Below, one piece after another: positions 1 to 64,000 of a stretch of 64,000 bases of DNA (position 1 is its first letter; each line of letters starts with the position of its first letter). The stretch covers positions 372,001 to 436,000 of the forward strand of contig JACDOE010000001.1 in assembly GCA_017656255.1 (NCBI GenBank). Reading direction: 5' to 3'. The notes under the pieces are model-generated. The model was not told the DNA's origin, ran no database searches, and worked only from the letters and a program-made list of their open reading frames with translations. This DNA is from Bacillaceae bacterium. GTDB lineage: Bacteria; Bacillota; Bacilli; JACDOE01. Position numbers and translations under genes: made by a program.

Positions 1-2
1 AA

Positions 3-437
3 ACATTTGTGGAGGGAGCGAAAGGCGGATTTGGAACAGCTGTCAAAATCATTCCACATTTGGTCGGGATGATGGTGGCCGTGACCATATTCAGGGAATC
101 CGGAGCCCTGGATCTTTTTATTTCTTTCCTTCATCCGATATTACAGTTTTTTCATGTTCCCGGTGACATTGTTCCCCTTGCCCTGCTTCGTCCGATCAGT
201 GGGACTGGAGCGCTTGCGGTTACCACGGATATCATAGCCCAGCACGGACCTGATTCTTTTCTGGGTCGGCTGGCATCCACCATGCAGGGGAGTACCGATA
301 CCACGCTTTATGTGCTAACCGTTTATTTTGGTGCGGTCGGGGTTCGGAATGCCGTTTATTCATTGAAAGTTGGGTTATGGGCGGATCTTGCCGGGGCCAT
401 CGCTTCAATTGTCATTGTCAGTCTTGTTTTTGGGTAA
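3..437 (+). CDS. spmB: Spore maturation protein B, 3' part
   Basis: The gene is cut by the window start: the reading frame is open from base 3, so the GTG at 9 is probably internal (a Thr-Phe precedes it). SpmB and SpmA are multi-pass membrane proteins of the nucleoside-transporter-like Gate family needed for spore core dehydration in Bacillus. The visible part carries a GFGTAVKIIPHLVGM stretch, an LRPISGTGAL segment and GSTDTTLY, all typical of this family, with several hydrophobic segments. It is followed by a terminator and then rluB, the same order as in B. subtilis (spmA-spmB-rluB-res). Identity is secure; only the N-terminus is missing. Confidence 0.93.
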   Translation, partial: TFVEGAKGGFGTAVKIIPHLVGMMVAVTIFRESGALDLFISFLHPILQFFHVPGDIVPLALLRPISGTGALAVTTDIIAQHGPDSFLGRLASTMQGSTDTTLYVLTVYFGAVGVRNAVYSLKVGLWADLAGAIASIVIVSLVFG

Positions 438-443
438 TAGAGT

Positions 444-478
444 TGAGAAGTGAGAAGTGAGAGGTGAGAGGTGGGAAA
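444..478. repeat. Five tandem 7-bp units (TGAGAAG/TGAGAGG)
   Basis: Directly after spmB lie TGAGAAG, TGAGAAG, TGAGAGG, TGAGAGG and TGGGAAA in perfect 7-bp register (444-478). The last complete units also form the left arm of the spmB terminator. A degenerate tract of the same motif on the other strand occurs at 741-787. Origin unknown; replication slippage of a terminator arm is one explanation. Confidence 0.75.
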
Positions 479-498
479 AACTGCTCTCACCTTTTTTG
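462..498 (+). terminator. Rho-independent terminator after spmB
   Basis: A 9-bp stem, AGGTGAGAG (462-470) with CTCTCACCT (484-492), has a 13-nt loop and is followed by a run of six T. It lies about 25 bp downstream of the spmB stop. Confidence 0.75.
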
Positions 499-855
499 TT
501 GTTTAGAACGATCGTTTTTGATACCTGTCCTAAATTGACAGGTCGTAATACATGAACATAGTTATAAATAGTGCGGTTATGATCAGAGACTTTAAATAAG
601 GCATCTAAATGAACACTTCTCATGATATAAAAGGTACAACGTAATTTTTTCCGACATCCGAACTCTAACCTCCGACTGGCTCCAGCCCGGTCTTTTCACA
701 GGAAATAAGGAGAATTTGTTACTCCCATCATTTTTCACGATTCCCATCTCTCCCATCTCACCTCCCACATCTCACATCCCACCTCCAGTATTGTATTCTC
801 ATCCTTGTGAAAGGGAAGGATGAAGATTATGATGGTATAGGGGAGGGAAGCATAA
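499..855. other. Intergenic region between spmB and rluB
   Basis: About 360 bp with no convincing gene on either strand. It holds a CCCATCTC/CACCTCCCA-rich tract at 741-787, which on the opposite strand is a degenerate version of the TGAGAGG repeat at 444-478. The rluB ribosome site (GGGAGGG near 841-847) closes the region. I see no riboswitch or RNA gene. Confidence 0.5.
741..787. repeat. Degenerate CCCATCTC/CCCACCTC tract
   Basis: This pyrimidine-rich tract contains TCCCATCTC twice (742-750, 751-759), then CACCTCCCACATCTCACATCCCACCTCC. Its reverse complement consists of 7- to 9-bp units resembling TGGGAGG/TGAGATG, so it is an inverted, decayed relative of the repeat at 444-478, about 270 bp away. 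Confidence 0.6.
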
Positions 856-1617
856 ATGGAACGGTTGCAAAAAGTCATGGCTCACGCGGGAGTCGCTTCA
901 CGGAGAAAATGCGAGCAATTGATACTGGACGGTAAAGTCAAGGTTAACGGGACGGTCGTCCGGGAACTGGGTATCCAGGTTGATCCTCGGAAAGATCTCA
1001 TTGAAGTGAATGGTAAACAGATACAGCTTGAACAGAAGAGCTACATCCTTTTATATAAACCGGTGGGTGTCATTACAAGCGTTCGTGATCCACGAGGAAG
1101 AAAGACCGTCATCGATTTGATCGGAAGCGTGCAGGAACGCGTATATCCGGTGGGAAGACTGGATTATGACACGTCCGGTTTGCTGCTGTTAACCAATGAC
1201 GGTGAACTGGCGTACCGGATTACTCATCCGCGTTATGAACTGGACAAAGTATATCAAGTGACCGTCAAGGGAATCCCGCATATTAAGACTATCGAACGAT
1301 TAAAAAATGGAGTAGAATTAGAAGATGGTGTGACCGCTCCCGCAAAAGTTCGGATTTTATCAAAAGATGTACAAAAGGGACAGGCCCTTCTGGAAATGAC
1401 AATACACGAAGGACGAAACAGGCAAATTCGCAGAATGTGTAAAGCCGTCGGGCATCCAGTGAAAAAATTAAAAAGGGTGCAAATTGCTTTTTTAACACTG
1501 GACGGTCTTAAACCAGGGGAATACAGGCATCTGGAGAAAAAAGAAGTGACTGAACTTAAAAAAATGGTGGGATCTGGCAGTGTCACACAATCTTCAAAAA
1601 ATCCGAACGATAACTGA
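856..1617 (+). CDS. rluB: Ribosomal large-subunit pseudouridine synthase RluB family
   Basis: It converts a uridine of 23S rRNA helix 89 to pseudouridine. The 253-residue protein starts with an S4-like RNA-binding domain (about residues 1-60, MERLQKVMAHAGVASRRKCE) followed by an RsuA/RluB catalytic domain. The motif GRLDYDTSGLLLLTNDGE (about 98-115) contains the catalytic Asp, and GRNRQIRRM lies near residue 185. ATG is preceded by GGGAGGG at normal spacing. It sits between spmB and resA as in B. subtilis (ypuL). The lysine-rich, Ser/Asn-rich C-terminal tail is not conserved in the family. Very likely cytoplasmic and housekeeping. Confidence 0.95.
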   Translation: MERLQKVMAHAGVASRRKCEQLILDGKVKVNGTVVRELGIQVDPRKDLIEVNGKQIQLEQKSYILLYKPVGVITSVRDPRGRKTVIDLIGSVQERVYPVGRLDYDTSGLLLLTNDGELAYRITHPRYELDKVYQVTVKGIPHIKTIERLKNGVELEDGVTAPAKVRILSKDVQKGQALLEMTIHEGRNRQIRRMCKAVGHPVKKLKRVQIAFLTLDGLKPGEYRHLEKKEVTELKKMVGSGSVTQSSKNPNDN

Positions 1618-1691
1618 CAAAAGTCCGTTTATAATATTTTATAAGTAATTATGTTTACAAATTTAAAAACCTCCGAAAGGAGTGTACACCT

Positions 1692-2219
1692 GTGAAAAAA
1701 TCTAAAACAGGTATGCGGATTCTCATCCTAGCCATATTATTTATAGCCGTTGTCGGTGCCATCTACAATACGGCTTTTACCGACAAGCAAGCGATTAAGG
1801 AAGGGGCAAAAGCGCCTGACTTTGTGCTTCCCGAATTAAGGGGCGGCACCATACAATTGAGTGATTTGAAAGGGAAAGGAGTCGTACTCAACTTCTGGGG
1901 TTCCTGGTGTCCTCCCTGTGTGGAAGAAATGCCGGCTCTCAACCGTGCCTATCACAAATATCAAGATGATGGCGTTGAAATCATCGGGATCAATATAAGT
2001 GAATCGAAAGTGGCGGTATCCAGTTTTGTGCAACGTTTGAATCTGGATTTTCCCATTCTCCTTGATCAAAAAAGGGAAATCACCAATCTGTATGAAATCG
2101 ATCCCATCCCGACCACGTTTTTTATTGACAAGGATGGTATTATACAAAAAATTGTGATTGGAGGCCCCATGTCTGATCAAACCATACAACGCTACATAAC
2201 TCAAATCATGCCAGAATAA
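1692..2219 (+). CDS. resA: Thiol-disulfide oxidoreductase ResA
   Basis: ResA is a membrane-anchored, extracytoplasmic thioredoxin-like protein that reduces the haem-binding CXXCH cysteines of apocytochrome c during system II cytochrome c maturation. The 175-residue product has one N-terminal membrane anchor (about 9-26) and a thioredoxin fold with the active site WCPPC (Cys73, Cys76). B. subtilis ResA has CEPC here, so the first X is Pro instead of Glu. The IPTTFFID stretch supplies the cis-proline loop. GTG start at 1692 with AAAGGAG nine bases upstream. First gene of the res operon; resB follows 14 bp later. Confidence 0.95.
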   Translation: MKKSKTGMRILILAILFIAVVGAIYNTAFTDKQAIKEGAKAPDFVLPELRGGTIQLSDLKGKGVVLNFWGSWCPPCVEEMPALNRAYHKYQDDGVEIIGINISESKVAVSSFVQRLNLDFPILLDQKREITNLYEIDPIPTTFFIDKDGIIQKIVIGGPMSDQTIQRYITQIMPE

Positions 2220-2233
2220 TGGGGTGAATCAAT

Positions 2234-3853
2234 GTGGAAGACGTAAAGTGCGAATGCGGACATGCCAATCCGGTGGGAACCGTACTCTGTGAATCCTGCG
2301 GAAAACCACTGCAACAGGATGAAGGAGAAACAGCTTTTCCTGATATGAGATACGACGGAGTTTCCCGTCGTTCGCAGACCTATTCCAGAACACTGGTTGA
2401 CAAGGTCTGGAACTTTTTTTCGTCGGTTCGAAATGCCGTGATCATGATTATTATCGTATTGATTGCGTCAGCGGTGGGAACCGTTTTCCCTCAGGAGCAA
2501 TATATTCCGACTCTGGACCCGCCGGAAATATATTACGAAAAAGCGCATGGAACCCTGGGAAAGATCTATTATCAACTGGGCTTTCATAACTTGTACACAT
2601 CCTGGTGGTACATTACGTTATTGTTGATGATCGGCATCTCCCTTGTCATCTGCAGTCTTGACCGGGTTGTTCCCCTGTACCGGGCATTAAAAAAACTGCC
2701 GGTCAAAAGGCATCCTTCTTTCTTGAAAGGACAGCAGGTTTATACGCAATTTGAGATAGATGAAACGGAGAAGGAACGAACTCTTGAACAGCTGGAAAAG
2801 GGATTGAAACAAAAGCGTTACCGTGTTGTACGTGAGGGGAATGCCCTTGTCGCTGAGAAAGGACGTTTCAGCCGCTGGGGTCCTTATGTCAACCATATTG
2901 GACTGATTCTGGTCATTATCGGTGTTTTAATGCGACTTCTCCCCGGTTTTTATCTGAATGATTTTGTCTGGGTCAGGGAAGGAGAGACCAAACAGGTACC
3001 GGGAACGCCTTATTATGTTAAAAATGTGGAATTTATCGAAGAATACTATGAGGAAGAGGATCTCCCGGAAGGCGTGGAGGTAGAGGGCAGGGTCGTTAAA
3101 AATTATCAGACCGATGCTATTTTATATGAACAAAGGGTCAGTGATATTCCGGGTGCCCCGCCGGAGCTGGTGGAAGTTCACCGGGATCAGATCCGGGTTA
3201 ATCACCCACTGAAATATAAAGATTTGTTATTATATCAGGCAGAACGGAGAATTAACCAGTTGTCGGCTCTCAACCTGGAACTGATTGACAACCGGACGGG
3301 AGAATCCATCGGGGCTTTTAAACTGGATCTCTACAATCCGCCAGCGGATATTCAACTGACTGATGAGATTACCATTCAGATCCTGGAATACTATCAGGAT
3401 TTTGAATGGACTGAAGATAATCAACCCCGAACTAAAAGCCCGGAACCCAATAATCCGGCATTCGTAGTCAGTGTCATCAGTCCACAGACCCCGGAAGGGG
3501 AAAGAAGCTGGATATTTCTTGGAAGTACACTGGGAAGCCCAGACCGGGAACCGTTTTTCAGTTACCGATTTAACAAACCGGATATCGTGGACAGTACGGG
3601 GCTGATGGTTCGTAAAGAAAAGAGTTTGCCGTTTATCTACTTTGGTTCAGGCGTGGTCATGGTCGGGTTGATCATGGGATTTTACTGGCAACACCGGCGA
3701 ATCTGGATTGACCTGAACCACGGGCCCTTACAGCTTGCGGCACACACTAATAAAAACTGGTACGGTCTTAAACGTGAAATCCTGCAGATCCTGAAAAAAA
3801 TGGAGATAGATGTGACGATTGACCAGTTAAGCAAAGGTGGGAAATCAAAATGA
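2234..3853 (+). CDS. resB: Cytochrome c biogenesis protein ResB
   Basis: With ResC it forms the system II complex that exports and attaches haem to apocytochromes c. The 539-residue protein opens with a short cytoplasmic zinc-ribbon-like segment (Cys6, Cys8, Cys19, Cys22), then membrane segments near 66-85, 125-140 and 218-238, a large extracytoplasmic domain and a last membrane segment near 470-490. A GYxNHIG-like stretch (PYVNHIGLILVI) is typical of ResB. GTG start at 2234; an ATG two bases earlier is out of frame and stops at once. Its stop overlaps the resC start (ATGA), so the two are translationally coupled. Confidence 0.95.
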   Translation: MEDVKCECGHANPVGTVLCESCGKPLQQDEGETAFPDMRYDGVSRRSQTYSRTLVDKVWNFFSSVRNAVIMIIIVLIASAVGTVFPQEQYIPTLDPPEIYYEKAHGTLGKIYYQLGFHNLYTSWWYITLLLMIGISLVICSLDRVVPLYRALKKLPVKRHPSFLKGQQVYTQFEIDETEKERTLEQLEKGLKQKRYRVVREGNALVAEKGRFSRWGPYVNHIGLILVIIGVLMRLLPGFYLNDFVWVREGETKQVPGTPYYVKNVEFIEEYYEEEDLPEGVEVEGRVVKNYQTDAILYEQRVSDIPGAPPELVEVHRDQIRVNHPLKYKDLLLYQAERRINQLSALNLELIDNRTGESIGAFKLDLYNPPADIQLTDEITIQILEYYQDFEWTEDNQPRTKSPEPNNPAFVVSVISPQTPEGERSWIFLGSTLGSPDREPFFSYRFNKPDIVDSTGLMVRKEKSLPFIYFGSGVVMVGLIMGFYWQHRRIWIDLNHGPLQLAAHTNKNWYGLKREILQILKKMEIDVTIDQLSKGGKSK

Positions 3854-5058
3854 TTCAACTGAGCAGTAACCTACTCCTCATCGCGTTTATTCTTTATATG
3901 TTTGGTTCCATTGCCTTTGTCATCTCCGTTACTGGCCGGAGATGGCGTAACCGGGCACCGGAGGACCATGCCAGACGCTGGGGGTGGATCGGGTTTTACC
4001 TGACCCTAGCCGGTTTTTTCAGTCAGCTGGGATTTATCATTCTTCGCTGGATGGTTTCGGGGCACAGTCCGACCAGTAATATGTTTGAATTTATGGCTTT
4101 TCTCGGTTTTACAATCATTTTGGCTTTTATCGTACTTTACCTCATTTACCGCATTCCGGCTCTGGGAATGTTCGCAGTTCCGGTCGGCATGATCATGATT
4201 GCTTATGCTTCTGTATTTCCCAAAGAAATCATGCCGCTGATCCCGGCTCTGCAGAGTTACTGGCTTTATATCCATGTCACCACAGCAGCCCTGGGGGAAG
4301 GGATATTCGCTATCGGATTTGCCGCCGGTTTAATGTATCTGATTCGCACAGTGGATCAGACAGAACAATCATCCATCACCTGGTGGAAACGAAAGACCAC
4401 CTGGCTGGAATTCAGCATATCCGTTGTGCTGATGCTGGTCGGATTTATTCTGATGACGACACTCTTTTCCACTGCCGGTTATGAAGTGACCTACCAGATT
4501 CCCAATGAAGATGGCAACGTCAGAGAAATGACTTACCATCTGCCGAGTATAGCCGGTCCGCATAACGGGCAGCAGATGGAAGTTGCGTTTGGTCCCCTTT
4601 TTGAAGCACCGGAGTGGATGAACGGCAGAAAATTGAATACCATGCTCTGGTCCATTTTGTCAGGGATTGTGTTGTACTGGCTGATTCGGTTATTGATCCG
4701 AAAACGGTTGTCAGCCGCCATGAAACCCTGGTTGAATGACCTGGATCCGGATGTGATTGATGAGATCAGTTACCGATCCATTGCCATCGGATTTCCGATT
4801 TTTACGCTTGGTGCTCTGATTTTTGCCATGATCTGGGCTGCGGAGGCCTGGGGGCGCTTCTGGGGATGGGATCCCAAAGAAGTGTGGGCCTTGATCACCT
4901 GGCTGTTTTACAGTGCTTATCTTCATCTCAGACTTTCGAGAGGATGGCATGGCTCCAAATCAGCCTGGATGGCGGTGCTCGGGTTTGTATTTGTATTATT
5001 TACACTCGTGTTTGTCAATCTGGTTATCGCCGGTCTTCATTCATATGCCGGAGTATAA
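3850..5058 (+). CDS. resC: Cytochrome c biogenesis protein ResC (CcsA/CcsB family)
   Basis: Haem-handling membrane subunit of the system II cytochrome c synthase. The 402-residue protein has about eight hydrophobic segments and the family's tryptophan-rich haem-binding WWD region, WGRFWGWDPKEVWALITWL (about 333-351), with a conserved GLHSYAGV C-terminus. It contains an extra loop of roughly 60 residues (about 210-270) between membrane segments. Overlaps resB by four bases; resD follows 92 bp later, leaving room for a separate promoter for resDE as in B. subtilis. Confidence 0.95.
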   Translation: MIQLSSNLLLIAFILYMFGSIAFVISVTGRRWRNRAPEDHARRWGWIGFYLTLAGFFSQLGFIILRWMVSGHSPTSNMFEFMAFLGFTIILAFIVLYLIYRIPALGMFAVPVGMIMIAYASVFPKEIMPLIPALQSYWLYIHVTTAALGEGIFAIGFAAGLMYLIRTVDQTEQSSITWWKRKTTWLEFSISVVLMLVGFILMTTLFSTAGYEVTYQIPNEDGNVREMTYHLPSIAGPHNGQQMEVAFGPLFEAPEWMNGRKLNTMLWSILSGIVLYWLIRLLIRKRLSAAMKPWLNDLDPDVIDEISYRSIAIGFPIFTLGALIFAMIWAAEAWGRFWGWDPKEVWALITWLFYSAYLHLRLSRGWHGSKSAWMAVLGFVFVLFTLVFVNLVIAGLHSYAGV

Positions 5059-5150
5059 TGAAAAATCTGGACGGTTCGACGTTTTCTATCAATAAATATA
5101 GTACAATAAACATGTAGAGCTCTTTTTGAAGGATAAGGGGTGAGATCCAG

Positions 5151-5867
5151 ATGAGTGAAAAAGCCCGTATACTGGTCGTAGATGATGAAGAAAGAATCCG
5201 CAGGCTCCTCAAGATGTATCTGGAGAGGGAAAACTTTGAGATCGACGAGGCGGAAGACGGGGAAAAAGCGCTGCAACTGGCACTTGATGAAGATTACGAC
5301 ATCATTTTGCTCGATTTGATGCTTCCCGGTATGGATGGGATTGAAGTGTGCAAACGGATTCGTGAAACCAAAGCAACTCCCATTATCATGCTGACGGCAA
5401 AAGGGGAAGAAACCAATCGTGTTCAGGGGTTTGAAGTGGGAACCGATGACTATGTGGTAAAACCGTTCAGCCCCCGTGAAGTGGTTTATCGGGTCAAGGC
5501 GCTTTTACGCCGTTCATCCGCCACCAAGTATCTTCATACCGATACCGTGGCACAGAATGTGATCGTGTTTCCCCATCTGACGATTGACCATGATGCACAT
5601 AAAGTGATGTGCGGTGACCAGGAGGTTCCGCTTACACCCAAAGAGTATGAATTGCTTCATTATCTGGCCAAATCACCGGATAAGGTATTTACCCGGGAGC
5701 AACTGTTGAAAGATGTGTGGCATTATGACTTTTTTGGGGACCTTCGTACGGTAGATACGCATATTAAAAGACTGCGTGAAAAATTAAACAAAGTGTCTCC
5801 GAAGGCTGCCGAAATGATCACCACGGTCTGGGGAATCGGTTATAAGCTAGAGGTGCCCGGCAAGTGA
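5151..5867 (+). CDS. resD: Response regulator ResD
   Basis: OmpR/PhoB-type regulator that in Bacillus activates respiratory, cytochrome and anaerobic genes when ResE phosphorylates it. The 238-residue protein has a receiver domain with acidic residues Asp11/Asp12, phospho-acceptor Asp55 (IILLDLMLPG), Thr near 83 and Lys near 104 (VVKPF), and a C-terminal winged-helix DNA-binding domain (about 135-235) with the usual LTPKEYELL and VDTHIKRLREK motifs. It overlaps resE by four bases (GTGA), so the pair is co-translated. Likely acts on resABC and other respiratory promoters; no binding site is proven here. Confidence 0.95.
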   Translation: MSEKARILVVDDEERIRRLLKMYLERENFEIDEAEDGEKALQLALDEDYDIILLDLMLPGMDGIEVCKRIRETKATPIIMLTAKGEETNRVQGFEVGTDDYVVKPFSPREVVYRVKALLRRSSATKYLHTDTVAQNVIVFPHLTIDHDAHKVMCGDQEVPLTPKEYELLHYLAKSPDKVFTREQLLKDVWHYDFFGDLRTVDTHIKRLREKLNKVSPKAAEMITTVWGIGYKLEVPGK

Positions 5868-7675
5868 TCTGGAAGATCTGGAGAACCGTAGTCGGTAAGT
5901 TATGGCTGACTATTATCGGTCTGGTGACACTGGTTCTATTTGTCCTGAGTTTTTATCTGATTCAGTTATTAGAACAATATTATTATGAACAGCGTTCCAA
6001 TGATTTAATCCGAGTCGCTGAAAAAGCGGCTCTGGTTTTTGATACGGACCCGGACCGGCTCCATGCAATCGCCAATGCAGCTCAGTTTGTAGAAGCCTAT
6101 GACACCCGGCTGGTTGTCATCGGAGAAGAAGGGAAAATCAATTCTCCCGAGATCGATTCCAACCTGCCGCAAATTCAAATCGGATATTTAATTGATTACC
6201 TGCAGCAAAATATGGTTAAAACCGGTGATACACAGCGTTTTCGGGATGTATTTCCGGTAACCTATCCGAATGAAACGGTGTCCGGGGAGTCTGAACCTGT
6301 CATAGAAGAAGAGATGCTGGTTGTCGCGGTACCACTTTTTTTAAACGGTGTGGAGTCGGGGCACATTATCATTTATCAGTCTCTGGATGAGTTGAATGAG
6401 ACAACGAATAAAGCGACACGACTAATTATCTATACTGCCGGCGTGGGCATCATTCTGACCACCATCTTTGCCTTTTTTCTCACGACACGGGTGACACAGC
6501 CTCTTCGTCAGATGAGAAGAGCGGCCGACCGATTTTCTGTCGGTCAGTTTTATGCCAAAATCCCGATTCGGACGCATGATGAAATCGGGCAACTGGCTTC
6601 CACGTTCAATCATATGGCGAAACAGCTGGATGATCTGGTGCATGCGCTGTCTCGGGAAAAAGAACAGTTGTCCAGTGTTCTCAAAAGTATGGCCGACGGT
6701 GTTCTTACCGTTGATGCTGATGGTGAGATCATTTTAACCAACCCGCCGGCCGAACGCATGGTCAGGGCCTGGTCTCTGGAGGCAGGGTTGCACAGGGAAG
6801 ACAAGAAAATACTCCCGGATCCCCTGTATTCGATTCTTGAAACCGTCATCCAGAAGGAAGAAGAGGTGTCAACCGATATCACGGTTCAGGGAAGAGTCTG
6901 GTCGGTTGTGATGGCGCCCCTTTATGACCGGAATCAAGTCAGCGGGGCAGTTGCCGTTTTACGGGATATGACCGAAGAAAGACGGATGGACATGCTGCGT
7001 AAAGGATTTGTGGCCAATGTCTCCCATGAGCTCCGCACGCCGATTTCCATGTTGCAGGGATACAGTGAGGCATTGCTGGATGGTGTGGCTGATTCGGCTG
7101 AAGAACGAAAAGAAATTGCTCAGATTATCTATGATGAATCGCTTAGAATGGGACGACTGGTCAATGAACTGCTCGACCTGGCCAGGATGGAAGCGGGTCA
7201 TTTTCAACTGCAACTGGAAAAAACCCCAATAGCTGATTTAATGATAAATGTGGCAAAGAAATTTTCCGGTATGGCACGGGAACAAAAGGTGGAACTTCAT
7301 ACGAAGCTTGACGCCAATCTTGGTCTGTATCTCCTGGACCCGGACCGTATCGCCCAGGTGTTGATCAACCTGGTGGATAATGCGATCCGACATACTGATA
7401 GTGGGGGAGAAGTGACCCTTGTCGCTTATGAACAGGGAGGCCATCTTCATATTCAGGTCAAAGATACAGGCAGTGGTATTCCTGAAGAAGATTTACCGTT
7501 TGTTTTTGAACGTTTCTATAAAGCGGATAAAGCCAGAACACGGGGTAAAGCCGGTACCGGCCTGGGACTTGCCATTGTTAAAAATCTGGTGCAGGCGCAT
7601 GGCGGAACGATAGATGTGAAGAGTAAAGTGGGAGAGGGGACAACTTTCCTGATTCAGATTCCCATCTCCCGTTGA
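5864..7675 (+). CDS. resE: Sensor histidine kinase ResE
   Basis: Membrane sensor kinase partner of ResD. In the 603-residue protein, membrane segment 1 (about 13-31), an extracytoplasmic sensor domain, membrane segment 2 (about 187-207), HAMP (about 207-260), a PAS domain (about 265-375), the HisKA box with phospho-accepting His near 388 (NVSHELRTP) and a HATPase_c domain (DNAIRHT, DTGSGIPEED, GTGLGLAIVK) follow in order. GTG start overlaps the resD stop. All residues needed for kinase activity are present. After it comes a short gap and then the unrelated HAD gene, so the operon likely ends here. Confidence 0.95.
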   Translation: MIWKIWRTVVGKLWLTIIGLVTLVLFVLSFYLIQLLEQYYYEQRSNDLIRVAEKAALVFDTDPDRLHAIANAAQFVEAYDTRLVVIGEEGKINSPEIDSNLPQIQIGYLIDYLQQNMVKTGDTQRFRDVFPVTYPNETVSGESEPVIEEEMLVVAVPLFLNGVESGHIIIYQSLDELNETTNKATRLIIYTAGVGIILTTIFAFFLTTRVTQPLRQMRRAADRFSVGQFYAKIPIRTHDEIGQLASTFNHMAKQLDDLVHALSREKEQLSSVLKSMADGVLTVDADGEIILTNPPAERMVRAWSLEAGLHREDKKILPDPLYSILETVIQKEEEVSTDITVQGRVWSVVMAPLYDRNQVSGAVAVLRDMTEERRMDMLRKGFVANVSHELRTPISMLQGYSEALLDGVADSAEERKEIAQIIYDESLRMGRLVNELLDLARMEAGHFQLQLEKTPIADLMINVAKKFSGMAREQKVELHTKLDANLGLYLLDPDRIAQVLINLVDNAIRHTDSGGEVTLVAYEQGGHLHIQVKDTGSGIPEEDLPFVFERFYKADKARTRGKAGTGLGLAIVKNLVQAHGGTIDVKSKVGEGTTFLIQIPISR

Positions 7676-7749
7676 GTCCGCTATTATGATACAATGAACC
7701 GTATATTTATTATTTATTTATACGAAGAAGTGGGTGGAGGGAACCAAAC

Positions 7750-8877
7750 ATGTTTCGCATGATTCTGTTTGATGTTGATGGTGTAATTTTAAGTGAAGAG
7801 CGGTATTTTGATGCATCTGCCTTAACCGTCTGGGAAATGTTGTACAGCCCGAAGTATCTGGGACTTTCCGGGGATGAGTTTACGCCGGCTCCTGAAGAAA
7901 ACGTGATACGTCGGGTTCGCAAAGATGTTTTTGCAGATGACCGTGTGCTTAATTTTGTTAAAGGCAGGGGGATTAATGCGAACTGGGACATGGTTTATCT
8001 GACTTTTGGTTACCAGCTGGTTCGTTTGCTTGCAGAGCTTTATAAAGAAAATCCGGAAGCGGTCAAACCTATTTTGAAAAATCAGATCGGTTTTACCGAA
8101 CTGGAAACGATCAACCGACTGGCTCAGCATAGCTCCTTTACGCCGGACTATGGGGCGTTTGTTGACGATTTTTCTCGTACGGATGTAGAGAAGCAGGCCC
8201 TGTTAAAAGAGTTGAATGGTCTGATCAAAGCATGGACAGGGATTGATACGGACATTTTCTCTCGCAACAGTACCCTGTGGGATGTCTGTCAGGAGACGTT
8301 CCAGGAATGGTATCTGGGAGATGATAAAGTAGAAGAATCCATCGGACGGCCTGCCCGGCAATCCGGTAAAAAGGGTTTCCTGCACGATGAAATCCCGATT
8401 GTCGAGGTTGACCGGATGCGTGATCTGTTTATGTCCTTAAAAAATAAAGGAATTACCATCGGAATTGGAACGGGAAGACCTCAGATTGAAACGATCGAGC
8501 CGCTCCGCGCCATGGGATTGTTGGAGTGTTTTGACACGGATCGAATTGTGTCTGCATCCTATGTACTGGAAGCGGAACGTGAATATCCGGAACGGGCTCC
8601 GCTGGCCAAGCCGCAGCCGTTTTGCTATGTAGCGGGCATGCTGGGTCTTGAACACAGCGTTGAAGAGGCGCTCAATCATCCGCTTCCTGTGGAAAACGGG
8701 GATGAGATCCTGATTGTTGGGGATTCAGTGGCAGACCTGATGGCCGCTCGCTCGATGGGAGTCAAATTCGCTGCAACACTCACCGGCCTGTCCGGACAGG
8801 AAGCCAGAGGCAAATTTGAAGATTTAAAAGCGGATTATATTCTGGACGATGTGCTGGGTGTTAAGGAGATTGTGTAA
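7750..8877 (+). CDS. HAD-superfamily hydrolase with a large cap insertion
   Basis: Putative phosphatase or phosphotransferase of unknown substrate. The 375-residue protein has the HAD nucleophile motif FDVDGVIL (Asp8, Asp10), motif II in GIGTGRPQ (about 238-245), and the magnesium-binding motif GDSVADLMAA (Gly324 onward). About 225 residues lie between motifs I and II, far more than in simple HAD phosphatases, so it carries a large cap domain probably rich in helix. ATG with GGTGGAGGG upstream. Single-gene unit between resE and a terminator hairpin at 8907-8957; nothing in the context names a substrate. Confidence 0.8.
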   Translation: MFRMILFDVDGVILSEERYFDASALTVWEMLYSPKYLGLSGDEFTPAPEENVIRRVRKDVFADDRVLNFVKGRGINANWDMVYLTFGYQLVRLLAELYKENPEAVKPILKNQIGFTELETINRLAQHSSFTPDYGAFVDDFSRTDVEKQALLKELNGLIKAWTGIDTDIFSRNSTLWDVCQETFQEWYLGDDKVEESIGRPARQSGKKGFLHDEIPIVEVDRMRDLFMSLKNKGITIGIGTGRPQIETIEPLRAMGLLECFDTDRIVSASYVLEAEREYPERAPLAKPQPFCYVAGMLGLEHSVEEALNHPLPVENGDEILIVGDSVADLMAARSMGVKFAATLTGLSGQEARGKFEDLKADYILDDVLGVKEIV

Positions 8878-8906
8878 AAGTTGGTAAAGGTGTGACACGA
8901 TACATT

Positions 8907-8957
8907 CCGGTTGCAAAACGCCTGTGAAAGAGGTAATGTTTTGTAACCGGATATTTT
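8907..8957 (+). terminator. Probable terminator after the HAD gene
   Basis: Near-perfect 13-bp stem: CCGGTTGCAAAAC (8907-8919) with GTTTTGTAACCGG (8938-8950), one G-T pair, 18-nt loop, followed by ATATTTTTAT. It begins 30 bp after the HAD stop codon. Confidence 0.6.
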
Positions 8958-9019
8958 TATAGGAAAAAGCATTCTTTTTTTGTATAAGGTGCATGCAAGT
9001 GAAGAAGGAGATGTTAAAA

Positions 9020-9508
9020 ATGAGACAAATAATCAATTTTACCTTGTTTTCATTGTTGATCATACTTTTTTTAAATGGTTGTCAACTAAATAATGAAACG
9101 ACAAATGAGGATATATTTCAATATAAAGGTTCATATGTCGGTGATAACAGTGCCGTTGGAAATCTTGCGTATCAATTGCCAAATGGTGAATTTTTGGACA
9201 GCTTTGAACTGAAGACCACAGAAGAACCTTATGGGATTATTCTAAATTACAAAAGTATAGAAGCAGAAGATTTACTTAAAACGTATAAAGAAACGGCAGT
9301 GTACAATGCTACATTTATCTTTGCATTAGTACAAAATGCGGATTGGATAACGTTTAATTTTGGTGAAAAAGCATACAAAATAACCAGAGAAAATCTCCAA
9401 AATTGGTACGGAAAAGAATTAAGTGAATTTACAAGCGAAGACGCAATAAGAGAACTCATTCAGGAATATTTGCAAGACGATCATAAAGTGAATCAGTTAT
9501 TTGGGTAA
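9020..9508 (+). CDS. DUF4825-like lipoprotein, AT-rich
   Basis: A 162-residue secreted lipoprotein. The start at 9020 is chosen because GAAGGAG lies nine bases upstream and the signal sequence then begins cleanly; the signal ends in the lipobox LNGC (Cys21). The mature part starts with KGSYVGDNSAVGNLAYQLP, resembling the DUF4825 domain, whose function is unknown. Base composition is clearly more AT-rich than in neighbouring genes (many aaa/aat/ttt codons), and hairpins lie on both sides, which suggests acquisition by transfer. No partner gene is evident. Confidence 0.7.
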   Translation: MRQIINFTLFSLLIILFLNGCQLNNETTNEDIFQYKGSYVGDNSAVGNLAYQLPNGEFLDSFELKTTEEPYGIILNYKSIEAEDLLKTYKETAVYNATFIFALVQNADWITFNFGEKAYKITRENLQNWYGKELSEFTSEDAIRELIQEYLQDDHKVNQLFG

Positions 9509-9524
9509 CGGGAATGATTGTCTA

Positions 9525-9556
9525 ACAAGTAGAAGGGCTAACTTGTAAGAATTTTT
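9525..9556 (+). terminator. Weak terminator-like hairpin after the lipoprotein gene
   Basis: ACAAGT (9525-9530) can pair with ACTTGT (9541-9546) across a 10-nt loop, followed by AAGAATTTTTA. Short stem and poor T-run, so low certainty. Confidence 0.35.
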
Positions 9557-9669
9557 ATGAATTTTTATCGAGTTTTCAACATTAAATTTAACAGGGCCAA
9601 AAGGAAAAATACGCCCCGCTGTGGAATATAAATGTTGTAACGTCTCACACTTTCGAGGAGGAGGATCAT

Positions 9670-11043
9670 ATGCGAGCTGAACCATTCAAGATCAAGATGG
9701 TTGAACCGATCCGGCTTCTCCCGAGAGACGAGCGTGAGAGTAAGATTAGAGAGGCGGGTTATAACCCGTTTTCTCTCAGAGCTGAGGATGTCTACATTGA
9801 TTTACTGACAGACAGTGGAACCGGAGCGATGAGCGACCGGCAATGGGCCGGCCTGATGCTCGGAGATGAGTCATATGCCGGGAGCCGAAATTTTTATCAT
9901 CTTGAAGAAACAGTCAAAAGATTGACGGGTTATCAGTTTATTGTCCCCACCCATCAGGGAAGGGGAGCGGAACAGGTGTTGTTTCCACTTATGATTCAAC
10001 CGGGACAATACGTTGCCGGCAATTTCCACTTTGACACGACAAAGGCGCATATTGAACTGGCTAAAGGCAGGCCGGTGAACTTTGTCATCGAGGAAGCGTT
10101 TGACACCGAGAGTTCTCATCCTTTTAAAGGAAATATGGACAATGAGAAACTGGAGCAATTCATCAGCAAAAACGGGAAAGAAAGCATCGCCTTTATCTTA
10201 ATCACTGTCACCTGTAACAGTGCCGGCGGGCAGCCGGTTTCCATGGAGAACATTAAACAGACAAGCGAGCTTAGTCGAAAATACGGAATCCCCCTGTTTT
10301 TTGATGCAGCGAGATTTGCCGAGAATGCCTACTTTATCAAACAGAGAGAAAAAGGGTATCAGGATAAGGAAATCTCTGATATTGTCCGGGAGATGTTTTC
10401 TTATGGAGACGGTTTCACCATGAGTGCCAAAAAAGATGGCCTGGTCAATATAGGGGGACTTCTCAGTATTAAAGAAGATACGGCTCTGTATGAGGCATGT
10501 CGGGCCAATGTTGTCCCCTATGAAGGATTTCCCACTTACGGAGGTCTGACGGGGCGTGACATGGAAGCGCTTGCACGAGGGCTGGAGGAAGTCGTGGACG
10601 ATGATTACCTGGCTCACCGGATCCATCAGGTGGCCTATTTGGGAAATCGTCTGATGGAAAATCAGATTCCGGTTCAGAAACCGATCGGGGGGCACGCCGT
10701 GTTTGTGGACGCCAAAAAGTTTCTTCCCCACATTCCGCACTGGCAATTTCCGGCTCATGCCCTGGCAGTTGAACTCTATATGGAAGCGGGGGTAAGGGGG
10801 GTCGAAATCGGATCGCTCCTGTTAGGAAGAGATCCCGAAACAGGGGAGAACCTGAAGTCGCCTGTTGAATTTCTCAGATTGACGATCCCACGAAGAACCT
10901 ATACGGATCGCCACATGGATGTGGTGGTGGAAGGCCTTGTCAAATTGTATGAACGCCGGGACCGGATCAGAGGGATGCGGCTGACGTACGAACCGAAGGT
11001 GCTCAGACATTTTACAGCACAACTGGAACCGGTACAGGAATAG
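9670..11043 (+). CDS. tnaA: Tryptophanase
   Basis: PLP-dependent beta-eliminating lyase splitting L-tryptophan into indole, pyruvate and ammonia. The 457-residue protein matches the tryptophanase/tyrosine phenol-lyase family: [19 protein letters not shown]-like [27 protein letters not shown] and the PLP lysine in MSAKKD (Lys254/255). Two positions separate the subfamilies: Ile380 ([15 protein letters not shown]) where tyrosine phenol-lyase has Arg381, and His447 (LRHFTA) where the lyase has Phe448; both are tryptophanase-like. The N-terminus and some other stretches resemble tyrosine phenol-lyase. Start ATG behind GAGGAGGAGG. No tnaB permease or clear tnaC leader nearby. Confidence 0.88.
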
Positions 11044-11046
11044 AGG

Positions 11047-11102
11047 AAAAAAAATCGATTTGGATACCGCCCTCTGAAAAGGGGGGTCCAAATCGATTTT
11101 TT
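11047..11102. terminator. Bidirectional terminator between tnaA and serA
   Basis: Stem of 14 bp, AAAATCGATTTGGA (11051-11064) with TCCAAATCGATTTT (11087-11100), with A-rich and T-rich flanks on the respective strands. It lies between two convergent genes and can serve both. Confidence 0.85.
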
Positions 11103-11113
11103 GTTTGACAGAC

Positions 11114-12700
11114 TTACAACAGGTCGATTTCAGTGACACTGTGGATTTCTTCAAGTTCACCCAGGCTGTCCAGAACTTCAGGAGAAGCCTGTTTGTCGAT
11201 TGTCAGCATCATGATGGCGTCTCCGCCCATGTCACGGCGACCTACCTGCATGGTGGCAATGTTAACACCTTTTGTTCCAAGAACCGTTCCGACGCGTCCG
11301 ATAACTCCGGGACGGTCATTGTGATGGATTAGGATCAAATGACCTTCCGGGGCCGCGTCGATCGAGTATTTGTCGATTTCGACAATTCGCGGACCATAAC
11401 CGTTCAACAGGGTACCGGCCACCTGTTTTTCTTCCTGCTTGGTCTTCAGAGTGATCGTAATCAAATTGGTAAATCCGCGATTATGCGAAGATTTCTGTTC
11501 CGTCACCTTAATATCTCTGGTTTTGGCCAGATGAGGGGCGTTGACATAGTTGACACCTTCTCCAAGGTTGTAGGACAGAATTCCTTTTATTGTTGTCCGA
11601 GTAAGGGGCGATGTATCCATATCTGTCAGTTCACCGGAATAGGTAATGACGATTTCCTGAACGGCACCGACCGTAATCTGGGCAACGAATTGCCCCAGTT
11701 TTTCACCCAGGAAGAAGTACGGACCGATTTTTTCCATGACGTCTGCCGGTACGGACGGAAGATTAACCGCATTTTTAAACGGTTGTTCACGCAGGACATG
11801 CAGAATTTCTTCCGATACGTCAATGGCCACATTTTCCTGCGCTTCAACGGTGGACGCTCCCAGGTGAGGCGTGACCACAACCTGCGGCAATTCCAGCAAC
11901 GGGTTGTTTTTAGGCGGTTCTTCTTCAAACACGTCCAGCGCACATCCGGCTACTTTACCATCGACAATCGCCTGATAAAGGGCTTTTTCATCGATAATGC
12001 CGCCGCGTGCACAGTTGAGTACCCGAACACCCGGCTTCATTTTGGCAAATTCTTCTGTGCTTAAAATGTGGCGAGTATCTTTGGTCAGCGGTGTGTGTAC
12101 TGTGATGAAATCCGCCTGGGTCACAATATCATCGACGCTTCCCATTTGAACGCCTGCTTTCTGGGCACGTTCTTCCGTCAGATACGGATCATAAGCAATG
12201 ACCTTCATATTAAAAGCCTTGGCTCTTTTGGCCACTTCTGATCCGATACGGCCGAAACCGATAATCCCGAGAGTTTTATTGTTTAATTCAACACCCAGAT
12301 ATTTTTTGCGGTTCCATTCGCCCTGGGTGGTATTTTTATAAGCCTGCGGAATATTGCGTGCCATGGACAGAAGCATCGCAAACGTGTGTTCAGCTGTGGT
12401 AATCGTGTTTCCGTCCGGGGCATTGATGACGACGACACCGGCTTTGGTTGCGGCGTTGATATCAATATTGTCGACCCCGACACCGGCCCGTCCGATCACT
12501 TTCAGATTTTTGGCCGCCGCCAGAATGGCAGGGGTTACCTTCGTCTGACTCCGTACGATCATGGCATCATATTCCGGAATAATGCGGATAATTTCTTCTT
12601 CACTTAATCCAGTGTTAACATCTACCTGTACATCTTCAGCATCAAGCAAAGATTTGATTCCCTGTTCACTTAACGGGTCACTGATCAATACTTTAAACAT
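11114..12700 (-). CDS. serA: D-3-phosphoglycerate dehydrogenase
   Basis: First committed enzyme of serine biosynthesis: oxidises 3-phosphoglycerate to 3-phosphohydroxypyruvate with NAD. The 528-residue long-form enzyme has the D-isomer 2-hydroxyacid dehydrogenase domains with a GxGxxG NAD motif (LGIIGFGRIGSEVA), catalytic Arg/Glu/His region (CARGGIIDE; VVTPHLGAST), an intervening domain and a C-terminal ACT domain (LILIHHNDRPGVIGRVG onward) that usually mediates serine inhibition. A start three codons upstream (12709) is only 3 bases from AGGAGG; the ATG at 12700 is 12 bases from it and begins MFKVLIS as in other SerA proteins. It overlaps the upstream aminotransferase by eight bases. Confidence 0.94.
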   Translation of the reverse strand: MFKVLISDPLSEQGIKSLLDAEDVQVDVNTGLSEEEIIRIIPEYDAMIVRSQTKVTPAILAAAKNLKVIGRAGVGVDNIDINAATKAGVVVINAPDGNTITTAEHTFAMLLSMARNIPQAYKNTTQGEWNRKKYLGVELNNKTLGIIGFGRIGSEVAKRAKAFNMKVIAYDPYLTEERAQKAGVQMGSVDDIVTQADFITVHTPLTKDTRHILSTEEFAKMKPGVRVLNCARGGIIDEKALYQAIVDGKVAGCALDVFEEEPPKNNPLLELPQVVVTPHLGASTVEAQENVAIDVSEEILHVLREQPFKNAVNLPSVPADVMEKIGPYFFLGEKLGQFVAQITVGAVQEIVITYSGELTDMDTSPLTRTTIKGILSYNLGEGVNYVNAPHLAKTRDIKVTEQKSSHNRGFTNLITITLKTKQEEKQVAGTLLNGYGPRIVEIDKYSIDAAPEGHLILIHHNDRPGVIGRVGTVLGTKGVNIATMQVGRRDMGGDAIMMLTIDKQASPEVLDSLGELEEIHSVTEIDLL

Positions 12701-13847
12701 GTTGTGCATACACCTCCTGAGCTGCTGTAACGGCTGTTCCCAGTTTAATTTCAGGTTTGATTTCTTTTAATGCCATTTCTAGAGCCGACAAGATAGTTAA
12801 CATATCCAGCGGGTTCACATAGCCCATGTGACCAATTCTGAAAATATTACCCTTCAGGTGTTGCTGTCCTCCGGCAACGCTGATCAGGTATTTGTTCCGC
12901 AAAATTTTGCGCAGTTCTTCAGGATCAAACGCTCCCTTCGGATCTACCGCTGTTACGGTAGGGGAAGCATATTCATCATCGGCCAGGAGCGGAATTCCCA
13001 GTGCACGAATTCCGGCACGGGTCATCTTTTTCATCAGTTCATGCCGTTTGAAGATGTCATCCAGGCCTTCTTCTTCCATCATGTTCAATACTTCCTGTGC
13101 GCCATATATTAAAGAAATGGCCGGTGTATAAGGGGTCATGCCTTTTTCATAATTTTTGCGATAAGCTTCCAGGCTGAGATAAAAGCTGGGAGCCGGGTTC
13201 TCTTCAATCACTTTCCAGGCTTTCTCACTGACCGAAATGAAGGCGAGGCCCGGAGGCAACATCATCGCTTTCTGTGAACCGGTGACCAGGATATCAATGC
13301 CCCAGTTGTCCATTTCTGCCGGAACGCCACCGATACAACTGACTCCGTCCACGATGAAAAGGGCATCGGAATGTTGTTTGGTTACCCGGGCCAGTTGATC
13401 AACCGGATTTAATACACCGGTTGAGGTTTCACAATAGGTGGCAAAGACGGCCTTGACCCCGGGATGTTGTGTCAGTTTATCTTTGAGTAAATCCGGTGTA
13501 CATGCATCTCCCCAGGTGACATCCAGACGATGTGTGGTGATGCCGTATTTTTCACAGATTTTTGCGAAACGATCTCCGAACGCACCTGTTACACATACAA
13601 TGACTTCCTCACCGGCAGACACGGTGTTGACGACCGCGGTTTCCAGAGCAGAAGTACCGCTCCCGGTCAGGACATAAACGTCCTGCTCAGTACCGAATAC
13701 AGGTCTCATCCTTCTGGAAACCTCCATGTGCAGCTCCGAAAAGTCGCCGCTTCGGTGTCCGATCATCGGCTGGTTCATCGCATGCTGCACACGCGGAGGA
13801 ACCGGTGTCGGGCCGGGAATTTGCAAGATGGTCTTGTCTTTTAGCAT
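12693..13847 (-). CDS. Class V aminotransferase of the alanine-glyoxylate/serine-pyruvate type
   Basis: PLP enzyme of 384 residues. It opens with IPGPTPVPPRV, has the PLP-lysine segment VTGSQKAMMLPPGL (Lys near 193) and the family's GLDDIFKRHE and IRIGHMGYVNP-like FRIGHMGYVNP stretches. Annotations of such proteins vary between alanine-glyoxylate, serine-glyoxylate and phosphoserine aminotransferase. Here it is co-transcribed with serA, overlaps it, and lies behind a leader with a serine specifier codon, so a role in serine synthesis (supplying SerC activity) is the best inference. Start ATG behind GAGGAG. Sequence alone does not fix the substrate. Confidence 0.85.
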   Translation of the reverse strand: MLKDKTILQIPGPTPVPPRVQHAMNQPMIGHRSGDFSELHMEVSRRMRPVFGTEQDVYVLTGSGTSALETAVVNTVSAGEEVIVCVTGAFGDRFAKICEKYGITTHRLDVTWGDACTPDLLKDKLTQHPGVKAVFATYCETSTGVLNPVDQLARVTKQHSDALFIVDGVSCIGGVPAEMDNWGIDILVTGSQKAMMLPPGLAFISVSEKAWKVIEENPAPSFYLSLEAYRKNYEKGMTPYTPAISLIYGAQEVLNMMEEEGLDDIFKRHELMKKMTRAGIRALGIPLLADDEYASPTVTAVDPKGAFDPEELRKILRNKYLISVAGGQQHLKGNIFRIGHMGYVNPLDMLTILSALEMALKEIKPEIKLGTAVTAAQEVYAQHV

Positions 13848-13879
13848 GGTTTCTCCTCCTCAACTAATCTTTTTTCACA

Positions 13880-14163
13880 GAAAAAAACGCCTTTCGCACT
13901 CTTACAGCAATATTTGCAGTAAGGGGCGAAAGGCTCGCGGTACCACCCTTATTTACTGTCACCTCGCGATGACAGCCTCATCTGGTAACATGACCAGTTC
14001 AGATAACGGATTAACCGGTTAAGCCTACTGGAAGTTCGGCTTAACAACTCGGAAGTGCTTGGTATCAGCGGAAACACCGGTTCGCAGCGACCACCGGCTC
14101 TCTGAAGATTCCTGTCTGATACCCTGTCTTCGTCCTCGTTGATTACGTATTCCGAATATTGTT
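13880..14163 (-). ncRNA. T-box riboswitch, serine-specific (AGC specifier)
   Basis: Leader RNA of the aminotransferase-serA operon. The conserved T-box AGGGTGGTACCGCG is at 13936-13949. The terminator stem is GCCTTTCGC (13926-13934) with GCGAAAGGC (13889-13897), followed by seven U. Stem I has its upper helix from GGTATCAG pairing with CTGATACC, an AGAGAG-like apical motif, and 3' of the helix the sequence AAGCACTTCC, in which AGC at 14057-14059 is the likely specifier (Ser), placed as GGC is in the glyQS leader. Uncharged tRNA-Ser(GCU) would stabilise the antiterminator and turn the operon on. Confidence 0.93.
13884..13934 (-). terminator. T-box leader terminator
   Basis: Nine-bp GC-rich stem (13926-13934 with 13889-13897), extended by partial pairing of CTTACTGCAAATA with TATTGCTGTAAG, then U-run at 13881-13887. 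It shares bases with the antiterminator, as in all T-box leaders. Confidence 0.9.
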
Positions 14164-14169
14164 GTTCTT

Positions 14170-14198
14170 AATCTAACACGGAAACCCGAGTTCGTCAA
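14170..14198 (-). promoter_or_regulatory. Sigma-A promoter of the serine T-box operon
   Basis: On the minus strand TTGACG (14193-14198) and TAGATT (14170-14175) are separated by exactly 17 bp, placing the transcript start near 14163, just before Stem I of the T-box. The remaining stretch to 14344 is AT-rich without a gene. Confidence 0.75.
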
Positions 14199-14344
14199 GA
14201 ATTTTTTCGTAAAAAATGAATATTAATTTAAAAAAATGCGTTAATGTTCGTGTTTAGAGAATTTGTGTATCGTTTTAAAAAGATTTTGTATAATTATGAA
14301 GTATTTTAGCAGGTGTCCCGGTTCGTTGTAAAGAGGAAAAGAAA

Positions 14345-14390
14345 AGGATAAAAAACACTCCTTTTACCGGTCAGGATAAAAGGAGTGCTT
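14345..14390 (-). terminator. Terminator after ppa
   Basis: On the minus strand a long stem formed by CACTCCTTTTA (14355-14366 region) and TAAAAGGAGTG (14077 bases are not involved; arm 14377-14387) with CC/GG at its top is followed by TTTTT. It starts 11 bp after the ppa stop. Confidence 0.8.
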
Positions 14391-14401
14391 GCTCGCTATC
14401 A

Positions 14402-14890
14402 TCAGTTATTTTCTTTATAGCGTTCGATGCATTCATCAATCAGGCGGGACGCGGCTTCCGGACCTTCCCAGCCCTTGATTTCTGTCTTTTTGTTTTCGAG
14501 GTCTTTATAAACCTCAAAGAAGTGGGCGATCTCTTTTAACTTATGTTCCGGAATATCATCCAGGCTGTTGACGTTGTCCCAGCGGGGGTCATCCACCGGT
14601 ACACCCAGCAACTTTTCGTCCTGGCCCTTGTCATCAGACATCACCAGTACTCCGATCACACGCGATTTGATCACACAACCGGGGAAGGTAGGAAAGGTAG
14701 TTAAAACCAGGATATCAAGCGGATCTCCGTCCAAAGCCAGGGTGTTTTCCAGATATCCGTATTCAGTCGGATAGTGCATGGGAGAGTACAACACGCGATC
14801 GAGGCGGAATACGCCGGCTTCTTTGTCATATTCGTACTTGTTCTGGCTTCCCGCCGGAATCTCAATAAAAGCGTCTACGACTTTTGACAT
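14402..14890 (-). CDS. ppa: Inorganic pyrophosphatase, family I
   Basis: Cytoplasmic, Mg-dependent enzyme that hydrolyses pyrophosphate released by biosynthetic reactions. The 162-residue protein has the family I signature DGDPLDILV and the downstream VDDPRWD segment with its metal-binding aspartates. B. subtilis uses the unrelated family II enzyme, so a family I enzyme is a modest difference. The start at 14890 (MSKVVDAFIEIP) is chosen over an upstream in-frame codon at 14932 because AGGAGG lies seven bases before it and the protein then begins like its relatives. Single gene with its own terminator; divergent from the DUF92 gene. Confidence 0.93.
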   Translation of the reverse strand: MSKVVDAFIEIPAGSQNKYEYDKEAGVFRLDRVLYSPMHYPTEYGYLENTLALDGDPLDILVLTTFPTFPGCVIKSRVIGVLVMSDDKGQDEKLLGVPVDDPRWDNVNSLDDIPEHKLKEIAHFFEVYKDLENKKTEIKGWEGPEAASRLIDECIERYKENN

Positions 14891-15019
14891 GAAAATTCCT
14901 CCTAACCACTTTTTTCGTATTTTTCTAATCACTGCAACCTATTATAGCAATTTGCTGTGTTGAAGGGAAGAAGTATAATATTATATAGCTAAAAATTTGG
15001 AAAATCGGGAGTTGACGAC

Positions 15020-15826
15020 TTGGCTTTGTATAATCAGATCTTATTGGGGCTGTTGTTTAGCCTGATTATAGCAGCAATGGCATTTCAGAAAAAATCACTG
15101 TCTCTCTCAGGGGCCATGGTTGCGGTTCTGGTGGGGACTATTATTTACAGTTTCGGATCTGTTGCCTGGTATGGCCTGTTGCTCTCCTTTTTTATTTCGT
15201 CGAGTCTCTTGTCGAAATGGAAGGAAGCTCAGAAAAAGGAACTGGCGGATCGTTTTGATAAAAATGGAGCGAGAGACGGGATTCAAGTTCTGGTAAACGG
15301 GGGATGGGGGGCTTTTTTGCCGGTTGCAGCCTGGATCCATCCGTGGCCGGGGTGGTATCCGATGTTTCTGGGGGCAATGGCCGCCGCTAACAGCGATACC
15401 TGGGCGACTGAACTTGGTGTACTCAGTCAGAAAAAGCCTCGCCATATCCTGAGTGGAAAACCGGTTGAAAAAGGATTGTCGGGTGGTGTGACAGCGGCGG
15501 GGTTCATGGCTTCCATCACGGGAGGGCTGTTTATCGGATTAATGGCCTTTTTGCTGACAGGCATAGAACAGGGTAACTTTGAAACAGGTTATATATGGAT
15601 GGGACTGGTCAGTGGCCTGGCGGGGAGTCTGGCAGACAGTCTTGCGGGAGGAGTCTTTCAGTTAAAATATGTCTGTCAAATCTGTCAAAAGGAAACCGAA
15701 AAAAAGATGCACTGTGGGGTGCCATGTCAGACAACTGAAGGGTGGACGTGGATGAATAACGACACCGTCAATCTGGTTGGATCTGTGACTGGGTCATTGG
15801 TCGCGTGGCTCATGTTTTTGGGATGA
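15020..15826 (+). CDS. DUF92 (TIGR00297) family membrane protein
   Basis: Polytopic membrane protein of 268 residues with about six hydrophobic segments. The family's conserved stretch is seen as DGIQVLVNGGWGAF, AAANSDTWATELGVLS and GLAGSLADSLAGG. Eukaryotic and cyanobacterial relatives include a phytyl-phosphate kinase (VTE6), so polyprenyl- or phytyl-phosphate metabolism is a hint rather than a call. Four cysteines near 220-240 (CQICQK, HCGVPC) could bind a metal. TTG start at 15020 with GGGAG eight bases before it. Stands alone, divergent from ppa. Confidence 0.8.
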   Translation: MALYNQILLGLLFSLIIAAMAFQKKSLSLSGAMVAVLVGTIIYSFGSVAWYGLLLSFFISSSLLSKWKEAQKKELADRFDKNGARDGIQVLVNGGWGAFLPVAAWIHPWPGWYPMFLGAMAAANSDTWATELGVLSQKKPRHILSGKPVEKGLSGGVTAAGFMASITGGLFIGLMAFLLTGIEQGNFETGYIWMGLVSGLAGSLADSLAGGVFQLKYVCQICQKETEKKMHCGVPCQTTEGWTWMNNDTVNLVGSVTGSLVAWLMFLG

Positions 15827-15856
15827 AAAAAACCTGCCTTGTTCCAGGCAGGTTTC
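15824..15856. terminator. Terminator between DUF92 gene and ferredoxin gene
   Basis: Ten-bp stem AAACCTGCCT (15830-15839) with AGGCAGGTTT (15846-15855). The minus strand has a run of seven U, so it mainly ends the ferredoxin transcript, but it also sits right after the plus-strand gene. Confidence 0.8.
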
Positions 15857-15873
15857 ATGTCTTTATTGATCAA

Positions 15874-16140
<267 letters not shown>

Positions 16141-16189
16141 CTATTTTTCATATAATAATAACCTATTCCACTTTATACACAAAACACGC

Positions 16190-16213
16190 CGTCATTTCAA
16201 GGACAAAATGACG
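16190..16213. repeat. Inverted repeat CGTCATTT...AAATGACG
   Basis: Perfect 8-bp arms with an 8-base spacer, located between the ferredoxin gene and the next upstream minus-strand gene. No clear U-run on the minus strand, so it may be a weak terminator or an operator for fer. Confidence 0.4.
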
Positions 16214-16298
16214 AAATATTTTAAGGCCTTTTCTAAGTTTACATTGTAGACTTACTTCCGATTAATTTCAAGAAAAAAGATGAATTTTTATATCTCAT

Positions 16299-17204
16299 TT
16301 AATTGGAAAACAGCGGTAGATGTGGTGATGTCACGTGTTCATAAAGATTTTGTTGTTTCAGAAAATCACCTTTCTCCACAGCATCCGTCGCCTGCAATAA
16401 TTGCACGGCTTTTTTCAGATTCCCAAGCATGTCACCATTACCGGATTTAATGGCGGCATCGAGGTGTACGGTAATATCTTCCGGATTATAAGGAACGGCC
16501 AGTGGAAGGGATTCCAAAATACTGGCAATCACATAATTCTTTTGATGAAAGCTTAATGTGTTCCATTCAGTCAAATCGTCAATTTGATGTAATCGGTCAA
16601 TATCAACTTTTTCTCCGTTTTGCCTGGCTTCCCATTGGATGATGGCTCGATAGAAATGAAGCTGCCCGGTTAACCCGTATCGTTCCCCCGGACTTTCCCC
16701 TTCAAGCAGCGGAATTCCTTCCTGTTTTCCCTGGTTGTCAAACCGACCTGCAATACTGTCAATGTAGGCTTCCAGACTTTTCAGGTAATCATTTTTTGCT
16801 TTTTGCAGATCAGGGGATGCCTGAAAATTTTCTGTATTTTTTAGCGTTGCCAGTGTTTCTTCCGCCCGGGACTTCAGGTCAATATCAATGGAGAGGTTCC
16901 CTGTATTGCCGGAAGATTGTGTGATATGGTTAAAATAAGTGTAATAGGCAGTCCTGAATTTATCAAAGGGTAAATAGACACTGTGGTAAAAGGATACAAA
17001 ATCGGTCGGTGGATATTGTAACTGGATTTTCTTCAGTTCTTCCTCTTTCAGTTTTTGCTCTTGATACGCCTTTAATTCCATGGTCAGGTTTTGTTTCATG
17101 GTCGAGGCACCAAGGAAAAACCCGCCGACAAAAGCAATCAGTGAAAAAATAATGGCGTAAACAATGACATAATCTGTTTTACTTAACCGTTTTTTTTGTT
17201 CCAT
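16299..17204 (-). CDS. Membrane-anchored protein of unknown function
   Basis: I do not recognise this 301-residue protein. The start at 17204 (MEQKKRLSKTDYVI) is preceded by GGAGG. It has a short basic cytoplasmic end, one membrane segment (about 14-33, ending in GGFFLGAS) and then a charged helical stretch with coiled-coil character (KAYQEQKLKEEELKK), followed by a mostly helical soluble domain rich in Gln, Asp and Glu. It likely faces outward as a single-pass protein. It takes the place where recQ/ypbB sit in B. subtilis. Confidence 0.6.
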   Translation of the reverse strand: MEQKKRLSKTDYVIVYAIIFSLIAFVGGFFLGASTMKQNLTMELKAYQEQKLKEEELKKIQLQYPPTDFVSFYHSVYLPFDKFRTAYYTYFNHITQSSGNTGNLSIDIDLKSRAEETLATLKNTENFQASPDLQKAKNDYLKSLEAYIDSIAGRFDNQGKQEGIPLLEGESPGERYGLTGQLHFYRAIIQWEARQNGEKVDIDRLHQIDDLTEWNTLSFHQKNYVIASILESLPLAVPYNPEDITVHLDAAIKSGNGDMLGNLKKAVQLLQATDAVEKGDFLKQQNLYEHVTSPHLPLFSN

Positions 17205-17336
17205 GTAACCTCCGACAAAAATCAACAAATTTTACTTTCAGTATAGTGAAAAATAAACCATTTGGGAATGTAAAAAAACTAAAATAAGTAAATAAATACC
17301 AAAAGGAATGGTATTTTCCTCGGGAGATGGTCAAAT

Positions 17337-17930
17337 TTGTCACGTATCAACATCAAACAAATTGATGAATATCTGCTTCTGGTCAATCTTTATTTGACTC
17401 AGGCTCTTACCTTATCAACCGGTTTCATTATCTATTACATATTTTATTTTCGACAAGGGCTGGACCTGAATAGATTTTTTCAGTCGGATGATGTGTTGCG
17501 CGACATTGGAATTGGATTAGCACTGGGACTTGTCTTCGTAGGAGTCAACCTTCTGGCGGAACGTTTTTTGCCGGAGAAATATTTTGATGATGGGGGAATC
17601 AACGAAAAAATTTTTTCAGGCCGACATCCGGTCCATATTTTTTTAATCAGTTTCATTGTGGCAGTCAGTGAAGAGTTTTTGTTTCGTGTCATGATTCAGC
17701 CGTTGATGGGAATCTTTTGGACCAGCGTTCTGTTTACACTGATTCATGTTCGTTATCTGAGGTACTGGATTATGCCGCTGATGGTTTTTGTGATCAGTTA
17801 TGTGCTGGGCTGGTCTTATAACATCACAGAAAATGCATGGACGCCGATCGTGGCGCATATGACGGTCGATTTAATTCTCGGGTTATGGATACGTCTGGGA
17901 TGGAATGGGATAAGGAAAAAGGATTTTTAA
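17337..17930 (+). CDS. ypbD: CPBP-family intramembrane protease (YpbD-like)
   Basis: Putative membrane-embedded glutamic/metallo-type protease of the CAAX protease/bacteriocin-processing (Abi) family, 197 residues. Motif 1 is EEFLFRV (near 119-125) with the double Glu, motif 2 is TLIHVRYLRYW (His near 141), and a third His occurs in AHMTVDLIL (near 184). About five membrane segments. TTG start at 17337 behind CGGGAG. It lies just before the LysM gene as ypbD and ypbE do in B. subtilis. Substrate unknown. Confidence 0.8.
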   Translation: MSRINIKQIDEYLLLVNLYLTQALTLSTGFIIYYIFYFRQGLDLNRFFQSDDVLRDIGIGLALGLVFVGVNLLAERFLPEKYFDDGGINEKIFSGRHPVHIFLISFIVAVSEEFLFRVMIQPLMGIFWTSVLFTLIHVRYLRYWIMPLMVFVISYVLGWSYNITENAWTPIVAHMTVDLILGLWIRLGWNGIRKKDF

Positions 17931-17981
17931 ATCATAGGCCGAATATATAATTTGTTGCAAAAAGATCCAGGAGGAGTAGAT

Positions 17982-18623
17982 ATGTCCAGAGTTTCAGAAG
18001 AGCAGAATTCCAACCAGATTCCATGGCCACATGAAGGAGAATTGCCGCCCAGAAGCAGAAAACACAAATCATCACGTTCTTCCGTGCCTCCGGCTCTCTA
18101 TCTTCTGGTTATTTTTATCCTGATCATCGTGTTGATCATTATCGGGTGGTGGCTATTGAGGGAGGATACCGAAGTACCGGTCACACAACCTGCCAAACAG
18201 GATGAGATGAATTCGGAAGAGCTAACAGCAAAACCGGATTTAACATCGTCGGAGGAAAGGGAACAGGCCGATGAGAATGAGGATGTTCGGACTGATGAAG
18301 ACACAGAACAACCGATCGGTAACAATGAATCAGATCCATCTGTAACCGAACCGCCGGATGATAATGAAATACAAGAGGAAAGTTCCGACGTGTCGAGGGG
18401 AGAACATGAGACAGATGCTGTATCTTCTCCATCAGAGAACCCTGGTGACACCAGAACCATTTATCACAGGGTTCAAAAAGGGGAAACGCTCTTCAGTATT
18501 ACCATGAAATATTATGGTTCGAAGATTTACATGGACAAACTTGCAGAATATAACCACATTCAAGATCCTGCACAATTAAAAGCAGGTACCGTGCTGGAAA
18601 TTCCGCCGCTCAATAAAAAATAA
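17982..18623 (+). CDS. ypbE: LysM-domain membrane protein (YpbE-like)
   Basis: A 213-residue single-pass protein: a basic, proline-rich cytoplasmic N-terminus, one membrane segment (about 35-58), a long acidic Ser/Thr/Glu-rich linker (about 65-160) and a C-terminal LysM peptidoglycan-binding domain (HRVQKGETLFSITMKYYGS to AGTVLEIPPL). The start at 17982 follows GGAGGAG at five bases. It probably binds the cell wall or spore cortex from the membrane; the partner is unknown. Its position after the CPBP protease matches B. subtilis ypbD-ypbE. Confidence 0.85.
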   Translation: MSRVSEEQNSNQIPWPHEGELPPRSRKHKSSRSSVPPALYLLVIFILIIVLIIIGWWLLREDTEVPVTQPAKQDEMNSEELTAKPDLTSSEEREQADENEDVRTDEDTEQPIGNNESDPSVTEPPDDNEIQEESSDVSRGEHETDAVSSPSENPGDTRTIYHRVQKGETLFSITMKYYGSKIYMDKLAEYNHIQDPAQLKAGTVLEIPPLNKK

Positions 18624-18626
18624 TTT

Positions 18627-18652
18627 AAAGCCCGACAACGGGCTTTTTTTAT
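18627..18652 (+). terminator. Terminator after the LysM gene
   Basis: GCCCG (18630-18634), ACAA loop, CGGGC (18639-18643), then seven T; extended by flanking AAA/TTT pairs. Confidence 0.85.
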
Positions 18653-18704
18653 TTGGATAAGAGCAGGAGGAGGTGAACAGACGATTCTCTCTGTTTCAGT
18701 ACAG

Positions 18705-18729
18705 ATAACTGTTATACTATAACAGTTAT
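18705..18729. promoter_or_regulatory. 25-bp perfect palindrome, operator-like
   Basis: ATAACTGTTATA, one central C, TATAACAGTTAT: arms of 12 bp are exact reverse complements. It has no U-run and is too far upstream to be an intrinsic terminator for the ypbE gene. It lies about 150 bp upstream of the best promoter of the oxidoreductase operon. I do not recognise the motif as an Fnr, Rex or CcpA site. Confidence 0.7.
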
Positions 18730-18855
18730 TCTGTTTCATAACATTTTTTAAACCAAACAGAAAATATAAGGTTTGATAAATTGTCGAAAGAACATGATGT
18801 AAAGCGTTTTCAATTAAGGCGTATAATGCAGTTGGAAAATCTGTTTAAAAAACTG

Positions 18856-18885
18856 TTGTTCATAATTGTAAGTATCTGTTATAAT
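18856..18885 (+). promoter_or_regulatory. Probable sigma-A promoter
   Basis: TTGTTC (18856-18861), 18-bp spacer, perfect TATAAT (18880-18885) preceded by TGT. Transcription would start near 18892. Confidence 0.6.
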
Positions 18886-18901
18886 GAAACAAAGACTTTT
18901 T

Positions 18902-18915
18902 TATAAACGTTTACA
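18902..18915 (+). promoter_or_regulatory. cre-like site (CcpA) overlapping the transcript start region
   Basis: TATAAACGTTTACA fits the catabolite-responsive element consensus TGWAANCGNTNWCA with a single mismatch, on either strand. Placed about 10-23 bases after the predicted start point, where CcpA normally represses. Confidence 0.5.
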
Positions 18916-18966
18916 TGGCTATCGGAAGCAAATCCGATTTAACCCATACATAAAGGAGGGATAACT

Positions 18967-19974
18967 GTGTCTATTCTGACTAAAACAAATGAACTCGGTT
19001 TTTATGAGATTCGTCTGGAGTCGATCGGGGGACTGGGCGCCAACCTGGCCGGTAAAATGCTGGCGGAAGCCGGAGTTGTGGAGGCCGGACTCAATGGTGT
19101 CAGCTTCTCTTCATACGGCTCTGAAAAAAAGGGATCACCGGTTAAAGCACATATCCGTTTTACAGAACCGGATCATGAAATTCGGGATACCAGCCCGGTG
19201 GAGCGTCCCCATGTCGTGGGCGTGTTCCATGAGGCACTTTTCAAGACAGTAGACGTGACAAATGGTATTTATCCGGACAGCATTGTTCTGGTCAATACCA
19301 GCAAAACCCCTGATGAAATCAAGGAAAAATTGCAACTTCAGGGAGGAACGGTGGCTGTCGTAGATGCCATCAACATTGCACTTGAGGAAAAAACACGGGT
19401 CAATACAGCGATGCTGGGAGCACTGTTCCGGGTGATCGACTTTTTGCATCCGGATGCCATGCGTGATGTCATTAGAAAAACCTTTGAAAAGAAATACCCG
19501 CATTTGCTGGAAGCCAACCTCAGAACATTTGACAGAGGCTATGAAGAAGTTGAAATGAAATCCTACCAGGTTCCTGAAGGAGCAGAAGGGAAACCCTTTA
19601 CGCGCCATATCCCGGACTTGGGTTATGATACGCAGGCGATGGGTGGAACCATTACCAATCCTGGAAACAGCATTTTGAAAGATCTCAGTGGATCCCGTGT
19701 CGGGGTAATTCCGAGCTTTCATCAGGACAAGTGTATCAATTGCGCGGCCTGTGATACGGCCTGCCCTGACTTCTGCTTCGTCTGGGAAGAAGGAGAGGAT
19801 AAGAAGGGTAGACCGCAGATGTTTTTGCAGGGAATTGATTATCAGTATTGTAAAGGCTGCCTGAAGTGTGTACACGCCTGCCCGGTGGAAGCCCTCACGG
19901 CTGAAAGGGAAACCGAGGGTTATGCCGAGGATCATCGGGTTCCGCACCGGTTTCGCCTTGCGATGAATACGTGA
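18967..19974 (+). CDS. 2-oxoacid:acceptor oxidoreductase, gamma subunit fused to a ferredoxin (delta) domain
   Basis: Subunit of a CoA- and ferredoxin-dependent enzyme that oxidatively decarboxylates a 2-oxoacid such as pyruvate. The 335-residue protein has a gamma domain (about 1-190; SIGGLGANLAGKMLAEA, FSSYGSEKKGSPVKAHIR, VNTAMLGALFRV) and a C-terminal bis-4Fe-4S domain with two CxxCxxCxxxCP sets starting at Cys256 (CINCAACDTACP) and Cys295 (CKGCLKCVHACP). In many organisms these are separate gamma and delta subunits. GTG start behind AAAGGAGGG. The alpha-beta fusion gene follows after 19 bp. Substrate cannot be read from sequence; pyruvate is likeliest. Confidence 0.88.
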   Translation: MSILTKTNELGFYEIRLESIGGLGANLAGKMLAEAGVVEAGLNGVSFSSYGSEKKGSPVKAHIRFTEPDHEIRDTSPVERPHVVGVFHEALFKTVDVTNGIYPDSIVLVNTSKTPDEIKEKLQLQGGTVAVVDAINIALEEKTRVNTAMLGALFRVIDFLHPDAMRDVIRKTFEKKYPHLLEANLRTFDRGYEEVEMKSYQVPEGAEGKPFTRHIPDLGYDTQAMGGTITNPGNSILKDLSGSRVGVIPSFHQDKCINCAACDTACPDFCFVWEEGEDKKGRPQMFLQGIDYQYCKGCLKCVHACPVEALTAERETEGYAEDHRVPHRFRLAMNT

Positions 19975-19993
19975 AAGGAAGGTGAGAGGATAG

Positions 19994-22306
19994 ATGGCGA
20001 TCAATTATAATAAAGAGCAGGATAAATTAAAAACGGGGAAAGTTGAGCAGCGGATGGTGTATGAGTCCGGAAATGAAATGGCTGCCTACGCGGCTCATCA
20101 GATCAATTACCACGTGATGGGTTATTTTCCGATTACCCCGTCAACAGAAGTGGCCCAGTTTCTGGATGCCATGAAAGCGCGCGGGGAACATGATATCAAA
20201 CTGATTCCGGCAGACGGAGAGCATGGTTCCGCCGGTATTTGTTACGGAGCTTCTGTGGGTGGCGGTCGTGTTTTCAATGCAACCAGTTCCAACGGCTTCC
20301 TCTATATGCTGGAACAGTTACCGGTTCAATCCGGAACCCGTTTTCCCATGGTGTTGAATCTTGTGAACCGTTCGGTATCCGGTCCGCTGGATATCCACGG
20401 GGATCACTCGGATCTTTACTATGCGTTGAATACCGGCTGGCCCATACTGCTGGCCAGGGATCCGCAGGCCGTTTACGATATGAATATCATGGCCATCAAA
20501 CTGGCGGAAGACGCCGAAGTCAGACTTCCGGTTATTGTGGCCTTCGATGGATTTTTTACATCGCATCAAAAAAGACGGGTCCAGACCATTGCCGAACGTA
20601 AAGATGTCCATGATTTCATCGGTCCGGTTCCAAAAGGTTATGTCAATGCATTGGATCGCGACAATCCGGTCACCATCGGACCTTACATGAATGAGCCTGA
20701 TTATATCAACAATTGTTACCAGCAATCCATGGCGATGTACAGAGCGGAGAAAGTTTTTGAACGGATTGCGTCTGAGTATGCTGAATTGACCGGACGTCAT
20801 TATCCGTTGTTGGATTTACATCGGATGGAAGATGCTGAAGTCGCCGTATTTTTGCTGAACTCAGCTGCAGAAATTACCAAAGATGTCGTAGACAGACTGC
20901 GTGAAAAAGGAATCAAGGCCGGCTCCATCTCGCCGAATATGATTCGTCCCTTCCCGCAGAAGCAGATTGCGGAAGCACTCAAAAATGTGAAAGCGGTTGT
21001 CGTCGGAGACAGGGCTGATTCATACGGCGGATACGGCGGCAATATGGTGAATGAAGTCAAAGCAGCTCTTCAGACTTATGGAAATGGGGATACGATGGTC
21101 ATCAGCCGTATTTACGGCCTGGGTGGCAAAGATTTTTATGCTGATGATGCGGAACATTTCTTCCAGTTGGCACTGGATGCAGTCGAAAAGGGTTATGTAG
21201 AAAAACCTTTTGATTACTGGGGCCATAACCCGGGAGATCCGGACAAAGCGCCCAAACGGATCCTGGAGCCGCTGAAGAAAGAAGAATTGAACACAGGTCT
21301 CATCAAGGTTAATAAAGATGAAGAAACCGGAAAATTAAAAGTAAAAATTCCACCGCTTCGTGCGCTTACCAAAAAGCCGAAACGTATTGCTCCGGGACAT
21401 GGTGCTTGTCCGGGATGCGGTATTTTCCCCGGTCTGGAACTGTTTTTTAAAGGCATTGAAGGAGACATTGTTGCCCTGTTCCAGACAGGTTGTGCGATGG
21501 TTGTTACGACCGGTTACCCTTATTCCGCTCATAAAACAACCTACATTCACAACCTGTTCCAGAATGGTTCAGCCACACTGTCCGGACTGGTTGAAATGTT
21601 CTACGAGCGAAAACGTCGGGGTGAACTTGATGAATATGGACTGGGTGACGACTTCACCTTTGTCATGATCACCGGAGACGGTGGTATGGATATTGGAATG
21701 GGACCGGCGATCGGAACTGCGCTTCGTAACCATAAAATGATTATCCTCGAATACGATAACGAAGGATACATGAACACTGGGAGTCAGTTATCCTATTCCA
21801 CACCGCTCGGTCATATGACGAGTACGTCCAACGTCGGTAAATACCAGGGAGGTAAACCATTCCATCACAAGGATACGCCCCAGATTATGGCGGCAACCAA
21901 TATTCCTTACGTATTTACCGGTACGGAAGCCTTTCCGCAGGATTTGCTGAAAAAAGCGGCCAAGGCTCAGTGGTATGCTCAGAATGAGGGGCTTGTCTAT
22001 GGTAAGATTCTGATTACCTGTCCGCTTAACTGGAAGTCAAAAGAAGAACTGGGTCAGGATATTGTTGGCGCTGCCGTCAACAGCTGTTTCTTCCCGCTTT
22101 ATGAGGTTGAACACGGCATAACGAATATCACCTACGATCCGGAAGAGAAGAACAAGCGGATTGATGTGAAAGACTGGCTTTCCTTGATGGGTAAAACGAA
22201 ACATCTGACCACACCGGAGTATGAAGAATCACTCAAGATGTTTGCTGATGAAGTTGAAAGACGCTGGAGAAAATTAAAAGCGAAGCATGAACATCCAGAT
22301 CTTTAA
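19994..22306 (+). CDS. 2-oxoacid:acceptor oxidoreductase, fused alpha and beta subunits
   Basis: Catalytic part of the enzyme encoded with the preceding gene. Residues about 1-430 form the alpha subunit (domain I with YFPITPSTEVAQ and ADGEHGSAG, domain II with GDRADSYGGYGGN). Residues about 455-770 form the thiamine-diphosphate beta subunit, with CPGCG (Cys472, Cys475) for an iron-sulfur cluster, further candidates in TGCAMV and ITCPLNW, and the TPP motif GDGG (Gly561 onward) running to the Asn in YDNEGYMNTG. All key residues look intact. The fusion of alpha and beta gives a two-gene, four-module enzyme. A strong terminator follows. Unusual for a Bacillaceae that also has a respiratory operon. 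Confidence 0.88.
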   Translation: MAINYNKEQDKLKTGKVEQRMVYESGNEMAAYAAHQINYHVMGYFPITPSTEVAQFLDAMKARGEHDIKLIPADGEHGSAGICYGASVGGGRVFNATSSNGFLYMLEQLPVQSGTRFPMVLNLVNRSVSGPLDIHGDHSDLYYALNTGWPILLARDPQAVYDMNIMAIKLAEDAEVRLPVIVAFDGFFTSHQKRRVQTIAERKDVHDFIGPVPKGYVNALDRDNPVTIGPYMNEPDYINNCYQQSMAMYRAEKVFERIASEYAELTGRHYPLLDLHRMEDAEVAVFLLNSAAEITKDVVDRLREKGIKAGSISPNMIRPFPQKQIAEALKNVKAVVVGDRADSYGGYGGNMVNEVKAALQTYGNGDTMVISRIYGLGGKDFYADDAEHFFQLALDAVEKGYVEKPFDYWGHNPGDPDKAPKRILEPLKKEELNTGLIKVNKDEETGKLKVKIPPLRALTKKPKRIAPGHGACPGCGIFPGLELFFKGIEGDIVALFQTGCAMVVTTGYPYSAHKTTYIHNLFQNGSATLSGLVEMFYERKRRGELDEYGLGDDFTFVMITGDGGMDIGMGPAIGTALRNHKMIILEYDNEGYMNTGSQLSYSTPLGHMTSTSNVGKYQGGKPFHHKDTPQIMAATNIPYVFTGTEAFPQDLLKKAAKAQWYAQNEGLVYGKILITCPLNWKSKEELGQDIVGAAVNSCFFPLYEVEHGITNITYDPEEKNKRIDVKDWLSLMGKTKHLTTPEYEESLKMFADEVERRWRKLKAKHEHPDL

Positions 22307-22326
22307 AATATGATCTGGCGTGACGG

Positions 22327-22353
22327 CCCGGGGACTTGTCCCCGGGTTTTTTT
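22327..22353 (+). terminator. Terminator after the 2-oxoacid oxidoreductase operon
   Basis: CCCGGGGA (22327-22334) pairs with TCCCCGGG (22339-22346) across a 4-nt loop, followed by seven T. Confidence 0.9.
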
Positions 22354-22405
22354 ATACATGAATCCGGACGGAGAATGATATATATAATGGAGGGAGATGA
22401 GAAAT

Positions 22406-22831
22406 ATGATCATCAATTTGACCTTTATGCTTTTTTCGTGGCTCATGTTTCAGGGGGCAAATCTGCTGATTCCCGATACGGAGGTCTTGAGTTATCAACA
22501 GATTAGTGATTATGTGACACTTTTGCTCATGAAACCGATGAATGTATTTATGTTTTTTCTGTTATATTTTTTGTCTCTTTTACTTGTCCGTCTGGTTATG
22601 ATCGACCTTCTTCAGGAATTGTCTCGAAAGAAAACATTCATGAAATCAAGTAAATGGTTCAGCTTTTTATTTCTGGTTCTATCTATTTATCTATTATCGA
22701 TTTACTTTTTGCGGAACCCTTTAACAACCTCTGCGATAGCAGGGGTGTTGATGATTTATGATATCAGGAGGGTATGGATATCCCGTCGGAATCAGATGAA
22801 ATTAAAACAACATTTCAGGCAATTCGGATGA
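22406..22831 (+). CDS. Small integral membrane protein, unknown
   Basis: About 141 residues with four hydrophobic segments and a basic C-terminal tail (RRVWISRRNQMKLKQHFRQFG). I do not recognise a family. An in-frame ATG at 22397 lies only two bases from GGAGGG; the ATG at 22406 has better spacing. It converges on the next gene with a 3-bp gap and no terminator between them. Confidence 0.55.
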   Translation: MIINLTFMLFSWLMFQGANLLIPDTEVLSYQQISDYVTLLLMKPMNVFMFFLLYFLSLLLVRLVMIDLLQELSRKKTFMKSSKWFSFLFLVLSIYLLSIYFLRNPLTTSAIAGVLMIYDIRRVWISRRNQMKLKQHFRQFG

Positions 22832-22834
22832 ACA

Positions 22835-23314
22835 TCAATCAGTTTGAGGCGTACGAAAGGCACCGAACAAAAATATAATCAGAGAAGTGATCAGCATGGA
22901 CCCTCCGGAAAGGGCAATGATCGAACCGGCTCTCAAAAACCAGTTCTCAATAAATATACCTAATGGCAGGATGACACCACTCAATATCAAGAATGTCGCG
23001 GCCATGATCCGACTCCAGTCCGGAAGATTTAATTGAGGCGCAAAGAATGAAAGGACAAGGGCGGTGACTCCGATCAGTGTCATATGACTGTGAAAATTGC
23101 TTGTTCGGGTATCAAGAAATTTGTTTTGAACAAATTTTTCTGCTGCCTGCTTGGAATAAGAAGGAGATTCAGATGCGATTTCCACGGCAGATTTGATGGA
23201 CTTTTCCTGCTCGGCTTTCACACCGGGTAAATACATGCCGGCATAGATTCCTCCCAGGATCGAACCCAGAAGGATAAGAGATAAGCCTCCAACACGCAAA
23301 AATTTTTTCATCAA
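22835..23314 (-). CDS. Small integral membrane protein, unknown
   Basis: A 159-residue protein with an N-terminal hydrophobic segment, an outside loop of about 50 residues carrying Lys/Glu/Ser, then three further membrane segments. The loop ends in NFHSHMTLIGV, two histidines right at the membrane face, a pattern seen in haem- or metal-binding membrane proteins but not diagnostic. MMKKFL start with the RBS AGGAGGAGGG upstream. Function not inferred. Confidence 0.6.
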   Translation of the reverse strand: MMKKFLRVGGLSLILLGSILGGIYAGMYLPGVKAEQEKSIKSAVEIASESPSYSKQAAEKFVQNKFLDTRTSNFHSHMTLIGVTALVLSFFAPQLNLPDWSRIMAATFLILSGVILPLGIFIENWFLRAGSIIALSGGSMLITSLIIFLFGAFRTPQTD

Positions 23315-23360
23315 TCAATCCCTCCTCCTCATTAAGGTAACCACTTTCAATTGGATTTAG

Positions 23361-23391
23361 TCCATAAAAATAACCCGACTTGCGTCGGGTC
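23361..23391 (-). terminator. Terminator after the polysaccharide deacetylase gene
   Basis: On the minus strand ACCCGAC, a GCAA loop and GTCGGGT (arms 23384-23390 and 23373-23379) are followed by TATTTTTAT. Confidence 0.8.
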
Positions 23392-23416
23392 ACTTATTTG
23401 TATAATAGACTATGTT

Positions 23417-24364
23417 TTACTGGGGGTATCGGATTTCAGTAGGTAACACAAATTCATACCCCTGTTCGGTTAAATGAGCGAGGATCAGATCCAGCGCCTC
23501 AGCCGTTATTTCTTTATCATGAAATAAGATATTTCCGCCATCATGAATAGTGGAAATGGTTTGTTCCGCAATAGCTTCCGGTGTATCCAGTTCCCAGTCC
23601 AGCGAGCCAACCGACCAGTTCATCGCCTGCATGCCTTCCTGGTGTACGACCCGGTTAGACTCATCCGAATTGGCCCCAAACGGAGCCCGGAAATAGAGGG
23701 GTTGTTCCCCGGTAATTTCCTCCAGCAACCGATTAAGTTCCACGATCTCTTTTTCTACTTTGTCCGGCGGTAAATTTCTGAGATTTTTATGTTCCCACGT
23801 ATGATTTCCAATTAAATGCCCCCGGTTATGAATCTCGGCGACCAGGTGTTTAAATTGTTCAGCTTTATCCGGGTTTGCCTGATAATCCCATCCGTAGTTA
23901 AACCCGCTGATAAACCAGAGTGATTTCGCATTGTATTTATCCAAAACATCAAGAATACGGGTTGTGCTTTCACCTTTGGGGCCATCATCAAACGTGAGAA
24001 GTACAATTTTTTGCTCGTTTTCTTCATTTTGCTGTTCTTCATTTTCAGTTACCACAGGATATATACGGAAGTTGTTGGGATTGACATAATAGCGTATGTT
24101 CTGTTCCGGAGAAGTTTCCTGATTGTCATTGTTTTCAGTTGGGTCCGGTTCATCGGTCGTGGCATTTGAGTAGCCCGTTTTAACAGCGTTATCATCCTGA
24201 TTCGTTTCATCAGCCTCTGAAGTCTGATCAGTATCTTCAGGCAGTTGTTTGTCTTGGGCATCTGCCCGGGCGTTTGATTGAAGCGGTTGGCCTGCCGTCC
24301 CACACGCACTGACGACCAGCACCATGGCGCATAAAACTATCCACAATTTGAAATTTTTAGACAT
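23417..24364 (-). CDS. Polysaccharide deacetylase (NodB/CE4) lipoprotein
   Basis: Secreted, lipid-anchored enzyme that likely removes acetyl groups from peptidoglycan or another glycan. The 315-residue protein has a signal ending in the lipobox VSAC (Cys21), an acidic low-complexity linker (about 25-105) and a NodB domain with TFDDGP (motif 1), GNHTWEH (motif 2, metal-binding histidines), RAPFG (motif 3), a WSVGSLDW segment and ILFHD (motif 5). Catalytic residues appear complete. No sporulation partner adjacent, so pdaA/pdaB identity is not claimed. Confidence 0.88.
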   Translation of the reverse strand: MSKNFKLWIVLCAMVLVVSACGTAGQPLQSNARADAQDKQLPEDTDQTSEADETNQDDNAVKTGYSNATTDEPDPTENNDNQETSPEQNIRYYVNPNNFRIYPVVTENEEQQNEENEQKIVLLTFDDGPKGESTTRILDVLDKYNAKSLWFISGFNYGWDYQANPDKAEQFKHLVAEIHNRGHLIGNHTWEHKNLRNLPPDKVEKEIVELNRLLEEITGEQPLYFRAPFGANSDESNRVVHQEGMQAMNWSVGSLDWELDTPEAIAEQTISTIHDGGNILFHDKEITAEALDLILAHLTEQGYEFVLPTEIRYPQ

Positions 24365-24525
24365 TTCTCCGTCTCCCTTTTATTTCTGAGTTGTATAGTC
24401 TATATTTTATCTTATTTCCAACCCGCAGAAAATAAGAAATTTAATTGGGCCGTAACCCAGTCAACTTTGCAAGCATAGGATATAGCGTGCATAGTAATGA
24501 ATGTATGGAAGAAAGGTGTGATCTA

Positions 24526-25617
24526 ATGTTCGGTAAAATTCGTCATTTGTATGCCGGTGCGCATACATCCGTGGGTTTTTACGGGTTATACAAGTCTGCA
24601 TTTAACGGGTTGGACCGTTTATTCATACTCAAAGGGGGGCCTGGTACGGGCCAGTCCCGTTTAATTCAGGATATTGCAACAGACATGAATGAACAGGGAA
24701 TGGATATCGAATTATATCACAATCCATCCGATCAAAACGCACTGGATGGTGTGATCATTTACCCGTTAAGGGTTGGAATTGTGGATGGAACAGCACCACA
24801 GAATATCGATCCTGAATTACCCGGTGTAAAGGATGAGATTGTGAACCTCGGGGATTGTTGGAACCGAAAGGAGCTCATTTCATACCGGGAATTGATTTTT
24901 CACTTGTATCATAAAATAGAGAGTAACTTCCAATCAGCGTATCAATTTATGTCAGAAGCGAAACATATACATGATGAATGGGAAGACGTTTACTTGAAGG
25001 AGATGGACTTTCACCAGGCTGACCAACTGGCTGGTGAATTAGAAGAAAAAATGCTAGGTGACCGAATTGGACATGGCGCCGGGCAAATACGCCGGAGGTT
25101 TTTTGGTGCCTTAACACCGGCCGGTTTTAACCATTATATTGATAACCTGACGTCACAATGTTCGAGAAGATTTATTATTAAAGGACGGCCCGGAACCGGA
25201 AAATCCACCATGATGAAGAAAATTGTGTCAGAAGCTGAAAAAAGGAACTTTGACCTTGAAGTCTATCATTGCGGATTTGATCCTCAGAGTCTGGATATGG
25301 TGGTGGTGCCGGAATTGAAAGTGGCGGTCCTCGATGGAACCGCCCCCCATGTCATCGACCCCGTCCGGCAGGGGGATCAGGTTGTGGATACCTACCGACG
25401 CTGTATAAGAGATGGGCTGGATGAAGAAAAGTCAGACGTGTTGCGCGACATAGTGGCTCGATATAAAGATAAAATGAAAAATGCTGAAGACAGTCTTAAA
25501 GAAGCGAAAAAGCTGTATGATGAGCTGGCTAAATACTATACAGATGCGATGGATTTTGAACAGGTGGAACTGAAAAAAGCGTACATTTTGTCAGAAATAA
25601 AGGAGATGTTAGAATAG
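24526..25617 (+). CDS. Tandem P-loop ATP-binding protein (PRK06851-like), first Walker A altered
   Basis: A 363-residue protein made of two similar halves. The first half has GGPGTGQSR, where Gln43 replaces the Walker A lysine; the second half has a normal GRPGTGKST (Lys226). Each half also carries a DGTAP segment (VDGTAPQNIDP; LDGTAPHVIDP), showing an internal duplication. Related bacterial proteins are annotated only as ATPases. Start at 24526 (MFGKIRHLYAGAHTS), behind GAAAGGTGTG; an upstream in-frame codon at 24445 lacks an RBS. Function unknown; single gene with its own terminator. Confidence 0.8.
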   Translation: MFGKIRHLYAGAHTSVGFYGLYKSAFNGLDRLFILKGGPGTGQSRLIQDIATDMNEQGMDIELYHNPSDQNALDGVIIYPLRVGIVDGTAPQNIDPELPGVKDEIVNLGDCWNRKELISYRELIFHLYHKIESNFQSAYQFMSEAKHIHDEWEDVYLKEMDFHQADQLAGELEEKMLGDRIGHGAGQIRRRFFGALTPAGFNHYIDNLTSQCSRRFIIKGRPGTGKSTMMKKIVSEAEKRNFDLEVYHCGFDPQSLDMVVVPELKVAVLDGTAPHVIDPVRQGDQVVDTYRRCIRDGLDEEKSDVLRDIVARYKDKMKNAEDSLKEAKKLYDELAKYYTDAMDFEQVELKKAYILSEIKEMLE

Positions 25618-25638
25618 AGCATAAATTTCTTATTGTAA

Positions 25639-25671
25639 CGGAGGGTTTCCTCCGACTGTTTTTTATTTTAC
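25639..25671 (+). terminator. Terminator after the tandem P-loop gene
   Basis: CGGAGG (25639-25644), GTTT loop, CCTCCG (25649-25654), followed by ACTGTTTTTTATTTT. Confidence 0.75.
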
Positions 25672-25853
25672 TTTTGTACAAGTTCCTGTTACATTTAGTA
25701 ACAAGAAAACGTGTGTTTATCCGCTTGTCGTTGATAGAACTTACGTGGTATCATGAAGTAACAGATTATATCTCACAAATACTCGCCTAAAGAACATTTT
25801 TTGTTTTTTCACATATTTTGTAGTACCAATGGATGGCGAGGGAGGGTCATTCC

Positions 25854-26453
25854 ATGCGAATTGAACGGCTGAGCCAGGATAAAATCAGGTTTTTTCTAAC
25901 ATTTGATGATTTGTCGGAAAGAGGAATTGAAAAAGAGGACATGTGGAGAGACATTCCTAAGGTCCATGAACTATTTAATGAAATGATGGAACAGGCATAT
26001 AAAGAGCTTGGATTCGAGGTATCTGGTCCCGTGGCCGTTGAGGTTTTCGCGTTGCCAGCCCAGGGGATGGTTGTCATTGTCACCCGCGGCAAGACTGATT
26101 CCGTTTATGATTACGACGATTCACTTGACTATAATGACATATATGAACTGGAAGTCACCCTGGAAGAGAGTGATCTGGTCGTCTTTTCTTTTGCTGACTT
26201 CGAACATTTGATCGAAGCAGCACATCGGTTACAGTCCTTTATTCCGGGGCAGGGAAAAGTTTATCTGTACAAAAACAGGTATTATATGGTTCTTGATCCG
26301 GTTGATGTAGACGAAAAAACATACGACAGCCTGATTGCCATACTGTCTGAATACGCAGAAGCATCGACCGTAACCCAGGCGGTTCTCCAGGAATACGGTC
26401 AGGTGATTATCGAAGACGGGGCCGTCGATACACTGTGTCAATATTTTAAGTAA
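25854..26453 (+). CDS. ypbH: MecA-family adaptor protein (YpbH/MecB type)
   Basis: Adaptor that brings substrates to the ClpC unfoldase; MecA targets ComK, and YpbH is its paralogue with effects on competence and sporulation. The 199-residue protein begins MRIERLSQDKIRFFLT, typical of MecA, has an acidic, Asp/Tyr-rich linker (about 85-105), and a C-terminal domain (DLVVFSFADFEHLIEAA onward) that binds ClpC. Start at 25854 behind GAGGGAGGG; an earlier in-frame codon (25833) is less likely. Its position close to gudB matches ypbH rather than mecA of B. subtilis. Confidence 0.88.
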   Translation: MRIERLSQDKIRFFLTFDDLSERGIEKEDMWRDIPKVHELFNEMMEQAYKELGFEVSGPVAVEVFALPAQGMVVIVTRGKTDSVYDYDDSLDYNDIYELEVTLEESDLVVFSFADFEHLIEAAHRLQSFIPGQGKVYLYKNRYYMVLDPVDVDEKTYDSLIAILSEYAEASTVTQAVLQEYGQVIIEDGAVDTLCQYFK

Positions 26454-26488
26454 AAAAAGAGGAATCTCAACGGAGATTCCTCTTTTTT
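26454..26488. terminator. Bidirectional terminator between ypbH and the BshB2-type gene
   Basis: GAGGAATCTC (26459-26468), AACG loop, GAGATTCCTC (26473-26482), with A7 before and T6 after. Convergent genes share it; it reaches the last bases of the minus-strand gene. Confidence 0.9.
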
Positions 26489-27237
26489 CAAGTATCAATA
26501 TCGGTAAACAGGTCAGTATCCGGTTTATGCTTCGATAATACAGATTCCGGAATATTGGTCCATGCCAGATGAAAAAAGTTTTTCTTTCGCAGTGAAGTAT
26601 AATCACCGTCTAAAACACCGGGAAACACCATATTGACCGACATATTCTGCGTTTTATGTTCCCTGAGTGCTCGGGCAACCTGCTCATGATACGGAACAGC
26701 ATCAATCACAACATCTACGGCCTCATCAGGGTCGGTGTGAACCGCGCGTGCCAGTGTGCCCTTGATAGATTCGGGCAAAATGGGGTAGTACAATTTCCGG
26801 GGACTTTCTTTACTAAATTGGGCGACGGCGTGGAAGGTCGCTTTTTGAATAGCCCGATGGTCTTTGTGCCCCGATATTCCGTGTGGTGGAAACGTGATGA
26901 CAATCTGTGGATCAAATTTCTTCAGATAATCCTGAATGTGACCCGACAGTTCTTGCGTGGGAACATTGGATAATTTACCATCGTGATAGTCCAGTAACTC
27001 AACGTGTTCAATACCCAGGACATCGGCGGCCCGTTGAAGTTCTTTCTCTCTTACCTCCGCCAGCTCTTCCGGTCTGCACTGCGGCGGATGGCCGGTTTTT
27101 CCCGCTTCACCACGGGTGGCACATAACAGATGAATGTCACAATCGGAAAGGCGTGAATAATGGGCAATGGTAGCGCCACTTGTAAATGTTTCATCATCGG
27201 GATGGGCGAACACAAACAGAATCCGTTTTCCGGACAT
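26488..27237 (-). CDS. bshB2: PIG-L/LmbE deacetylase, bacillithiol biosynthesis BshB2 type
   Basis: Zinc hydrolase that removes the acetyl group from GlcNAc-malate in bacillithiol synthesis. The 249-residue protein has the metal motif AHPDDE (about 11-16) and the downstream SGHKDHRA motif (His near 122-125), both complete. BshB1 and BshB2 are partly redundant in Bacillus; the proline/glycine-rich TFPPHGISGHKDH stretch and length favour BshB2. ATG near a CAAGGAGTGG ribosome site. The putative bacillithiol disulfide reductase gene ypdA lies 1.6 kb away beyond gudB. The exact substrate could be another N-acyl sugar. Confidence 0.8.
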   Translation of the reverse strand: MSGKRILFVFAHPDDETFTSGATIAHYSRLSDCDIHLLCATRGEAGKTGHPPQCRPEELAEVREKELQRAADVLGIEHVELLDYHDGKLSNVPTQELSGHIQDYLKKFDPQIVITFPPHGISGHKDHRAIQKATFHAVAQFSKESPRKLYYPILPESIKGTLARAVHTDPDEAVDVVIDAVPYHEQVARALREHKTQNMSVNMVFPGVLDGDYTSLRKKNFFHLAWTNIPESVLSKHKPDTDLFTDIDT

Positions 27238-27429
27238 GTTGAACCACTCCTTGCAGGTAGAAATAACTTATTCTATGACCATTATGACATACTTTTACCA
27301 GACCGGCTTATAATACTTAAAATGTATTACAATTTAAAAAACTTCGGGGAAACTTCTCATTCTCATGTGAAAGGTGTATACTTATATCTAAATTTGAGAT
27401 ACATACATCATGGACGAGGTGGTATGAAG

Positions 27430-28719
27430 ATGGAAGACAAAGATGTGGTGGAAGGAAAAGACAATAAGAAAAAAGTCACAGAAAATCTGAATCTGCTTCA
27501 GTCTACTCAAACTGTCATCAAGAACGCTTTAAATAAATTGGGGTATCCTGAACAGGTTTATGAACTGCTGAAAGAGCCGCTGCGTATTCTGACTGTAAGG
27601 ATTCCGGTCAGAATGGATGATGGATCTGTCAGGGTTTTTACAGGATACAGAGCTCAACATAACGATGCCGTTGGACCTACCAAAGGTGGGGTTCGGTTTC
27701 ACCCGGATGTTACTGAAGATGAAGTGAAAGCGCTATCTATCTGGATGAGTTTGAAATGCGGCATTGTTGATCTTCCTTATGGCGGAGGAAAAGGTGGTAT
27801 TGTCTGCGACCCCCGGGAAATGTCTTTTCGTGAACTGGAAAGGCTAAGTCGCGGTTATGTCCGGGCCATCAGCCAGATTGTAGGACCGACCAAAGACATC
27901 CCGGCACCGGATGTGTTTACAAACTCGCAGATTATGGCATGGATGATGGATGAATACAGCCGAATCCGGGAATTTGATTCCCCGGGTTTCATCACGGGGA
28001 AACCCCTTGTACTGGGGGGGTCACACGGTCGTGAATCGGCAACAGCAAAAGGGGTTACCATTTGTATCGAAGAAGCAGCGAAAAGAAAAGAAATTGACCT
28101 AATGGGTGCCCGGGTGGTTGTCCAGGGATTCGGTAATGCCGGCAGTTATCTGGCGAAATTCATGCATGACGCCGGGGCGAAAGTGATCGGTATTTCCGAT
28201 GCATACGGAGCTCTTTACGACGAAGATGGACTCGATATTGATTATCTCCTCGACCGTCGGGATTCGTTCGGAACCGTAACCAAGCTGTTCAAGGATACGA
28301 TCACCAATAAAGAATTGCTTGAACTCGATTGTGATATTCTGGTTCCCGCCGCCATTGAAAATCAGATTACAGCGGAAAATGCCCATAACATCAAGGCCAG
28401 CATCGTCGTGGAAGCGGCCAACGGGCCGACGACCCTGGAAGCAACACGTATTCTGACTGAACGGGGGATTCTGATCGTCCCTGATGTTCTGGCAAGTTCC
28501 GGAGGCGTTACCGTTTCCTATTTTGAATGGGTACAGAACAATCAGGGATATTACTGGACCGAAGAAGAAGTAGAACAGAAGTTAAGAGACGTGATGGTCA
28601 GTGCTTTTGAAAATGTCTACAATACAGCGCTCAGTCGTCAAATCGACATGAGGCTGGCTGCTTATATGGTAGGCGTTCGCAAAATGGCCGAGGCATCCCG
28701 TTTCCGCGGATGGGTTTAA
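27430..28719 (+). CDS. gudB: NAD-dependent glutamate dehydrogenase
   Basis: Interconverts glutamate and 2-oxoglutarate plus ammonia; catabolic in Bacillus. The 429-residue protein has the substrate-binding lysines in KGGVRFHP and MSLKCGIVDLPYGGGKGG, and the dinucleotide motif VVQGFGNAGSYLA. Start at 27430 (MEDKDVV) is chosen because GAGGTGG lies seven bases before it; an ATG two codons upstream is too close to this site. No tandem-repeat insertion of the type that inactivates gudB in B. subtilis 168 is visible. Neighbours ypbH and ypdA match the B. subtilis gudB locus, which favours gudB over rocG. Confidence 0.93.
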   Translation: MEDKDVVEGKDNKKKVTENLNLLQSTQTVIKNALNKLGYPEQVYELLKEPLRILTVRIPVRMDDGSVRVFTGYRAQHNDAVGPTKGGVRFHPDVTEDEVKALSIWMSLKCGIVDLPYGGGKGGIVCDPREMSFRELERLSRGYVRAISQIVGPTKDIPAPDVFTNSQIMAWMMDEYSRIREFDSPGFITGKPLVLGGSHGRESATAKGVTICIEEAAKRKEIDLMGARVVVQGFGNAGSYLAKFMHDAGAKVIGISDAYGALYDEDGLDIDYLLDRRDSFGTVTKLFKDTITNKELLELDCDILVPAAIENQITAENAHNIKASIVVEAANGPTTLEATRILTERGILIVPDVLASSGGVTVSYFEWVQNNQGYYWTEEEVEQKLRDVMVSAFENVYNTALSRQIDMRLAAYMVGVRKMAEASRFRGWV

Positions 28720-28809
28720 ACAGCCCTTAAATGTTGTATTTTTCCTCTGTCATCGTTATGATGATAGGGGATTTCTTTTTAAGAATGGACGAAAAGAAGG
28801 TGATACAAC

Positions 28810-29790
28810 ATGTCAAATAAGGAAAATGTGATTGTGATCGGGGCCGGACCCTGTGGAATAGCAGCTGGAATCGCCCTTCAGGAAAAGGGACTTAATCCGC
28901 TGTTGATTGAAAAAGGGGCGCTTGTTCAATCCATTTATGACTATCCGACCCATATGCAGTTTTTCAGTACCCCGGATTTACTGGAAGTTGGCAATATACC
29001 GTTCGTGATAAGCAGAGATAAGCCAACCCGGCTGGAAGCGCTCAATTACTACCGGAACGTGGTGGAGCGAAAAAATCTGCGCGTCAAAACGTATGAAAAA
29101 GTTGAACACGTCAAGAAGACCGGTGAGGGATTCGTTGTTGATACCGTTGACAGACTGGGTGACGCTCATCAATATGTGTCCAAATACCTGGTGATTGCCA
29201 CCGGATATTTTGACCGGCCCAATTATCTCAATGTGCCGGGAGAAGATCTGGATAAGGTTTCCCATTATTTTAAAGAAGCCCATCCTTATCACGGGCTGAA
29301 GGTTGCGGTGATCGGCGGGAAAAATTCGGCAATTGATGCTGCGATGGAACTGGAAAAAGTGGGAGCGGATGTGACAATAATTTACCGGGGATCCACTTAT
29401 TCTGAAAGCATCAAACCCTGGGTTCGTCCTGTGATCGAAAGCCTGGTGGATAAAGAACGTATCAAAGTGATGTGGAATGCCCGTGTAAAGGAAATTAAAA
29501 AACAATCGGTTGTGGTCGAACAAGATGGTGAAATTAAAGAAATTGAAAATGACTTCGTTTTTGCTCTGACCGGCTATCGACCGAACCGTAAACTATTGAA
29601 TGAACTGGGTGTTGAGGTCAACGAAGAGACGGGGGAACCCGTCCACAATCCGGATACAATGGAAACCAATGTTGAAGGTGTGTACATTGCGGGCGTGATA
29701 GCTGCGGGCAATAATGCCAATGTCATTTTTATCGAGAACGGACGCTTCCACGGAGGCATCCTGGCAGATGCGATTGCCAGTAAAGAATAA
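28810..29790 (+). CDS. ypdA: YpdA-family bacillithiol disulfide reductase
   Basis: FAD-dependent, NADPH-linked reductase that keeps bacillithiol reduced (also called Bdr). The 326-residue protein has two Rossmann motifs: the FAD-binding IGAGPCGIAAGIAL (about 9-22), with the conserved Cys next to the glycines, and the NAD(P)H motif VIGGKNSAIDAAMEL (about 170-185). A C-terminal GVYIAGVIAAGNN stretch closes the flavin site. Preceded by AAGAAGG. Follows gudB and precedes convergent ansA, the order seen in B. subtilis around ypdA. Together with the BshB2-type gene it indicates a bacillithiol-using organism. Confidence 0.92.
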   Translation: MSNKENVIVIGAGPCGIAAGIALQEKGLNPLLIEKGALVQSIYDYPTHMQFFSTPDLLEVGNIPFVISRDKPTRLEALNYYRNVVERKNLRVKTYEKVEHVKKTGEGFVVDTVDRLGDAHQYVSKYLVIATGYFDRPNYLNVPGEDLDKVSHYFKEAHPYHGLKVAVIGGKNSAIDAAMELEKVGADVTIIYRGSTYSESIKPWVRPVIESLVDKERIKVMWNARVKEIKKQSVVVEQDGEIKEIENDFVFALTGYRPNRKLLNELGVEVNEETGEPVHNPDTMETNVEGVYIAGVIAAGNNANVIFIENGRFHGGILADAIASKE

Positions 29791-29795
29791 GTAAT

Positions 29796-29846
29796 AAAAG
29801 GGAGCCGCAAAAATGAGGTGATGCCTCTGTTTTGCGGCCCTTTTAT
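29796..29846. terminator. Bidirectional terminator between ypdA and ansA
   Basis: AAAAGGGAGCCGCAAAA (29796-29812) pairs with TTTTGCGGCCCTTTT (29830-29844) with one bulge and an inner short stem; A- and T-runs flank it on the proper strands. Confidence 0.85.
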
Positions 29847-29847
29847 T

Positions 29848-30819
29848 TCAGAATGAGAAATATTCCTTCAGTCGTTCAATATCACGGCTGGTTTCAAGCG
29901 CGACAATCAATTTGATTCTTGCTTTCTGTCCGTTCAAGCCGTTACTGAAGATAACACCCAGCTCCTTCAGTTGCTTTCCGCCACCCTCATACCCGTATGT
30001 GTCCTGGACAAAGCCGTTAAAACAGCGGGAGACCATAACGACCGGGATTTTTCTGGACGACAGTTCACGAATCACCGGCATGATGGAAGGGGGTAAATTC
30101 CCCTGGCCCAGCGCTTCAATCACCACGCCATCAATGCCAGGTTCCAGCAAAAACTTCAGCCACTCCGGGGACATACCGGCTGTGGCCTTGATTAAAGGAA
30201 CACTGGCATCTGCTTTATCAACAGTGTAATGCTCACGGGGAAGGGGTGGCAGATAATATTTGATCTGTTTATGTGTAATCTGGCCAATCGTTCCGTACTG
30301 CGGAGATTGAAAAGTCGCCACATTGCTGGTATGGGTCTTCGTCACAAAACGTGCTGCATGAATCTCATCGTTAAAAACCACAATCGTCCCTCTGTTGCTG
30401 CTGGATGGATCTACGGCCGTCCGAACGGAATGGACCAGATTGACCGGGCCGTCAGCCCCAAGCTCATTGCTGCTTCTCATCGCTCCCGTTACAATTACCG
30501 GTTTTTCTGATGATTCAACCAGGTCCAGAAAATAGGCCGTTTCTTCCAGGGTGTCGGTCCCATGTGTTACGACCACTCCGGCTATCGATTTATCTTCAAG
30601 GTAATGATGTACCCTTTGAGCAAGTTGATACATGATCTCAGGTGTCATGTGGGGACTCGGGATGTTCAAATAATGATCCATTTTTACGTTTGCATATTTT
30701 TCAAGCAGAGGAATCAAACGTTCCATTGCATGTTCATCAGTAGGTTTGACCGAATCCGATTCGGCGTCCATCCCCATCGCGATCGTTCCACCTGTATTAA
30801 TAACGGCTACCTGGGTCAT
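29848..30819 (-). CDS. ansA: L-asparaginase, type I
   Basis: Hydrolyses asparagine to aspartate and ammonia in the cytoplasm. The 323-residue protein has both catalytic threonine motifs: TGGTIAMG (about 9-16) and VVTHGTDTLEETAYFLD (about 84-100), with the Lys-containing TGAMRSSNELGADGP segment. No signal peptide, so it is the cytoplasmic AnsA type. In B. subtilis 168 ansA is part of ansAB; here it stands alone, convergent to ypdA and next to prsW. ATG behind GAGGAGGAATG. Confidence 0.93.
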   Translation of the reverse strand: MTQVAVINTGGTIAMGMDAESDSVKPTDEHAMERLIPLLEKYANVKMDHYLNIPSPHMTPEIMYQLAQRVHHYLEDKSIAGVVVTHGTDTLEETAYFLDLVESSEKPVIVTGAMRSSNELGADGPVNLVHSVRTAVDPSSSNRGTIVVFNDEIHAARFVTKTHTSNVATFQSPQYGTIGQITHKQIKYYLPPLPREHYTVDKADASVPLIKATAGMSPEWLKFLLEPGIDGVVIEALGQGNLPPSIMPVIRELSSRKIPVVMVSRCFNGFVQDTYGYEGGGKQLKELGVIFSNGLNGQKARIKLIVALETSRDIERLKEYFSF

Positions 30820-30899
30820 GTCGCATTCCTCCTCATAATAAGACTATTTTTTTGCTATGTGCCATGTTACGATGTAAAAGATAGGATGGTGTAAGAAAG

Positions 30900-31562
30900 A
30901 TGCTGGCAACGATTAGTGCCGCGATTGCACCCGGAATCGCGCTGTTAAGTTATTTTTATTTGAAAGATAAATATCAGGCCGAACCGATCATGATGGTGAG
31001 TCGGTCATTTGTGTTCGGTGCACTGCTCGTTTTTCCCATCATGGTGATCCAGTATGCCGTTCAACAGGAATTTGAAATCGGGATTTTTGGACAGGCATTT
31101 GTGATCAGTTCGATGATGGAAGAATTTTTTAAATGGTTCATTGTCTATTATACCGCATATCAGCATGTTGAGTTTGATGAACACTATGATGGCATCATCT
31201 ATGGAGCCGCCGTGTCACTGGGATTTGCCTCTATGGAAAATTTTATTTATCTGTGGATTAACGGACTCGACTCGGCCCTGTTACGTGCCCTTTTACCTGT
31301 TTCAGGACACGCTCTGTTCGCTGTTGCCATGGGATATTATATGGGAAAGGCAAAATTCACGACTTCCCGTAAAAAGAGACGCCGGTTACTGCTCCAATCG
31401 ATAATGGCGCCGATCATGCTGCACGGGATTTATAACTGGATCCTTCTGAGCGGAGGCAGTAAATGGCTGTGGTTTATGATTCCGTTCATGTTTTTACTGT
31501 GGATCATTTCACTTAGACGAGTGGCGAAAGCGTCTATTTCTCCTCCTGTTTGCAAACAATAA
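30900..31562 (+). CDS. prsW: Intramembrane glutamic-type protease PrsW
   Basis: Site-1 protease family that cuts the anti-sigma factor RsiW in B. subtilis under cell-envelope stress, releasing SigW. The 220-residue protein has about six membrane segments and the three family motifs: EEFFKW (near 76-81), GFASMENFIY (near 110) and GHALFAVAMGYYMG followed by LHGIYNW. All expected Glu and His residues are present. The gene sits at its conserved place between ansA/gudB and ypeB. ATG at 30900 with AAGAAAG before it. Presence of rsiW elsewhere in the genome is not known from this window. Confidence 0.9.
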   Translation: MLATISAAIAPGIALLSYFYLKDKYQAEPIMMVSRSFVFGALLVFPIMVIQYAVQQEFEIGIFGQAFVISSMMEEFFKWFIVYYTAYQHVEFDEHYDGIIYGAAVSLGFASMENFIYLWINGLDSALLRALLPVSGHALFAVAMGYYMGKAKFTTSRKKRRRLLLQSIMAPIMLHGIYNWILLSGGSKWLWFMIPFMFLLWIISLRRVAKASISPPVCKQ

Positions 31563-31582
31563 AAACGGCAAGGAGGGATAAC

Positions 31583-31744
31583 ATGAAACAGGATCGTTAC
31601 AAAGTTACCATTACCTGTGAAAAATGCGGTGAACGTTTTACACTGAGAGCAAAAAAAGGGAAGTCCGGCTCCGTTCAGACCGGGTTTAAACGTTGTTTAT
31701 GTGATAATGAACAGGATTTTCACATTACGTATCATGAAGTCTAA
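31583..31744 (+). CDS. Small zinc-ribbon-like protein
   Basis: A 53-residue protein with CxxC near residues 12-15 (CEKCGERF) and CxC near 38-40 (RCLCDN), fitting a small zinc-binding fold. The start at 31583 has AAGGAGG six bases upstream. It occupies the position where sleB lies before ypeB in B. subtilis. Function unknown; a nucleic-acid or protein binding role is possible. Followed by a terminator, so it is not co-transcribed with ypeB. Confidence 0.7.
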   Translation: MKQDRYKVTITCEKCGERFTLRAKKGKSGSVQTGFKRCLCDNEQDFHITYHEV

Positions 31745-31747
31745 ACA

Positions 31748-31781
31748 GAGAAAGGGCTTTTTAACAGCTCTTTCTTTTTTT
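31748..31781 (+). terminator. Terminator after the zinc-ribbon gene
   Basis: GAAAGGGCT (31750-31758) pairs with AGCTCTTTC (31766-31774), one G-U pair, then seven T. Confidence 0.85.
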
Positions 31782-31869
31782 GTATAATCAACCGTTAATC
31801 AACTTAAAATACAGACATAACCGGATTTGTCCCCGGCCATGTTGAAAATAAATAAGGGAAGGTGAAATC

Positions 31870-33213
31870 ATGTACGCAAGATTATCGGGGGTATTATTGC
31901 CATTTCTGGTCATCGCCCTCGCAGGTGTCGGTGTCTGGGGTTACCAGGAGAACCAGGAAAAGAACTCGATTTTAATCAAGGCGGAAAATCAATATCAACG
32001 GGCGTTCCATGATTTGACGTATCATATCAACAAACTTGAGGAAGAACTGTCAAAGTCGATTGTGATCAATAGCCGTGGCCAGCGTGTTCCCAATATGGCC
32101 ACAATCTGGAGGCTGTCCTATGCGGCACAATCCGATGTAGGCCAGTTACCACTTACATTAATGCCGTTCAATAAAACAGAAGAATTTCTGTCCAACATGG
32201 CTGATTTTTCTTATCAGGTTGCGATCCGTGACTTGAATGAAAATCCGTTGACTGAACAGGAATGGAGTACACTCCGCGAATTACATAAGCGGGCCCGGGA
32301 TATTCAGAAAGAACTGGACAACGTCCAGTCCAAAGTTCTGGCTAAAAATCTTCGCTGGATGGATGTGGAAACCGCTCTGGCTACCGAAGATAAACAGATG
32401 GATAATACGATTGTAGACGGCTTTCGAACAGTTGACAAGAGAGTGGGGGAATACAAAGAGTTAAACTGGGGCACCTCCATTACCAGTATCGAGCAACGAA
32501 AGAAAGATGGAATCAAGAACATAAAGGGAAAAGAAATCTCCAGAACAGAAGCCAAACAGGTGGCTTTAAAATTTCTGGGGATCAACGATCAATCGGTTAA
32601 TGTTGAAGTAGATGAGAACGGGAAAGGAACGGAGTACAGTTCATACAGTGTTACCATCAAAAAAGAAGACGGAGACCCCATCCATCTTGATGTCACCAAG
32701 AAAGGCGGCCATGTCGTCTGGTTACTTAATGAACGGGAGATTAATCAACCGAGCCTCTCTTTCAATCAGGCCAGGGAAAAAGCGATGCAGTTTTTACGCC
32801 GACACGGGTATGATGCCATGGAATTCAGTGCATCGGACCAATACGAACAACTGGCGGTGTTTACAGCAGTTCACAAACAGGGTGATGTCAGAATCTATCC
32901 CGATGCGGTAACCGTTAAAGTCGCGCTGGACAATGGCGAAGTAACCGGTTTTCAGGCTGAAAAATACATGCTTTATCACGTGAAACGTGACATCGCTGAG
33001 CCGGAACTGACCCGAAAAGAAGCCCTGGACAAAATTCATCACAAGTTAAACGTGAGGGAATCCAGGCTCTCGTTAATTGAAAACGGGATGGGAGAAGAAG
33101 TTCTCTGCTATGAATTTATCGGCACCATGGGTAATAAAACGTACCGGGTGTTTATCAACGCCAGCGACGGTTCTGAAGAGGAGATCGAAGTGTTAAAAGA
33201 TGTCCGATTGTAA
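31870..33213 (+). CDS. ypeB: Germination protein YpeB
   Basis: Spore inner-membrane protein that stabilises and localises the cortex-lytic enzyme SleB. The 447-residue protein has an N-terminal membrane segment (about 7-24), an N-terminal helical domain and three C-terminal PepSY-type repeats (EISRTEAKQVALKFLG; SLSFNQAREKAMQFLRR; ELTRKEALDKIHHKLNV). In the usual arrangement it is the second gene of sleB-ypeB; here no sleB precedes it. Starts ATG behind AAGGGAAGGTG. Probably made in the forespore under SigG, but I see no certain promoter. Confidence 0.93.
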   Translation: MYARLSGVLLPFLVIALAGVGVWGYQENQEKNSILIKAENQYQRAFHDLTYHINKLEEELSKSIVINSRGQRVPNMATIWRLSYAAQSDVGQLPLTLMPFNKTEEFLSNMADFSYQVAIRDLNENPLTEQEWSTLRELHKRARDIQKELDNVQSKVLAKNLRWMDVETALATEDKQMDNTIVDGFRTVDKRVGEYKELNWGTSITSIEQRKKDGIKNIKGKEISRTEAKQVALKFLGINDQSVNVEVDENGKGTEYSSYSVTIKKEDGDPIHLDVTKKGGHVVWLLNEREINQPSLSFNQAREKAMQFLRRHGYDAMEFSASDQYEQLAVFTAVHKQGDVRIYPDAVTVKVALDNGEVTGFQAEKYMLYHVKRDIAEPELTRKEALDKIHHKLNVRESRLSLIENGMGEEVLCYEFIGTMGNKTYRVFINASDGSEEEIEVLKDVRL

Positions 33214-33236
33214 TTCACCCTCCCATATTTCATGTC

Positions 33237-33267
33237 AAAGCAGTGTCCCTTGTTGACACTGCTTTTC
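33237..33267 (+). terminator. Terminator after ypeB
   Basis: AAAGCAGTGTC (33237-33247) pairs with GACACTGCTTT (33255-33265) across CCTTGTT, then TTC; strong stem, short T-run. Confidence 0.75.
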
Positions 33268-33387
33268 TAATTGCGGAAAAATGACCGAATGATGACAGGA
33301 ATGTGAAACCGGAAAGTTATGTACGCCTTTATCGATTATACATGCTATAATAAAAAACACAGACAAATTTTGAGAGGGGGTTCGGGT

Positions 33388-34071
33388 ATGCTGCCGGAGG
33401 TAGGCCAGGAAATTTATCTGCAGGTCGATGATGGTGATCAGACCGACACCAGTTACAAATCTAAAGTAATAGATGTCAAAGATGACTATTTATCAATATA
33501 TTTGCCTGTATTGCAAAAAACAGGGAAAAGTAAAGTTCTCAGGGCAGGAAGCCGGGTAGGGGTGTCCCATTTTGGAAAAGATGGAGCCAGATATGAATAT
33601 TCTGTTATGATTCTGGAAAATGTGAATGATGAAATCCCTTATACACGAATTTCGATGCCGAAAAAAGAAGAAATTCAACGAAAACAACGAAGAAATTTTG
33701 TCCGGATTCCGGCCAGCGTCGAAGTCGCCCTGGAACTGATTGAACCCAATGACCGTAACATACATATTGTGACCAGAACGGTGGATATCAGCGGGGGAGG
33801 CATCGCGGTTCAGGTGCCGTCTACATATGATGTCAGACAGGACGATCAGTTTAATGTCTGGCTCGTTTTACCCTGCGGCAAGAATATCGTTCATGCCAAT
33901 TTCATCGGCAGGGTGACCCGTCTGATCGAAAAAGAAAATCAGGCCTTCAAGATTGCGCCGATTGAAATTATCAATATATCTCAGAAAGACCAGCAGCATA
34001 TTGTCCAGTTTTGCTTTCAATGTGAAGTGGAACAGCGAAAAAAACAGCAACGTATGTTTGACAGGAGATGA
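33388..34071 (+). CDS. ypfA: PilZ-domain c-di-GMP receptor (YpfA/YcgR-like)
   Basis: Flagellar-brake type protein; in B. subtilis YpfA (DgrA/MotI) binds c-di-GMP and stops the motor. The 227-residue protein has an N-terminal YcgR-like beta domain and a C-terminal PilZ domain with the c-di-GMP motifs RKQRRNFVRIPA (RxxxR) and DISGGG (D/NxSxxG). Start at 33388 (MLPEVGQEIYL) behind GAGAGGGGG; an in-frame codon 23 residues upstream lacks an RBS. Overlaps the next gene by four bases. Confidence 0.9.
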   Translation: MLPEVGQEIYLQVDDGDQTDTSYKSKVIDVKDDYLSIYLPVLQKTGKSKVLRAGSRVGVSHFGKDGARYEYSVMILENVNDEIPYTRISMPKKEEIQRKQRRNFVRIPASVEVALELIEPNDRNIHIVTRTVDISGGGIAVQVPSTYDVRQDDQFNVWLVLPCGKNIVHANFIGRVTRLIEKENQAFKIAPIEIINISQKDQQHIVQFCFQCEVEQRKKQQRMFDRR

Positions 34072-34280
34072 AGCGGAACTCCATGATGAGAAGCAGAAAA
34101 TACCCCGATTATGAAGCGCGATTTTGCCGGTTTTCAAACTCAATTGAAAAAGGATTATCAACCTTACTGGGTATCTTTTTGATATTGCTTATTTGTTCAC
34201 AAATTTTTTTATCCATTGATGACCACAATATGTTGAAGAATCAAACGGAAAAGCTGGAGGGTTCCGTTGCAACATTTTAA
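34068..34280 (+). CDS. ypfB: YpfB-like small membrane protein
   Basis: A 70-residue protein with a basic N-terminus, one membrane segment (about 34-50) and a short tail. It follows ypfA with an ATGA overlap, as ypfB does in B. subtilis (DUF5359-type). A start at 34083 is also possible. Function unknown; synteny is the main support for its reality. Confidence 0.7.
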   Translation: MKRNSMMRSRKYPDYEARFCRFSNSIEKGLSTLLGIFLILLICSQIFLSIDDHNMLKNQTEKLEGSVATF

Positions 34281-34393
34281 AGGGTGTGTTACTATTTAAG
34301 TAATTAAATAACTGAACATAAGTTGTCTGTCGTAGAGTGGGATATGTCGTAGTCGTCGTGGAAGTGGTGAATCGAATACGATAAGCGTTGTGG

Positions 34394-34417
34394 AAGCAGG
34401 CATCCCCTGCTTTTTTT
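34394..34417 (+). terminator. Terminator-like hairpin 33 bp before cmk
   Basis: AAGCAGG (34394-34400), CATCC loop, CCTGCTT (34406-34412) with T-run to 34417. It is 114 bp after ypfB but only 33 bp before the cmk start codon, leaving no room for a full promoter in between, so it may act as an attenuator for cmk. Confidence 0.75.
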
Positions 34418-34450
34418 ATGTCCTCTAGACCAACATCAGGTGGGATGGAT

Positions 34451-35119
34451 ATGATTATAGCCATAGATGGGCCGGCCGGAGCCGGGAAAAGCACCGTTGC
34501 AAAAAAAGTCGCTGAAAAACTGGATTTTCTTTACATAGATACAGGTGCCATGTATCGAGCCGTCACCTGGCTGGTATTAACGAATAAATTATCGTTAAAG
34601 GATTCAATCGACTGGCATCAATTGATTGCTGAGCATCCGATCGAACTGCGACCAGACGTTGACGGATATCGTGTGTTTGTCGGCAACCAGGATGTGACAG
34701 AGGATATTCGCACTCCGGAAGTCACTTCCCTGGTCCCGCAAATCGCCGGAATTCCTGAGGTGCGACGCGAACTGGTACAACTTCAGAGAAGGATGGCGGA
34801 GCATCACGATGTGGTGATGGATGGCAGAGATATCGGAACACACGTTTTTCCGCAGGCCGAACTCAAAATCTTTTTAACGGCATCTATTGAAGAAAGAGCC
34901 AGAAGAAGATATCACGATTTATTGGAGAAAGGATACCATCCGCAAATTGATGAGTTGCGTGATGAGATCGCCCTGAGAGACAAACAGGATCAGGAAAGGG
35001 ACATCGCCCCTTTAAAAAAAGACGATCAGGCCGAATTAATTGATACAACAGGCCTGTCCATTCAGGAGGTAGTGGATCGGATTATTTCCATTTTTCGCAA
35101 GAAGGTGAGGACTTCCTGA
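34451..35119 (+). CDS. cmk: Cytidylate kinase
   Basis: Phosphorylates CMP and dCMP. The 222-residue protein begins MIIAIDGPAGAGKSTVAKKV with the P-loop at about 8-15 and contains the family's DTGAMYRAVTW, DGRDIGTHVFP and ERARRRYHDL motifs (lid arginines). The start at 34451 has AGGTGGG at good spacing; the ATG two codons upstream abuts the ribosome site. The stop overlaps the plsC start by one base, so cmk and plsC are coupled, as in B. subtilis. Confidence 0.96.
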   Translation: MIIAIDGPAGAGKSTVAKKVAEKLDFLYIDTGAMYRAVTWLVLTNKLSLKDSIDWHQLIAEHPIELRPDVDGYRVFVGNQDVTEDIRTPEVTSLVPQIAGIPEVRRELVQLQRRMAEHHDVVMDGRDIGTHVFPQAELKIFLTASIEERARRRYHDLLEKGYHPQIDELRDEIALRDKQDQERDIAPLKKDDQAELIDTTGLSIQEVVDRIISIFRKKVRTS

Positions 35120-35712
35120 TGTATCATTTTTTTCGAGCTGTTTTTTATCATTTATTTCGTATCATCTTTCGACTGGATGTGGTCGGTGCTTCCCGCGTCC
35201 CGAAAAAGGGGTCTGTCGTGTTATGTGCCAATCACATCAGCAACCTGGATCCCATCTTGCTGGGAATCGGAGTTCCTCATCGCCAGATTCGGTTTATGGC
35301 GAAAGAGGAATTGTTCAAAGTCCCTGTTGTGTCATACTTCGTCCGAAATTTTGGTGCCTTTCCCGTTAAAAGGGGGATGAATGACCGCAGGGCTCTCAAA
35401 ACAGCACTGGAGGTATTGAAACAGGGACATGTACTGGGGATTTTTCCTGAAGGAACCCGGTCCAAAACGGGTGAACTGAAAAAAGGGCTACCCGGCGCTG
35501 CATTATTTGCCCTGAGAACGGATGCTCTTGTGATCCCGGTGGCCATCATCGGCCCGTACCGTCTATTTGGCCGATTAAAAATCGTGTATGGCGAGCCGTT
35601 GGACTTATCCGAATATAAAAATCAGGAAAAATCGGGAAGTCAGACTGTCAGGGAAGCGACTGAACGCATCATGGAATCCATACAGCAGTTGATCGAACAG
35701 CACCGTACTTGA
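35119..35712 (+). CDS. plsC: 1-acyl-sn-glycerol-3-phosphate acyltransferase
   Basis: Makes phosphatidic acid from lysophosphatidic acid at the membrane. The 197-residue protein has the acyltransferase motif NHISNLDP (His39, Asp44), FPVKRG (motif II) and FPEGTRSK (motif III, near 111) and a later VIPVAI. Starts by TGATG overlap with cmk. The window also holds plsY, so two of the three phosphatidic-acid synthesis genes are here. About 200 bp of AT-rich DNA follows before the S1 gene. Confidence 0.95.
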   Translation: MYHFFRAVFYHLFRIIFRLDVVGASRVPKKGSVVLCANHISNLDPILLGIGVPHRQIRFMAKEELFKVPVVSYFVRNFGAFPVKRGMNDRRALKTALEVLKQGHVLGIFPEGTRSKTGELKKGLPGAALFALRTDALVIPVAIIGPYRLFGRLKIVYGEPLDLSEYKNQEKSGSQTVREATERIMESIQQLIEQHRT

Positions 35713-35919
35713 CGGTGATGCTTTCAGAATGCAATGAGGGTCTTTTTTTGCATACAGATTGGATTCAATAGGGTATAACTAAGTGTGATAAATTTGGAAT
35801 CTTTTTCTCAATCGTTATCAAAGGGATTCATTGATTTTTCAATGATACCTTGAAAATAAAAATTAAAAAGCATATCACGTTTAAAGTGAAATGGTTGTGT
35901 ATTCAAGGAGGTTTAGTCA

Positions 35920-37086
35920 ATGGCAGAAGAAATTAAAAATGAAAATGAAATGACTGAGATGGAGAATGTGGATGTGGGAGATGTTGTCAGGGGCAAGGTA
36001 ACCAAAGTAGAGGAAAAACAGGCCCTGGTCGACGTTGGTTACAAGCTGGACGGCATCCTGCCGATCAGTGAAGTATCAAGCCTTCATATTGAAAAAGTAG
36101 GAGATGTCCTTCAGGAAGGGGACGAAATCGACGTACAGGTCATCCGTTTCAACGACGACAAAGATGAAATGATTGTCTCCAAAAAAGCAGTGGACCGGGA
36201 AAAAGCCTGGGGTGAACTGGAAAAGAAAATGGAAACCGGCGAAGTTTTTGAAGCTGAAGTAGCGGAAGTGGTTAAAGGCGGTCTAGTCGTTGATGTCGGT
36301 GTTCGTGGCTTTATCCCCGCTTCTATGGTGGAAAATTATTATGTCGAAGATTTTTCAGACTATAAAGGAAAAACACTGCGCTTAAAAGTTGTGGAAATGG
36401 ACAAAGAAAAAAATAAAGTCATTCTTTCCCAGAAAGCCGTTCTGGATGAAGAAAACGAAAAGAAAAAAGAGGAAGTTCTTGAAAACCTTGAAGAAGGCCA
36501 GGTTCTTGAAGGAACGGTTCAGCGTATCACTGACTTTGGTGCATTTGTCGACCTGGGTGGCATCGATGGTCTGGTTCACATCTCGGAACTTGCCTGGGAT
36601 CATGTTGAGAAGGTTTCCGATGTGGTACAGGAAGGCGATCAGGTGAAGGTTAAAGTACTCGGTGTGGATAAAGAAAAAGAACGAATCAGCCTGAGTATCA
36701 AACAAACCCAGCCGGGTCCCTGGGAACAGGCTGGAGAAAAGCTAAAACCGGGAGATGTCGTAACAGGAACCGTCAAACGTCTGGTCAATTTTGGAGCATT
36801 CGTGGAAGTATTGCCCGGTGTTGAGGGACTGGTGCATATTTCTCAGATCTCCAATCGTCATATCGGGACACCTTCTGAAGTTCTCGAAGAAGGTCAGGAA
36901 GTACAGGCCAAAGTTCTCGATGTCAATGTGGCAGAAAGAAGAATCAGCTTGAGCATTCGCGAACTTGAAGAACAGAAAGAACAGGAAGAAACGCGCAAGG
37001 TACAGGAAGAGCTGGAGCAGGATAATGCAGGCATGGGTGTCACCATCGGTGATCTGTTCGGTGACCTGAAGGACAAATTAAAATAA
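35920..37086 (+). CDS. ypfD: S1 RNA-binding protein (30S ribosomal protein S1 homologue, YpfD)
   Basis: RNA-binding protein of 388 residues with four S1 (OB-fold) domains at about 18-88, 104-173, 190-258 and 275-345; the last two have the classic GTVxRxxxFGAFVxL pattern ([25 protein letters not shown]). E. coli S1 has six domains, while Firmicute versions with four are normal and not essential for bulk initiation. Glu/Lys-rich C-terminus. ATG behind AAGGAGG. fni follows within 20 bp. Confidence 0.93.
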
Positions 37087-37102
37087 ACAGGTGTCGATGT
37101 AT

Positions 37103-38152
37103 ATGTCCAGAATATCCCGTAAAAAAGAGCATGTTGACTATGCTTTAAAAACAGGACAAAGCGGTCAAACCGGTCTGGACGACATTCAATTCGTACATCA
37201 ATGTGTGCCTGAATCATCACTGTCAGCGTGTGATCTGACAACATCCGTCGGCGGACTTAGCTTAAGTTCGCCGTTTTTTATTAACGCCATGACCGGGGGA
37301 ACCAATGACACCATGGGAATCAATGATCAATTAAGTGTAGCCGCCAGGGAATCCGGTCTTGCCATGGCTGTCGGGTCGCAGATGTCGGCTATTCAACACC
37401 CGGAATACCGCCGGACTTACAGTGTTGTTCGCAAAAATAATCCCGATGGTATTATCATTGCCAATCTTGGAGCTGAAGCGTCCCTGCAGGATGCATGGAC
37501 CGCGATTGATATGGTTGGGGCAGATGCCCTTCAAATTCACCTGAATGTTATGCAGGAATTGATTATGCCGGAAGGAGACCGTGACTTTCGGGGAGCACTG
37601 GAACGGATCGCCGATATTGCCGAAAACGTAGATATTCCGGTAATAGTCAAAGAGGTCGGATTCGGCATTTCACGAGAATCATTCCTTAAAATTCTTGAGA
37701 CAGGTGTTGCAGCGGTAGACGTCGGGGGTTCAGGAGGAACCAATTTTGCGTTGATTGAGAATTTGAGAAGAAGCGAAGAACCGCTCGACATGTTTCGGGA
37801 TTGGGGACTCAATACGGCCCAGTCTTTACTGGAGGTCCATTCCGTCAATTCAGAGGTATCCGTGATTGCCTCCGGTGGCATTCGCAACGGACTGGATGCG
37901 GCCAGGGCGATTGCACTTGGCGCCGATGCAGCAGGTATGGCCGGTTTCTTTTTAAAAACCGTTACTGAATCTGGTGTAGACGGTGTTCTGGATGCTATCC
38001 GTCAACTTCATCGACAATTTAAAATCGTGATGACGGCACTCGGGGTGGAGAATCTGACGCAATTACAGAAAGTGCCTCTTGTAATCAGCGGTGCTACTTA
38101 CCACTGGGCCAGGTTGAGAGGTATCGACTGCCGAATATATGCCACCCGATAA
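37103..38152 (+). CDS. fni: Isopentenyl-diphosphate delta-isomerase, type 2
   Basis: FMN- and NADPH-dependent enzyme interconverting isopentenyl and dimethylallyl diphosphate. The protein (349 residues from this start) has the type 2 features TGLDDIQFVH, NAMTGG (FMN site), QMSAIQHPEY, and VKEVGFGIS followed by DVGGSGGTNFA. The ATG at 37103 gives an N-terminus like B. subtilis Fni (MxRxxRKxxH) and has AGGTG eight bases before it; GTG at 37091 and ATG at 37097 are in frame too. It supplies precursors for the hepS/hepT prenyl chain encoded later. Confidence 0.93.
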   Translation: MSRISRKKEHVDYALKTGQSGQTGLDDIQFVHQCVPESSLSACDLTTSVGGLSLSSPFFINAMTGGTNDTMGINDQLSVAARESGLAMAVGSQMSAIQHPEYRRTYSVVRKNNPDGIIIANLGAEASLQDAWTAIDMVGADALQIHLNVMQELIMPEGDRDFRGALERIADIAENVDIPVIVKEVGFGISRESFLKILETGVAAVDVGGSGGTNFALIENLRRSEEPLDMFRDWGLNTAQSLLEVHSVNSEVSVIASGGIRNGLDAARAIALGADAAGMAGFFLKTVTESGVDGVLDAIRQLHRQFKIVMTALGVENLTQLQKVPLVISGATYHWARLRGIDCRIYATR

Positions 38153-38178
38153 AACCCGGTTAGATACCGGGTTTTTTT
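38153..38178 (+). terminator. Terminator after fni
   Basis: AACCCGGT (38153-38160) pairs with ACCGGGTT (38166-38173), 5-nt loop, T-run of seven. Overlaps the fni stop. Confidence 0.85.
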
Positions 38179-38249
38179 AATGTTTTTTGCGAGCCGTTTC
38201 TGAACATACTTTTAATGAGTGGTTCGTTCTGCCAGCAGGAGGTGCGACG

Positions 38250-38879
38250 ATGAATCCCGGGTATCTGAGTTTCCTGTCATACTGGTTTGTTTTTATATTT
38301 ATCTGGATCGGGCTGCTTTCCCCTTTTTTAAACCAGATTCAAATTAAAAAACGGTATTTTTATTTGATTTTCCTCGTTTCCTGGATAGGAACGTTTTTTA
38401 ATATCCCGATTTACGAGAAACTGCAAATCAATGTGGGCGGATATGCGGTTCCATTTTTGCTGGCCATGTGGATCTGGACTCGGGAAAATGAACAGCATCG
38501 GGCTCATTTGTTCAGTGTCGGGGCCTTAATTGGTGCATCAGTCCTGCTGGTTAGAGGCATGATTCGCCTTGATCCGGTAATTATGATTGTTGATGAGATG
38601 TATATGGTGGCTATTTTAACGGGGTTTCTTTCTCTGATCGCCGTTCGCCGGTATATTCATCATGTTTTCGTCATCACGATGGGACTCTTCGTGGAACAAA
38701 TCTTATACACCTGGTATTTTTGGGACAAACTAAACGTTGTCGTACTGGGGAATGCGGCGTTTCGTGATACCTGGTGGATGTCTTTATGGCTGGCGGGTAC
38801 GGGACAACTGCTTTTGTCCGGAATCAAAGTTTCCAATCCGATCAGGAAAATAAGATTGTCCAACAAAAAAACAGAGTAA
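38250..38879 (+). CDS. yphA: YphA-like membrane protein
   Basis: Integral membrane protein of 209 residues with about six to seven hydrophobic segments. No catalytic motif seen. The start at 38250 (MNPGYLSFL) follows GGAGGTG at five bases. It sits between fni and the YIEGIA gene, the place of yphA in B. subtilis. Function unknown. Confidence 0.7.
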   Translation: MNPGYLSFLSYWFVFIFIWIGLLSPFLNQIQIKKRYFYLIFLVSWIGTFFNIPIYEKLQINVGGYAVPFLLAMWIWTRENEQHRAHLFSVGALIGASVLLVRGMIRLDPVIMIVDEMYMVAILTGFLSLIAVRRYIHHVFVITMGLFVEQILYTWYFWDKLNVVVLGNAAFRDTWWMSLWLAGTGQLLLSGIKVSNPIRKIRLSNKKTE

Positions 38880-38906
38880 CATGACGACGTAATCAGGTGA
38901 TAAGAG

Positions 38907-39785
38907 ATGGAAAACTACACCCTGGCCATTATCATCGGGGTTTTAGTCGGTTTTGTTTCTAGATTATTGATGTTGCGAACAGATTATCGGCAATATCCCA
39001 CTTATCCGCACGGACGTGTTATCCATATTTCCCTGGGGCTGATTGCAGCGGGGCTGGGGGCCATCGCGGTACCTGCCCTGTTTGAGCAGGATTACACAGC
39101 GATCACATTTCTGGCACTGGCCGCTCAGCAATTTCGTGATGTTCGGAATATGGAACGTAACAGTCTTCAACAACTGGATGAAATGGAACTGGTTCCACGA
39201 GGCTCAACCTATATTGAGGGCATTGCCATGGTTTTTGAGGGACGTAACTACCTGGTTATCTTTTCCGCCTTTTTGACTTCCCTCAGCACGGTTTTCTGGG
39301 GGTGGCAGGGGGGCGTGATCATCGGGATCCTGACCCTGGTTGTTGATGCCTCTTTCATGTCCGGCAAACTGGTTAAAGATGTGGCTGAAGTACGTCAGGC
39401 TGACGTCCGCATTGACGGCCCCGATCTGTATGTCGATGATATCTATATCATGAATGTCGGTCTGGAGGATACGCGGGAAAAGATCAAAAAAGTCGGTCTG
39501 GGATTCGTCCTGACCCCCCATAATGAAAACAGTATTGTCACAATCTCAAATATCGGCCAGCGTCAGGCGATTTTACATGATGTGTCCACGATTCTCGGGG
39601 TGTACCGGGATACGGGTGAGCCCTCGCTTGTTCCGCTCAGTAAAAGAAGTCTGGATGATGGGAGATTGGGAGTGTTTTTGATCCCGCAAAACCGAAATCC
39701 GAGGAAAGCGATGGAGATCATCCGGCATGTTCCAGTGCTTGAAGGAGCCATACGTATGCCCTCTGAATCTGAAGCCAATGAATGA
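38907..39785 (+). CDS. YIEGIA-family membrane protein
   Basis: A 292-residue protein carrying the eponymous YIEGIAMVFEGRNYL stretch (about 98-112). N-terminal half: membrane segments near 5-20, 37-55 and 112-150. C-terminal half (about 165-290): a soluble domain with repeated short beta-like elements. It is followed by a 65-residue protein annotated in databases as its capping subunit, and by two DUF3189 genes. This block corresponds in position to yphB of B. subtilis. Known to occur in spore formers; role not established from sequence. Confidence 0.8.
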   Translation: MENYTLAIIIGVLVGFVSRLLMLRTDYRQYPTYPHGRVIHISLGLIAAGLGAIAVPALFEQDYTAITFLALAAQQFRDVRNMERNSLQQLDEMELVPRGSTYIEGIAMVFEGRNYLVIFSAFLTSLSTVFWGWQGGVIIGILTLVVDASFMSGKLVKDVAEVRQADVRIDGPDLYVDDIYIMNVGLEDTREKIKKVGLGFVLTPHNENSIVTISNIGQRQAILHDVSTILGVYRDTGEPSLVPLSKRSLDDGRLGVFLIPQNRNPRKAMEIIRHVPVLEGAIRMPSESEANE

Positions 39786-39798
39786 GTTGAGGTGAAAT

Positions 39799-39996
39799 AT
39801 GATGGGAACCTCTCTGGAAAAATATATCCTCGCTGTTATTACCATGGATCCGCAGAAAGTGAGTGGAGGCGCGCCCATTTTTTATGCTGAAAATGAAGAT
39901 GAAATGCAGAAAACTGCTTTTACCCTTGAAAAAATACTGGACGGGATGGCCCATGATGTCAAAAACGGAACGATGATTATTGTGAAGCATTTTTAG
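39799..39996 (+). CDS. Capping subunit-like small protein paired with YIEGIA
   Basis: A 65-residue soluble protein (TSLEKYILAVIT, APIFYAENEDEMQKTAF, NGTMIIVKHF) found next to YIEGIA-family genes and named in databases as a capping complex subunit. ATG 14 bp after the YIEGIA stop with GAGGTG upstream. Two consecutive ATG codons make the exact start uncertain by one residue. Likely binds the YIEGIA protein; inference from gene pairing. Confidence 0.7.
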   Translation: MMGTSLEKYILAVITMDPQKVSGGAPIFYAENEDEMQKTAFTLEKILDGMAHDVKNGTMIIVKHF

Positions 39997-39998
39997 CG

Positions 39999-40262
39999 AT
40001 GAAAATTTTGTTTTACAGTGAAGATGATGGTCGCAAAGCGCTGAAGCTCGCAAAACAACAATGTGTAGAACCGGCCGAAGGTTTATCATTGACAGATTAC
40101 CAGACAGGACAAATTGTCTATATCGGCCGGAATCTGGAGGGTCACGCCCTGTACATATGCGGTGTCTCTCAATCGAAACCGGTCTGTCAACAGGCCTGGA
40201 TCCATGCGCTGTCTGAAATCGGATGCACCATTTCCAGCTGGATTTTTTATGAAGTCACTTAA
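39999..40262 (+). CDS. Short DUF3189-like protein
   Basis: An 87-residue protein starting two bases after the capping gene. Its LSLTDYQTGQIVYIGRNLEG stretch aligns with LSLSDFDTGQEMFIGSLFFKG of the next gene, and the rest follows the same pattern (YICGVSQSKPV/YTMGMGSEPDI; SSWIFYEV/RQYLFFSA). It lacks the C-terminal 70 residues of its neighbour, so it is a shorter paralogue or a half-size relative of DUF3189. No frameshift seen. Function unknown. Confidence 0.65.
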   Translation: MKILFYSEDDGRKALKLAKQQCVEPAEGLSLTDYQTGQIVYIGRNLEGHALYICGVSQSKPVCQQAWIHALSEIGCTISSWIFYEVT

Positions 40263-40276
40263 AACGGTGAGGAATC

Positions 40277-40777
40277 ATGAATGTTATTTATTATTGTTAC
40301 GGAAGTGCTCATTCTTCCATTATTGCAGCCCATATTCACCTGGGGCACTTACCTTCCGACCGGGTTCCCTCAACAACAGAAATTCTTTCCCTGTCAGACT
40401 TTGATACGGGACAGGAGATGTTTATTGGAAGCCTGTTTTTTAAAGGCATTGATGAAAAAGGCAGACGCATCTATACAATGGGAATGGGAAGTGAACCGGA
40501 CATAGTAAAAGAAACCTTTCTGTCCATGATTGAGGTTGCAGGCGGGGACCGTCGTCAATATTTATTTTTTTCGGCCCTGCCGCATATCAACCATGTCGCC
40601 AAATTCGGCGGAACACTGTCACGAAGATATGGTATCGTATGGCCCGGACGTCAAATCGCTGTTTGGGGGATCAGGCAGAGTTATCGTGAACTGGTGCAAT
40701 TTGTAAGGCATTGCCGTGAGATTTTGGACAAGTCTCCTCATGCATCTTTTAAAAAAAGGGAGAATGATGTAAAATGA
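40277..40777 (+). CDS. DUF3189 family protein
   Basis: A 166-residue soluble protein opening with YYCYGSAHSSIIAAHIHLG, which resembles a phosphate-binding loop, although it lacks a Walker lysine. DUF3189 proteins occur mainly in spore-forming Firmicutes and have no known function. Preceded by AAAACGGTGAGG. It forms a tight cluster with the YIEGIA gene, its capping gene and the shorter paralogue, ahead of der. Confidence 0.75.
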   Translation: MNVIYYCYGSAHSSIIAAHIHLGHLPSDRVPSTTEILSLSDFDTGQEMFIGSLFFKGIDEKGRRIYTMGMGSEPDIVKETFLSMIEVAGGDRRQYLFFSALPHINHVAKFGGTLSRRYGIVWPGRQIAVWGIRQSYRELVQFVRHCREILDKSPHASFKKRENDVK

Positions 40778-40816
40778 AGCAGCAGAGCATACGGTTCTTA
40801 GAAAGGTAGGTTCAAA

Positions 40817-42130
40817 ATGGCAAAACCAGTAGTAGCGATTGTCGGCAGACCCAATGTCGGAAAATCAACGATATTCAACCGTATTATAGGTGAAAGGGTC
40901 GCCATTGTAGAAGACATTCCAGGCATTACACGGGATCGAATTTACGGTGAAGGGGACTGGCTGGACCATTCCTTTTCCATTATAGATACCGGCGGTATTG
41001 AATTTGACCAGAAAGAAGATATGCTGGCGCAGGTGAAGCATCAGGCTGAATTAGCCATTGATGAAGCCAGTGTGATTATATTTGTAGTGGATGGACAGGC
41101 CGGCATAACCGGATCGGATCAGGAAGTAGCCAAACTGCTTTTCCGTTCCAAAAAACCGGTTATTCTTGCTGTTAACAAAATTGACAATCCGCAGCGCCTT
41201 CATGATGTTTATGAATTTTACTCCCTCGGTTTTGGTGAACCGGTGGCAATCTCAGGCGCTCACGGGATCGGCATCGGTGATTTGCTGGATCGTGTGATTG
41301 AACATTTCCCGGAACAAGAGGAAGAGGATTATGATGATGATGTGATTCGGGTAGCCATCATCGGCAGACCCAATGTCGGCAAGTCATCCCTGTTCAATGC
41401 CATCATCGGGGAAGAAAGGGTCATTGTCAGTGATATGGCCGGAACCACACGGGATGCTGTGGATACGGAATTTGAATCAGATGGTCAGAAATTTGTTTTA
41501 ATTGATACGGCCGGTATGCGAAAACGCGGTAAAGTTTATGAAACGACGGAAAAATACAGTGTATTAAGAGCACTTCGTGCCATCGAACGGTCCGATGTGG
41601 TGCTTGTGGTGATGGATGGCAAACAGGGGATTATCGAACAGGACAAAAAGATTGCCGGATATGCCCATGAAGCGGGCAGAGCGGTGATCATTGTGGTTAA
41701 CAAATGGGACATCGTCGAAAAAGACGATAAAACCATGCATCGTTTTGAAAAAGAAATCCGCCAGGATTTACCTTTTGTTGATTATGCACCGGTCATTTTT
41801 GTTTCAGCGAAAACAGGGCAACGTGTCCGGCATATCCTTCCCAAAGTCCAGGAAGTGGCCGATCAGCATGCGATGCGTGTTCCGACCAGTGTGTTGAATG
41901 AGGTTGTATCGGATGCTGTTGTGGTGACCCCGCCACCATCGGATAAAGGACGTCGCCTCCGGGTCAATTATATGACCCAGGTCGGGGTAAAACCGCCGAC
42001 TTTTGTTACCTTTGTCAACGATCCGGAGCTGATGCACTTTTCCTATTTAAGATATCTGGAAAACAAGTTGCGGGAAGCATTTGTCTTCGAGGGAACACCG
42101 TTAAGAATCTTTGTCCGTAAAAAAACATAA
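40817..42130 (+). CDS. der: GTPase Der (EngA)
   Basis: Essential double GTPase for assembly of the 50S subunit. The 437-residue protein has two complete G domains: GRPNVGKST (about 10-18), DIPGITRD-type G2, DTGGIEF and NKID in the first; GRPNVGKSS (about 183-191), AGTTRD, DTAGMR and NKWD in the second; and a C-terminal KH-like domain (about 350-437). ATG behind AGAAAGGTAGG. plsY and gpsA follow closely. Same place as yphC in B. subtilis. Confidence 0.97.
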
Positions 42131-42154
42131 TAGAGAGGAGATTCCAAAAGATTC

Positions 42155-42778
42155 ATGAGTGTATTATCATGGGTAATGGCTTATCTTTTAGGGTCTATCA
42201 GTTTCAGCTATCTGATTGCAAAAAAGATTGCCAGAATTGATATTCGAGAACACGGCAGCGGGAATGCCGGAGCAACCAACACACTGCGTGTTCTTGGCAA
42301 GGGACCGGCTATCCTCGTGTTGGCTCTCGATATTTTCAAAGGGATGGCCGCAGTGGGAGTCGGATACTGGTTTTCCGGCGGCGATACGGAGGTAACCCTT
42401 GTTGCCGGAGCACTTGCTATAATAGGACATAACTGGCCGATTTACTTTCGTTTTAAAGGAGGGAAGGGGATTGCCACTACCATCGGTGTGATGGCAACCG
42501 TGGCCTTTTTTCCTGCTCTTTACGCCGGAATCATTGCGATTTTATCGATTGTATTGACACGGTATGTTTCTCTGGGTTCCCTCATTTTTGTCAGCGGAAC
42601 CCCAATTATGATGTTGTGGACAGGAGAATCATTTTCCCATATCATTTTTGCCTTATTCGTTGCGATTCTGGGAATCACACGACATTACAAGAATCTGATC
42701 AATCTTATTAAAGGTAAGGAACGTAAGATAGGGGAACCCTCTCCGCCTGCGCATTCTCAGCAGCAAAGGAGTGAATAA
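42155..42778 (+). CDS. plsY: Acyl-phosphate:glycerol-3-phosphate acyltransferase
   Basis: Membrane enzyme starting phospholipid synthesis by acylating glycerol-3-phosphate with acyl phosphate. The 207-residue protein has five hydrophobic segments and the three PlsY motifs: GSGNAGATNTLR (motif 1), HNWPIYFRFKGGKGIATTIG (motif 2) and a GITRHYKNLINLIKGKE region (motif 3). Preceded by GAGAGGAG. It directly adjoins gpsA, whose product makes its substrate, which is a sensible pairing. Confidence 0.95.
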   Translation: MSVLSWVMAYLLGSISFSYLIAKKIARIDIREHGSGNAGATNTLRVLGKGPAILVLALDIFKGMAAVGVGYWFSGGDTEVTLVAGALAIIGHNWPIYFRFKGGKGIATTIGVMATVAFFPALYAGIIAILSIVLTRYVSLGSLIFVSGTPIMMLWTGESFSHIIFALFVAILGITRHYKNLINLIKGKERKIGEPSPPAHSQQQRSE

Positions 42779-42779
42779 C

Positions 42780-43826
42780 GTGCAAAAAGTAGGTGTCATA
42801 GGCTCGGGGAGCTGGGGAACAGCGTTATCAATCGTACTGGCTGACAACAATCGAGAAGTACATATCTGGTCACGCAAACATGAGACGGCTGACGAGATCA
42901 ACAATCAACATACCAACCGCAGGTATCTTCCGGATATCACTCTTCCTGAAAGTATTTATGGTTTTACGTCTATCGAAAACGTAGTCCGGGATAAAAACGT
43001 GATTCTGCTGGCTGTACCTTCACATGCGATGAGAAGTACCGTTCGACATATTGTGCCGTATTTAAAAAAAGAGGCACTGATCATTCATGCGGCAAAGGGG
43101 CTGGAAATTGATTCTTTAAAACGGATGAGCGAGGTTCTTGAAGAAGAACTGCCGACATCCTTTCATGAACGGATTGTGGTACTCTCCGGTCCCAGTCATG
43201 CTGAAGAAGTAAGCCGACGATCACCGACGACTGTTGTGGTGGCCTCGAGGAGTCTGGAATCTGCGGAACAGGCCCAGGATGCATTTATCAATTCTAATTT
43301 CAGGGTCTATACCAATCCGGATGTAATTGGTGTTGAAATCGGAGGTGCCTTGAAAAATATTATTGCACTCGGATCCGGTCTTTCAGACGGACTGGGTTAT
43401 GGGGACAATGCAAAAGCGGCCCTGATTACCCGCGGGCTGGCGGAAATCGGGCGTCTCGGCGTTCATCTCGGCGCCAATCCGTTAACATTTTCCGGATTGT
43501 CGGGAGTTGGCGACCTTGTCGTCACCTGTACCAGTCAGCACAGTCGTAACTGGCGTGCCGGCCAGATGCTGGGACAGGGAAAACAATTGAATGAAGTGCT
43601 GGATACAATGGGGATGGTGGTTGAAGGCATTCGAACCACCAAGGCGGCTTATAAATTGTCGCAGCAGGAAAAGGTAGAAATGCCGATCACAAGGGAATTA
43701 TTTCAGGTTTTATTTGAGAATAAATCTCCGAAACTGGCAGTTGAAGACTTGATGTGCCGGGGTAAAACCCATGAAATGGAAGAGATCGCAAACAAGAATT
43801 TATTCGATAAAACAGGCGAGGGATGA
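42780..43826 (+). CDS. gpsA: NAD(P)-dependent glycerol-3-phosphate dehydrogenase
   Basis: Reduces dihydroxyacetone phosphate to glycerol-3-phosphate for phospholipids. The 348-residue protein has the dinucleotide motif GVIGSGSWGTAL (about 5-16) and the substrate site GGALKNIIALGSGL with the catalytic Lys near 190. The GTG at 42780 has AAAGGAG eight bases before it; the in-frame GTG at 42771 is too close to the ribosome site. Its end forms a hairpin with the end of the convergent gene. Confidence 0.96.
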   Translation: MQKVGVIGSGSWGTALSIVLADNNREVHIWSRKHETADEINNQHTNRRYLPDITLPESIYGFTSIENVVRDKNVILLAVPSHAMRSTVRHIVPYLKKEALIIHAAKGLEIDSLKRMSEVLEEELPTSFHERIVVLSGPSHAEEVSRRSPTTVVVASRSLESAEQAQDAFINSNFRVYTNPDVIGVEIGGALKNIIALGSGLSDGLGYGDNAKAALITRGLAEIGRLGVHLGANPLTFSGLSGVGDLVVTCTSQHSRNWRAGQMLGQGKQLNEVLDTMGMVVEGIRTTKAAYKLSQQEKVEMPITRELFQVLFENKSPKLAVEDLMCRGKTHEMEEIANKNLFDKTGEG

Positions 43827-43841
43827 CACAGGTCATCCCTC
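43818..43841. terminator. Hairpin shared by the 3' ends of gpsA and the convergent gene
   Basis: GAGGGATGAC (43818-43827), ACAG loop, GTCATCCCTC (43832-43841). It includes the last codons of both genes, which end seven bases apart. No U-run on either side, so termination would be weak. Confidence 0.5.
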
Positions 43842-44246
43842 ACTTGCCGTTCGAACATCGCCCCGACTTGGCCGATTTTGTGTGGATTCACTGGTGAGTA
43901 TGGACTGGATAATGGGAGATTGAAGAATTTCCACAATCTGTTTAAAATCGACGTGATTCAATTTTTTCAGGATTTCGTTTCCGGACAGGGAGCGATTACC
44001 CCGGTTACCACTTAATTGTTCGAGAAAATCAATGACAGTGATCATGGAATCCATGGCATCATCCATCTGTTTAATAAATGTATTGGCCTGTTTGATGCCG
44101 TCACGTAATCTCAGAACCTTATAACGAACATCATTCGGGTTGTGTTGCCGTTTCAAGTAAGCCACATTCCCTTTTTGTTTAATCCGGTTCTTCTTAACCG
44201 TCGGGTAACGTGCATAAGGATTTTTCCACTGCCTTTGCTTATTCAT
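43833..44246 (-). CDS. Unknown basic protein
   Basis: I do not recognise this 137-residue soluble protein. The N-terminus is rich in Lys, Arg, Tyr and Asn (MNKQRQWKNPYARYP), like some spore-coat and small sporulation proteins. The middle is a predicted helix (KQANTFIKQMDDAMDSMITVIDFLEQLSG), then a Ser/Asn-rich turn and a second helical stretch. It lies on the opposite strand among sporulation-linked genes (yphE, yphF, spoIVA), so a sporulation role is a guess. AGGAGGG precedes the start. Confidence 0.6.
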   Translation of the reverse strand: MNKQRQWKNPYARYPTVKKNRIKQKGNVAYLKRQHNPNDVRYKVLRLRDGIKQANTFIKQMDDAMDSMITVIDFLEQLSGNRGNRSLSGNEILKKLNHVDFKQIVEILQSPIIQSILTSESTQNRPSRGDVRTASEG

Positions 44247-44379
44247 ATCACCTGAATCCCTCCTGACATCTTACACCCATATAGTATGCGGGCGTTTGTT
44301 CGGGTGTTAAAGCACATAGGGGACGTCGGCGTTTGTATGGTATAATAATTTAAAAAATGTCCGAAGAAGGTTGGAAAAA

Positions 44380-44553
44380 ATGGTCAAAATGTTATATGCA
44401 TTCATTGCAATCCTGCTCATGTTTATTGCAAACTTTTCAATTACCTATGCTCGAAAATTAAAAAAAGGTGTGATTCGCTCCCTTATATCAATATTTGCCT
44501 TTTTACTGTTAATTCCATCTGCGGTGTTGATTTTAGTCGTCATTTTAGGATAA
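44380..44553 (+). CDS. yphE: DUF2768 small membrane protein (YphE-like)
   Basis: A 57-residue protein with two membrane segments separated by a short basic loop (YARKLKKGVIRS). The start at 44380 has GAAGAAGG nine bases before it; a TTG three codons upstream also lies in frame. Position after gpsA and size match B. subtilis yphE. Function unknown. Confidence 0.7.
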   Translation: MVKMLYAFIAILLMFIANFSITYARKLKKGVIRSLISIFAFLLLIPSAVLILVVILG

Positions 44554-44565
44554 GGAGTTTTGATC

Positions 44566-44913
44566 TTGGCAAAATTGACTTTTTTACCTGTGCAAAAAAA
44601 AGTGCAGATTCGCGAAGGCATGACCATCCTGGAGGGAGCCAAACGGGGAAGAGTCGGCCTCAGGCATAAGTGCGGGGGAAAAGGCTCCTGCACCACATGT
44701 AAAGTGATGATCGGTGCCGATCAACCTGTTACAAAACCGAGACCTCTTGAAATGAAAGTACTGGGTGAAAGCCTGATCCGTAAAGGGTGGCGATTATCCT
44801 GCCAGACCCGGATTTTCGGGAATACGACGGTTGAAATTCCGGATGACCCGGCCAGGTCTTACGTTCAATCCAGGCTGAATCTAACAGATCGGGAGAGAGA
44901 AAGCGATGTTTAA
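44566..44913 (+). CDS. Plant-type 2Fe-2S ferredoxin
   Basis: Electron carrier of 115 residues. The four cluster ligands are Cys36, Cys42, Cys45 (CGGKGSCTTC) and Cys79 (LSCQTR), the standard CxxxxxCxxC...C set. The TTG at 44566 is placed eight bases after AAGGAG. It starts 12 bp after yphE and overlaps yphF by eight bases, so it is part of the yphE-yphF operon, an unusual addition compared with B. subtilis. Electron partner unknown. Confidence 0.85.
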   Translation: MAKLTFLPVQKKVQIREGMTILEGAKRGRVGLRHKCGGKGSCTTCKVMIGADQPVTKPRPLEMKVLGESLIRKGWRLSCQTRIFGNTTVEIPDDPARSYVQSRLNLTDRERESDV

Positions 44914-45625
44914 CCCAAAAAAGCTAACGTTAGGTTTGCTTGTGATCCTTTTATTGATGTTGAGCGGATGTATGTATCCGGAAGAACGGTATGCGGAAAA
45001 CCAGATACCCCCGGACACGTTTGTTCGCGATGTACAGAGTGCAATCGATCGTTATTATCAGGAAAACAAATTACTGCCGATAAAAACAAAGCCGGCAGAT
45101 ACGCCGGTTTTTGAGAAGTATGTGATTGAATTTAACCGGCTGGTCCCCCGCTATCTTGCTTCCGTACCACCCAATGTATTCGAAAAAGGCGGACCCTATT
45201 ATTACGTCCTGATTAACATTGAAGAGAAACCAACGGTCAAACTGCTCGATCTTCGTGTTACAAGTAAAGTGGCTGACGTCCAGCAACGGGTGGATGTCTT
45301 TCTGGCGGCACAGGGGCATTTACCCATCAAGGATTTGATTGGCCCGGGATATTATGCCATTGACTACGAAGCATTAAAGTCTGACCCCGTTTATGTAAGA
45401 AGTGTTTACTCCGGCGCACAACTTCCTCTGATCATGAATGCATCAGGCAAGGTCGGAGTTGATTACAGAATCGATCTGGCAGGCCGGCTGGAGAAAACAG
45501 ACTTGCCATTAACGCCGGGTGAGGATATCCGGTATCTGCTCACCCGTGATTCTATGTTCGTCCCTGTTAAATCTTTCCCTTACACCATTGACCAGGGTGA
45601 ACCGGTATTTATGATAAAAAAATAG
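44906..45625 (+). CDS. yphF: YphF-like lipoprotein
   Basis: A 239-residue lipoprotein with the signal ending in the lipobox LSGC (Cys21 or so, MLSGCMYPEERYAEN). The mature domain is soluble, beta-rich and Asp/Tyr-rich without a known motif. B. subtilis yphF occupies the same place immediately before spoIVA. RBS GGGAGAGAG overlaps the end of the ferredoxin gene. Function unknown; exported and anchored on the outside. Confidence 0.75.
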   Translation: MFNPKKLTLGLLVILLLMLSGCMYPEERYAENQIPPDTFVRDVQSAIDRYYQENKLLPIKTKPADTPVFEKYVIEFNRLVPRYLASVPPNVFEKGGPYYYVLINIEEKPTVKLLDLRVTSKVADVQQRVDVFLAAQGHLPIKDLIGPGYYAIDYEALKSDPVYVRSVYSGAQLPLIMNASGKVGVDYRIDLAGRLEKTDLPLTPGEDIRYLLTRDSMFVPVKSFPYTIDQGEPVFMIKK

Positions 45626-45705
45626 AATAAATCTCCTCCCCGTCTCATACTTTTTACAAAAGGGTATGGAGAATCGTACAAAATCAATTGAAGAAAGACA
45701 TACCT

Positions 45706-45740
45706 GAGCAATCGGTGAATACCGTTGCTCTATATTTTTG
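45706..45740 (+). terminator. Terminator after yphF
   Basis: GAGCAATCGGT (45706-45716) pairs with ACCGTTGCTC (45721-45730), one bulged T, GAAT loop, then TATATTTTTG. Confidence 0.7.
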
Positions 45741-45755
45741 ATTTTTAGCTGAGCG

Positions 45756-45783
45756 TCATAAAACTACGATTCTCTCATATATT
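45756..45783 (+). promoter_or_regulatory. SigE-like promoter of spoIVA
   Basis: TCATAAA (45756-45762) and CATATATT (45776-45783), with 15 bases between ATA and CATA, resemble the mother-cell SigE consensus (ATA... CATACANT). Placed 82 bp before the spoIVA start, where a SigE promoter is expected from B. subtilis. Confidence 0.45.
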
Positions 45784-45864
45784 TATAGTGTCCTACAGAC
45801 TGTACGAGGATCCATTTTACCATCCATACCTCATGAAGGAGATGGATAAAGGAGGAGGAATAAA

Positions 45865-47343
45865 GTGGAACGCGTCGATATTTTTCATGACATTGCCGAG
45901 CGGACCGGCGGGGATATTTATCTGGGAGTGGTCGGGCCTGTCAGAACCGGGAAATCCACTTTTATCAAAAAATTTATGGAACAGGTGGTATTACCCAACA
46001 TAGAAAATGAATCTGATCGGATCCGAACGACTGATGAACTTCCACAGAGTGCGGCTGGCCGTACTATTATGACGACAGAGCCCAAATTCGTTCCCAATCA
46101 GGCGGTTGAAATTAACGTGGATGAAGGGCTGAATGTCAACGTTCGGCTGGTGGATTGTGTCGGATACACGGTAGAAGGCGCACAGGGATACGAGGACGAA
46201 AATGGACCTCGTATGATCAGCACGCCCTGGTATGATGAGCCGATTCCGTTTGAAGAAGCCGCGGAAGTCGGGACTCGAAAAGTAATCCAGGAACACTCCA
46301 CACTGGGTGTTGTGATTACAACAGACGGATCGATCACCGAAATTCCCCGTGATAACTACCTGGAAGCCGAAAGACGGGTCGTTGAGGAACTCAAGGAAGT
46401 GGGTAAACCATTTATCATGCTGGTTAACTCAACCCGTCCCCGTAGCCAGGAAACCCAGTTGCTGGTAGAAGAACTTCAGGAAGAATATGATATCCCGGTG
46501 CTGGCCATGAGTATTGCGGATATGGACGAACGGGATATGTTAACCGTGATGAAAGAAGTTCTGTTTGAATTCCCGGTTCATGAAGTGAATGTCAACCTGC
46601 CGAGCTGGGTCATGGTTCTCGATGATGATCACTGGCTGCGCCAGAGTTATGAGGAGGCCGTTCGTGAAACTGTCAAGGACATCCGCAGATTACGGGATGT
46701 GGATCGGGTTGTCGGTTATTTTGTAGATTATGAAAATATCGAACGGGCTGCTCTGGCTGATATGGATATGGGTCAGGGGATCGCGGAAATCGATCTGTAT
46801 GCGCCCGAAGATCTTTACGATCGCATTCTGATGGAAATCGTCGGGGTCGAAATTAAAGGGAAAGACCATCTCCTTCAACTTATGAAAGAGTTCAGCCATG
46901 CCAAAAAAGAATACGATCGCGTCGCCGAAGCGCTGACCATGGTAAAACAGACGGGTTACGGCATCGCACGACCCAGCCTGGAAGATATGACACTCGAAGA
47001 GCCTGAAGTAATTCGCCAGGGGTCACGTTTCGGGGTTCGTCTGAAAGCAAAAGCCCCCGCTATTCATATGATTCAGGTCAATGTAGAATCTGAATTTGCG
47101 CCGATCATCGGTACTGAGCAGCAGAGCCAGGAATTGATCAATTATCTGATGACGGATTATGATAAGGACCCGCTCAGTATCTGGGAAACTGAAATTTTCG
47201 GGCGTTCTCTAAGTAACATCGTCAACGATGGCATTTCAGCCAAACTGTCAATGATGCCGGACAATGCCCGGTTTAAATTGCAGGAAACCCTTGAAAGAAT
47301 CGTCAATGAAGGATCCGGTGGACTCATCGCCATCATCTTGTAG
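45865..47343 (+). CDS. spoIVA: Stage IV sporulation protein A, spore-coat ATPase
   Basis: Cytoskeletal ATPase that polymerises on the outer forespore membrane as the base of the coat. The 492-residue protein has a P-loop GPVRTGKSTFI with Lys30, a middle domain and a C-terminal region that ends GGLIAIIL, all typical of SpoIVA. GTG start at 45865 behind GGAGGAGGAATAAA. Its gene order with yphF, hbs and folE is conserved in Bacillus. Near-identical in length to the B. subtilis protein. Confidence 0.97.
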   Translation: MERVDIFHDIAERTGGDIYLGVVGPVRTGKSTFIKKFMEQVVLPNIENESDRIRTTDELPQSAAGRTIMTTEPKFVPNQAVEINVDEGLNVNVRLVDCVGYTVEGAQGYEDENGPRMISTPWYDEPIPFEEAAEVGTRKVIQEHSTLGVVITTDGSITEIPRDNYLEAERRVVEELKEVGKPFIMLVNSTRPRSQETQLLVEELQEEYDIPVLAMSIADMDERDMLTVMKEVLFEFPVHEVNVNLPSWVMVLDDDHWLRQSYEEAVRETVKDIRRLRDVDRVVGYFVDYENIERAALADMDMGQGIAEIDLYAPEDLYDRILMEIVGVEIKGKDHLLQLMKEFSHAKKEYDRVAEALTMVKQTGYGIARPSLEDMTLEEPEVIRQGSRFGVRLKAKAPAIHMIQVNVESEFAPIIGTEQQSQELINYLMTDYDKDPLSIWETEIFGRSLSNIVNDGISAKLSMMPDNARFKLQETLERIVNEGSGGLIAIIL

Positions 47344-47361
47344 CGGCCAACTTCCATCACG

Positions 47362-47396
47362 GCTTCTATCGAACAGATAGAAGCTTTTTATTTTTT
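47362..47396 (+). terminator. Terminator after spoIVA
   Basis: GCTTCTATC (47362-47370), GAACA loop, GATAGAAGC (47376-47384), then TTTTTATTTTTT. Confidence 0.88.
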
Positions 47397-47720
47397 AAAT
47401 TTTTTTTAGAAAATTGAAGGAAAAGGATGATTAATGTCGAATATTGCGTATATGAAATTTATGGAATTGGTGCGTTGAACCTTTGATATAAGTGGATTTT
47501 CACGAATGGGACTTTTGTCATGGTTAAGAAAGATCAGCATAGGCCATTCGGCTCAATTTTTGACAGATTCAGCAAAAACGCTTGACCTGCCTGATTTTTC
47601 TATATTACTATTACTTTGACTTCATTGTAGAAATTAGAGGAAATAAGTATAAAAATGTCCAACATGGTTAACAAAGTATAGTAAGTATAGATTGAAGTTC
47701 CATTGAGAGGAGGTGAGACA
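47397..47720. other. Intergenic region before hbs
   Basis: About 320 bp, AT-rich, with no gene. Candidate -35 boxes TTGACC (near 47582) and TTGACT (near 47617) lack a clear partner at 17 bp, so I do not assign a promoter, although hbs is normally driven by strong ones. The ribosome site AGGAGGTGAGAC at 47707-47718 is very strong. Confidence 0.5.
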
Positions 47721-47993
47721 ATGAATAAGACTGAACTCATCGCTCAAGTGGCTGAAACTGCAGGACTTACTAAGAAGGATGCATCCAAAGCTGTAGATGC
47801 AGTATTTAATGCGATTGCTGACTCTCTGAAAAAAGGAGACAAAGTTCAGTTAATCGGATTTGGAAACTTTGAAGTACGTGAACGTGCCGCTCGCAAAGGG
47901 CGTAACCCGCAGACCGGAGCTGAAATTCAGATTCCGGCGAGCAAGGTACCGGCCTTTAAACCGGGGAAAGCATTGAAAGAAGGCATCAAATAG
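47721..47993 (+). CDS. hbs: DNA-binding protein HU
   Basis: Histone-like nucleoid protein of 90 residues, with [12 protein letters not shown] and the beta-arm [27 protein letters not shown] that embraces DNA. The start at 47721 is preceded by AGGAGGTGAGAC. In B. subtilis hbs also lies between spoIVA and folE (mtrA). A good stand-alone terminator follows. Expected to be highly expressed, in line with the strong RBS. Confidence 0.97.
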
Positions 47994-48017
47994 ATTTTGG
48001 CATCTACGGGCAGATTG

Positions 48018-48056
48018 GAAGAGTTGCTAAATCAGCAACTCTTCTTTTGCTTTTTT
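48018..48056 (+). terminator. Terminator after hbs
   Basis: GAAGAGTTGCT (48018-48028), AAATC loop, AGCAACTCTTC (48034-48044), then TTTTGCTTTTTT. Confidence 0.88.
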
Positions 48057-48114
48057 AATATGGTTTTGCTAATATGATATTGTGTTTTTGCCACAAGTAG
48101 GAGGGAAACGATAC

Positions 48115-48678
48115 ATGGCTATTGATCATGACAAAATACAGCAGGCGGTCCGCATGATCCTTGAAGCGATCGGGGAAGACCCGGAGCGTGAAGGTCTGGT
48201 GGATACCCCGGCCCGTGTTGCCAGAATGTATGAAGAAGTATTCCAGGGATTAAATGAGGATCCGAAAGATTACTTTTCGGTCATTTTCAGCGAGGACCAT
48301 GAGGAACTGGTCTTAGTGAAAGACATACCTTTTTTTTCTATGTGTGAACATCATCTGGTTCCTTTCTTTGGAAAAGCGCATGTCGCTTACATTCCAAAGG
48401 GGGGAAGGGTGACCGGATTAAGCAAACTGGCCCGTGCCGTCGAAACCGTTGCCAGACGGCCACAGTTGCAGGAACGAATCACCACCACGGTGGCCGATTC
48501 GATTATGGAGATGCTCAAGCCTCATGGTGTTGTGGTAGTCATCGAGGCTGAACACATGTGTATGACCATGCGCGGCGTTAAAAAACCCGGTGCAAAAACG
48601 GTCACATCAGCGGTTCGTGGTGTGTTCGAAAAGGATGCGCCTGCACGGGCCGAAGTTTTCAGCTTAATCAAAGGGTAA
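48115..48678 (+). CDS. folE: GTP cyclohydrolase I
   Basis: First enzyme of folate (and pteridine) synthesis, converting GTP to 7,8-dihydroneopterin triphosphate. The 187-residue protein has the zinc ligands in [12 protein letters not shown] and the distal Cys in [11 protein letters not shown], plus [10 protein letters not shown] and the RPQLQERIT dimer segment. The start at 48115 follows GGAGGG at eight bases. In B. subtilis it forms the mtrAB operon with mtrB; here a terminator and three other genes separate them. Confidence 0.96.
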
Positions 48679-48690
48679 CGAACAACCTCC

Positions 48691-48718
48691 GGAGTGGACA
48701 AGATCCTCTCCGGTTTTT
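48691..48718 (+). terminator. Terminator after folE
   Basis: CCGGAGTGGA and TCCTCTCCGG pair with a single T-T mismatch, CAAGA loop, followed by six T (48691-48721). Confidence 0.8.
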
Positions 48719-48812
48719 TATTTGATTGTAAAAAGCCGATAAGCATGGTAACATATAGAAAATCAGAGGCAGCACCTGTTTTTGATTCAAGTTCCGGGGA
48801 GAGGTGAACAGG

Positions 48813-49928
48813 GTGCCGGGGAAGACAGGGATACTCGTTATTCACGGGATAGGGGAACAGGCCCCTTTTGAAACGCTGGATCTGTTCTGTGTCAACTGGA
48901 TTGATTATGTCAAAACACAGGGTGAAGACATTGAAGTGACGCATAAACGTCGCAGGACAGAACAAAACAGATACCAGGATTATGTTTCCATTCATCACCC
49001 CAACGGGCAGGAGATCGACGTTCATGAGTATTACTGGGCACATAGAGTGAAACGGGATATTTCCTTCTCAGAAGTGTTGAACTGGCTGGTGACGACATCA
49101 GATGGTGCCAGAGAATATTATGATGAATACAATGAGTATGTTCAGGAGCAGGAACCCCCGTTTAAAAACGGACGGTTTATTTTCCGATGGTATGTCAAAC
49201 CCCTCGGTCGTTTTTTTCGTACAATCAGCATGATGCCATGGGTCATTCGCTGGTTGATACCGGCGGGGCTGGACCGACTGATTCATTTGTTAATCGGACG
49301 GACACGCCGCCTGTTTTTAAATTATATCGGTGACGTGGTTATCTATACCTCATCTGATCTCAAATCTGAGTACTATCAGTACCGGGAATGTGTCCTGAAC
49401 GGAGCTGTTGAGAAAATCAGGGATTTGATGTTAAACCATGATTATGAACAACTTATCATACTCGGGCATTCCATGGGAAGTGTCATTGCCTATGATGCGT
49501 TAAAACGGGTCAATCATGAAATGAATCATGATGAACACTTGCAAAGGCAACGTTACAAAATCAAGAGCCTTCTGACCACGGGTTCTCCACTGGACAAGGT
49601 CGCCTTCTTTTTCAGGCACCGGGCCAAAAAAAGCGCCTATGTCCGCAAGTTTTTGATTTATGCCCTCCACGGATTTCGTACCCGTGAAAAACCGTTTATA
49701 CCGAAAGGCATCACCCTGGAAACGCCGGTTAAAGACCATCTGGAACATGTCAAATGGGTTAATTTCTGGGATCCCGGTGATCCCATATCCGGGCATCTGG
49801 ACTATTACAGAGATGTGGAGAATATCCGAGTCGATAATCAGCGTGACTGGGGCATCACCCATATGTATTACTGGTCGAACCGGGATGTGTATCGCAGGAT
49901 GATGGATATGATCAAAAGAGGTTTTTGA
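48813..49928 (+). CDS. Alpha/beta-hydrolase of unknown substrate
   Basis: A 371-residue soluble enzyme. It starts with a GILVIHGIGEQ strand-turn, has the nucleophile elbow GHSMG with Ser220, and later candidates for the acid (WDPGDPISGH) and the histidine (DWGITHMYYW). A large helical cap (about 60-185) carries Arg-rich and aromatic stretches. GTG at 48813 has GAGAGGTG six bases upstream; the in-frame GTG at 48804 is too close. Similar unannotated lipase-like proteins occur in various bacteria. Nothing in the neighbourhood (folE, fluoride channels) suggests a substrate. Confidence 0.75.
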   Translation: MPGKTGILVIHGIGEQAPFETLDLFCVNWIDYVKTQGEDIEVTHKRRRTEQNRYQDYVSIHHPNGQEIDVHEYYWAHRVKRDISFSEVLNWLVTTSDGAREYYDEYNEYVQEQEPPFKNGRFIFRWYVKPLGRFFRTISMMPWVIRWLIPAGLDRLIHLLIGRTRRLFLNYIGDVVIYTSSDLKSEYYQYRECVLNGAVEKIRDLMLNHDYEQLIILGHSMGSVIAYDALKRVNHEMNHDEHLQRQRYKIKSLLTTGSPLDKVAFFFRHRAKKSAYVRKFLIYALHGFRTREKPFIPKGITLETPVKDHLEHVKWVNFWDPGDPISGHLDYYRDVENIRVDNQRDWGITHMYYWSNRDVYRRMMDMIKRGF

Positions 49929-50004
49929 ACAAGGCCGAACGGTGAATGGTTTTGACATAAGCTGCAAACTGTTACATCATGTAATTATCTGATTTCTTAT
50001 TGTG

Positions 50005-50040
50005 AACCTGCTGTCTGATCCACCAGTAGGTTTTTTATTT
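50005..50040 (+). terminator. Terminator after the alpha/beta-hydrolase gene
   Basis: AACCTGCTG (50005-50013) pairs with CAGTAGGTT (50024-50032), one G-U pair, then six T. It lies only 15 bp before the first fluoride-channel gene start. Confidence 0.75.
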
Positions 50041-50054
50041 GGGGGTTATGGTAC

Positions 50055-50432
50055 ATGAAAGGTTTGGTGGCTGTAGGCGCAGGAGGTTTTGTCGGGGCTG
50101 TAATACGATATCTGGTTGATCTGTGGCTGTCGACTGCCTATTGGCCGACCATACTGGTTAATGTAACGGGGAGCCTGGGTCTCTCCATGGCCATGGTCTA
50201 TTTTTTGAAACGCAAAGCGGATCCCGGCTGGGTTCAGTTGTTCGTAACCGCTGGCTTTTTCGGGTCATTCACCACATTTTCGACCTTTAGCGGGGAAGCC
50301 TTTGAGTTGTTAAGACAGGGGGAGTTGACTTTTTTTCTGGCTTACCAGTTCTCTAATGTTGTCACGGGGTTACTTATGGCCTGGCTGGGGGTTCGCGGCT
50401 ATCATCTCATGGATAAAGAAAGCGGTGAGTGA
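50055..50432 (+). CDS. crcB: Fluoride channel subunit CrcB/FluC, first copy
   Basis: Small membrane channel that exports fluoride. The 125-residue protein has four membrane segments and the family's GFFGSFTTFSTFSGE motif (Phe box near 76-90) and an NVTGSLGL segment. The second copy follows with a four-base overlap (GTGAGGATGA region), so the two likely form a heteromeric dimer as in other Gram-positive bacteria. The fluoride riboswitch that often precedes crcB is not seen here. Confidence 0.9.
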   Translation: MKGLVAVGAGGFVGAVIRYLVDLWLSTAYWPTILVNVTGSLGLSMAMVYFLKRKADPGWVQLFVTAGFFGSFTTFSTFSGEAFELLRQGELTFFLAYQFSNVVTGLLMAWLGVRGYHLMDKESGE

Positions 50433-50797
50433 GGATGACAGAATTGATACTGGTGGGAAGCGGGGGGATCCTGGGTGCCATTGCCCGTTATTCAGCAGGT
50501 GTGTTTTTCTTTCGGACTTTCCCGTCCGGATTCCCCCTGGCAACATTTCTGGTCAACCTGTCCGGCTCATTTTTAATGGGACTGGTATGGAACTTAAGTC
50601 CTGAAAATACACTGTGGCACCTCTTCGTCGGCAGCGGATTTCTCGGCTCTTTTACGACGTTTTCTACCTTCTCTTATGACGGGGTACAACTGCTAAAAAA
50701 CGGCAGGATCAACATGTTTTTGATATATGTTTTGGGAAGTGTATTACTGGGAATGGGACTGGCATCAGCAGGTTTCTGGATAGGAAACGCCGGGTAA
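50429..50797 (+). CDS. crcB: Fluoride channel subunit CrcB/FluC, second copy
   Basis: Second member of the pair, 122 residues, with the same LGSFTTFSTFSYD motif and NLSGSFLMGL segment. Overlaps the first copy by four bases, ensuring equal synthesis. Four predicted membrane segments with a short charged loop. Dual-topology folding is typical of this family; paired genes mean fixed opposite orientations. Confidence 0.9.
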   Translation: MRMTELILVGSGGILGAIARYSAGVFFFRTFPSGFPLATFLVNLSGSFLMGLVWNLSPENTLWHLFVGSGFLGSFTTFSTFSYDGVQLLKNGRINMFLIYVLGSVLLGMGLASAGFWIGNAG

Positions 50798-50891
50798 ACT
50801 CATCCTAAAGATGGCATGAAGAGTTGACAGAAGCCCTTTTTTAAGGGATATTGAATGGTGGTAGAATAAAGGATAAAAAGGAGAGGTATCC

Positions 50892-51113
50892 GTGGACAAT
50901 TATGATTTTTTCGTGATTAAAGCGAAAGAAAACGGTGTCAATGTGATTGGGTTGACCCGTGGGGAGAACACCCGTTTTCATCATTCGGAAAAGCTAGACA
51001 AAGGGGAAGTTATGATTGCTCAATTTACCGAACATACATCCGCGATTAAAGTCAGGGGAAAGGCGTTGATCCAGACCCGTTTCGGTGAAGTGATTTCCGG
51101 AGAGGAAGAATAA
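50892..51113 (+). CDS. mtrB: Tryptophan RNA-binding attenuator protein (TRAP)
   Basis: Forms an 11-subunit ring that binds tryptophan and then GAG/UAG repeats in the trp leader to stop transcription or block translation. The 73-residue protein matches B. subtilis TRAP nearly throughout; the RNA-binding residues Lys37, Lys56 and Arg58 correspond to Lys34, Lys53 and Arg55 here, and [14 protein letters not shown] is intact. GTG start behind AAGGAGAGG. It is separated from folE, its usual operon partner. Its targets should include the trp genes expected just past the aroH gene at the window end. Confidence 0.96.
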
Positions 51114-51165
51114 ATCATTTAAAAATAAACCGGTATCACGGCGAAAGGCATATCACCATCCTGCC

Positions 51166-51190
51166 GGCAGGCATAGCCTGCTATTTTTAT
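51166..51190 (+). terminator. Terminator after mtrB
   Basis: GCAGGC (51166-51171), ATA loop, GCCTGC (51175-51180), then TATTTTTATTT. The three-base loop is tight; a longer GCCGGC version is possible upstream. Confidence 0.6.
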
Positions 51191-51262
51191 TTATAGAATA
51201 AATAAAAATAGAGGTTGTTCATTTTTGTTCTGCCTTGAACGACCCCGGGGAGGTGAACGGAC

Positions 51263-51775
51263 TTGCAAATCTCGAGGAATATATTCTTCGCTGTTTTTAT
51301 TTCCATGATGCTGGCTCTGTTACTATCTTTTTTACCGGAAATTAACCGAACGGAACCTCGAATTTATAATCAGCCTGCCTTTCAGACGGTCAACACATTG
51401 ACAAAACAAAATCTGGTTGATTTCATTGCAGATCAGGATATTCATTACCCGATTGAACGCGTTAATTGGGAAAATCAGAACTTGTTGGTCGATCTGGGAA
51501 TTCCGGAAATGACACCACTGGATAATCATAAGGTGATTGAAGATTTGTACAGCGTGATTGAACTGGCCTACGCCCGTGTTCATAATGTTCGTGAGGTACA
51601 TATACGGGTATTGATCGAGCACAATAATAAGAAAAACCTGTTGATTGCACTTTCTGCGCATCGTAATCAGGTTAAGCAGGACTGGCCGTTTCGTCCTTCC
51701 GTGGCAGACATGAAAGATTTCCTGGAAAAACAGTTTCATGTGTATTATGGAGCGTTATGGCAGCAGAAATTTTAA
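51263..51775 (+). CDS. Membrane-anchored protein of unknown function
   Basis: A 170-residue protein with an N-terminal membrane segment (about 6-25) and a soluble outside domain (VNWENQNLLVDLGIPEMT, RVHNVREVHIRVLI), not recognised. TTG start at 51263 behind GGGGAGGTGAACGG, a strong site. It sits between mtrB and hepS, where B. subtilis has nothing of this size. It could be a sporulation or envelope protein; no motif supports more. Confidence 0.6.
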   Translation: MQISRNIFFAVFISMMLALLLSFLPEINRTEPRIYNQPAFQTVNTLTKQNLVDFIADQDIHYPIERVNWENQNLLVDLGIPEMTPLDNHKVIEDLYSVIELAYARVHNVREVHIRVLIEHNNKKNLLIALSAHRNQVKQDWPFRPSVADMKDFLEKQFHVYYGALWQQKF

Positions 51776-51878
51776 AATGCACTTAAAATTTTTTGCAATC
51801 AAAGATATAATAACGATAGTGTGTTATACTCTATAAAGTATTGTCAATTGACTTGTGTTGATTTTTGGGGGACGTGTC

Positions 51879-52694
51879 ATGAATTTTTTTAAAAGCCGCT
51901 ATAGAGAGCAACTGTCGGAGATCATCAATCAGGTGAAACGAAATGCGGAAAATGCTTACGTTCAGCAATTTGTTGATCTGCCGCGAGTTTCCCGGCTTCG
52001 TCTACAGTTGCTTTATTTATTTTTACAGGAACAAAAACTGCCTGAAAATAAGATTAGACAGTATTGCATCTCAACGGCCCTGATTCAGATGGGACTGGAC
52101 ATTCACGAAGTGGTTCCACTGGATAATCAGGAAGATCATAACGAACGTTTTCGACAGTTACTGGTTCTGTCGGGCGATTATTACAGCAGCCGTTATTATT
52201 ATTTGCTGGCAGAGATTGAAGATACTGAGACCATAAAAATGCTGGCGGAAACAGTTCAGATGATCAACGAAACCAAAATGAAACTATACGACAAACATAA
52301 GAGGAAAAAAATTGAGAGTCACCATTATCTGACGTATATGAACGTGATCGATACAAGTTTGTATACGTCCTATGTGACCCGTTATTCAGACGTTCCCAGA
52401 GCCTGGACAAGCCTGATTCAACATCTGGTACAGGCTGAACGGCTTCTGGAAGAATACCGGTTATACAAATGGGAGAAAAAAGTACAGGGATACCTCTCTC
52501 TCGTTGCCGGTGGCATGGAACTGTACCAATCCGTTCAACATCTGGTGCATAAAGTGGAAGAATTGTTGCAATCCGCCCGTGAAAAGGCACTTGCTTTGAA
52601 CGATGAATCAACACGCAACGAAATATTGCAGTTGATAACCGATTATGCAAAACAAATTGAACTGGTTCCCAACCAGGTGGCGGAGGAGTTGTAA
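51879..52694 (+). CDS. hepS: Heptaprenyl diphosphate synthase component I
   Basis: Small subunit of the heterodimeric enzyme that makes the menaquinone side chain. The 271-residue protein is mostly helical, lacks the Asp-rich motifs of a full prenyl synthase, and depends on HepT. It shows the QMGLDIHEVVP and GDYYSSRYYYLLA stretches of this family. The start at 51879 (MNFFKSRYRE) follows GGGGGACGTGTC. menG follows with a few bases between. It begins the menaquinone block. Confidence 0.9.
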   Translation: MNFFKSRYREQLSEIINQVKRNAENAYVQQFVDLPRVSRLRLQLLYLFLQEQKLPENKIRQYCISTALIQMGLDIHEVVPLDNQEDHNERFRQLLVLSGDYYSSRYYYLLAEIEDTETIKMLAETVQMINETKMKLYDKHKRKKIESHHYLTYMNVIDTSLYTSYVTRYSDVPRAWTSLIQHLVQAERLLEEYRLYKWEKKVQGYLSLVAGGMELYQSVQHLVHKVEELLQSAREKALALNDESTRNEILQLITDYAKQIELVPNQVAEEL

Positions 52695-52698
52695 GAAA

Positions 52699-53415
52699 GT
52701 GGAGCAACGGTCTGGTGCAAGTAAAGCTGAATTTGTTCATTCTGTTTTTGAGAGCATTGCCCGGGATTATGATCGGATGAATGCCATTATCAGTATGGGG
52801 CGTCACAGATCCTGGCGAAAGTATACGATGAAACAAATGAATGTACAGCCGGGCCAAACCGCTATCGATGTTTGTTGCGGAACCTGTGACTGGACGATCG
52901 ATCTGGGCAAGTCAGTAGGACCCTATGGGGAAGTGGTCGGGCTTGATTTTAGCCAGAATATGCTGGATATTGGAGCTGTTAAGGTAGAACGCGCCGAACA
53001 GACGGACCGGACAAAACTGATTCACGGGGATGCCATGGCCATCCCATTTGAGGATAATACGTTTGATTATGCCACGATTGGTTTTGCTTTGAGAAATGTT
53101 CCGGATTACCGTCATGTCCTCTCAGAAATGAGAAGAGTGGTAAAGCCAGGTGGGAAAGTTGTGTCACTGGAAGTTTCCAAACCGCTGTGGAAACCCTATC
53201 GCAAACTTTTCTACTTTTATTTTTTTAATATACTCCCTTTATTTGGTAAAATACTGGTAGACAAGTATGAACAGTACAGCTGGTTGCCTGCGTCACTGGT
53301 TGATTTTCCTGACAGCAGACAACTGGCCAGAATATTTGAAGAGACAGGCCTGCACGATGTCGAAACACATCTGTTTACCGGAGGCGTGGCGGCTCTTCAT
53401 ATCGGCACTAAATAA
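52699..53415 (+). CDS. menG: Demethylmenaquinone methyltransferase
   Basis: SAM-dependent C-methyltransferase that gives menaquinone from demethylmenaquinone in either menaquinone pathway. The 238-residue protein has the UbiE/MenG motifs AIDVCCGTCDWTIDLG (SAM site), VVGLDFSQNMLDIG, DYATIGFALRNVPDY and GGKVVSLEVSKP. GTG start at 52699 behind GGAGGAG. Sits between hepS and, unlike in B. subtilis, a UbiD-like gene instead of hepT. Confidence 0.95.
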   Translation: MEQRSGASKAEFVHSVFESIARDYDRMNAIISMGRHRSWRKYTMKQMNVQPGQTAIDVCCGTCDWTIDLGKSVGPYGEVVGLDFSQNMLDIGAVKVERAEQTDRTKLIHGDAMAIPFEDNTFDYATIGFALRNVPDYRHVLSEMRRVVKPGGKVVSLEVSKPLWKPYRKLFYFYFFNILPLFGKILVDKYEQYSWLPASLVDFPDSRQLARIFEETGLHDVETHLFTGGVAALHIGTK

Positions 53416-53442
53416 CGGAACTCGGAAGAAAAGGAGTCTTGC

Positions 53443-54918
53443 ATGATGGCTTTTAAGGATATGCGGGAATTTATCGACGCCCTGGAGAAACGGGGCTGGT
53501 TAAAGCGGATTCAAACCGAGGTGGATCCGATTCTGGAAATTGCTGAAATTACAGACAGGGTATCTAAGATGCCGGGCGGCGGCTATGCCCTGCTGTTTGA
53601 AAACGTGAAGGGATATGATATTCCGGTTATCACCAATATGATGGGGAGCTTTGAACGCATGAGTCTGGCTCTCGGTGTGAACGATCTGGATGATATCGCC
53701 AAAGAAATCGAGCAGATGATGGAACTTCCCAAACCGGGAAGCGGCTTGATGGATAAATTGAAGGCTCTTCCAAAACTGGCAGAGATAGCATCATTCATGC
53801 CTAAAACAGTCAAAAAAGCTCCCTGCCAGGAAGTAGTGATAACGGATAATCCAGATATCAACCAGTTTCCTGTTTTAAAAACATGGCCACAGGATGCCGG
53901 CCGGTTTATTACGCTTCCCCTGGTATTCTCACGGGATCCTGTCAGTGGGAAAAGGAACTGCGGGATGTACCGGATGCAGGTGTATGACGGACAAACAACC
54001 GGTATGCACTGGCACAAACATAAAGGAGGCGCGGAACATCACCGCAAAGGGAAAGAAGCAAAAGAACCGGGTAACCGGATTATGGAAGTGGCTGTCGCCA
54101 TCGGGGCTGATCCGGCCGTGATCTATTCGGCAACAGCGCCGTTGCCGCCGGATATTGATGAAATGATGTTTGCCGGTTTTCTGCGTAAACAATCCGTCGA
54201 AATGGTGAAGTGCGTCACGGTGGATCTGGAAGTACCGGCCAACGCGGAAATTGTACTGGAAGGCTACGTCGACCTCGATGAATTAAGGACAGAAGGTCCG
54301 TTTGGTGATCATACCGGTTACTACTCTCTGGCCGATTTGTATCCGGTATTTCATATCAAAGCGATCACCCATCGCAAAAATCCGATTTATCCGGCGACAC
54401 TTGTGGGTAAACCGCCACAGGAAGATGCGTATATCGGCAAAGCGACAGAAAGAATCTTTTTGCCGCTGATGAAAGTGATGTTACCGGAAATTGTAGATGT
54501 GAATATGCCGATTGAGGGTGGCTTTCACAACTGTGTGATCGTATCCATTCGAAAGCGTTATCCCTATCATGCCCGTAAGGTCATGAGCGGGTTATGGGGT
54601 ATGGGGCTGATGATGCTTGCCAAAATGATCATCGTGGTGGATGAAGACGTGAATGTCCACGATTATGCCGAAGTTGCCTGGCGAGTATTTCATAACATCG
54701 ATGCCAGAAGGGACGTCATGTTTGTCGACGGGCCCACAGATGATCTCGATCATGCTTCACAGTTACCGCATATTACGTCCAAAATGGGGATCGACGCTAC
54801 AAAGAAATGGGAGTCGGAAGGTTTTACAAGAGAATGGCCCGATGATATTGTAATGGACGAAGAAACGAAAAAAATGGTAGACCGGAAGTGGAAAAGTTAT
54901 GGGATTGAAGAAGATTAA
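53443..54918 (+). CDS. mqnL: UbiD-family decarboxylase, MqnL-like
   Basis: Prenylated-FMN-dependent decarboxylase of 491 residues. The family motifs are present: GMYRMQVYDGQTTGMHWHKHKGGAEH, EGPFGDHTGYYSL and a late PYHARKVMSG stretch. It removes a carboxyl group in the late steps of the futalosine pathway (from 1,4-dihydroxy-6-naphthoate derivatives). That role is inferred from adjacency to MqnA, MqnP-like and UbiX-like genes. Other UbiD proteins act on aromatic acids. Overlaps the next gene by 20 bases. Confidence 0.85.
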   Translation: MMAFKDMREFIDALEKRGWLKRIQTEVDPILEIAEITDRVSKMPGGGYALLFENVKGYDIPVITNMMGSFERMSLALGVNDLDDIAKEIEQMMELPKPGSGLMDKLKALPKLAEIASFMPKTVKKAPCQEVVITDNPDINQFPVLKTWPQDAGRFITLPLVFSRDPVSGKRNCGMYRMQVYDGQTTGMHWHKHKGGAEHHRKGKEAKEPGNRIMEVAVAIGADPAVIYSATAPLPPDIDEMMFAGFLRKQSVEMVKCVTVDLEVPANAEIVLEGYVDLDELRTEGPFGDHTGYYSLADLYPVFHIKAITHRKNPIYPATLVGKPPQEDAYIGKATERIFLPLMKVMLPEIVDVNMPIEGGFHNCVIVSIRKRYPYHARKVMSGLWGMGLMMLAKMIIVVDEDVNVHDYAEVAWRVFHNIDARRDVMFVDGPTDDLDHASQLPHITSKMGIDATKKWESEGFTREWPDDIVMDEETKKMVDRKWKSYGIEED

Positions 54919-55768
54919 AATTATCCTGGAAATGATCAAATTCGAACATACGGTTTTTGCCCTTCCATTTGCCTACATGGGAGCGATTCTGGGAAACTTT
55001 GTGGTTGAAGGTTCCTGGCCGGAATGGCGTGAGATATTCTGGATTACTGTTGCCATGGTCGGAGCACGAAGTGCAGCCATGGCACTCAACAGGTTAATTG
55101 ATCGCTATATCGATGCTGCCAATCCTCGCACCCGCAATCGTGCGATCCCGGCCAGACTTGTTTCCATAAAAGAAGTTATCTGGTTTATAATCATCTCATT
55201 TATGCTCTTATTTTTTGCTGCTTTTCAGTTAAATATGCTGGCCGTGAAATTGTTGCCCATCGCTGTTTTTGTACTGGTGATCTATTCGTATACCAAGCGA
55301 TTCACCTGGCTATGTCATGTTGTGCTGGGAATGGCTATCGGACTGGCACCGCTGGGAGGCTGGGTCGCCACCACAGGGCAGGTGGATATGTTTAGTATCC
55401 TGCTGTTTATTTCGGTTGCGCTTTGGACGGCGGGATTTGATATTATCTATGCGCTCCAGGATGTAGAATTTGATAGAAAAGAAGGACTGTATTCCATTCC
55501 CAGTCGGTTCGGGCTTGCTCGAGCCCTAACCATTGCCCGGGTCTTCCATCTTTTGACGATTATCGGCTTTTTTACCCTGTTATTTCTTATTGATTTAAAA
55601 ATCTGGTTTGCCATCGGCCTTATCATTGCGGCTATTATTTTAATCTATGAACATCAACTTGTTTCGCCTACTGATTTGAGTAAGCTGAATACGGCGTTTT
55701 TTACCATGAACGGCATCCTGAGTGTCGTTGTGTTTGTTTTTACTTTAATTGATCTGGTGATACGATGA
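54899..55768 (+). CDS. mqnP: UbiA-family prenyltransferase, MqnP-like
   Basis: Membrane enzyme that joins a polyprenyl diphosphate to an aromatic head group. The 289-residue protein has about eight membrane segments with the two Asp motifs: NRLIDRYIDAANPRT (near residue 63) and DVEFDRKEGLYSIPSRFG (near 185). Context with ubiD/ubiX-like genes and mqnA supports prenylation in the futalosine pathway, where the prenyl chain comes from the HepS/HepT enzyme. ATG within the end of the UbiD-like gene (20-base overlap), so translation is coupled. Confidence 0.88.
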   Translation: MGLKKIKIILEMIKFEHTVFALPFAYMGAILGNFVVEGSWPEWREIFWITVAMVGARSAAMALNRLIDRYIDAANPRTRNRAIPARLVSIKEVIWFIIISFMLLFFAAFQLNMLAVKLLPIAVFVLVIYSYTKRFTWLCHVVLGMAIGLAPLGGWVATTGQVDMFSILLFISVALWTAGFDIIYALQDVEFDRKEGLYSIPSRFGLARALTIARVFHLLTIIGFFTLLFLIDLKIWFAIGLIIAAIILIYEHQLVSPTDLSKLNTAFFTMNGILSVVVFVFTLIDLVIR

Positions 55769-56385
55769 AAAAGAAACCGATTTTAATCGTTGCCATAACT
55801 GGAGCGAGCGGAGCTGTTTACGGAATTCGGCTCGTTCAGGAACTGGTACGCAAACATTGCAAAGTTCATCTACTGATTACGGAAGCCGGCTGGCAGGTAT
55901 TACATGAAGAACTGGACTGGGACGTTACTGACCGTGATTCTGCCATTCAAACCTATCTGGCCGGAGGTAAACCGGCTGTTGATGTGGATCTGCATTATCA
56001 CGGTATGCGCGAGTTTACAGCACCGATTGCAAGTGGTTCATACCGGGCGGATGCCATGGTCGTGATTCCCTGTTCGATGGGAACCCTGTCTGCCATTGCC
56101 CATGGATCTTCACGCAATCTGCTTGAACGAACGGCTGATGTCATGTTGAAAGAGAAAAAAAAGCTGCTTCTGGTGCCGCGGGAAACCCCGTTAAATACGA
56201 TTCAGCTTGAGAATATGTACAGGCTTTCGCAAACAGGGGCACACATTCTCCCGGCCATGCCCGGTTTTTATCATAAACCCGGAACCATAGACGATCTCAT
56301 TAACTTTCTGGTGGGCAAAACGATGGATGCCCTTGGAATAGATCATCAATTATTTCAGAGATGGGGAGAGGATGATGATGGGTAA
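55765..56385 (+). CDS. mqnM: UbiX-family flavin prenyltransferase, MqnM-like
   Basis: Makes the prenylated FMN cofactor for UbiD-type decarboxylases. The 206-residue protein has the motif ITGASGAVYGIRL (near 8-20), the VIPCSMGTLSAIAHGSS segment that binds the phosphate, and the VPRETPLN stretch typical of UbiX. It overlaps the prenyltransferase gene by four bases and mqnA by about 14 bases. It very likely serves the UbiD-like enzyme encoded two genes upstream. Confidence 0.92.
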   Translation: MKKKPILIVAITGASGAVYGIRLVQELVRKHCKVHLLITEAGWQVLHEELDWDVTDRDSAIQTYLAGGKPAVDVDLHYHGMREFTAPIASGSYRADAMVVIPCSMGTLSAIAHGSSRNLLERTADVMLKEKKKLLLVPRETPLNTIQLENMYRLSQTGAHILPAMPGFYHKPGTIDDLINFLVGKTMDALGIDHQLFQRWGEDDDG

Positions 56386-57235
56386 AATAAAAATCGGCCA
56401 GATCTCATATACGAATATTCTTCCGGTTTATCATTTCATTGACCGGAACAAATTCAATAAAGAGGTCGAATGGATTCCTCAGGTTCCGGCCCTGTTAAAC
56501 GAAAAAATGGCATCGGGGGAGATTCATCTTGGCCCCATTTCTTCATTTGCCTATGCGGAGAATCATCAAAACTATTCCGTACTTGCCGATTTATCCATCA
56601 GTTCCAGGGGCCCGGTTCGATCGATTTTTCTGTTCAGCAAAAAACCGATTGAACAATTAAAAAACGCCCATATTGCCCTTACTAATACTTCCGCCACGTC
56701 GGTCAATTTGCTTAAAATCATCCTCGAAAAGTTCATGGAAGGACAACCATCTTATATAACCTGTGACCCGGACCTCGAATCAATGATGCAACAGGCTGAT
56801 GCCTGTCTGTTGATCGGGGATGACGCCCTTATTGCAGGCAGAAAACAAACCCCTTATCATCGATATGATCTGGGTGAATTGTGGTATCAGCATACCGGTA
56901 TGTGGATGACCTTTGCTGTCTGGGCGGTCAGGAACGAAGTCATTGAGCAGGATCCGGATCTTCTGGACCGTATTCATCATGCCTATCTCAACAGTAAAGA
57001 TCAGGGTCTCAAACGTATGGGAGAAATCATAGAAGTTGCGGGCGCTTCTCTCGGTGGGGATGAACAGTTCTGGAAGGAGTACTATCAGGGACTTTCCTAT
57101 GACTTGACGTCTGAACAGATTAAAGGACTCGAATACTATTATCAATGCGCCAGTGAATTAAATCTTTTGCCTGAACCGGTTCAAGTCAGAACATGGAACG
57201 CTCAAGTAACCGGTGTTGAGACACAATTGGGATGA
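56372..57235 (+). CDS. mqnA: Chorismate dehydratase MqnA
   Basis: First enzyme of the futalosine menaquinone pathway: removes water from chorismate to form 3-enolpyruvylbenzoate. The 287-residue protein has the periplasmic-binding-like fold with the KIGQISYTNILPVYHFI start and the LGPISSFAYAENH motif, and the YDLGELWYQHTG segment, as in other MqnA proteins. It overlaps the UbiX-like gene. It links this operon to the aro genes further on, which produce chorismate. The remaining early genes mqnB-D are not in the window. Confidence 0.93.
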   Translation: MMMGKIKIGQISYTNILPVYHFIDRNKFNKEVEWIPQVPALLNEKMASGEIHLGPISSFAYAENHQNYSVLADLSISSRGPVRSIFLFSKKPIEQLKNAHIALTNTSATSVNLLKIILEKFMEGQPSYITCDPDLESMMQQADACLLIGDDALIAGRKQTPYHRYDLGELWYQHTGMWMTFAVWAVRNEVIEQDPDLLDRIHHAYLNSKDQGLKRMGEIIEVAGASLGGDEQFWKEYYQGLSYDLTSEQIKGLEYYYQCASELNLLPEPVQVRTWNAQVTGVETQLG

Positions 57236-57268
57236 GCATTTAAAAATCCATAGCAAAAGGTGGAACAC

Positions 57269-58234
57269 ATGAAATTAACTGATATCTATACCGAACTCCG
57301 ATCAGACATGCAGGTGATCGAGAAACACCTGGAAGAAGCGGTTTCAAGTAAAGAACAAGTTTTAAGAAAGACATCCAACCAATTGTTAAAAGCAGGTGGG
57401 AAACGGCTGCGTCCGGTTTTTGTCCTGCTCAGTGGAAAATTTGGCAATTATGACATAAACAGGTTGAAATATATTGCCGTTTCGCTGGAATTGATTCACA
57501 TGGCCACCCTTGTCCATGATGATGTGATTGACAATGCGGACACCCGACGGGGGAAAAAAACAGTTAAAGCAAAATGGGATAATCGTGTTGCCATGTACAC
57601 CGGCGACTATATTTTTGCCAAAGCGCTTGATGTTGTCACGGAATTGAAAGATCCCCGGATTCACCAGTCGCTGGCGAAAGTGATGGTGGAAATGTGTAGG
57701 GGGGAAATCGAGCAAATTCGTGATTTTAACAACTGGGAACAAAATTTGAAAGATTACCTGCGACGGATCAAACGAAAAACGGCATTGTTAATAGCCGTAA
57801 GCTGCAAACTGGGCGCGCTGGTCGGGGAATGCCGTCCGCAAGTGGTTAACAGCCTGTACCGATATGGTTATAATGTCGGAATGGCTTTTCAGATAACCGA
57901 TGATATTCTTGATTTTACCGGAGATGAAAAAAAGCTGGGAAAACCGGCGGGAAGTGATTTGCGGCAGGGAAACATTACACTCCCGGCACTTTGCACCTTT
58001 CATCACCCGGAAGATGGAGTGCGATTAAGGGACTGGGTGAAACAGGGGGTTCTGGAAGAGAATATGGATGAAGCGATCGATTTGATTAGAAACGGACACG
58101 GGATCGGTTTTGCCCGCCAGCTGTCCAGAAGATATAATGATAGAGCCAAACAGGCCATCCAGGATCTGCCTGATAACAGAAGCAAACAATCTTTGATGGA
58201 AATCGCCCGCTTCATCGAATCCAGACAGTCTTAG
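57269..58234 (+). CDS. hepT: Heptaprenyl diphosphate synthase component II
   Basis: Catalytic subunit of the prenyl synthase that elongates farnesyl diphosphate to the C35 chain. The 321-residue protein has the first Asp-rich motif HDDVIDNADTRRG (about 84-96) and second motif QITDDILDFTGD, plus the KAGGKRLRP segment. Start ATG at 57269 behind AAAGGTGG. It is cut off from its partner hepS by menG and the four Ubi/Mqn genes. ndk follows after a gap. Confidence 0.94.
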   Translation: MKLTDIYTELRSDMQVIEKHLEEAVSSKEQVLRKTSNQLLKAGGKRLRPVFVLLSGKFGNYDINRLKYIAVSLELIHMATLVHDDVIDNADTRRGKKTVKAKWDNRVAMYTGDYIFAKALDVVTELKDPRIHQSLAKVMVEMCRGEIEQIRDFNNWEQNLKDYLRRIKRKTALLIAVSCKLGALVGECRPQVVNSLYRYGYNVGMAFQITDDILDFTGDEKKLGKPAGSDLRQGNITLPALCTFHHPEDGVRLRDWVKQGVLEENMDEAIDLIRNGHGIGFARQLSRRYNDRAKQAIQDLPDNRSKQSLMEIARFIESRQS

Positions 58235-58346
58235 AAATGTGGCATGTTGCAAGCCGTCACAACTTTTGATAAAATTTTCGTTGTCTGATTAGGCAGCCTA
58301 CATAAACATGTAACTAATTATTTTGTACATGAACGGAGGATGAATC

Positions 58347-58790
58347 ATGGAAAAAACATTTATTATGGTAAAGCCTGATGGCGTACAACGCAATTTAATC
58401 GGTGAGATCGTATCTCGCTTTGAGAAAAAAGGGTTTCAACTGGTATCAGCCAAACTGATGAATGTAAGCCGGGAACTGGCTGAAAAGCATTATGCCGAAC
58501 ATAAAGACAAGCCGTTTTTTGGAGAGCTGGTTGATTTCATTACATCCAGCCCTGTATTTGCTATGGTATGGCAGGGGGAAAATGTCATTGCAACTGCGCG
58601 TAACATGATGGGTAAGACCAATCCTGCAGAAGCTGCACCGGGGACTATTCGCGGTGATTACGGTATCAGCGTCGGCATGAACATCATTCACGGTTCAGAT
58701 TCTCCGGAAAGCGCAGAACGTGAAATTGCACTATGGTTTGACCAGAACGACATTCTCTCATATGAGAAGACACTGAACAGGTGGATCTAA
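58347..58790 (+). CDS. ndk: Nucleoside diphosphate kinase
   Basis: Moves the gamma phosphate between nucleoside triphosphates and diphosphates through a phosphohistidine. The 147-residue protein has the active-site histidine in [12 protein letters not shown] (His near 115) and the [13 protein letters not shown] and [16 protein letters not shown] motifs. Own RBS CGGAGGATGAATC upstream. In B. subtilis ndk follows hepT and precedes cheR; here modAB intervene. Confidence 0.97.
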
Positions 58791-58891
58791 TCCACCTGTT
58801 TTTGTGAATCGATTGTATGCCAGAGAGGCCTGGCGAAAGCCAGGTTTTCTTATACTCTGGCCCTCAGGGGAGATCAGGAGGAAAACAGGGG

Positions 58892-59671
58892 ATGAAGAAT
58901 TTTAAAACGATGTCTATAGTCGTGATCCTGTTTATATTTTTGGTTACGGGATGCCGTGATGCCGGTTCTTCTGTTGGTCGCGTCGAGTTGACTGTATCTG
59001 CAGCAGCCAGTCTGACGGACGTGGTCCAGGAAATCGGTGATAAGTTTGAACAGCAGCATCCGGATATCCAATTAACCTATAATTTTGCTTCCTCCGGACT
59101 TCTGCAAAATCAGATTGCTCAGGGAGCTCCTGTCGACCTATTTATATCGGCAGCACAAAAAGAAGTAGAAACTTTACATAATGAAGGAAAGGCAGAATAT
59201 ATAACCAATCTTGTAACCAATACGATGGTGATGATCGTTCCCTCCGAACATGATCAGGACATACAAACGCTTCGTGATTTAACCCGGGATCACATTCAAC
59301 GCATTGCGATCGGTGACCCCTCGACCGTACCGGCTGGAATGTATGCTCATCAGGTGTTGAAGCAGGCTGGTATCTGGGAATCAGTCCAGCCGAAAATAGT
59401 GTTTGCGAAAGATGTCCGGCAGGTTCTCGCCTATGTTGAATCCGGCAATGTTGATGCCGGGCTTGTTTACAGTTCCGATTTCGTCGCTGCAGACAACGTG
59501 CAAAAGGTCGTTGACATTGATCCATCCCTCCATCAACCGATTATTTATCCGGGGGCGATTGTTTCGGCCACCACACATAAAAAGGAAGCGGAACTGTTTT
59601 TAACATTTTTACAATCAGATACCGCTTTCCGTTTGTTTGAAAAATACGGTTTTTCTCCTTTCCGACAATAG
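58892..59671 (+). CDS. modA: Molybdate ABC transporter substrate-binding lipoprotein
   Basis: Binds molybdate (or tungstate) outside the cell for import. The 259-residue lipoprotein has a signal ending in the lipobox VTGC and the ModA pattern VSAAASLTDVVQEIG (about 36-50), FASSGLLQNQIAQGAPVDLFISA, and GDPSTVPAG. The start at 58892 (MKNFKTMSI) follows AGGAGGAAAACAGGGG. modB follows; no modC ATPase is nearby. Confidence 0.9.
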   Translation: MKNFKTMSIVVILFIFLVTGCRDAGSSVGRVELTVSAAASLTDVVQEIGDKFEQQHPDIQLTYNFASSGLLQNQIAQGAPVDLFISAAQKEVETLHNEGKAEYITNLVTNTMVMIVPSEHDQDIQTLRDLTRDHIQRIAIGDPSTVPAGMYAHQVLKQAGIWESVQPKIVFAKDVRQVLAYVESGNVDAGLVYSSDFVAADNVQKVVDIDPSLHQPIIYPGAIVSATTHKKEAELFLTFLQSDTAFRLFEKYGFSPFRQ

Positions 59672-59684
59672 GGTGTTGATCGCT

Positions 59685-60347
59685 ATGCTGGCTTCTTTCT
59701 GGGACCCGATATTTCTATCGCTGAGAGTAGCAACCATTTCGACCGTGATGGTTTTGATTATAGCCGTTTTTATGGGCTGGTGGTTGGCCAGAAGGTCATT
59801 TGCGGGAAAAACAGTGATTGAAACACTGTTTATGCTTCCTCTGGTTCTTCCTCCTTCTGTCGTAGGTTTTGCTCTGCTTGTTCTTCTTGGAAACAATTCG
59901 CCACTCGGCCAGTGGATGAACCGGATATTTGATGTATCACTTATATTCTCGTTCCCGGGAGCTGTGATAGCAGCGGGAGTTGTGGCATTTCCCCTCGTCT
60001 ATCAATCCGTCAAAACCGGTTATCATGCCGTTGATCGGGACCTTGAGAGTGTTGCACGGTCTGATGGGGCCAGTAATTGGCAGGTGTTTCTTTATATCAG
60101 TCTGCCGCTGTCGTGGCGATTCATTCTCACCGGCGCTACCCTCGGGTTTGCCAGAGCCCTGGGAGAATTCGGCGCCACGTTAATGGTGGCCGGAAATATT
60201 CCAGGAAAGACACAGACGGTTCCAACAGCCATTTATATAGCTGTTGAATCAGGTCGGCTTGACATGGCGTGGTACTGGACACTCAGTATGGTTTTCATCT
60301 CGTTTGTGATGTTGTTATTTATCCAGCGCCTGCAAAAAAATAACTGA
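59685..60347 (+). CDS. modB: Molybdate ABC transporter permease
   Basis: Membrane permease of 220 residues with about five membrane segments and the EAA-like loop (GASNWQVFLYISLPLSWR, ALGEFGATLMVAGNIPGKT). It starts 14 bases after modA (ATG at 59685); TTG/GTG alternatives are 9-12 bases earlier. Without a linked modC, the ATP-binding subunit must come from elsewhere. cheR follows. Confidence 0.9.
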   Translation: MLASFWDPIFLSLRVATISTVMVLIIAVFMGWWLARRSFAGKTVIETLFMLPLVLPPSVVGFALLVLLGNNSPLGQWMNRIFDVSLIFSFPGAVIAAGVVAFPLVYQSVKTGYHAVDRDLESVARSDGASNWQVFLYISLPLSWRFILTGATLGFARALGEFGATLMVAGNIPGKTQTVPTAIYIAVESGRLDMAWYWTLSMVFISFVMLLFIQRLQKNN

Positions 60348-60443
60348 GTTCATAAATCTGACAATGTTATACAGCAGGATTTTCGGTTACTGTTGAAGAA
60401 TGTCTATTCATGACATTTATCGGGTTAAAAGGAGATAAAAATC

Positions 60444-61247
60444 ATGAAAACAAATATGACATCTGACCAAGATCAGGAATTTATTCGTTTTATTCAAAAC
60501 ATTAAAAATAAAACCGGGATCGATCTGTCCCTGTACAAAGAAGGCCAGATGAAACGACGCCTTACCTCTTTTCGCATCAAAAAGGGGTTTGCCGATTTTG
60601 ACAGCTTTTTTAAGGCACTTAGTGATGACCCGAAATTAATGGAAGAATTCCTGGATCGGATGACGATCAATGTCTCAGAATTTTTCAGAAATCCGGGTCG
60701 CTGGGAAGTACTCGAAAATAAAATCATTCCTGATATGCTCAAGGAGAAACGTTCCCTCAATGTCTGGAGCGCCGCCTGTTCCACCGGGGAAGAACCCTAT
60801 ACCATCGCGATTTTACTAAATCGTTTTTTATCATTTCAACATTTCCGGATTCTGGCCACCGATATTGATGAAGCAGTACTACGCCGGGCCGGTGAAGGAA
60901 TCTATGAAAAACGTTCATTAAAAAATGTTTCCCCGGATAGACTGAACCGTTATTTTGATCAGGTTAACAATCAATACCAGGTGAAACCTGATGTTAAGAA
61001 AAGTATTACGTTTAAACGGCATAATTTACTGGCGGATCCGTTTCAGAAAGATTTTGATCTGATTGTGTGCCGAAATGTGATCATCTACTTTACGGATGAT
61101 GCAAAGCATAAGCTCTATCAGAAATTCAGCCAGTCCTTGCGACCAGGAGGCATTTTGTTCGTGGGGAGCACAGAACAGATTTTTCATCCGCATCAATACG
61201 GATTTGAACCTTATGACACCTTTTTTTATCGAAAGGTCACATCATAA
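60444..61247 (+). CDS. cheR: Chemotaxis protein methyltransferase CheR
   Basis: SAM-dependent enzyme that methylates glutamates of chemoreceptors. The 267-residue protein has the N-terminal helical domain and the catalytic domain with NVWSAACSTGEEPYTIAIL (SAM site), ILATDIDEAVLRRA, and DLIVCRNVIIYFT. AAAGGAG precedes the ATG by seven bases. In Bacillus cheR lies next to the aro genes far from the che operon, which is also the case here. Confidence 0.95.
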   Translation: MKTNMTSDQDQEFIRFIQNIKNKTGIDLSLYKEGQMKRRLTSFRIKKGFADFDSFFKALSDDPKLMEEFLDRMTINVSEFFRNPGRWEVLENKIIPDMLKEKRSLNVWSAACSTGEEPYTIAILLNRFLSFQHFRILATDIDEAVLRRAGEGIYEKRSLKNVSPDRLNRYFDQVNNQYQVKPDVKKSITFKRHNLLADPFQKDFDLIVCRNVIIYFTDDAKHKLYQKFSQSLRPGGILFVGSTEQIFHPHQYGFEPYDTFFYRKVTS

Positions 61248-61318
61248 AAAAACCGGAACAGGAATAAAGTCTGTCAATCCGTCCAGACTAAGATGAAAAC
61301 GCAAATAAATGGAGATGA

Positions 61319-61459
61319 ATGAAAACATTGGATAAAAAAAGGGTGATAAGCGCATACCATCGTGGCTTTCTTTCCCTTCAGGAATGTGCTCAGGTCATCG
61401 GAACCAGCAAGCGTCAAATTAGAGAAATGATTAAACAACAGAACAGATTATATAAATAA
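61319..61459 (+). CDS. 46-residue putative helix-turn-helix protein
   Basis: Short gene running ATG 61319 to TAA 61459 with GGAG four bases upstream. The peptide is basic and helical: MKTLDKKRVISAYHRGFLSL, then QECAQVIGTSKRQIREMI and a KQQNRLYK tail. The RGFLSLQECAQVIGTSKRQIREMI stretch looks like a single helix-turn-helix. It lies between cheR and aroC. A short DNA-binding partner or a stand-alone regulator is possible. Not proven. Confidence 0.55.
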   Translation: MKTLDKKRVISAYHRGFLSLQECAQVIGTSKRQIREMIKQQNRLYK

Positions 61460-61469
61460 GCACGATTTG

Positions 61470-61538
61470 CGGGAACCGCTGCTGATTGTATTGTATGTCC
61501 CTGTTTTATTAAAGGGGGACGAAGCAGCTCGGCTCCCG
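61470..61538 (+). other. Long RNA hairpin upstream of aroC
   Basis: CGGGAACCGCTGCT (61470-61483) pairs with AGCAGCTCGGCTCCCG (61523-61538) with small internal loops, and inside it GTCCC (61497-61501) pairs with GGGAC (61516-61520). After it comes TTTCTGTTATCCTTTCTTTT. It could end the cheR transcript or act in the aroC leader. It does not match a riboswitch I know. Confidence 0.55.
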
Positions 61539-61649
61539 TTTCTGTTATCCTTTCTTTTAATTTTTAAAAATTTTCAAGATTTATTCTAGGATTTTTTTAT
61601 TCGCTATAATATAATAGCACTTAAAAGCGCTAAAGTGGGGAGGAAAAAG

Positions 61650-62813
61650 ATGCGGTATCTAACAGCAGGAGAATCACATGGACCTCAACTGACAGCTATC
61701 ATCGAAGGGCTTCCCGGAAACCTTCCTTTAACAGCTGAAGACATTAATACAGAACTGGCCCGAAGACAAAAAGGATACGGGCGGGGAAGAAGAATGCAGA
61801 TTGAAAAGGATCGTTGCAACATCGTCGGTGGTGTTCGCCATGGCTATACCACCGGTGCGCCGGTTGCGCTGGTGATTGAAAACAGGGACTGGGCACACTG
61901 GCAAAAAATCATGGGTCCCGACCCGATCGAAAGCGATGAAGAAGTGAAGCGGACCGTTACCCGTCCGCGGCCCGGACATGCTGATTTAAACGGTGCGATC
62001 AAATATAATCATCGGGATATGCGGAATATTCTGGAACGTTCAAGCGCCAGGGAAACAGCGGCTCGTGTTGCCTGCGGTGCAGTTGCCAAAAAACTGCTGG
62101 ACCAGTTCGGGATAAAAGTGGCCGGCCATGTCCTGCAGATCGGAGAAATCGAGGCAAACAGGGTGGAGGCGACACTGGACGAGATCCGCAGAGTCACGGA
62201 AGATTCACCGGTGCGGTGTATGGATCCGGAAGCCGCCGAAAACATGATGAAGCGCATTGACCGTGCGAAGGAAGAAGGGGATTCCCTCGGCGGGATTGTA
62301 GAAGTGATCGTAGAAGGAGTTCCTGTCGGTCTGGGCAGTCATGTCCAGTGGGATCGAAAACTGGATGCCCGTATCGCCATGGCTGTGATGAGCATTCAGG
62401 CTTTCAAAGGCGTGGAATTCGGTCTGGGTTTCGAAGCGGCCGGTCGTCCGGGATCTCAGGTACATGATGAGATCACTTGGAATGAAGAAATGGGATTTGC
62501 TCGTAAAACGAATAATCTGGGCGGATTTGAGGGGGGCATGACCAATGGGATGCCCGTTGTGGTCCGGGGTGTCATGAAACCCATCCCCACTTTATACAAG
62601 CCTCTTCAGAGTGTGGACATTGATAGTAAAGAACCTTTTTCCGCCAGTATTGAAAGATCAGACAGCTGTGCTGTACCGGCGGCCAGTGTGGTGATGGAAG
62701 CGGTGGTAGCCTGGGAAATTGCAAAGGCCATGTGTGACAAGTTTCCATCTGACCACATGGAAGAAATGAAAAACGCGGTGGAAGCCTACCGCCGATACAC
62801 CAGAGAATTTTGA
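61650..62813 (+). CDS. aroC: Chorismate synthase
   Basis: Last step of the shikimate pathway: 5-enolpyruvylshikimate-3-phosphate to chorismate, FMN-dependent. The 387-residue protein has [19 protein letters not shown] (N-terminal), [14 protein letters not shown] and [12 protein letters not shown] motifs. Start at 61650, behind GGGGAGGAAAAAG. In B. subtilis it is named aroF. aroB follows after 10 bp. Chorismate feeds trp, phe/tyr, and here also MqnA. Confidence 0.95.
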
Positions 62814-62823
62814 GGTTGATTCG

Positions 62824-63915
62824 ATGAAGACATTGCGGGTAAATCTCGGTGAACGATCGTATCCCATTTTTATCGATGAACACATTCTGGAGAATACGGC
62901 TGAGTTTTTAAAAGAAAAGGTACGGCATGATCAACGTCTGTTTGTGGTGACAGATGAACATGTGGCCCCTTTGTATCTGCAGCCTGTACTGAATTCCCTG
63001 GAGCAGGCGGGTTACACAGTAGGTCATTATATCGTGGAAGCCGGAGAAAAGGCGAAGTCTCTGGACGTTCTGCAAGAGATTATCGGAGTAGCGATTCAAT
63101 CCGGTCTCGACCGGAACAGTCTGTTTTTGGCCCTTGGTGGTGGCGTGGTCGGGGACTTGACCGGTTTTGTTGCGGCCACATACATGAGAGGGGTGGAATT
63201 CATTCAGCTACCCACGACACTGCTGGCCCATGACAGCAGTGTCGGAGGCAAAGTCGGGGTGAATCATCCCCTGGGCAAAAATATGATCGGCGCTTTTCAC
63301 CAGCCGCTGATGGTTATTTATGATACGCATACGTTAAAAAGTCTTCCGGTGAGGGAAGTGTCGGCCGGCTTTGCCGAAGTGATCAAACACGGGCTCATCT
63401 GGGATGCCTCCTTTGTTTCATGGCTGGAATCTCATGCGGAAGGATTGCTTCGACTGGAACCCGATTTGATGAAACAGGCACTTTATCGTGCCTGCTCGGT
63501 TAAAGTGAATGTGGTCTCACAGGATGAGAAAGAACAGGGGCTTCGTGCCATTTTAAATCTGGGCCATACTTTCGGGCATGCCATTGAGTCCCTGTCCGGT
63601 TACAGCGGTTTCATTCACGGAGAAGCGGTTTCCGTTGGAATGGTGGGGGCATCTCTTCTGGCAGAGCGCCTGGGAATGGCTGAACATGTTTTCGAACCAA
63701 CCAGGAGGTTGTTAAAACGTTATCGGCTACCGGTTCGTCTTCCCGATACATTTGACGAACAGGAAATGCTGGATGTCATGAAACGGGACAAGAAAAGCAA
63801 AGAAGGTAAACTGGTGATGGTTCTTCCTGAAGCGATCGGACGTGTGCAAGTGGTCAAAGGCGTTGATGAGACACTGGTTATGGAAGCATTGAAACAATTA
63901 AAAGAGGTGGAATGA
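62824..63915 (+). CDS. aroB: 3-dehydroquinate synthase
   Basis: Second step of the shikimate pathway, NAD-dependent. The 363-residue protein has LALGGGVVGDLTGFVAATYMRG (about 99-120), the metal ligands Glu (FAEVIKHGLI) and His (LNLGHTFGHAIE), and HGEAVSVGM. The stop overlaps the aroH start (ATGATGG). Order aroC-aroB-aroH is that of B. subtilis. Confidence 0.96.
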   Translation: MKTLRVNLGERSYPIFIDEHILENTAEFLKEKVRHDQRLFVVTDEHVAPLYLQPVLNSLEQAGYTVGHYIVEAGEKAKSLDVLQEIIGVAIQSGLDRNSLFLALGGGVVGDLTGFVAATYMRGVEFIQLPTTLLAHDSSVGGKVGVNHPLGKNMIGAFHQPLMVIYDTHTLKSLPVREVSAGFAEVIKHGLIWDASFVSWLESHAEGLLRLEPDLMKQALYRACSVKVNVVSQDEKEQGLRAILNLGHTFGHAIESLSGYSGFIHGEAVSVGMVGASLLAERLGMAEHVFEPTRRLLKRYRLPVRLPDTFDEQEMLDVMKRDKKSKEGKLVMVLPEAIGRVQVVKGVDETLVMEALKQLKEVE

Positions 63916-64000
63916 TGGGAGTGCGAGGTATTCGTGGCGCGACAACTGCAGATACCAATCAGGCGGATGAAATCTGGCAGAGAAGCCGTGAACTGGTGGA
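63915..64000 (+). CDS. aroH: Chorismate mutase AroH, 5' part
   Basis: Cut by the window end. The first residues MGVRGIRGATTADTNQADEI match the monofunctional AroH-type chorismate mutase. It may begin one codon earlier, at 63912. AroH normally precedes trpE in Bacillus, so the trp operon and its TRAP-binding leader probably lie just beyond the window. Confidence 0.85.
   Translation, partial: MGVRGIRGATTADTNQADEIWQRSRELV

What the first reader, a model, noticed from the sequence alone, without database searches (positions are those of the whole stretch)
38907..40777. YIEGIA protein, its small partner and two DUF3189 paralogues as a compact module
Four genes with gaps of 2-14 bp sit between yphA and der. 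The shorter 87-residue protein aligns with the first two-thirds of the next 166-residue DUF3189 protein (both have a LSL-D-TGQ stretch), so they are paralogues. None has a known function, and all are spore-former families. A membrane protein with a soluble domain, a tiny partner and two related soluble proteins look like subunits of one complex.
Basis: partly seen in the sequence, partly recalled or inferred. Interest (0 to 1): 0.55.

Follow-up and report, generated by a model that had tools for sequence, protein, structure and literature searches.

The report
Forespore gene pairs YIEGIA-cap and DUF3189
Four small genes of a spore-forming bacterium turn out to be two separate pairs in one spore-development gene cluster: a membrane protein with its constant tiny partner, and a pair of look-alike proteins in which nearly always only one keeps the apparent working site.

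Summary
The four genes are there, with gaps of 13, 2 and 14 bp. They are two units rather than one. (1) YIEGIA plus its 65-residue partner (already Pfam PF21835, 'Capping complex subunit for YIEGIA'): both in 127 of 128 YIEGIA genomes (the exception's contig ends), and still together in second or relocated copies. (2) Two DUF3189 paralogues, which occur without YIEGIA in 73 of 178 DUF3189 genomes and are missing from 23 of 128 YIEGIA genomes. Both are nearly confined to genomes with SpoIIIAE. In most relatives the order is yphA-spoIIP-YIEGIA-cap-DUF3189-DUF3189-(PDZ/radical-SAM/DUF512)-der, with a sigma-F-like promoter before yphA (32 of 116 loci; shuffles at most 6), not before YIEGIA. New here: in 92 of 103 two-copy loci exactly one DUF3189 keeps a CxGxxHSS-D-GGFxSR-GRP signature; either copy can be the keeper, and 11 loci have both as one gene. 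The window's 87-residue gene is an extreme, shortened pseudo-copy. Best reading: a forespore membrane complex (YIEGIA-cap) beside an asymmetric active/inactive DUF3189 pair.

The parts
38250..38879 (+). yphA-like membrane protein, first gene of the presumed operon; likely start ATG 38250 after AGGAGG 38237-38242 (ORF finder gives TTG 38187)
   Evidence: Pfam YphA PF24124 4.6e-9; start read from the sequence; a terminator-like hairpin with a T run at 38153-38178 closes the preceding gene (read)
38907..39785 (+). YIEGIA membrane protein, 292 aa; YIEGIA motif residues 102-107
   Evidence: PF14045 9.7e-126; AF2 pLDDT 91.0, pTM 0.87; 21 invariant columns in 61 homologues
39799..39996 (+). YIEGIA_cap, 65 aa constant small partner
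   Evidence: PF21835 6.7e-32; next to YIEGIA in 127 of 128 first-copy loci, 5 of 5 second-copy loci and 80 of 80 named Bacilli loci
39999..40262 (+). DUF3189 copy 1, 87 aa, degenerate: signature loop and C-terminal half lost
   Evidence: 21.2 bits to DUF3189; E 1e-8 to the 97-aa first copy of Caldalkalibacillus mannanilyticus, L193; signature absent
40277..40777 (+). DUF3189 copy 2, 166 aa, canonical: YCYGSAHSS...AAHIH, GGTLSR, GR
   Evidence: PF11385 2.5e-45; site letters present

Best explanation
The genes are the middle of a forespore (sigma-F) operon and form two separable units. Unit 1: YIEGIA, a membrane protein with an alpha/beta domain, works as an obligate complex with the 65-residue cap protein in the forespore (later spore inner) membrane. 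Unit 2: the two DUF3189 proteins form an asymmetric pair in the forespore cytosol: one subunit carries a ligand or catalytic site built from a phosphate-loop-like CxGxxHSS turn, an Asp, GGFxSR and GRP; the other has lost that whole site but is kept, as a structural or regulatory pseudo-subunit. In this genome the pseudo-subunit is reduced to 87 residues. Shown: gene order, co-occurrence, promoter enrichment in relatives, loss of the site in one copy, natural fusions. Inferred: physical complexes, cytosolic location, that the site is catalytic, and any ligand.
For: YIEGIA and cap co-occur in 127 of 128 YIEGIA genomes, none has cap alone; in G290, the exception, YIEGIA lies at the end of its contig; cap is adjacent in 5 of 5 second copies and 80 of 80 named Bacilli loci; among 10 loci without the der/yphA context no other neighbour family is shared by all. 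DUF3189: of 103 two-copy loci, canonical/degenerate +- 61, -+ 31, ++ 9, -- 2; one of the two -- (L113) has the signature upstream of the start chosen by my ORF finder. Degenerate copies (95) also lose residues not used to define them: Asp45 100% to 30%, G114 100% to 21%, S117 100% to 19%, R127 95% to 33%, while G59 stays 97%, A20 98%. Eleven loci have both in one ORF; the fused L172 protein is modelled with pLDDT 88.3, pTM 0.87. Sigma-F-like site before yphA: 32 of 116 vs shuffles mean 2.0, max 6; DUF3189-only loci 9 of 27 vs mean 0.8, max 3. Literature passages: B. [quoted passage not shown] a YIEGIA protein is among uncharacterised spore inner-membrane proteins of B. cereus (PMC8624511); spoIIP is sigma-F controlled in C. 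difficile (PMC7924749).
Against: No physical contact was measured or predicted for YIEGIA-cap; the coevolution test was no better than permuted pairings. The +/- classes come from related genomes, so the Fisher value is not a phylogenetic test; the tree is weakly resolved (57 of 114 inner branches open, long branches meet). No structural relative stands out: no Foldseek match with E up to 1e-3 for either model. Nine of 103 loci keep two canonical copies, and single canonical copies are common (28 of 28 single-copy loci; 38 of 44), so a partner is not always needed. In five unlinked or odd copies (L275, L288, L290, L291, L293) Cys is replaced by Asp, which speaks against an essential Cys nucleophile. 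The window itself has no clear sigma-F site before yphA.
Confidence: 0.5

Rival explanations
1. All four products are subunits of one membrane-bound complex; lineages that lack one pair run a reduced version.
For: Tight spacing; positive association of YIEGIA and DUF3189 within SpoIIIAE genomes (103/23/71/58, odds ratio 3.7); DUF3189 directly follows cap in 96 of 128 first-copy loci (33 with one ORF, 63 with two).
Against: 73 of 178 DUF3189 genomes have no YIEGIA and 23 of 128 YIEGIA genomes no DUF3189; in DUF3189-only genomes the genes sit right after spoIIP (32 of 38 loci), so the position is kept without YIEGIA; in some genomes the two lie on different contigs (G101 and G023: L080/L286, L047/L287).
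Confidence: 0.15
2. The 87-residue gene is a decaying pseudogene without function; only the 166-residue DUF3189 matters.
For: Signature and C-terminal half lost, below the Pfam cut-off; start is 2 bp after the cap stop with no clear ribosome-binding site (read); many genomes live with one DUF3189.
Against: Open frame with tight spacing; a similarly shortened first copy (97 aa) is kept in Caldalkalibacillus (L193; E 1e-8); degenerate partners are kept in most two-copy loci.
Confidence: 0.25
3. The genes merely sit in a conserved chromosomal block with housekeeping genes (der, plsY, gpsA) and are not functionally linked to each other.
For: der follows in 106 of 128 first-copy loci, and der, plsY and gpsA have general roles (recalled).
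Against: YIEGIA and cap stay together when relocated or duplicated; both DUF3189 and YIEGIA track SpoIIIAE; sigma-F-like sites are enriched before yphA and score no higher before der or gpsA than before YIEGIA or cap.
Confidence: 0.1

Closest known systems
B. subtilis YphB (YIEGIA, PF14045)
   Same: Same family; B. subtilis holds YIEGIA and cap over the cut-offs (controls); in a Bacillus atrophaeus locus (L243) YIEGIA-cap lies before der and gpsA; reported as sigma-F regulated (PMC12017682, passage).
   Different: B. subtilis has no DUF3189 over the cut-off (controls).
spoIIP-YIEGIA-DUF1614 neighbourhood of PMC5898192
   Same: They already note that YIEGIA (yphB), SpoIIP and the DUF1614 membrane family (pfam07758) lie together (passage); the window's yphA-like protein matches DUF1614 weakly.
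   Different: The passage seen does not mention cap or DUF3189; in the window genome spoIIP lies elsewhere and DUF512 is not found.
Active/pseudo-enzyme heterodimers in general (recalled)
   Same: Paralogous pair in which one member keeps the site and the other is kept without it.
   Different: Here either paralogue can be the one without the site, in different lineages (61 vs 31 loci), and the activity is unknown.
P-loop NTPases and Cys-phosphate-loop proteins (LMW phosphatase, PTS EIIB; motifs recalled)
   Same: Weak fold resemblance of DUF3189 to P-loop GTPases (best Z 5.5, rmsd 4.7 over 111 residues); signature turn after strand 1.
   Different: No Walker A Lys and no Cx5R; nothing with Foldseek E up to 1e-3.

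Membership tests
YIEGIA (PF14045) | score over Pfam cut-off and the YIEGIA motif | tested here: met
   418.8 bits vs 27; YIEGIA at residues 102-107
YIEGIA_cap (PF21835) | score over Pfam cut-off, beside YIEGIA | tested here: met
   109.4 bits vs 24.1; 13 bp after YIEGIA
YIEGIA_cap (PF21835) | physically caps YIEGIA (implied by the Pfam name) | not testable with these tools
   no structure of the pair could be predicted; no paper in the library holds the term PF21835; DCA uninformative
DUF3189 (PF11385), 166-aa protein | score over Pfam cut-off | tested here: met
   154.3 bits vs 23.2
DUF3189 (PF11385), 87-aa protein | score over Pfam cut-off | tested here: not met
   21.2 bits vs 23.2; homologous all the same
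P-loop NTPase | Walker A GxxxxGK[ST] (recalled) | tested here: not met
   window loop is YCYGSAHSS, no Lys; canonical copies have His at that place in 99%
P-loop NTPase | fold | tested here: inconclusive
   Z at most 5.5
Low-molecular-weight phosphatase | Cx5R loop (recalled) | tested here: not met
   Cys is followed at +6 by Ser (CYGSAHS)
MscS-like channel (YIEGIA) | fold | tested here: inconclusive
   whole-length rows Z about 5-5.7 with rmsd near 25-31; C-domain alone Z 5.2-5.5, rmsd about 3 over about 80 residues
sporulation (sigma-F forespore) gene | confined to spore formers | tested here: met
   SpoIIIAE present in 126 of 128 YIEGIA and 174 of 178 DUF3189 genomes, against 255 of 299 overall
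sporulation (sigma-F forespore) gene | sigma-F promoter at the operon head | tested here: inconclusive
   enriched in relatives (32 of 116, shuffles at most 6); not seen in the window itself

The most novel reading that the evidence does not exclude
DUF3189 is an undescribed forespore enzyme that arose by an old duplication into an obligate pair, after which the active site was lost several times independently from one or the other paralogue, with repeated gene fusion and, in this genome, erosion of the dead partner to 87 residues; it acts next to the SpoIIP and YIEGIA-cap machinery of the engulfment stage.
Probability: 0.35. Interest if true: 0.65.

Novelty: new variant of a known kind. Interest (0 to 1): 0.45.

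Why it matters
DUF3189 occurs in 178 of 299 sampled genomes of the phylum, almost all with a sporulation marker, yet no paper in the searched library names it. The residues that separate canonical from degenerate copies give a concrete site to mutate, and the forespore operon and pseudo-partner suggest what to measure. The pair is also a natural series for studying how an active/inactive heterodimer evolves.

Tried and rejected
Sigma-factor sites directly before YIEGIA: no better than shuffles in the window and no enrichment over der or gpsA in relatives. PDB profile searches with both alignments: nothing. Foldseek and VIA: no clear relative for either model; viral library nothing. Pfam scans of all members at loose E-value: only chance-level extras (LCCL in 5 of 58; DUF7144 in 10 of 61, SpoVAB in 6 of 61). 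NCBIfam had no model at a meaningful score for any of the five proteins. Membrane topology of YIEGIA stayed ambiguous: residues 116-149 could cross once or twice, so I make no claim on which side the alpha/beta domain lies. Considered and dropped: DUF3189 as PTS EIIB-like or phosphatase (loop spacing resembles, key residues differ; motifs recalled). The name SeaA for YphB is recalled and found in no call.

Rows dropped before counts: dereplicated subsets were used for alignments A1 (61 of 133 YIEGIA), A3 (58 rows) and the tree (117 of 250 DUF3189 domains; L293 left out); the DUF3189 place list was cut by the tool, so only listed places were fetched; L173 was a 200-base filler and was not analysed. 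Starts were the first start codon of each ORF, so a few copies are cut at the N-terminus (L113, L283; corrected by hand). In one search the two-copy locus L193 is counted as single because its short first copy fell below the domain threshold. In one search the fused double genes count as one ORF.

Full report
What is in the window. Four ORFs, 38907-39785, 39799-39996, 39999-40262 and 40277-40777, all on +, with gaps of 13, 2 and 14 bp. Pfam names them YIEGIA (9.7e-126), YIEGIA_cap (PF21835, 6.7e-32), a sub-threshold DUF3189 (21.2 bits, cut-off 23.2) and DUF3189 (2.5e-45). The two DUF3189 proteins align at E = 6e-07. The yphA-like gene before them probably starts at ATG 38250 and follows a terminator-like hairpin (read), so an operon from yphA to the second DUF3189 is plausible; der follows at 40817.

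Who has them. In one set of 299 genomes of the phylum, YIEGIA is in 128, DUF3189 in 178, cap in 127 and SpoIIIAE, used as a sporulation marker, in 255. YIEGIA and cap: 127 both, 1 YIEGIA only, 0 cap only; in the exception, G290, the contig ends just after YIEGIA. YIEGIA and DUF3189: 105 both, 23 YIEGIA only, 73 DUF3189 only, 98 neither; within SpoIIIAE genomes 103/23/71/58. Two YIEGIA genomes and four DUF3189 genomes lack a SpoIIIAE hit. These counts are not corrected for relatedness.

Gene order. Loci were fetched for all 128 YIEGIA genomes and 5 second copies. Of the 128 first-copy loci (the window included), cap is next in 127, spoIIP directly precedes YIEGIA in 110, DUF3189 follows cap in 96 (33 one ORF, 63 two), a PDZ/radical-SAM/DUF512 gene lies downstream in 96 and der in 106 (families named). 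All 5 second copies and all 80 named Bacilli loci have cap next to YIEGIA; only 4 of these 80 have DUF3189 genes (L174, L193, L207, L226). In loci of DUF3189-only genomes, spoIIP directly precedes DUF3189 in 32 of 38 and no YIEGIA or cap is present. The window's genome differs from the common arrangement: its spoIIP lies elsewhere and no DUF512 was found. PMC5898192 (passages only) had already reported YIEGIA, SpoIIP and the DUF1614 family in one neighbourhood.

When they are expressed. A sigma-F-like site (GYATA, 15-16, GGNNANANT; consensus recalled), 9 of 10 or better, lies within 150 bp before yphA in 32 of 116 YIEGIA loci against a dinucleotide-shuffle mean of 2.0 and maximum of 6, in 6 of 32 named Bacilli loci (0.8, max 3) and in 9 of 27 DUF3189-only loci (0.8, max 3); sigma-E and sigma-A patterns stay near their shuffles, sigma-G-like sites are also enriched (25 of 116, 19 of 32 and 5 of 27). 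Nothing similar precedes YIEGIA itself. In the window the yphA upstream region shows no clear site; one 9-of-10 match at 38703 lies inside yphA, and there are 5 such matches on the whole + strand. Passages in print agree on the forespore: B. subtilis YphB is sigma-F regulated and not essential (PMC12017682, citing Decatur and Losick 1996, which I did not see), a YIEGIA protein is listed in the B. cereus spore inner membrane (PMC8624511), and spoIIP is under sigma-F in C. difficile (PMC7924749).

The DUF3189 pair. In 103 loci with two domains, the canonical loop (C, G, H, S at the four defining columns) is present in the first only 61 times, the second only 31, both 9, neither 2. One of the two 'neither' cases (L113) has the loop upstream of the start I had chosen; the other (L293) has Asp in place of Cys in its first copy. 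Degenerate copies also lose residues far from the defining loop: Asp45 falls from 100% to 30%, G114 100% to 21%, S117 100% to 19%, R118 95% to 36%, R127 95% to 33%, whereas G53 (90%), G59 (97%) and A20 (98%) are kept (numbering of L037 copy 1). This is what loss of one functional site on a preserved scaffold looks like. Eleven loci hold both domains in one ORF, and the fused L172 protein is modelled as one confident unit (pLDDT 88.3, pTM 0.87). A tree of 117 domains without the loop columns needs 8 canonical/degenerate changes, but half of its inner branches are open and long branches meet, so the number of independent losses is uncertain. The window's 87-residue protein lacks both the loop and the C-terminal half; a 97-residue first copy in Caldalkalibacillus is its nearest match among those compared, and the Tumebacillus first copies are longer (149 and 150 residues) yet already lack the loop, which suggests stepwise erosion.

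Structures. YIEGIA: pLDDT 91.0, four long helices (2-23, 34-59, 64-91, 100-149) and an alpha/beta domain from about 154. The 21 invariant residues are mostly in the N-terminal half and include D26, R28, H40, R80, E83, R98, E111, R113 and N114, which is more than a passive anchor needs and hints at a binding or catalytic site (inference). No library match is convincing. DUF3189: an alpha/beta fold with the signature in the turn after strand 1; the weak matches are P-loop GTPases and kinases (Z up to 5.5), but the Walker Lys is absent.

Verdict. There are two pairs, not one quartet: YIEGIA-cap, which is inseparable and already noted in Pfam, and the DUF3189 pair, whose one-live-one-dead pattern appears to be undescribed (no paper in the searched library holds DUF3189 or PF11385). 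What either pair does biochemically remains open; enzyme or ligand-binding activity of DUF3189 and membrane complex formation of YIEGIA-cap are inferences.

Noticed in passing
L170, L262, L265, L292: A third, YIEGIA-unlinked DUF3189 copy lies next to an opposite-strand gene that matches the Der GTPase profile (102.6 bits in L170); the four loci come from genomes G080, G111, G211 and G232 of one family.
   Followed up: no
L275, L288, L290, L291, L293: DUF3189 copies in which the signature Cys is replaced by Asp while Gly and His of the loop stay.
   Followed up: partly
L034-L165, gene before der: A PDZ/radical-SAM/DUF512 protein sits between DUF3189 and der in most loci; a protein with these domains is listed as essential in C. 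difficile Tn-seq (PMC12548448, passage).
   Followed up: partly
window 38250: The yphA-like gene most likely starts at ATG 38250 behind AGGAGG, not at TTG 38187.
   Followed up: partly
named Bacilli loci, upstream of yphA: Sigma-G-like sites are enriched before yphA (19 of 32 vs shuffle mean 2.0), which could mean a forespore switch from sigma-F to sigma-G.
   Followed up: no
window 30900-48678: By eye from the translations (no family search), the block also holds prsW-like, ypeB-like, cmk, plsC, S1, fni, plsY, gpsA, a ferredoxin, a lipoprotein, spoIVA (45865-47343), HU and folE.
   Followed up: no
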